Shown here: piece after piece, positions 1-21,273 of the stretch
How positions within the stretch are numbered: the first letter of the stretch is position 1
Layout of the letters: the number at the start of each line of letters is the position of its first letter
Assembly: GCA_009602725.1 (NCBI GenBank)
Contig: WELB01000317.1
Coordinates: 50,069 to 71,341, forward strand
Direction: 5' to 3'
Length of the DNA stretch: 21,273 nt
Source: Spirogloea muscicola
Lineage: Eukaryota > Streptophyta > Zygnematophyceae > Spirogloeales > Spirogloeaceae
Translations under genes and position numbers: made by a program
The notes under the pieces: generated by a model
Databases searched by the model: none
Told to the model about the DNA's origin: nothing
What the model saw: the letters and a program-made list of their open reading frames with translations, nothing else

Positions 1-11
1 GGGGGGGGGGG
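1..11. repeat. G homopolymer at window start
   Basis: Eleven consecutive G open the window. With the 102-A run at the other end it may be a sequencing or assembly edge effect; nothing biological can be read from it. Confidence 0.6.
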
Positions 12-1003
12 CTCAGGATCGATCATGCGGCTGCCAGTCGCAATTATAAAGCGGTATACTCGGCGTTCAAGAGCACGACGAAGACAGACGTTGCAGTCTT
101 CGCATCGCCATGCGCATGCGCTCATGAGCATCATACGCGACATCAGAGCTCACACGAGCTAAGGCTCACACGAGCCAAGGGCAGGTGGGATGGCAGTCGT
201 CTGCGTGACCTTCCCACCTGCGCACCGGCGCAGGCGATACCTCTAGACCGCCAGCGCCTGCGGCTGACGGGCGGCGATGCAGGGGCCCAAGGTGGCCATG
301 CCAACTCCGCGCCTTACTGCGCGCATCGGAGGCGAGCGGGGCTCCAAGGAAGGGTAAGTAAGGTGGGGCCCGATCGTCGTTCCGAACCCAGTCCCGCCCG
401 CCGAGGTTGTGCCCGCCGTATGGGGCCCGCCGAGCCAGAAATGAGAGGCCAGCAACGGAGCTTGCCACGATGATGAGGCACTGAGACAGTGGGGCAAGCA
501 GTAGGGGGGCCCGCCGCCCATTGGGGCGCCGCGCCGGCTCCGCGCGTCTCGGAGGGCGGCGGACACCACGTGAGCGGGACGGCCGCATCGGCCGCCGGTT
601 CAAGCTGATCGGAAAGTAGATCGGCGGTGGGGGGCGTCGTCGGGAAGCGCTGCGTCTTCCAATCCGATTTCTTGATTGAGTGGCAGCTGGTGGACGCGGG
701 GGATCGGTCGGTCGACCGCCGTCTCTCGCGGATCGGCCGGCTGACTTCCTTCTTCTCCTGCTGCTTGTGCTCACCCTTGATGCCAACGTCACACTGTTAC
801 CTTAGCCACCTTAGCTAGCGCTTCGTTTCGTGCATCCCCACGTTCCTCCACTAGCTTTTGCCTGAACAATTCAGGCACAATATATGGGCTTGAATTGGCC
901 ACCATTCAATTCACTGCGCACCGCGCCTTCTCCTCTTCGGTTACTAAATTTAACCACCTTAGCAAAGGGCTTCGTCTTATGCAGATGGTTCATGGCTTGC
1001 GCG
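12..1003. other. GC-rich stretch without a recognisable gene
   Basis: Open frames exist on both strands, including a 208-codon one on the - strand at 166-792, but their translations are low-complexity and rich in R, P, A and G, as expected from GC-rich DNA read by chance. I see no domain, no convincing splice pattern and no LINE protein similarity until about 1004. The region could be a promoter or UTR of a gene outside the window, or old repeat DNA. Confidence 0.5.
148..179. repeat. 16-bp tandem duplication
   Basis: Two adjacent 16-bp units, GCTCACACGAGCTAAG then GCTCACACGAGCCAAG, differ at one base. No function is evident. Confidence 0.8.
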
Positions 1004-1095
1004 CTGCATCTGCGTGCCATTTGCGTATTGGCTGCAGCCTCTGGCCCCTGGCCAGGGGACCCGCTACCTGGAGACTAGTTCCGACCTGCGGCTGC
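1004..1095 (+). mobile_element. LINE ORF2 C-terminal relic (group A)
   Basis: The frame reads HLRAICVLAAASGPWPGD. It aligns with HLRACRALAAASGFRQGD in the better copy at 1122-1535, and nucleotides near 1080-1094 read as the expected SDLRLLN end after a frameshift. It is a decayed, 5'-truncated LINE end lying directly upstream of the next copy, in the same orientation. Confidence 0.65.
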
Positions 1096-1121
1096 TCAAC
1101 TGAGTTAAATAATAGCAACTC

Positions 1122-1535
1122 GACTCCCTGTGCGCAAAACGCTCGTCGGAGGAGGCGGGCTACGCAGTCGGCCAAGCGGCGGGCGAGAAGGAACGGAAGT
1201 ACTCTGACCACCCGGTGGGCGACGAGTTCGTTCCACTGGCAGTGTACGTGCACGGAGCCTTTGGCTCCAAATGGCTTGACTTGCTCCACCGCCTGGCGCG
1301 GCGTGCAGCGGCCCGCCGCCTCGGGCAGCAGGGCGAGCAGCCCGGCTTCAACGTAGCCGGGTCCCTCGCTCAGGTGTTCCGTATGCGCTTGGCCGTCTCG
1401 ATGCAGCGGTCCCTCGCCTTCGCGGTTCACTTGCGCGCATGCCGAGCTTTGGCGGCGGCCTCCGGCTTCCGTCAGGGCGACGTCTTTCCACCAGCTAGCT
1501 ACTCGGATCTGCATCTCCTGTCTAGAGGTTACTGA
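1122..1535 (+). mobile_element. LINE ORF2 C-terminal fragment (group A), open to stop
   Basis: This is the best-preserved C-terminal end of the group A LINE protein. One frame stays open from about 1122 to the TGA at 1533-1535. It contains AKRSSEEAGYAVGQAAGEK, then GDEFVPLAVYVHGAFG, a basic helical stretch, and ends SYSDLHLLSRGY. The - strand copy at 13886-15610 carries the same segments, so this is a repeat family and not a host gene. The copy lacks the reverse transcriptase and everything upstream. That fits 5' truncation during target-primed reverse transcription, the usual fate of non-LTR elements. A stop at 1113-1115 and lack of similarity before 1122 mark the truncation edge. No promoter or start is expected. 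Confidence 0.85.
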
Positions 1536-1652
1536 GCGTTCCCTGGCTGATGTCTTAGTCCTAGTCGTTCGCACTCAAGCTCCCTCAGACCTTGTCCATT
1601 CTTTTGGGCTGGCCTTTCCCAGCCACCAGTCAATCTGGCCGCGCTTTCTCTC
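1536..1652 (+). mobile_element. LINE group A 3' UTR and terminal stem-loop
   Basis: This continues directly from the stop codon of the fragment before it. It contains CAGACCTTGTCCATTC, then an inverted-repeat core GGGCTGG / CCAGCC around 1607-1627, then CAATCTGGCCGCGCTTTCT. The same tail follows the protein end at 13886-14010 (- strand), so it is the element's 3' UTR. Tail-only copies lie at 1737, 2033, 18128, 20393, 20783 and 20893. Confidence 0.85.
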
Positions 1653-1662
1653 TGTGTGCTTA

Positions 1663-1735
1663 GCACTTCTCTGGCCCCTTCGAACTCTGTTCGTTCTTCC
1701 TTCTGGGGCTGGCCTCTCACAGCCACTGCCCTCTT
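1663..1735 (+). mobile_element. LINE 3' tail, group C type
   Basis: The segment has the group C signature: TAGCACTTCTCTGGCCCCTTCGAA, a pyrimidine spacer, then GGGGCTGGCCTCTCACAGCC. No coding sequence precedes it, so it is a tail-only copy. Confidence 0.7.
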
Positions 1736-1736
1736 C

Positions 1737-1802
1737 AGACCTTGTGCACTCCTTTGGGCTGGCCTCTCCCAGTCACCAATTGATGTGGCCGCGCTTTCTT
1801 CC
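1737..1802 (+). mobile_element. LINE group A tail-only copy
   Basis: This repeats the 3' tail at 1588-1652 with a few substitutions, including the hairpin core and the GGCCGCGCTTTCTT terminus. It lies in the same orientation, one copy downstream. Confidence 0.85.
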
Positions 1803-1829
1803 TCTCGTAGAAGTGACCTTCAACTTTCT

Positions 1830-1885
1830 TCATTCATTTTTGGGCTGGCTTTTCCCAGTCCCTATCCTCAATGGGCAAGCCCTTC
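1830..1885 (+). mobile_element. LINE group B tail, diverged
   Basis: Contains TTTTTGGGCTGGCTTTTCCCAG followed by CTCAATGGGCAAGC, matching the group B tails at 3520-3592, 3620-3687 and 20660-20727. Only the tail is present. Confidence 0.7.
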
Positions 1886-2032
1886 TTCAGCTCTTCTGGG
1901 CGCGCACTAAGCCAGGTCATTAGCTTCTGTGGTAGTACTCCTGCTCCCCAATGTAGCCTGTCGGAAGTATGTGCTCACTTAAGGGTACTTGAGTTTCCCT
2001 CCAGCTGTGTTTTGCCCGCATACCTTAACCAC

Positions 2033-2125
2033 TCTTAAGAAAGAAAGCGCGGCCAGATTGACTGGTGGCTGGGGAAAGGCCAGCCCAAAGGAATGGACAA
2101 GGTCTGAAGGAGCCGGAGTAGCCAC
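2033..2125 (-). mobile_element. LINE group A tail, inverted
   Basis: The reverse complement of the group A tail: AAGAAAGCGCGGCCAGATTG, the hairpin core, then GGACAAGGTCTGAAGGAGCC. It is tail-only, and opposite in orientation to the copies at 1536 and 1737. Confidence 0.85.
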
Positions 2126-2544
2126 TCTTAGCCTAGGCTTCACTTTGTGTAGCCCGGCTATCTGACCTGCTCTAGCTTTCTGAATGAAAGTGTTTGGCTC
2201 GGCTTGACCTCCATGTCCTTGCCTTTCCACCGCGCGCCTTCTCCATCTTGAAGGAACTTTTCTGAATTAAGCTTGCTTTCATTAGGTTCTTGATTACGCA
2301 CTTCCCCGGCCCATCAGACTTTGTCCATGTTTACTTAACCTAGCCTTTCACGCTACTGACTTCCTCCCGAGATTGCTTGCGCTCAATCGTGGGTACTGAA
2401 GTCACCTTCAGCTATGCTCTCGCCCTGTTACCTTAGTAGGCTAGGCCTTCGCTTTGTGTAGCCCCATGTATAGGCACGCTTTGGCCATAAACGGACTGAC
2501 CATAAATCAGTGATTTGCGATTAGAGGTCAAGGCAACGTCAATG
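2126..2544. other. Gap without recognisable feature
   Basis: Less GC-rich than the neighbouring DNA. I see no ORF of note and no clear match to the repeat groups named elsewhere. Confidence 0.4.
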
Positions 2545-3113
2545 ACCATAGAGTGAAAATTCCGTATATCAGAAACAAATGTAGGCCAACTGGCCAAGCA
2601 CAAAGGCAAGCACACCTAAAGATCTACCAAACATACAGCAGATTGACCCTCTCAATAACCACGGGTCAAAACATAAAGGTCACCAATCGATGCATGAATA
2701 CTAGATGCCAGAAACGGAGCCCTTCTGCCACCAACTAGAACTCGCCCAGCTTTCTGGTGTAAGGCACTAGCCTGAGCACGCTGCAAACAGGCCGAAACTC
2801 GTCGCGCAAGAGAGACGGATATGCAGCTGGCAAGCCCATCTTAGCCGGAAACACATAGGCACGTCGAGTGTAGCCTAGATTGGCAATGTTTTGAAGGAGT
2901 GTGGAAACGAGGACCCAGACAGCCAAAGATGTCGATTGCCGCTGGCAGGAGCTGACCGCATTGGGAGTAATCGGTGTAGTGCCGCAGTTTTCTTTGTTCT
3001 GCACCGCCCACTGCGTGCCCAGCGATGTGTGTCGATGCTGGGCCTTTATATGCCTCCGTAACAACGTCGACCAGGGCCCGTTGTCCTCCACCAGGTTGCA
3101 CCGTAAGCGGCAT
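2545..3113 (-). mobile_element. LINE group L C-terminal fragment, frameshifted
   Basis: Read on the - strand, one frame gives VQPGGGQRALVDVVTEAYKG and later LRHYTDYSQCGQLLPAAIDI. Another frame then gives NLGYTRRAYVFPAKMGLPAA and LRDEFRPVCSVLRLVPYTRK, followed by DLYVLTRGY and a stop near 2680. The + strand copy at 4270-5085 has the same segments. It corresponds to the group A region with GGGPRFIANVVTTD and FVPLAVNVHG, so it is the same LINE protein domain in a diverged subfamily. At least one frameshift disables it, and its 5' part is missing. Confidence 0.8.
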
Positions 3114-3204
3114 AGAGGGAACTAGAGGGTGTTGCACCGTACGCGGCACCCTGCCAATTTGCACGTCACACAGAACTCGGCTTGGCCTCCCATTTATCAA
3201 TGCG

Positions 3205-3420
3205 CCCCGCGCGCCTTCTCTCTTTCGCACCAGAAAGCTGGCCGACCCTTGGCTGGTGGCACAAAGGCTTGTCATCTGCCTTCTGGTATTCGGGCATCAG
3301 TCAGCGACCTCTATGTGCTGACTCGTGCGTACTGAACGGGTCAGCTTAGCAGCAGGTGATGTACACATGTCAATGTGCTTGCCGTTGGACTTGGCTACTC
3401 AGGCCCTCCATTACTCAAGA
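3205..3420 (+). mobile_element. LINE group L 3' end
   Basis: The + strand frame ends SDLYVLTRAY with a stop at 3333-3335. It is followed by a 3' UTR containing GTCAGCTTAGCAGCAGGTGA and ACTTGGCTACTCAGGCCCTC. The - strand copy at 3845-4095 matches it over roughly 190 bp, forming an inverted pair. Confidence 0.8.
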
Positions 3421-3445
3421 CACACTCCTTTGTCTTCTACGAGAC

Positions 3446-3482
3446 AAGCAGCTACGAGACACTGAGTGTCTCGTAGCTGCTT
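3446..3482. repeat. Perfect 37-bp palindrome
   Basis: Two 18-base arms, AAGCAGCTACGAGACACT and its exact reverse complement, flank a single central G. The arms contain the GTAGCTGCT motif that also precedes a group C tail near 18786. The palindrome lies between the inverted group L copies. Confidence 0.95.
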
Positions 3483-3500
3483 TGGTTCTGTTTCTCAGCG

Positions 3501-3687
3501 CTTCCCCTGGCCCCCTTCTCGTACTCTGTTCATTCTTTTTCGGGCTGGTTGTTCCAGCCCTCTATTCTCAATGGGCGAGCACTTTCTTCTTTGTCTTCTT
3601 CCCCTGGCCCCCTTCTCGTCCTTTGTTGATTTTTTTGGGCTGGCTTTTCCAGCCCCTATTCTCAATGGGCGAGCACTTTCTTTGTCT
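3501..3687 (+). mobile_element. Tandem pair of group B LINE tails
   Basis: Two head-to-tail units, 3501-3597 and 3598-3687, each start CTTCCCCTGGCCCCCTTCTC. Each carries the GGGCTGG...CCAGCCC hairpin and ends CAATGGGCGAGCACTTTCTT. No coding sequence is attached. The pair arose either by local duplication or by two insertions at the same place. Confidence 0.9.
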
Positions 3688-3699
3688 CGCATGCCCAAC

Positions 3700-3810
3700 C
3701 TCGCGCTTACACCAGTTGCTGGCCTTGCTTTATCGCTTTCTTGGCCCCTTCGAAATTTGTTATTTTTCCTGGGCTGGGCAATCACAGCCATCGCCCTCTA
3801 GTGGGAGAAA
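3700..3810 (+). mobile_element. LINE 3' tail, group C type
   Basis: Contains TTGGCCCCTTCGAAATTTGT, then CTGGGCTGGGCAATCACAGCC and TAGTGGGAG, a diverged group C tail. Tail-only. Confidence 0.7.
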
Positions 3811-3844
3811 TATACCTTTCAAAGAAAGTGGCCCTCCCAAAGGA

Positions 3845-4095
3845 TGGAGTGAATAAGTGATGGAGGGCCTGTGTAGCCAAGTACAAATGCAAGCACATTG
3901 ACAGGTGTACATCACCTGCTGCTAAGCTGACCCGCTCAGTAACCACGAGTCAGCACGTAGAGTTCGCTAACTGATGCCCGAGTATCGAACGGCAATTGAC
4001 AAGCTCGTGTCACCCATTAAGGCTCGACCAGCTTTCTGGTGCAAAGCATGAGCCTGAGCTCGCTGCAAACAGGCTGACACACGACGTCCCAAAGG
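3845..4095 (-). mobile_element. LINE group L 3' end, inverted partner
   Basis: On the - strand this reads through a coding end with the usual YxLTRGY-stop near 3990, then the same 3' UTR as 3335-3420. With 3205-3420 it forms an inverted repeat of about 190 bp with about 430 bp between the arms. A transcript crossing both could form a long double-stranded stem. Confidence 0.8.
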
Positions 4096-4194
4096 AGGCA
4101 AAAAAGAGTCTCCTTTCTTTGTTACCAAACTCCCATCCGCTGTAGTCTCTTGCATTGCTATGTGCGTTTGGCGCCATAAGGCTTTTGGACCTTG

Positions 4195-4270
4195 CACAAT
4201 TCCTTCGGTCAAGCTCTGAGACAGCGCTTTTGGCCCCCTCGAACCTTGGCTGTTCACAGCCCTTGCCCCC
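4195..4270 (+). mobile_element. LINE 3' tail, group C type
   Basis: Contains GAGACAGCGCTTTTGGCC, CCTCGAACCTTGGCTGTTCACAGCCCTTGCCCC in shortened form, and then abuts the group L fragment. It lacks part of the spacer seen in other copies. Confidence 0.65.
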
Positions 4271-5085
4271 TTAGACTGCCTGATTGGGGTGCGCCAGTGT
4301 GAGTGCGGCTTCCGTGCAGAGGGTGCTGAGCTCGCCACTCGCACGCTGAGATGCCCCATAGGACCAGAAGTGGTGGACATCCACAACCTCCTCCGCGATG
4401 CCCTGGCGGGCTTGATGCGCGACGCCGGCTACCGTGCGGTTGTGGAAGTCAACGATATCAAGTCAACGATATCATGCCTATCACCACGGACGCCCAGGGA
4501 CGTCATCATCAGCGCACACTTGACTTTGTGGGCGTGCAACCTGGTGGAGGACCACGGGCCCTGGTTGACGTTGTTGTTACACAGGCGTAGGCGTATAAAG
4601 GTCCAGCATCGACACACATCGCTGGCCACGCATTGGGCGGTGCAGACACAGAAAGCTGCAGCACTACTCCGATTACCCCCAATGCGATCAGCTCCTGCCA
4701 GCGGCAGTCGACATCTTTGGCTGTCTGGGTCCTCGTTTCCACACTCCTTCAAACATTGCCAATCTAGGCTACACACTGACGTGCAGATGTGTTTCCGGCT
4801 GAGATGGGCTTGCCAGCTGCTTATCTGTCGTTCTTGCGATGAGAGTTTCGGCCTGTTTGCAGCGTGCTCAGGCTAATGCCTTGCACCACAAAGCTGGGCG
4901 AGATCTAATTGGTGGCAGAAGGGCTTCACACCTGACATCTAGTATTCAGGCATCGATTAGCGACATCTATGTTTTGACCCGTGATCACTGATTTGGTCTA
5001 TCTGCTGTAGGTTATGTAGGTCTTGAGATGTGCTTGCCTTTGAACTTGGCCATTTGGCCTTCGTTTGTTTCAAATACACGAAATA
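4270..5085 (+). mobile_element. LINE group L ORF2 C-terminal fragment with Cys/His motif
   Basis: The frame reads VRQCECGFRAEGAELATRTLRC and then HNLLRDALAGLMRDAGYRAV. It matches CECG...H...C and HDRLRNAMVGIFVEAGY in the group A copy on the - strand near 14700. After a 14-bp tandem duplication at 4447-4474 the reading moves frame to MPITTDAQGRHHQRTLDFVG and VQPGGGPRALVDVVVT. Further frames continue to DIYVLTRDH and a stop near 4990, then the group L 3' UTR. The Cys/His motif followed by acidic residues resembles the C-terminal zinc-binding and nuclease-like part of several non-LTR element proteins. That resemblance is inference. The copy is 5'-truncated and inactive. Confidence 0.85.
4447..4474 (+). 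repeat. 14-bp exact tandem duplication causing a frameshift
   Basis: AGTCAACGATATCA occurs twice in a row. Fourteen bases are not a multiple of three, and the LINE protein similarity changes frame exactly here. The sister copy at 14110-15126 reads through the same place without the extra bases. Confidence 0.95.
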
Positions 5086-5114
5086 TTCCTTTGAGAGAAT
5101 GTGGCTCTTTGAGA

Positions 5115-5185
5115 GAGCTACATTCCTTTGGGCTGGCAATCTCACAGCCATTGCCTTACTTTGGAAGAGCTATTTCTTTGCTTCA
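5115..5185 (+). mobile_element. LINE 3' tail, group C type, next to the gene start
   Basis: Contains CATTCCTTTGGGCTGGCAATCTCACAGCCATTGCC and GGAAGAGCTATTTCTTTGC in broken form. It ends about 100 bp before the probable start codon of the exonuclease gene, so it sits in that gene's promoter or 5' UTR region. Confidence 0.7.
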
Positions 5186-5288
5186 ATGTCAGCGACTAGA
5201 CTCTCAGTTCGTGCGCACCACCGAGGCCGCCGGCTGGCTGTCCGATACAGCGGCCGCCGCCACAAGGCAAGCAGCGTCGCAAGCGGGC

Positions 5289-6889
5289 ATGGCCTCCCGC
5301 AGCGACGGCGCCGCCGGCGGCGGCGGTGAGCGCCACGGCTTGTGGCTCGCCACCACGTTGGCCGGCGCGTCGCCGGAGGCCGTCGCAAAGGACCTCCAGC
5401 GCGCCTATGTCGAAGGTGCGGCAACCGACCAGCCGCCGGCGCACCATCTGTTGCATCAGATGTGGTCAGATAGCAATGCCGTGGGAGCTGCTGGCCAGTA
5501 GAGGGGCCTCACCGTGGCCGCTAGACGTTACTTATCGCTGCTAACGCGGCAGTAGACAACTGATCGTGCACGCAGGCCACGGCGGAGCGGGCGCGCGATT
5601 CAACGCTTTGCGCGACCACTTAAGCTTTCTGCTTCCAACGGCGCTGCCATTGGCGCCGGCCACCTTCGCCCTGCGGTGCCTGCGCGCCGTACAGGCTCTG
5701 GAGCCGCCCTTTGCGGAGGGCCTGAGCTACCTGGTGCTCTCGGCGCTCTCCCGCATCGACAAGACGCACCGGAGGGAGGCGGACTCTGGCGAGGCGCGGG
5801 CAATGGCCGCTGCGCTGCTTCACAGCTTCGCCGCTGGCAACATGCAGCTCAATGCCAGGTTGATGGTGCGGCTGGTCACCACGTTCGGCGTGACGATTGC
5901 AGACGTCCCTGCTCAGCAGCGAGGTGGCGTGGAGGACTTAGTGGCCAGGCTGACGGTGCGTTTTGTCTCAAGCTTGGCCATACTCGCAAGCCCAAGCACT
6001 AATCTCGCTGCGCAAAAAGTTACAGTGAAGCTGGTAGAAGAGGCAGGTGCAGTCATGTCTGTGCAGCGGCTCAGTGCCAGGGTTTGGTTAAGCTTGCTCC
6101 TTCCTGGGTTCTCAACAGCCGCAAGCTGAGGACCTTACAGACTGAAAGATTTGCCACAGGTGAGGAGGGAGTACACAAGTGCAGTCGATCTGATGCGGCA
6201 GTTGGGTATACCTGAGCCGGCATCCACCAAAATTCTGGCCAAGATGGTGGAAGAAGGCAGAGCCGAAATCGCAGCCGCCTGGTCTGAACAACTTGGATCA
6301 GCGGCTCAAATATTGCTTGTGGAGCAATGCATGGCTGCTGCCCAATTCAAGGTCGCTCACACACTGGTGCAGCGCTTCCATCTCCAGCAACAGTTTCCAG
6401 ACTCCTTCTCTCTGTATCGCAAAAGGTGAAACTTTGACTGTCAGTTTCGTGTTGGCTGGTCCAGCTTGACAAAGATTGACCTTGCGAATGCCGAGTGTCA
6501 GGGTGCTCAAGTCTTGATTCCTAAGCCAAAGGGATCATTTGACTGCGGCAAATGCGCTCACCTACACATCTCTGCACGCGATGCTGACCTGCAGCTCTGT
6601 CAAGAAGCTCGTAGGCAAGGGTCTTTGGGACGTTGCTGAGTCCTTAGTGCGCGGCCATGCAGACCTGGCCCACTTCTTGGTGAGCACCTCACTCTTAGTC
6701 CTGTGCATATATCAACAGTGAGCTGATTGTGAGGGACTCTGTGCTGCATGCTAGTGCTGGCGCTTGCTGGGCTCCTTGCTCACATCTCACTGTTTTTGCA
6801 GGCCACACTGGCCCTGGATGCTGGCAAGATGGAATTAGTCTCTGAGCTCTGTGTCCAATATAATCTGGATGAGCTACTACCGGAAGATG
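5289..6889 (+). other. N-terminal helical region of the exonuclease gene
   Basis: Exons 1-5 encode about 338 residues that are mostly helix-forming: for example LRDHLSFLLPTALPLAPATF, REYTSAVDLMRQLGIPEPAS, FKVAHTLVQRFHLQQQFPD and LALDAGKMELVSELC. The order of helical repeats, the FPD motif and a DAGK-type helix just before the nuclease domain resemble the N-terminal half of Mut-7/EXD3 proteins. The first intron is the least certain: donors at 5462, 5465 or 5498 all fit the phase of the acceptor at 5552. Confidence 0.7.
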
Positions 6890-9800
6890 GTATGATGTTT
6901 TCTTCAGATAGACGTCACTTACCTGCCTGTCAATCCTCAAGACACGCAAGCACTAGCAGTCATGAATTACAGCAGGATAGCTTTACAAATTGCAGTTACA
7001 GTTTGGATGCTTAGCATCTGACCTGTTGTTGTTTGCAACAGTTGCTGCGAAGATAGCAACAGAGAGTCAGCAATACCTCCAGATTTCGAGCCTAATCCCG
7101 GAGGCTCATGTCATATGGGTAGATTCAGCCAGAGACCTTCAAGCCGCAAAGAACCAACTTCTCCTGGCTTCAAGTGTCGGTATAGACTGTGAGTGGAAGG
7201 CCAATCACACAAAGGGAGAGGGCCAGAACAAGGTATGCTAGTGCGCTTTGGTCTTTCTGCATCAGGTATGTTGAAATTGAAGCCCGTGCCGTCTCCTACT
7301 CACACTGTAGCACTGTGATTTACAGGTTGCAACGCTGCAGCTGGCCACAAGCGAGTATGCGTATGTTTTTGATATTATACGTCTGGCAGCTGAGGAGCAT
7401 GACTTGTTGGGTGACTGCCTCTATTCAGTTTTTCAGGATTCTACCATTCTCAAACTCGGTAAGTCCCCCCCCCCAGGCCACCTTGTCGTTCATGCACTTT
7501 GCAGAATCATAATCAGTCCAAGGTGGACAACAGCAGACATTGGTCTCTCAGTGTCTTTCAGAGCAACCCTTGGAGGGATTTTGAAGGCAGGGCAACCTTC
7601 TGTGCTGGATGTCTATAGGCTATGGGGTCCGCAATGACTTGGCCAGATTGGCAGCATCCTACCCCATGCTCACCTGCTTCCACCTGTGCACCCCTGTCCT
7701 TGACCTCCACACATTAGCTGGCAAGGGACAGAAGGGTGGACTGAGTCAGCTTGCAAAGGTACAGTCTCTATCTGTAGCGCTTTGACTCCTCTTGCTCTCG
7801 CACCTTGCTGATTCTGGTACTGTAACCACACCTACGTCTCAAGTTTGCAGCCTTCTGCTGATCGTGACAGAGAACCCTTGGTCTACCATTAGACAAGCGG
7901 GTGCAAATGAGTGACTGGGAGCAGCGACCCCTCTCCGAGCAGCAGGTCTCGTTCTTGCTCTCCTGCAATTGTCTGTTGGTGCACCAAGCAAGGAGCATGA
8001 CCTTCAAACTCACCAAATTCAGACCCTAGATCCTCAACCTAAACTCTAAACCGCAAAGTAATCCCTGACTTTAGACCTTGAAAGGGCATTCCCGATGATG
8101 GCACGGACCTTTTTGTGACGTGTTGATTGTCATCATATGCTGCTCTCGTAAGGGCCTTGTCAGTGGCGTGCAGATCAAGTATGCTGCAATGGATGCAGTC
8201 TGCCTCCTTCCCATATTTGTCAGACTGCAAAGCCTGGACTTCTGGGAGGAGGCCAGCCCTACCATTCCACCAGACTACACGGGTCTGACTGTAAGTCCAT
8301 TGTGTGGACAAGGACGCGCAAGCTCACATGTCTGGCTGTCCTTGCTTTCTCACGCTGTTGCACGTTTGTGCTGTAGTTTACATTTAAGCACACGGGCAAG
8401 ACGCTACTGGAGGAGGGCAGAGTCAGCGGAGTATACGGAAAGGACTTTGCAATGCCTCTATCGTTGGCCAGCGTGGAGGAAGCATTACAGGATTTGGGTT
8501 GGCATCCACTCACAGCAGCTCTTAATTCCTTCATGGTGCAAGAGGAAGCAACCACACGGCAAGGACCAGGAGGATCGCTTCAGGAAGAGGCAACGCTTGG
8601 GCCTAGCCCGAGAAAGCGCTACGCAGTACTTGACGCGCAAGGCCTTGCTGAGTCCTGCATCCCTCTGATAGAAGCCAAATGCGTGGGCGTATTGGTCCAA
8701 GAACCACCTGATGACCTAGTAAGCTTCTGCCGATTATTTGTAATTTCAAGTACGGTTGTCTGGGTTGTTGATGAGATGCATACATACAATGATCACCAGC
8801 AAAAACGTGGGCTCATGATTGTAGCTCAAAAGGTTGCTCCTGTATAGCAGTAGTACAAGTTGATGATTGCTAAACTGCTTTGGTCAAAACCTCACTTCCA
8901 TCATTGCTGCCAGCCAGCCTCAGGAAAGATGAAAGGTAGGCTTCAGACGTGGGCGCAGAGGCTCGGCCTGCCGATACCAGATTACACCACCACCAGTTAC
9001 GGGCCACCACATCTGCCGGTGTTTCAGTGCCACGTCCGCATCGGCTCTGCAAGTTTTCAAGGAAAGAGTGCCCAAAAGAAGAAGGACGCAGAGTTCTCCG
9101 CTGCGCTTGAGGCTCTACAAGCCCTCCAAGGTCATTCAAGCACGTGCAGTGGTAGTGCCTATCAGTCGGGTCTCTGCCAGTTGAGAACGGAAGTGAAAGC
9201 ACCACTGCAGTTGATCGAGTTTTTTGACTTAGGTGCTCTTTCTTGTTGCAGGGCAATCTGCCTTAGCAATGGCCTTAGCTGCTGAGGAGCAAGAAAGAAG
9301 TGAAGTGAAGCATGAGAGGCAGCAACGTATGGTGCTCCATACTCCAGTGCATTTGACATTCTCGTTTCGCGCTAAACACTTGCGCTTTTGCAACAAGGGA
9401 ACACAATCCTCCCAAACTGATTGTGCACTTTGTCATGTTGCATCTGATGTTTTTAACGTATCTGGTTATCAGCTATTCACATTGTTAGTCATTGCGATTG
9501 GGAGTCATAAGAGGCCAACTATGTGCCGGTTTTCTGGTATTTTCATAGTAACCCTCTTTAAGCCTCCAATTTCGCCCCTATGACTTTGACAGCAAAATTA
9601 CTCGTGGTTGTTCTCCCCAAAACCATGCGACCTGACCTGGCGAAGCTCGCTGCTTTGCTTGGAGAACCAAGGAGGTACTGTTGCCCCTTCTCCGAAAGCG
9701 TTCTGAAGAGCTCATGTGAAATCTGTGAATGTGTGAGAAGAGAGTCCAGACAGGGTCGTCGCCACCATGGCACCCTCTCTGATTGAGGGGTTCGTTTAGC

Positions 9801-11035
9801 ATTCTTAGAATCTGAATTAGTAGAAGAGCTAAGCATTGCTGTGTTGTGTCTCTTCTTATTGTCTGGTCATCTGCAACTGAGTGGAACATAAATCGAAACC
9901 TGTGCCTCTGCTACGATACAGGAACTTCCATCCAGCAACAGCTCAAGAATGCAGCCACTACTTTGGCTGCAACAAGGGGCTCTTACCTCCAGTTGGATAT
10001 GGCCACGATGTCACTACCATGGTGCATATGGAGCTTCTTGTATTAGCTGTATCAAGCAGTGCCGCCATTACTGTTGCTTCGGGCTCTTTCCAGGAGAAGC
10101 TAGTCCTCCCCCCATCCTTCTTTGCGCAGTTCAAGGCTGCTGATCTTGCCAAGCCTGAGTTGGAAAAGCAAGACAGGACTGCAGATCCATTCGAAGGCTC
10201 ACTGCGTGGCTCTGGCATTAAAAATACGCAAACAGCAGACGAGTGGAGCGAGGGTGTCGACGTGCTCAGACAGGCTGTGCAGGACGAGGATGAAAGCTTC
10301 CCAGTAACCTGCAGTGATGCTGAAAGCATTGTGACAGTCTATTCACCCCTGTGCTGTCGCATACGGGCACAAGCCTCACAATGCCAACCGCGTGTAGCCA
10401 AGCACATTCTCAAGAGAGGCTTTGCGTTGCTGAGGAGAGCGCTCAGACATGCTAGGGGACAATGTGGAGATGGAAGGAAGCAATTGGTTGCATACATTGC
10501 AGGTTGAGTGTATGCTTGATGGCAGCCAATCTCACTTTCATGCCTTGCACTTTAAGTGTATGCTTGATGGCAGGCATTGCACAAGGTCGCAAGTATCTAC
10601 TATTGTGCTGGGGTGGGGCAAACCCCTTTGATTAAGTCTGCAATCGGCAGGTAGCTTTCCTCATTTGCTGACAATCTCTGTGCATGCCATTGTGCAGGCT
10701 GCTCAAACATGTGCATGGCAGTGCATTCATCTGCCACATATTTGGTTGTACAATCTGTGAGCAGATGGGTAGGCCCCTACCTGCAGTCAGGACAACAACT
10801 GATTCACTCAGGAGTCGAATTACTCGATCAAGCTCTGAACGCCATGGTTCAGGTTGTGGCAAGAATGTCAAGCCCAGTGCTACCTAATGCACCCTCAAAA
10901 AGTCAATCAAGATCTACTGAAGCGCGACACACCACTGTCACTGCAAAAGCGAACATTCTACAATCAGGGCGCCGGAAGTGGGAGCTAGTGTCGCACTCAA
11001 TGTCGCATCCCGGTAAGCATCTGGATTGTTCTTAG
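5289..11035 (+). CDS. Mut-7/EXD3-like 3'-5' exonuclease fused to dsRBD and YbaK domains (multi-exon)
   Basis: I reconstruct 16 exons: 5289-5464 (end uncertain), 5553-5955, 6160-6425, 6595-6679, 6802-6889, 7042-7232, 7326-7458, 7619-7758, 7871-7945, 8174-8290, 8377-8718, 8947-9130, 9252-9326, 9593-9674, 9922-10502 and 10698-11035. Every intron is GT-AG, and all junctions from exon 2 onward keep phase. The product is about 1,090 residues: helical N-terminus (1-338), DEDDy exonuclease (about 362-540), linker, dsRBD (about 672-732), YbaK fold (about 759-855), unknown C-terminus. It probably trims or edits RNA, acting on structured RNA or tRNA. That role is inferred from the domains. I chose the ATG at 5289 because in-frame sequence further upstream is LINE tail. 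The stop at 11033-11035 applies only if the GTAAGC at 11013 is not a donor. Mut-7/EXD3 relatives usually end with a Mut7-C domain, which I do not see here. Confidence 0.85.
7042..8290 (+). other. DEDDy 3'-5' exonuclease domain
   Basis: Exons 6-10 carry the three exonuclease motifs in order. Motif I is GIDCEWK (D about 387, E about 389). Motif II is ILKLGYGVRNDLARL (D about 453). Motif III is SDWEQRPLSEQQ followed by IKYAAMDAVCLL (Y about 521, D about 525). The tyrosine four residues before the last aspartate marks the DEDDy class, like WRN, RNase D and EXD proteins. All four metal-binding acidic residues are present, so it is predicted active. The spacing KLGYG...LGLPLDK...SDWEQRPL is closest to the Mut-7/EXD3 branch. 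Motif III needs the 25-codon exon at 7871-7945, which is easy to miss. Confidence 0.95.
8377..8718 (+). other. Linker exon between exonuclease and dsRBD
   Basis: A 114-codon exon with FTFKHTGKTLLEEGRVSG, ASVEEALQDLGWHPLTAAL, a charged low-complexity stretch, and CIPLIEAKCVGVLVQEPPDD. I do not recognise it confidently. Its last part could be the first half of a YbaK fold (the strand that normally carries the catalytic lysine), which would place the dsRBD inside that domain. In that reading glycine would replace the lysine. This is inference. Confidence 0.45.
8947..9130 (+). other. Double-stranded RNA-binding domain
   Basis: One exon encodes a complete dsRBD of about 60 residues. Helix 1 is TWAQRLGLPIPDY, the strands include PVFQCHVRIGSASFQG, and the second helix begins KSAQKKKDAEFSAALEALQA with the basic KKK signature that contacts the dsRNA major groove. 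The acceptor at 8946 is chosen because it alone keeps phase 0 with the donor at 8719. Confidence 0.85.
9593..10190 (+). other. YbaK/ProX-type aminoacyl-tRNA editing domain
   Basis: Exons 14-15 encode KLLVVVLPKTMRPDLAKLAA, ALLGEPRRNFHPATAQECSH, YFGCNKGLLPPVGYGHD and ITVASGSFQEKLVLPPSFF. The strand plus D-KLA helix, the GxxxP loop (GLLPP, about 804-808), PVGYG and the VASGS strand are hallmarks of the YbaK/EbsC/ProXp family, which deacylates mischarged tRNA. The usual catalytic lysine lies upstream of this segment and I cannot place it with confidence, so activity is uncertain. The joining of 9674 to 9922 keeps phase and restores the expected family order. Confidence 0.82.
10191..11035 (+). other. 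Unidentified C-terminal region of the fusion protein
   Basis: After the YbaK fold comes an acidic linker (DEWSEGVDVLRQAVQDEDES), a basic helix (RVAKHILKRGFALLRRALRH), and, after the intron 10503-10697, an amphipathic or hydrophobic segment (YLVVQSVSRWVGPYLQSGQQ, GVELLDQALNAMVQVVARM). A Ser/Thr-rich tail follows. The intron is phase-consistent (phase 1 on both sides). I do not recognise a family. A donor-like GTAAGC at 11013 means that more exons may follow. Confidence 0.5.
10507..10573 (+). repeat. Two direct copies of a 19-mer inside an intron
   Basis: AGTGTATGCTTGATGGCAG occurs at 10507-10525 and 10555-10573, 48 bp apart, within the intron 10503-10697. No function is evident. Confidence 0.9.
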
Positions 11036-13451
11036 CCATGACTTGCTGCTCCTGGCAGCAGAGTTGTGAGGTGTCCCTTGATGCCACTGTGGATAATGGT
11101 TTTATTCTGCTGTCTTTCTGTACGAAACCCGGGGCAAGATATGACAACAATCCAATATACTGTAGAAGATCATAGTTGCTGTTCTCTTTTGGCTCCTGTG
11201 CTTCTTCAACTTCTTGATCAGCTAGACATGTTTGTGTTAGATTGGCTCAGCTGCCAATGTTTGTATGCTGCAGTATACCACTGTCTTGGTCATGCCCCAT
11301 GTTGGATGGATTCGAGCATCACTTCAAATAGCAGGCCGTCCCTGTTTCAGAAACCAGAGTGCCTTTCAGTCACACAGATGAGGGCCACCATTTCGACCAA
11401 GACGTGTAACCGCCTACTACTTCAGAGCACTAGATCAATGCCAGCTCACTTGGGAAGACACCTTTGCCTCACAGTGTGTCGGCACTTAACTTCACAGCAG
11501 CACTACTTGCCTGGCTTTTGACAAATTCAGACAATGCAGTGCTGATGCATTGCCTGTGTCTGAGGCAAGCTCAACATCTGACTGCACCGCAAGAGATCAG
11601 GCAAGATGCACTTCGCCATGTTCAGTAGAATTTCACAAGCTGGGTTAAGGAGGTGCTGGCTATGGGTGGAGGACAAGAGACAGCTGCTGCAACAAGAGGA
11701 CTAGCCTGTGCTATGCCTTGTGTACACTAGCACCTTTACTCGCAGCTGTGGTCGTGGTCGTGCAGCAGGCTTGCAGCCACTGGAGCAGGGCACCTTGCAC
11801 CAGCCACAGTGGCTGCCATGTGAGCTTCACGCTTGGCTGACTGGCTAGCAATGAAGTCCGATCTGCAGAAAATCAGGCATACCCTGCAAGCTTAGAGGCA
11901 CATAGCATCAGCAGCCGAGTTTAGGTAACCTCACCGAGTGCCCTGTTGTGCTGCATGCGCTTCTTATCTCAGGCAGCAGCACAATAGGTTTCCTTGCATC
12001 TGCCCTCCAAGTGCACACTTGCACCAGGTTCAGGAAATTGGCAGGGATCCTCATTGCTCTCTCCATGTGTCCGACTTGCAGTCATAGCTGGGGCTGTTTG
12101 ATCCCATTGTGGCAGCTGCTAAAGTCCATGAGGACACATCCTTGCTGACAGGAACTCTTGCCTCGCTCATGTCTACCTTTTGCAGTTGGCTTCTCGTAAC
12201 CACTGCTCTTTAGATGGCCCAGGTCCTCTTTTCAAGCTTGCTTTTGGAGCGGCCCCGCGCAACCGCCTGTGCTTGGCAAGTTGCAGTCGAGGGGTGGCGC
12301 TCGAGCTCGCCAGAAGACTTCCCGCCTGCCCTTCTCCAAGTGTGTCCAAGTGTGTCCACCGTGTGGTCTTCAATGCGAATCTTGTGTCTACTACATAAAT
12401 CAATAATGGCGTCCTTTCTGATCAGCATCACCTACCTGCCCAGGTCATTTCTCCTGTCTGCTCCTCACAGCAATAACACTCGGATATTACTTTTTTACGG
12501 AGATACACCACGTCTGCACATGAAAAGCCTGCAGGTTAAGCTCCAGTAGGCACTGTGAGTTAGGGGCCTGGAGAATGGGAGCAGGTGCTCTGACTGACTG
12601 ATGCATGTGAAGCCATGTGCGGGTGTGGCACTCTATGGAATAGTGGCCAGCAACGACCGCAACGCAAATTGGCCCGAGTCCTTGACTGCAGACGCGGCCT
12701 CGCAGTGTGTAACGTGGTTCAGTAGCCTCGATCGGCAGCTCTCCAACTGGTTGGATTGAGGGCGAAGGCGAAAGATATGCTACAAAGCGAGCCTGACCAA
12801 GCTCCGGTGGGCAAGGATGAGCAAGGCACTGTTTTGCAAGCATCAACAAAGGCAGCTCAAATGCGTATGGTGGCTATGCCACGATCTGTCCACAAGATTC
12901 ATTTGTGGCTGATCCGATTGCGAAGGAAAGCAGGAGCACTAAGCAAAGCAACCCACCACTGCAAGGACTCGTGAGTGGCCAGCCAGACATAATGTGCCAA
13001 AGGGTTGGAGTAGGACATTGGCATCAAAGGGAGGCCATGCAACAAACCAAGCAGAGACAACTAAGCAACCAAAGCAAGCTCAACACCCTCAGGAGAGCTG
13101 TTCAAGTATGGGACACATTGCCGCAGGTGAATAAAGAGATTGACGAGAGCACCTACGAGGGAAGTCGTGGTAATAAGCCAGCTGAGAGATATCAGACAAG
13201 TGAGTGCAAGAGCTGCCATTCAGAAAATACAGCCAATCAGGAATTCAGCGGCTGCAATGTGGGCTTAGTAGCCCCTAGTCAGCATATTAGTGGGTCACGA
13301 TGGACACACAAAATAGAGGGTAGTGGAAGAACACAGTTTCTAGGATGCCAGGAGTGGCAGTAGTTGTGAGGGGCCAGCTAGAACCAGAAAAGATGGCAAG
13401 ACTTGAGTAAGAGGTGTCAGTGATGACGACCCACAAAGGCAATCCAACGGC
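11036..13451. other. 2.4-kb region without a supported gene
   Basis: Open frames here are short, unlinked by clear splice sites and without recognisable domains. They include 11066-11521 (+), 12214-12549 (+), 12210-12431 (-), 12487-12849 (-) and 12905-13363 (+). One short reading at about 11059-11172 (SCEVSLDATVDNGFILLSFC) looks protein-like, but it does not keep phase with the donor at 11013. The region may hold the 3' UTR or further exons of the exonuclease gene. No LINE tails are visible here, in contrast to both flanks. Confidence 0.45.
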
Positions 13452-13507
13452 TGCCTTGCTTTGCCTGCCTTGCCTTGCCTTGCCTGCCAATGCCTGCCTT
13501 GCCTCTT
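13452..13507. repeat. Imperfect TGCCT/TGCCTTG microsatellite
   Basis: Roughly 56 bp made of repeated TGCCTTGCC-like units with interruptions. Confidence 0.85.
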
Positions 13508-13519
13508 CTTCCAGTTTAC

Positions 13520-13870
13520 AGCAGTGGCTGTGAGAGGCCAGCCAAAAGGAATATACGAGGTCTGGAAGGGGCGAAAGGCGCAAAAAGCATGAAACTACCC
13601 TTCATGACTCCTGCGAGTGGCACTCAACAACCCTCAGTCAGAAAGTGCAGATCAGAATAACTAGAGGGCGGGAAACGTCGCTCTGTCGGTATTCGGAGGC
13701 AGCCGCCAAGGCACGGCCCGCCCTCAAGTGGACGGCAAATGCCAAGGACCGCTACAGGGAGATGGCAAGTCGCATCCTGTATACTTTCAGCCTAGGCAGG
13801 GCGAGGGCTGGGAGGAGAAGTGGCTGGAAGGGGCCACTCCGGGGGGGCCGCAGGAGGCCGACGCCCAAAC
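13520..13870 (-). mobile_element. LINE group A 3' end, decayed
   Basis: Reading on the - strand, the segment near 13800-13640 gives a diverged form of the protein end seen at 1379-1535 (RMRLA..., LAFAVHLRA, ALAAAS...YRQ, SYSDLHFL). It is followed towards 13520 by the group A tail (GAGAGGCCAGCCAAAAGGAA on the + strand). It lies just downstream (in - strand sense) of the longer copy, in the same orientation, so two insertions occurred side by side. Confidence 0.75.
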
Positions 13871-13885
13871 GGGCGGGCGAGAGGT

Positions 13886-15610
13886 CTCCAAAGAAAGCGC
13901 GGCCACATTAAGTGGTGGCTGGGAGAGGCCAGCCCAAAGGAATGCACAAGGTCTGAAGGAGCCGGAGTGCTAAGGTCTAAGACATCAGCAAGGGGACGCT
14001 CAGTAATCTCTAGTCATAAGATGCAGGTCGGAATAGCTCGCAGTCGGAAAGATGTCGCCCTGACGGAAGTTGGAGGCCGCCGCCAATGCGCGGCCTGCTC
14101 GCAAGTGAACTACGAAGGTAAGGGACCGCTGCAAAGAGATGGCCAAGCGCATCTGGAATACGTGAGCGAGGGACCCGGCGACATTGAAGCCAGGCTGCTC
14201 GCCCTGCTGCTCGAGGCGGCGGGCCGCTGCTCGCCACGCAAGGTGGTGAAGCAGGTCAAGCCATTTTGTGCCAAAGCGCCGTGTACGTTGACGGCGAGTG
14301 GGACAAACTCGTCTCCCACCGGGTGATCCAAGTATTTTCGTTCCTTTGCGCCCGCCGCTTGGCGGACTGCGTAGCCCGCCTCCTCCGACGAGCGTTTGGC
14401 GCTCCTGGAATCAAAACAGTCAGTCGTGACAACGTTGGCGATAAAGCGAGGCCCCCCGCCGAGCGCGCTGGCGACGAGATCGGCGCGCCGGGTGTGGAGG
14501 CGGCCATCCGCCCCAACAGTCGGAGGCATGATGCTGGTATTCTCGAGCGCCACCGTGTAACCGGCCTCGACAAAGATGCCAACCATTGCGTTCCGCAGCC
14601 GGTCGTGGGTTCCTGTCCGCTCCCCGCCCCGTGCGCACCTGAGCATATGAGCTGCCAATGATGCCGCGTCTGAGCTGCGCTCGCCGCACTCACACTGCTG
14701 TACTCCACTGAGGCAGGGTAGGTGGAGGCCGCGGAGGTGGTGCACCACTGTTCGGAAGGCGTCATCAGGCATCCAGAGCGCGTCGTGGATTGGCAGGGCA
14801 GACAACCAAGCTGCCGCCGCTGGGGAGGATGCCGAGAGCGACCGCGCGCGGCCCCGGAGGTCGTCTGAAGGCAAAAGCCCCAACGCCGTGATGAAGGAGG
14901 CCGCATCTACCTCGGCCATGATGCGAGCTTGGGCCCGGAGATCGGCCCCGGAGGTGCGCGAACGGGACGTCCCGTGGCACCAGGGCGCAGTGATCCGCAA
15001 GCAGCACATCCCGGGCTGAGCGGAGAGCCGCCTGGAAAGGCAACGTGCCAGTCTCCACGTCCGCTGCCGCCTGCTCCAGGAGGCGACCCCCATGCCGGAT
15101 GAACGCTGGGCCACCGAAGCCGCCACCTGCGCCCAACTCCCCAGGTGCGCTGCGCGTAGGCACGAGCCAGCGGACGGCAGCCCAGACCCCCGCGGCTCAC
15201 AGGCAGGGAGGCCTGGTGCACTGCAGCCGGCGTCGCCAGGAAGGCCGGGTGTTGGACCAGGGCCGCTGTGCTGGCCAGGATACCCGCATCAAAGGTTGCA
15301 TAGGCGACCTGCGCCGCCGGGGAGGGGGGGAGGGCTCGAGCCAGGTACAGGGGACGTTGGGCAAAGCTGCGTGTCAGCATGGCGAGCTCGAGCTGGCTTT
15401 CCGCAGCCATTGCCCCCATTTGGAGTGCCACCTCTCCTGCGCCCCCGCCCGCGGGTCGCTGTGCGTCATCCGATGGTGCTTCCCATTGTACTTGGCCACT
15501 TCGGCCTCCCGTTATTTGTGTTGAAACTATGGAAGCGCCTCCGCAGCGCCCCGCCCGCGGCCGCCTTCCCCGCATCCCTCCACAACCTCCTACCGCTTGG
15601 AGAGGAGCTT
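13886..15610 (-). mobile_element. Longest LINE copy (group A): post-RT region, Cys/His motif, C-terminus and 3' tail
   Basis: On the - strand about 15437-15152 reads LELAMLTRSFAQRPLYLARA, AAQVAYATFDAGILASTAAL and SLPVSRGGLGCRPLARAY. This is the region that follows the reverse transcriptase in LINE proteins. Another frame gives LLEQAAADVETGTLPFQAAL. The frame 15126-14110 then carries AAAAWLSALPIHDALWMPDD, QQCECGERSSDAASLAAHML followed by RC, HDRLRNAMVGIFVEAGY, RRADLVASALGGGPRFIANV and GDEFVPLAVNVHGAL. A one-base deletion near 14280 (compared with 1240-1265) shifts frame again. The stop lies near 14007, then the group A 3' tail to 13886. The reverse transcriptase core and 5' end are absent and there are at least three frameshifts, so this is a dead copy. 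Confidence 0.87.
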
Positions 15611-15786
15611 CCACCGACTAACTCAACACGAATGTGCAAGTGGGCAAGTACAACGGCAAGCACCATCTGATGACGCACATCACGCACCGCAAATTGGCCC
15701 GCTCGGCGGCCGCGGGTCAGCAGGGGGCGCGGCCCGCCCCGCATGGCGCCCGGGGCGCACGCTTGCGGCGCAGGCGTGCGGCAGGG

Positions 15787-15865
15787 AAGAAGGTGCTCGC
15801 CCATTGAGAAGAGGGGCTGGCAAAGCCAACCCAAAAAGAATGGACAATGTTCAAAGCCAAAGAAG
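15787..15865 (-). mobile_element. LINE group B tail, inverted
   Basis: The + strand shows GTGCTCGCCCATTGAGAAGA, then GGGGCTGGCAAAGCCAACCC and GAATGGACAATGTTC, the reverse complement of the group B tails at 3520 and 20660. Tail-only. Confidence 0.88.
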
Positions 15866-16354
15866 GGAAGGGAGCGCGTATTATTGACGGAGGGCCTGAG
15901 TGGCCAAGCTAGCAAGGCAAGCCCGTTGAAGAGTCAGTCTCGTCTCATTAAGGCGGCGTGCGCCAGAGGGGTACGGCCGCGCCTGCCAGGGTGGGCAAGC
16001 CCCGCCCAAGCCGCCACCGCCGCGCCGCGCCATTGGCCGCTGCCGCCGACGCCGCCGCCGCCGTCCCCACCCCCATGGGAAGAGGGGCTGCTGTCAGACA
16101 GGGNACCCCGGCCCGCCGCTCGCCGCCCCGCCGGGCGCCGCGCCGCTGGCTGCCGCGGCGGCCCTGAGACGTCCACGCTGGGGCGCGGGGCCTTGCTCGC
16201 TCTCGTTTGGCGCATGGGGCACCGCGCCTCCTTCTGAGGCCCGGCGCTGGCGACGGAGCGAGCGCCACTGCGTGAGCCGACGCCAGCTGCGGCGGCACAG
16301 CGGCGGGCGTCCTGCCGGGCCTGCGGGACCGTGGGCCTCTCCCGTCCTGGGGCT
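15866..16354. other. Very GC-rich segment before the orphan ORF, with one ambiguous base
   Basis: The segment is dominated by CGCC and GCCG runs, and position 16104 is an N. In-frame stops, for example at 16235-16237, separate it from the ORF downstream. It could be the promoter or 5' UTR of that ORF. No motif is specific enough to call. Confidence 0.4.
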
Positions 16355-17344
16355 ATGCAGGACCTGCAGGGCTGCTATGGCGCGACCTGGGAGGACACCG
16401 GCAGCCGGCGTCTCCACCTAGCTGGCAGCACAGCCCTCGCCGGCAGCATCAGGCCGACCGGACTGAGCTGCTGGCTGCAGCCCCACGCCGCCGCCGTCGG
16501 CGTTTTTCAGTCCGGAGGTGCGGCGCCATGCGTGTCGTGGCTGGAAGACTTCGCCGAGCGCCAGCTGCCCGTGCACGCAGCTCTCCACAGGAGCGCAGTC
16601 AGTAGCGGCGCCGCCGCACACGACCAAGCGCAGGCCATCCGGAGGGCGGTGAGCCACTGGGAATCGCAGCAGCAGACCGCTGACAGCCCCCACACATCTG
16701 CGAGGGTGCCTGAGTACCGGCACCCACCTGACGGGAGGGTCCTCTCCGCACCGTGCCCGTCACCTGCGGCAGTTCAGTCAGTGCGTGGACCGGCCTCCTT
16801 GCACCAGTCGCGGGAGATTGCGAGGCCGTTGTTAGAGCGGCTGGAGCTGGGCAAGCGGAAGCTGGAGCTTGTGACAGAGCAGCTGAACGCGATGCTGGAG
16901 AAAGCCGACGGGCAGGAGCCCGGTCGGAGGCCCCGCCTGGAGAACGTGTGGCCAAGAGTTGCAGAGTCCCAAGGTGGGACCTCCGATGAGAACGATGACT
17001 CGCTCACCCGGAGCTCCTCTGAGAAGTCGCCAGGCAAGGCCAAGACGCCTGTGGAGACGCCAAGCGAGGGCGTCCGGGTTGAAGCGGCCTGGGCCAGTCT
17101 GCTGCAGCACCCCAAGAAGCCCATCGATCTTCGGGAAGTTGCTTCCTCGTGGGGCCGGAGGTGGGAAGACCAGACCGGCGACCATCTTTGCCAGCCGTCC
17201 AGCAAGGTGCAGGCTGGAAGCAGCGCATGTGCGCTCTCTGCTCAGAGTCTGCCCCGCCTTGAGAGCCCACAGGCAGCGAGCTCGATGCTAGCAACCAGCC
17301 AGAGTATCCGATGTCCCCCTCTTGATCTTGATTTGCATCTCTGA
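16355..17344 (+). CDS. Orphan 329-residue protein with predicted coiled coil
   Basis: The ATG at 16355 opens a frame that runs to the TGA at 17342-17344. The codons are GC3-rich and the protein is of mixed composition, unlike the chance frames nearby. The N-terminal half has no recognisable domain. Around residues 155-195 the sequence REIARPLLERLELGKRKLEL, followed by VTEQLNAMLEK, is a strong candidate amphipathic helix or coiled coil. After it comes a Ser/Glu/Lys-rich, probably disordered segment (SDENDDSLTRSSSEKSPGKA), then EAAWASLLQHPKKPIDLREV. I recognise no family. An upstream exon is possible, because the frame is also open from a GTG at 16331 back to a stop at 16235. It could also be a chance ORF. 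Confidence 0.45.
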   Translation: MQDLQGCYGATWEDTGSRRLHLAGSTALAGSIRPTGLSCWLQPHAAAVGVFQSGGAAPCVSWLEDFAERQLPVHAALHRSAVSSGAAAHDQAQAIRRAVSHWESQQQTADSPHTSARVPEYRHPPDGRVLSAPCPSPAAVQSVRGPASLHQSREIARPLLERLELGKRKLELVTEQLNAMLEKADGQEPGRRPRLENVWPRVAESQGGTSDENDDSLTRSSSEKSPGKAKTPVETPSEGVRVEAAWASLLQHPKKPIDLREVASSWGRRWEDQTGDHLCQPSSKVQAGSSACALSAQSLPRLESPQAASSMLATSQSIRCPPLDLDLHL

Positions 17345-18060
17345 GTCACCAGTGTCTGCTATTTTCCCAACTCCGGCCCAAGGCTGGGAGCGAAGACATG
17401 GTGAATGACCTCCTCTCCAGCGAGGTCAGCATCACAACTGCATGTCAAGAAGCCACCCAATGACTTTCTGTGGCTCCAGGAGTTTCCAGCATTTACGACG
17501 CTGCTACCGCCGCTGCATAAGTGGCCTGCACTTACCGTTCATTCGCCAATCGCTGATTGGGACCAGCCTCGTCTTTGCCAAATGTCGCCTTGTGTCCGTC
17601 ATGTCTCTCAGCGGGCTAGCAGTCCGTCAGTCAGGCATATCACGCAGTCACGCTCGCGCAGACTTGCCAACTGGCGCTTCAGAGCAGGGCCACTCCTGCG
17701 GTCACCTTGGGGGCGTCCGGGCCCATGTGAGGCCCTTTAAGTGTCCAGGGTTTTGGACTTTTGGGGCGAGAGCATCGAGAGGTCCCAGGAGCCTGTCAGG
17801 CGTCCACGTCTGGGCCGACTCGAGGCGATCAACGCGAGCAGGCTGGCGGGCGGGCGCGGAGCGGCACATCCGGATCGGTAAGGTGGGTCGCCCGGCGCTA
17901 CATGGCGGGGGGCGGAAGCGGTGTCGGCAGTGCGGCCGGGCGGGGCGTGCAGGCGGGCAGGGCGGCTGGGCGGCAACGAGCGGCCAAGTGCCAGGCAGCG
18001 CTGGCCGTGGGCGCGCAGGTCGAGTCACGTCGAAGTTCCGCTAACCTTTCGGCCCGCGTC
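17345..18060. other. GC-rich stretch without a supported gene
   Basis: Overlapping frames on both strands exist (for example 17442-18044 +, 17702-18028 -) with R/G/A/P-rich translations. I see no domains and no LINE similarity until 18060. The first part is probably the 3' flank of the orphan ORF. Confidence 0.4.
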
Positions 18061-18098
18061 ATCTCAGCCCCTATTCTCGATGGGCGAGTACTTCCTCT
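18060..18098 (+). mobile_element. LINE group B terminal fragment
   Basis: CAGCCCCTATTCTCGATGGGCGAGTACTTCCTC is the right half of the group B tail. The left half of the hairpin is missing. Confidence 0.7.
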
Positions 18099-18127
18099 TC
18101 GCCATTTTGGGCTGGCCTCTTTGTTCG

Positions 18128-18275
18128 AGAGAAGCGTGGCCAGATTGACTGGTGGCTGGGAAAGGCCAGCCAAAAGAATGGACAAGGCTGAAGGAGCCGG
18201 AGTGCGAACGATTAGGACTAAGACATCAGCCAGGGAACGCTCAGTAATCTCTAGTAAGGAGATGCAGAATGCAAG
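18128..18275 (-). mobile_element. LINE group A 3' end, inverted
   Basis: The + strand shows the reverse complement of the group A tail (GCGTGGCCAGATTGACTGG, hairpin core, GGAGCCGGAGTGCGAACG). It continues across the stop codon into the last codons LHLLTRDY. This copy has the same stop-to-tail junction as 1533-1560, confirming that the tail belongs to the LINE. Confidence 0.88.
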
Positions 18276-18384
18276 ATCTTTGTTCTGGGTGCCCCAAGCT
18301 GCCCTCCCACCAATGGTGGTGGGCGTCGACCTGCTGCACTGGAAGAAGCAGATTCTGAAACGGCCGTAGATAGCGATTGCATTC

Positions 18385-18900
18385 CCATTCGGACCTCGTC
18401 AAGTTCTCTTCGGGCTGGCTGTTGGGAGAGCCACTTCTCTCTTGCATTCGGACCTTGTCATTTCTTTTCGGGCTGGCTGTTCAGAGCCCTTGCCCCCGCT
18501 GGGAGAGCCACTTCTTCAACCTATTGTATATGGGAGAAGAAGCTGCTCTTTCGAAGGGGGGGCTGAGACAAGTGGCTCTCGGGGGGCAAGGGCTGAGAGA
18601 AAAAGCGAGCCCACAAAGGAAAGAACAATGTCCAAAGGAAGAACGAGAGTGGCTCTCCCAGTGAACCCATTGGGAGAGCCACTTCTTCGTCTCCCAGTGA
18701 TTCTTGTGTGCTTTAGCGCTTTCTCTGGCACCTTCAAAGTTTATGTATACTTCTTTCTGGGCTGGCCTCTGACAGCCCCCCCTTCGTAGCTGCTAAGCGC
18801 TTTTTGGCCCCTTCGAACTTTTGCAAATCCTTTTCGGGCTGGCTTTTCACAGCCCTTGCCCCCAGTAGGAGTGCCACTTCTTCTGAAGCGTCCTTGCTTC
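18385..18900. mobile_element. Cluster of group C LINE tails
   Basis: At least five pieces with the group C signature lie here: GGACCTCGTC...CGGGCTGGCTG near 18395, CGGGCTGGCTGTTCAGAGCC near 18469, an inverted one near 18545-18630, and + strand ones near 18755-18790 and 18786-18885. Several end GGGAGAGCCACTTCTTC. No coding sequence is attached. They look like successive insertions at one spot, or local duplication. Confidence 0.75.
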
Positions 18901-18976
18901 TCAAAAGAAGCCACTTTCACTAGACGTTACCAAGTGATTTATGCTACGGGCCAGCTTTGAAAAAGCGCTTCTGGCG

Positions 18977-19106
18977 CCTTCGGACATTGTCGATCTCTTT
19001 CGGGCTGGCTGTTCACAGCCCTTGCCCCCTTTTTGCCACTTCGCTCTCCACGAGGGGACAAGGGCTGTGCACGGTAGCCCGAAGGAAACTGACAATGTCC
19101 AAAAGG
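18977..19106. repeat. Imperfect inverted repeat built from two group C tails
   Basis: The left arm (18977-19028, with GGACATTGTCGATCTCTTTC and GGGCTGGCTGTTCACAGCCC) and the right arm (19054-19106) are reverse complements over about 50 bp with several mismatches. About 25 bp separate them. Two group C copies in opposite orientation make a potential long hairpin, and each arm also carries its own internal hairpin. Confidence 0.85.
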
Positions 19107-19118
19107 GCCAGGAAGAGA

Positions 19119-19288
19119 AGAGCTCGCCCATAGAGAAGAGGGGCTGGCAAAGCCAACCCAAAAAGCGCTTGCCCAAAAGCTTTCCCGGTAGAATTAGCAA
19201 TTAGTGACTTCTACTTAGGAGCCGCAAATCATAGAGACTAGCAGCCGGAAAGTAGTAAGTGCAGCCGGAAAGCAGTCCTCCCCTGACG
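19119..19288 (-). mobile_element. LINE group B 3' end
   Basis: On the - strand the coding end reads FPAASLYDLRLLSRSH with a stop at 19203-19201. A short 3' UTR and the group B hairpin tail to 19119 follow. A small internal duplication of TTTCCGGCTGC lies around 19225-19270. Confidence 0.8.
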
Positions 19289-19480
19289 AAGTGCTCGCCC
19301 ATAGAGAAGAGGGGCTGGCAAAGCCAGCCCAAAACGAGTGGACAATGTCTAAAACCAAGGAAAAAGGAGCCGAAAAATGACGACAATACAAAAACTTCAA
19401 AACATGTAGACGATGTACAGGGAAGCTCAGTACCCACGAGTGAGCAACATCAAGTCTGAGTAGCTCGCTGCAGGTTAAAG
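19289..19480 (-). mobile_element. LINE group B 3' end, second copy
   Basis: On the - strand AASYSDLMLLTRGY and a stop near 19428 are followed by a 3' UTR with CTTCCCTGTACATCGTC. The tail then reads GGGCTGGCTTTGCCAGCCCC and TATGGGCGAGCAC. The + strand copy at 20500-20730 matches it from the protein end through the tail, which defines group B. It abuts the previous copy in tandem. Confidence 0.85.
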
Positions 19481-19487
19481 AGCCTAG

Positions 19488-19525
19488 CATCTCCGACCTG
19501 CGGCTGCTTAGCAGAGGTTACTGAG
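19488..19525 (+). mobile_element. LINE C-terminal codons
   Basis: TCCGACCTGCGGCTGCTTAG continues as SDLRLLSRGY and a TGA at 19520-19522. Only the last codons of a LINE ORF remain. Confidence 0.75.
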
Positions 19526-19559
19526 TGATTCTCCTGTAGCTCTTTGGATTTTGTCCATT

Positions 19560-19690
19560 CTCAAAGAGGCACTCCGAGGAGACCCAGAGGCGGCGGCCAT
19601 AGCACGGCCTGCTCGCGTGTGGACGGCGTGGGCTGACGAAAGGCCTTTGAGAGAGCACACTTCTTTCCTGACGAAAGCCAGAGGAGCCGG
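19560..19690 (-). mobile_element. LINE C-terminal relic (group A-like)
   Basis: The - strand frame SSAHAVHTRAGRAMAAASGS matches SLAFAVHLRACRALAAASGF at 1411-1470. It is cut on both sides and placed opposite to the piece at 19488. Confidence 0.7.
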
Positions 19691-19749
19691 GAAAATGTGA
19701 CACAAAGCTATCTCCCCCGGTTCGAGAAATGGCTATACTGCTTCTTGCG

Positions 19750-20000
19750 CTCCGCAGAGGAGGCGTTGGCTGAGGCCAGCCTCAAAGCCTGGACAAATTG
19801 GCGGATTGTTTTTAAGTGTGGTAATCTCAAACAAGAGTCCCACGGCGCGCCAAGGGCGGCTGCGCTGTCTCGACCAAGCTGAGGGAAAGAGAGAGAGAAA
19901 GATGCTTCCAGGCGAGGGCGGTGGCTGAGAGGCCAGCCCAGAGAAAAGAACGAACAAAGGTCCAAGGGGCCAAGGAAAACGCTAGAACAAAACACGGAAT
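19750..20000 (-). mobile_element. Two diverged LINE tails, inverted
   Basis: GGCTGAGGCCAGCCTCAAAG near 19767 and GGCTGAGAGGCCAGCCCAGA near 19922 are followed by GGTCCAAGGGGCCAAGG. They are - strand versions of group A/C tails with mutated stems. Confidence 0.6.
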
Positions 20001-20079
20001 CAAGCTGAGGGGCTTGGGACGGCACATTGCCAATGGTGGCGCCGACGCCGTTGCCGCCTCTGCTAGCCCTCTGCTCTAG

Positions 20080-20260
20080 CTGCAGCATCTGGCTTTCGTC
20101 AGGGGGATTGCTTTCCGGCTGCTATTCTTTCTCGTTCGTGGCTCCTCCCTAGAGGTTTCGATGTAACTATCTACCAGGCAAGCTCTGAGAAAGCGCTTTT
20201 GGCGCCTTCAAACCTTGTCAATTTATTCAAGCTGGCTGTTTACAGCCCTTGCTTGCCTTC
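20080..20260 (+). mobile_element. LINE 3' end with group C tail
   Basis: SGFRQGDCFPAAIL on the + strand (about 20091-20133) matches SGFRQGDVFPPASY of the group A protein. After the coding end come TGAGAAAGCGCTTTTGGCGC, then AGCTGGCTGTTTACAGCCC. This copy joins a protein end to a group C tail, showing that group C is also a LINE 3' end. Confidence 0.75.
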
Positions 20261-20392
20261 GTACTTGGCCACACATAACCCTCCACCTCTTAATACACAC
20301 GCATTCCCCCTTAGGTGAGCCACCTTTCTCAGCGGCGCTTGGCTGTTGGGCAAGGTGGGGTTAGGTGGTGGGGTGGATAAGCAATAATTTAA

Positions 20393-20500
20393 GAAAGCGC
20401 GGCCAAATTGACTGGTGGCTGAGGCTGTGGCAACAGCTCTGTCAAAGTAAGGTGATGCTTGTGAGAAAGAAAGTGGCTCTCCCATGGGGGCAAGGGCTGT
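20393..20500 (-). mobile_element. Partial group A tail joined to a group C tail
   Basis: AAGAAAGCGCGGCCAAATTG starts a group A tail that is lost after about 40 bp. Near 20465-20500 GTGGCTCTCCCATGGGGGCA is the inverted end of a group C tail. A nested insertion or deletion is likely. Confidence 0.65.
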
Positions 20501-20730
20501 GTGCCTCTGGGTCTCGGCGGAGTGCCTCGTTCCCTGCAGCCAGCTATTCCGACCTGATGTTGCTCACTCGCGGGTACTAGCTTCCCTTTGCATCGTCGTG
20601 CGTTTTTTTTGCCTTGGTTTGTAGTGTAGTCCCATTTCGGCACCTCTTTCTTTGGCTTTTGGACATTTTCCATTCTTTTTGGGCTGGCTTTGCCAGGCCC
20701 TCTACTCTATGGGCGAGTACTTTCTTCTGT
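20500..20730 (+). mobile_element. LINE group B 3' end
   Basis: The coding end reads FPAASYSDLMLLTRGY with TAG at 20578-20580. It is followed by about 90 bp of 3' UTR, TTTTTGGGCTGGCTTTGCCA, GGCCCTCTACTC, and TATGGGCGAGTACTTTCTTC. It matches the inverted copy at 19289-19480. Confidence 0.87.
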
Positions 20731-20782
20731 GAGAGGCCAGCCTAAAAAGATTGAAAGGAAGCCTGCTGCGCGCTCCCAGTCT

Positions 20783-20850
20783 CAGACTTTGTCCATTCTT
20801 TTGGGCTGGCCTTTCCCAGCCACCAGTCAATCTGGCCGCGCTTCCTTCGA
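20783..20850 (+). mobile_element. LINE group A tail-only copy
   Basis: From CAGACTTTGTCCATTC through the hairpin core to AATCTGGCCGCGCTTCCTT it is nearly identical to 1588-1650. With 20893-20960 it forms an inverted pair about 40 bp apart. Confidence 0.88.
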
Positions 20851-20892
20851 TGGCTGCCGAAGGTCAGCCGAAATAGTTCGTTGACAAGGTCC

Positions 20893-20960
20893 AAAGAAAG
20901 CGCGGCCACATTAATTGGTGGCTGGGAGAGGCCAGCCCTAAAGGAATGCACAAGGAGAAG
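20893..20960 (-). mobile_element. LINE group A tail-only copy, inverted
   Basis: AAGAAAGCGCGGCCACATTA, the hairpin core and GGAATGCACAAGG match the tail at 13886-13960. It lies opposite to the copy just upstream. Confidence 0.87.
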
Positions 20961-21171
20961 CAGTGAAAGGCCAGCCGTAAAGATGGCGGACAAGGTCCGC
21001 AGGAGCCGCCGAAAAGCCACCCCACAAAAGATCGAAGAATGTCCAACAGTGCGACACGGAGACGGAGACAGCAGCAGCGCTGGCGACAATTTTTGGAGGT
21101 CAGGGCCCTGGCAAGAGGTCCTGCCAAAAAGGGGGGCCCGCCCGCCCCCACAGACCCCGCCCCCCGCCCAG

Positions 21172-21273
<102 letters not shown>

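Follow-up and report, generated by a model that had tools for sequence, protein, structure and literature searches.

We analyzed a 21,273-nucleotide stretch of DNA from Spirogloea muscicola (contig WELB01000317.1; the window) and found that it contains a 16-exon gene whose predicted product combines an exonuclease, a double-stranded RNA-binding domain (dsRBD) and part of a YbaK-like fold (Table 1). The gene extends from ATG to TAG as given in the preliminary description of this DNA, and the reading frame is open and in phase in all three copies of the region in the genome.

Table 1. Features of the gene and its predicted product (window coordinates)
Feature	Position	Strand	Description
Whole gene	5289..11035	+	ATG 5289, TAG 11033-11035; 16 exons; 1078 residues
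Exons 1-5	5289-5415, 5576-5955, 6160-6425, 6595-6679, 6802-6889	+	Residues 1-315
N-terminal region	5289..6889	+	Residues 1-315; MUT-7/Nibbler NTD by position only
Exons 6-10	7042-7232, 7326-7458, 7619-7758, 7871-7945, 8174-8290	+	Residues 316-534
DEDDy 3'-5' exonuclease domain	7042..8290	+	PF01612, residues 340-514
D-C-E motif	7185..7193	+	Aligns with DCE of EXD2; identical in 3/3 copies
YGVRND motif	7621..7638	+	Asp aligns with EXD2 Asp; identical in 3/3 copies
YAAMDA motif	8180..8197	+	Y and D of DEDDy, from PDB alignments; identical in 3/3 copies
Exon 11	8377..8718	+	Residues 535-648; without family match
Exon 12	8914..9130	+	dsRBD
dsRBD, plant DRB type	8932-9126	+	PF00035 match, in exon 12
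Exon 13	9252..9326	+	Linker from dsRBD to YbaK half
Exon 14	9593-9674	+	With start of exon 15, encodes YbaK half
C-terminal half of YbaK/ProX fold	9593..10126	+	Residues 746-841; Pfam match 747-807
GXXXP loop, GLLPP	9977..9991	+	Residues 792-796; invariant in 3/3 copies
Exon 15	9922-10502	+	YbaK half up to 10126, then C-terminal region
C-terminal region	10127..11035	+	Residues 842-1078; remainder of exon 15, plus exon 16
Exon 16	10698-11035	+	C-terminal region

Comparison of the three copies indicates that the exons belong to one coding sequence. A DNA search of the genome found the region two more times, on contigs C19 (87% DNA identity) and C132 (86%). The GT and AG of all 15 introns are preserved in all three copies, and none of the copies has an internal stop codon. 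The three pairwise comparisons revealed 1, 4 and 3 indels in exons, all multiples of three. Introns had 43, 38 and 32 indels in the same comparisons, and 33, 29 and 24 of these were not multiples of three. Variable sites among the copies were distributed over the three codon positions as 33/21/89 in exons 1-10 (p=1e-12) and 61/49/96 in exons 11-16 (p=2e-4), compared to 165/174/172 in introns (p=0.88). The bias was not significant in exon 11 alone (p=0.59) or exon 16 alone (p=0.44). The exons between 8174 and 9930, whose joining the preliminary description marked for checking, also have in-phase junctions: 8174-8290, 8377-8718 and 8914-9130 are in phase 0, 9252-9326 and 9593-9674 in phase 1, and 9922-10502 in phase 2. 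The phase-consistent joining proposed in the preliminary description thus holds in each copy. In addition, the product of the window copy matched PF01612 (3.9e-26), PF00035 (2.5e-11) and PF04073 (9.1e-8), each above its gathering score, as did the products of both other copies. Because the introns are conserved, the frame is open and exon indels are in frame, these data support a single gene predicted to encode one fused exonuclease-dsRBD-YbaK protein. Sequence and selection show the gene structure, the domains, the catalytic motifs and the lack of MUT7-C.

It is very improbable that the region instead contains two genes, one for a MUT-7-type exonuclease that stops after exon 10 or exon 11, the other for a dsRBD-YbaK protein that starts from an ATG in exon 12 (GKMKGRL). 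That ATG is present at the dsRBD start in all three copies. In all three copies TGTAA, the green-algal poly(A) signal, overlaps the donor of exon 10, and two of them also have it in intron 11. However, TGTAA is also found beyond 11035 in two of the three copies and in other introns (at 7821 in one copy and at 9506 in a second), and therefore does not discriminate between one gene and two. Reading through the exon 11 donor reaches a stop only after 156, 154 and 144 codons from the exon start, in diverged sequence. In contrast, exon 11 itself has 114, 118 and 118 codons, and its last 27 residues before the donor, QGLAESCIPLIEAKCVGVLVQEPPDDL, are invariant at 26 of 27 positions across the copies. 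The GT-AG ends of intron 11 and its 0/0 phase are likewise conserved in all three. We conclude that the three-copy frame, introns and codon-position data favor one predicted gene.

The exonuclease is of the MUT-7/Nibbler type, as judged from its sequence, and has kept the DEDDy motifs. Its top sequence match in the PDB was 'Exonuclease mut-7 homolog' (4.3e-18); EXD2 and WRN ranked behind. DCE, YGVRND and YAAMDA, which we take to be motifs Exo I, Exo II and Exo III, provide all of the catalytic residues (D-x-E, D and Y-x-x-x-D) of MUT-7, Nibbler and EXD3. These findings agree with the initial assignment of the domain to the Mut-7/EXD3 type. Both of the mut-7 homolog chains among the PDB matches have Ala at the first Asp of DCE; perhaps these were crystallized mutants.

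The region ahead of the exonuclease, encoded by exons 1-5, had Ka/Ks of 0.20-0.23. Residues 1-315 gave no Pfam match above cut-off, their best PDB sequence match (E 0.24) was to a non-relative, and similarity to the HEAT-like NTD of Nibbler was not found by sequence. Thus, it is the exonuclease alone that links this protein to MUT-7. MUT7-C, which one study reports in most MUT-7-family members and as lost in drosophilids (PMC11347159), was already noted as absent, and PF01927 indeed had no match in the 1078 residues. The same model does detect a separate gene with exonuclease and MUT7-C, which is present in three copies (C144, C15 and C280) in this genome.

The domain described earlier as a canonical dsRBD proved to be one. 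PF00035 matched at 4.8e-13 in a fragment from exons 12-13, in addition to the match in the whole protein. The AlphaFold model (pLDDT 71) had the order H-E-E-E-H of the alpha-beta-beta-beta-alpha fold, and a Foldseek search with this model put DRB4 and HYL1 on top (TM 0.62). Ka/Ks was 0.05-0.13, the strongest constraint among regions of more than 25 residues. Genes with two dsRBDs form a set among the nearest relatives of this domain in the genome. A match on contig C312 (query 585-722, with internal stops) was considered as a second gene containing exon 11 and a dsRBD, and was rejected because tblastn searches of C126 and C111, its apparent counterparts, as well as C159, C313 and C1, gave dsRBD similarity as the only strong match. 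On C159 and C313 the match enters the exon 11 tail by about 20 residues, aligned poorly, and we take this run to be a chance extension.

The YbaK/ProX-like domain with a GxxxP loop had been described as present, and this holds in part. The loop is there and PF04073 scored above cut-off, but the first part of the domain was not recognized. PF04073 was matched over profile positions 33-92 of 123 in the window copy and 33-94 and 30-95 in the others; that is, the start of the profile was unmatched and a complete contiguous editing domain of the INS superfamily was not found. In an alignment of the family, the YbaK part begins at the third strand and reaches the family's end. The invariant Gly of a later loop is kept, as ASG, in mafft alignments with two settings and in the alignment of copy L011. 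A Ser at this position had been considered; the added copies and the L011 alignment show Gly, and the Ser was rejected. Since this Gly is kept, the YbaK part is a full C-terminal half and not a degenerate core, which slightly raises the readings with a working editing site and lowers the one in which this part is a remnant. Ka/Ks of the YbaK part was 0.26-0.67, the top value on a low Ks of 0.07. PF04073 gave two matches below cut-off in a search of this genome and missed the window's own copy, because an intron splits the domain. No relatives of the YbaK half were found in our collections of genome contigs and viral contigs; the window's own genome was the only eukaryotic collection covered. 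In the region that follows, residues 842-1078, no known domain was found with Pfam, and Ka/Ks was 0.52-0.56.

It is possible that exon 11 encodes the N-terminal half of the YbaK fold. PMC11286415 describes a lysine in this half as conserved in the characterized members of the INS superfamily, and a candidate for it is the Lys of EAKCVGVLV, which is invariant and lies in the tail of exon 11. We searched for the missing half by joining exon 11 to exons 14-15 with the dsRBD omitted, running Pfam on all three copies. The joined sequence did not extend the YbaK match with Pfam, with a 51-sequence YbaK profile or with hhalign. The Pfam score was 33.8 bits with exon 11 and 35.3 without it, and the hhalign score was barely higher with it (from 39.3 to 40.0). 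A model of the N-terminal half scored exon 11 no higher than did 85 (window), 49 (copy L010) and 61 (copy L011) of 1000 shuffles, in a test of low power: held-out controls varied from 2.6 bits for E. coli YbaK (for which the H. influenzae protein was held out too) through 13.0 for YeaK and 16.9 for APE2540 to 57.8 for L063. AlphaFold modeled exon 11, from three sequences, with a pLDDT of 34, and this model was discarded as uninformative. Three alignments of the lysine position were not accepted: Gly by a forced global alignment (hhalign), Lys through a one-residue shift made by eye, and the Asn of ALNSFMVQ in a weak local alignment. Asn occupies this position in one family member, L055, as well.

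These results bear on the earlier suggestion that the protein could deacylate a tRNA, which they do not show. Because the half that carries the lysine was not recognized, tRNA deacylation is unproven; given the low power of the half test and the intact C-terminal half with its GXXXP loop and Gly, loss of deacylase function is not proven either.

We compared the predicted protein to known systems. Like MUT-7, Nibbler and EXD3, it has a DEDDy exonuclease of the MUT-7 type preceded by a long region; unlike them, it has a dsRBD, a YbaK-like half and a tail without known domain in place of MUT7-C. The same type of exonuclease is found in a plant protein with MUT7-C (A. thaliana A0A1P8BGD5, named in PMC11347159). 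The exonuclease-MUT7-C gene of this genome differs in having MUT7-C and no dsRBD match; it also had no PF04073 match, in the search that missed the window's own split domain. The dsRBD is closest in fold and sequence to those of DRB4 and HYL1, but it is a single dsRBD within an exonuclease protein, whereas the solved DRB4 structure contains two of them within 153 residues. With the INS superfamily (YbaK, ProXp-ala, YeaK and MCP3/ProXp-7) the protein shares the C-terminal half from the third strand, PF04073, the GXXXP loop and the loop Gly, and it differs in that the N-terminal half with the conserved lysine was not recognized. YbaK joined with MUT-7, Nibbler or EXD3 was not found among the papers listed in literature searches (10 of 43 in one of them) that covered few subscription journals and, of preprints, those in PubMed Central. 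One listed paper, on RNA-binding proteins of E. coli, names both Pfam families, without YbaK.

We give an about even chance to the reading that this is a MUT-7-type 3'-5' exoribonuclease in which a DRB-type dsRBD and a YbaK-like C-terminal half-fold stand in place of MUT7-C, and which acts on RNA as follows. The dsRBD would most likely grip an RNA substrate at a duplex or hairpin, so that its single-stranded 3' end can be trimmed or degraded by the DEDDy exonuclease. The YbaK-like piece would most likely not deacylate but help to recognize a partner or an RNA end (e.g., CCA or a tRNA-like end). As substrates we would expect precursors or duplexes of small RNAs, or structured RNAs that have misfolded. 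We infer an RNA substrate, coupling between the domains and a lack of deacylation. Matches to the Piwi domain were found on four contigs of this genome and paired RNase III domains on three, each of these also with a dsRBD match. Based on these matches, trimming of small or structured RNA by the protein is plausible.

Other readings differ mostly in what the YbaK-like half does. We think it rather unlikely that this half, along with the C-terminal tail, is a remnant in decay or a scaffold and has no role in RNA, leaving a protein that works through its exonuclease and dsRBD only. The Ka/Ks values of the YbaK part and the C-terminal region are among the highest of any region, in favor of this reading, but PF04073 is above cut-off in all three copies, every exon indel is in frame, and the GXXXP loop and loop Gly are preserved. 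The same PF04073 matches, loop and Gly leave room for a working editing site. A bifunctional enzyme of tRNA quality control, with the YbaK part deacylating a tRNA and the exonuclease degrading the same tRNA, would be consistent with them, and the invariant Lys of exon 11 could be the superfamily lysine. However, the Pfam match covers only part of the profile, exon 11 extends nothing, and the half-model score was equaled or exceeded in 49 to 85 of 1000 shuffles; such an enzyme seems doubtful. It is also unlikely, if slightly less so, that the dsRBD is nested in a whole, split YbaK fold, with exon 11 as the N-terminal half bearing the Lys of EAKCVGVLV and exons 14-15 as the C-terminal half. If this were true, then the dsRBD would be inserted into the hairpin that connects strands two and three, the MUT-7-type exonuclease would carry an editing domain guided by dsRNA or an acceptor stem, and deacylation of an RNA 3' end would be coupled to trimming.

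MUT-7-family exonucleases have a role in small-RNA pathways in worm and fly, with little on other lineages in the passages of PMC11347159 consulted. The exchange of MUT7-C for a dsRBD and an editing half-fold in this alga would be a natural domain swap, alongside Piwi and RNase III domains and a gene with exonuclease and MUT7-C in the same genome, and makes it possible to examine the function of the MUT7-C tail and the basis of substrate choice. A link of small-RNA or structured-RNA trimming to an aminoacyl-tRNA editing fold also becomes testable. The combination might let one protein grip a structured RNA while digesting the RNA end.

Judged by sequence and by selection, the fusion of a MUT-7-type exonuclease, a dsRNA-binding domain (dsRBD) and a YbaK-like part is real. 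The preliminary description had proposed this three-module architecture, and it was borne out by a profile search with PF01612, PF00035 and PF04073, each above its cut-off in all three copies of the gene. The two extra copies, on contigs C19 (87%) and C132 (86%), came from a DNA search of the organism's own genome (153.1 Mb, 471 contigs; window at C317:50069-71341). This genome has 68 matches to PF00504 (chlorophyll a/b-binding family) and therefore belongs to a photosynthetic organism. Its 21 dsRBD (dsrm) matches have scores that group, by eye, as seven sets of three; that dsRBD genes occur in threes suggests three haplotypes or subgenomes in the assembly. At this gene, Ks was 0.14 for C19 and C132 (the nearer pair) and 0.18 for either against the window copy. 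Similarity between the copies ends upstream of about 5190; it resumes at 3700-4100 with C132 and does not return with C19 within the stretch read.

A 16-exon model was set from alignment of the three copies. As claimed, the exons are predicted to join in one gene: GT and AG are present at 15 of 15 introns, and phase and an open frame with no internal stops are kept, in all three copies (1078, 1082 and 1076 residues). Exon 3 was started at 6160 because the copies have out-of-frame gaps just before that position. Divergence between copies was 0.123-0.161 in introns versus 0.063-0.081 in exons. Every exon indel (1, 4 and 3 by copy pair) was a multiple of three; among intron indels, 33 of 43, 29 of 38 and 24 of 32 were not. 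Variable sites by codon position were strongly biased in exons 1-10 (33/21/89), clearly biased in exons 11-16 (61/49/96) and unbiased in introns (165/174/172); the bias was not significant for exon 11 or exon 16 alone. Ka/Ks among the three copies was 0.30-0.32 for the whole gene: 0.20-0.23 in the N-terminal region, 0.18-0.24 in the exonuclease region, 0.33-0.43 in exon 11, 0.05-0.13 in the dsRBD, 0.26-0.67 in the YbaK region and 0.52-0.56 in the C-terminal region. Exon 15 ends in a 41-base direct repeat (83%; 10488-10576), through which the donor region recurs in intron 15.

Features of the window (positions in the window)
Feature	Positions	Strand	Remark
Exons 1-5	5289-5415, 5576-5955, 6160-6425, 6595-6679, 6802-6889	+	three-copy alignment
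Exons 6-10	7042-7232, 7326-7458, 7619-7758, 7871-7945, 8174-8290	+	three-copy alignment
Exons 11-13	8377-8718, 8914-9130, 9252-9326	+	three-copy alignment
Exons 14-16	9593-9674, 9922-10502, 10698-11035	+	three-copy alignment
Open-frame fragment	781-1356	+	no Pfam match
Open-frame fragment	4220-4876	+	QCECG...LRC pattern; no Pfam match
Open-frame fragment	14110-15288	-	QCECG...LRC pattern, common to 4220-4876; no Pfam match

The three open-frame fragments presumably resemble the end of a retrotransposon protein, and their regions are connected by inverted repeats as long as 311 bases. Short dispersed repeats with a TTTTTGGGCTGGCTTTTCC core (families D1-D6) lie in both orientations at 1500-5200 and 13890-20960; none of the copies listed is inside 5289-11035.

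Might these exons belong to two genes, with the break between exon 11 and the exon that encodes the dsRBD? The splice sites and 0/0 phase of intron 11 are kept in all three copies. Read-through past the exon 11 donor gives tails that differ in sequence and length among the copies, and in all three the reading frame is closed by stops ahead of the dsRBD exon. Of the 27 residues that immediately precede the donor, 26 are invariant, versus 62 of 87 in the remainder of exon 11. Judged from these alignments, a single gene would be by far the simpler reading.

The exonuclease had been called MUT-7-type, and this assignment held. PF01612 scored 92.3 bits in the window copy, above cut-off, and the other copies agreed. 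The best PDB sequence matches were mut-7 homolog chains (4.3e-18), then EXD2 (7.6e-12) and WRN (6.8e-10), and the motifs DCE, YGVRND and YAAMDA are present in all three copies. The Asp of DCE was verified against EXD2, because both mut-7 homolog chains carry Ala at that site. The exonuclease is the sole basis on which the protein would be placed in the MUT-7 type; its N-terminal region gave no match. The dsRBD was likewise confirmed (PF00035, 44.4 bits in the window copy, above cut-off, with the other copies in agreement). Its structure model (pLDDT 71) has the order helix, three strands, helix, and in Foldseek was nearest to Arabidopsis DRB4 and HYL1 (TM 0.62). Within the genome, the closest dsRBD relatives share 41-47% identity across the domain; one set, on C159, C313 and C1, has two dsRBDs each, as do plant DRB proteins.

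The YbaK fold stood in part. PF04073 scored 32.7 bits in the window copy, above cut-off, and the other copies agreed, but the match is limited to profile positions 33-92 of 123. Against 51 YbaK family members, the three copies align from the third strand through the domain end; GXXXP takes the form GLLPP in them, and they retain the invariant Gly of the loop (ASG). Characterised members of the INS superfamily (YbaK/ProXp editing domains) use a conserved lysine and GXXXP, according to passages of PMC11286415; the lysine is K46 in an excerpt of PMC9425024. We did not recognise the lysine-bearing strand adjoining the PF04073 core, and the proposed tRNA deacylase stays putative. Exon 11, across the dsRBD from the core, would be the natural place for this strand, and a Lys lies in its invariant tail (EAKCVGVLV). 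Because the strand was not recognised and tests of exon 11 did not decide, deacylation by the YbaK-like part is neither shown nor excluded. A Leifsonia family member (L055) has Asn at the lysine position.

As far as our searches reach, the architecture is a new form of a known protein type. Because the eukaryotic search was confined to the organism's own genome, the same architecture may already be in public algal annotations.

MUT7-C is absent from the protein, as had been stated. In contrast, MUT7-C occurs in another MUT-7-type gene, which is separate from this one, is present in three copies (L022 on C144, L023 on C15 and L024 on C280) and matches the plant-type combination of exonuclease and MUT7-C; its exonuclease (hand-pieced sequence) also had a mut-7 homolog as best match (2.7e-12). 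According to passages of PMC11347159, MUT7-C increases RNA binding and activity of MUT-7 and EXD3; the exonuclease of Nibbler acts specifically on single-stranded RNA, and the proposed role of Nibbler's N-terminal domain is to bring it to RNA bound by Argonaute. A dsRBD replacing MUT7-C would provide a second grip on structured RNA. Piwi-domain matches occur on four contigs of the genome, and paired RNase III domains on three, each with a dsRBD match, as expected for a Dicer-like gene. With Piwi and RNase III domains in the genome, partners for trimming of the Nibbler kind would therefore be at hand.
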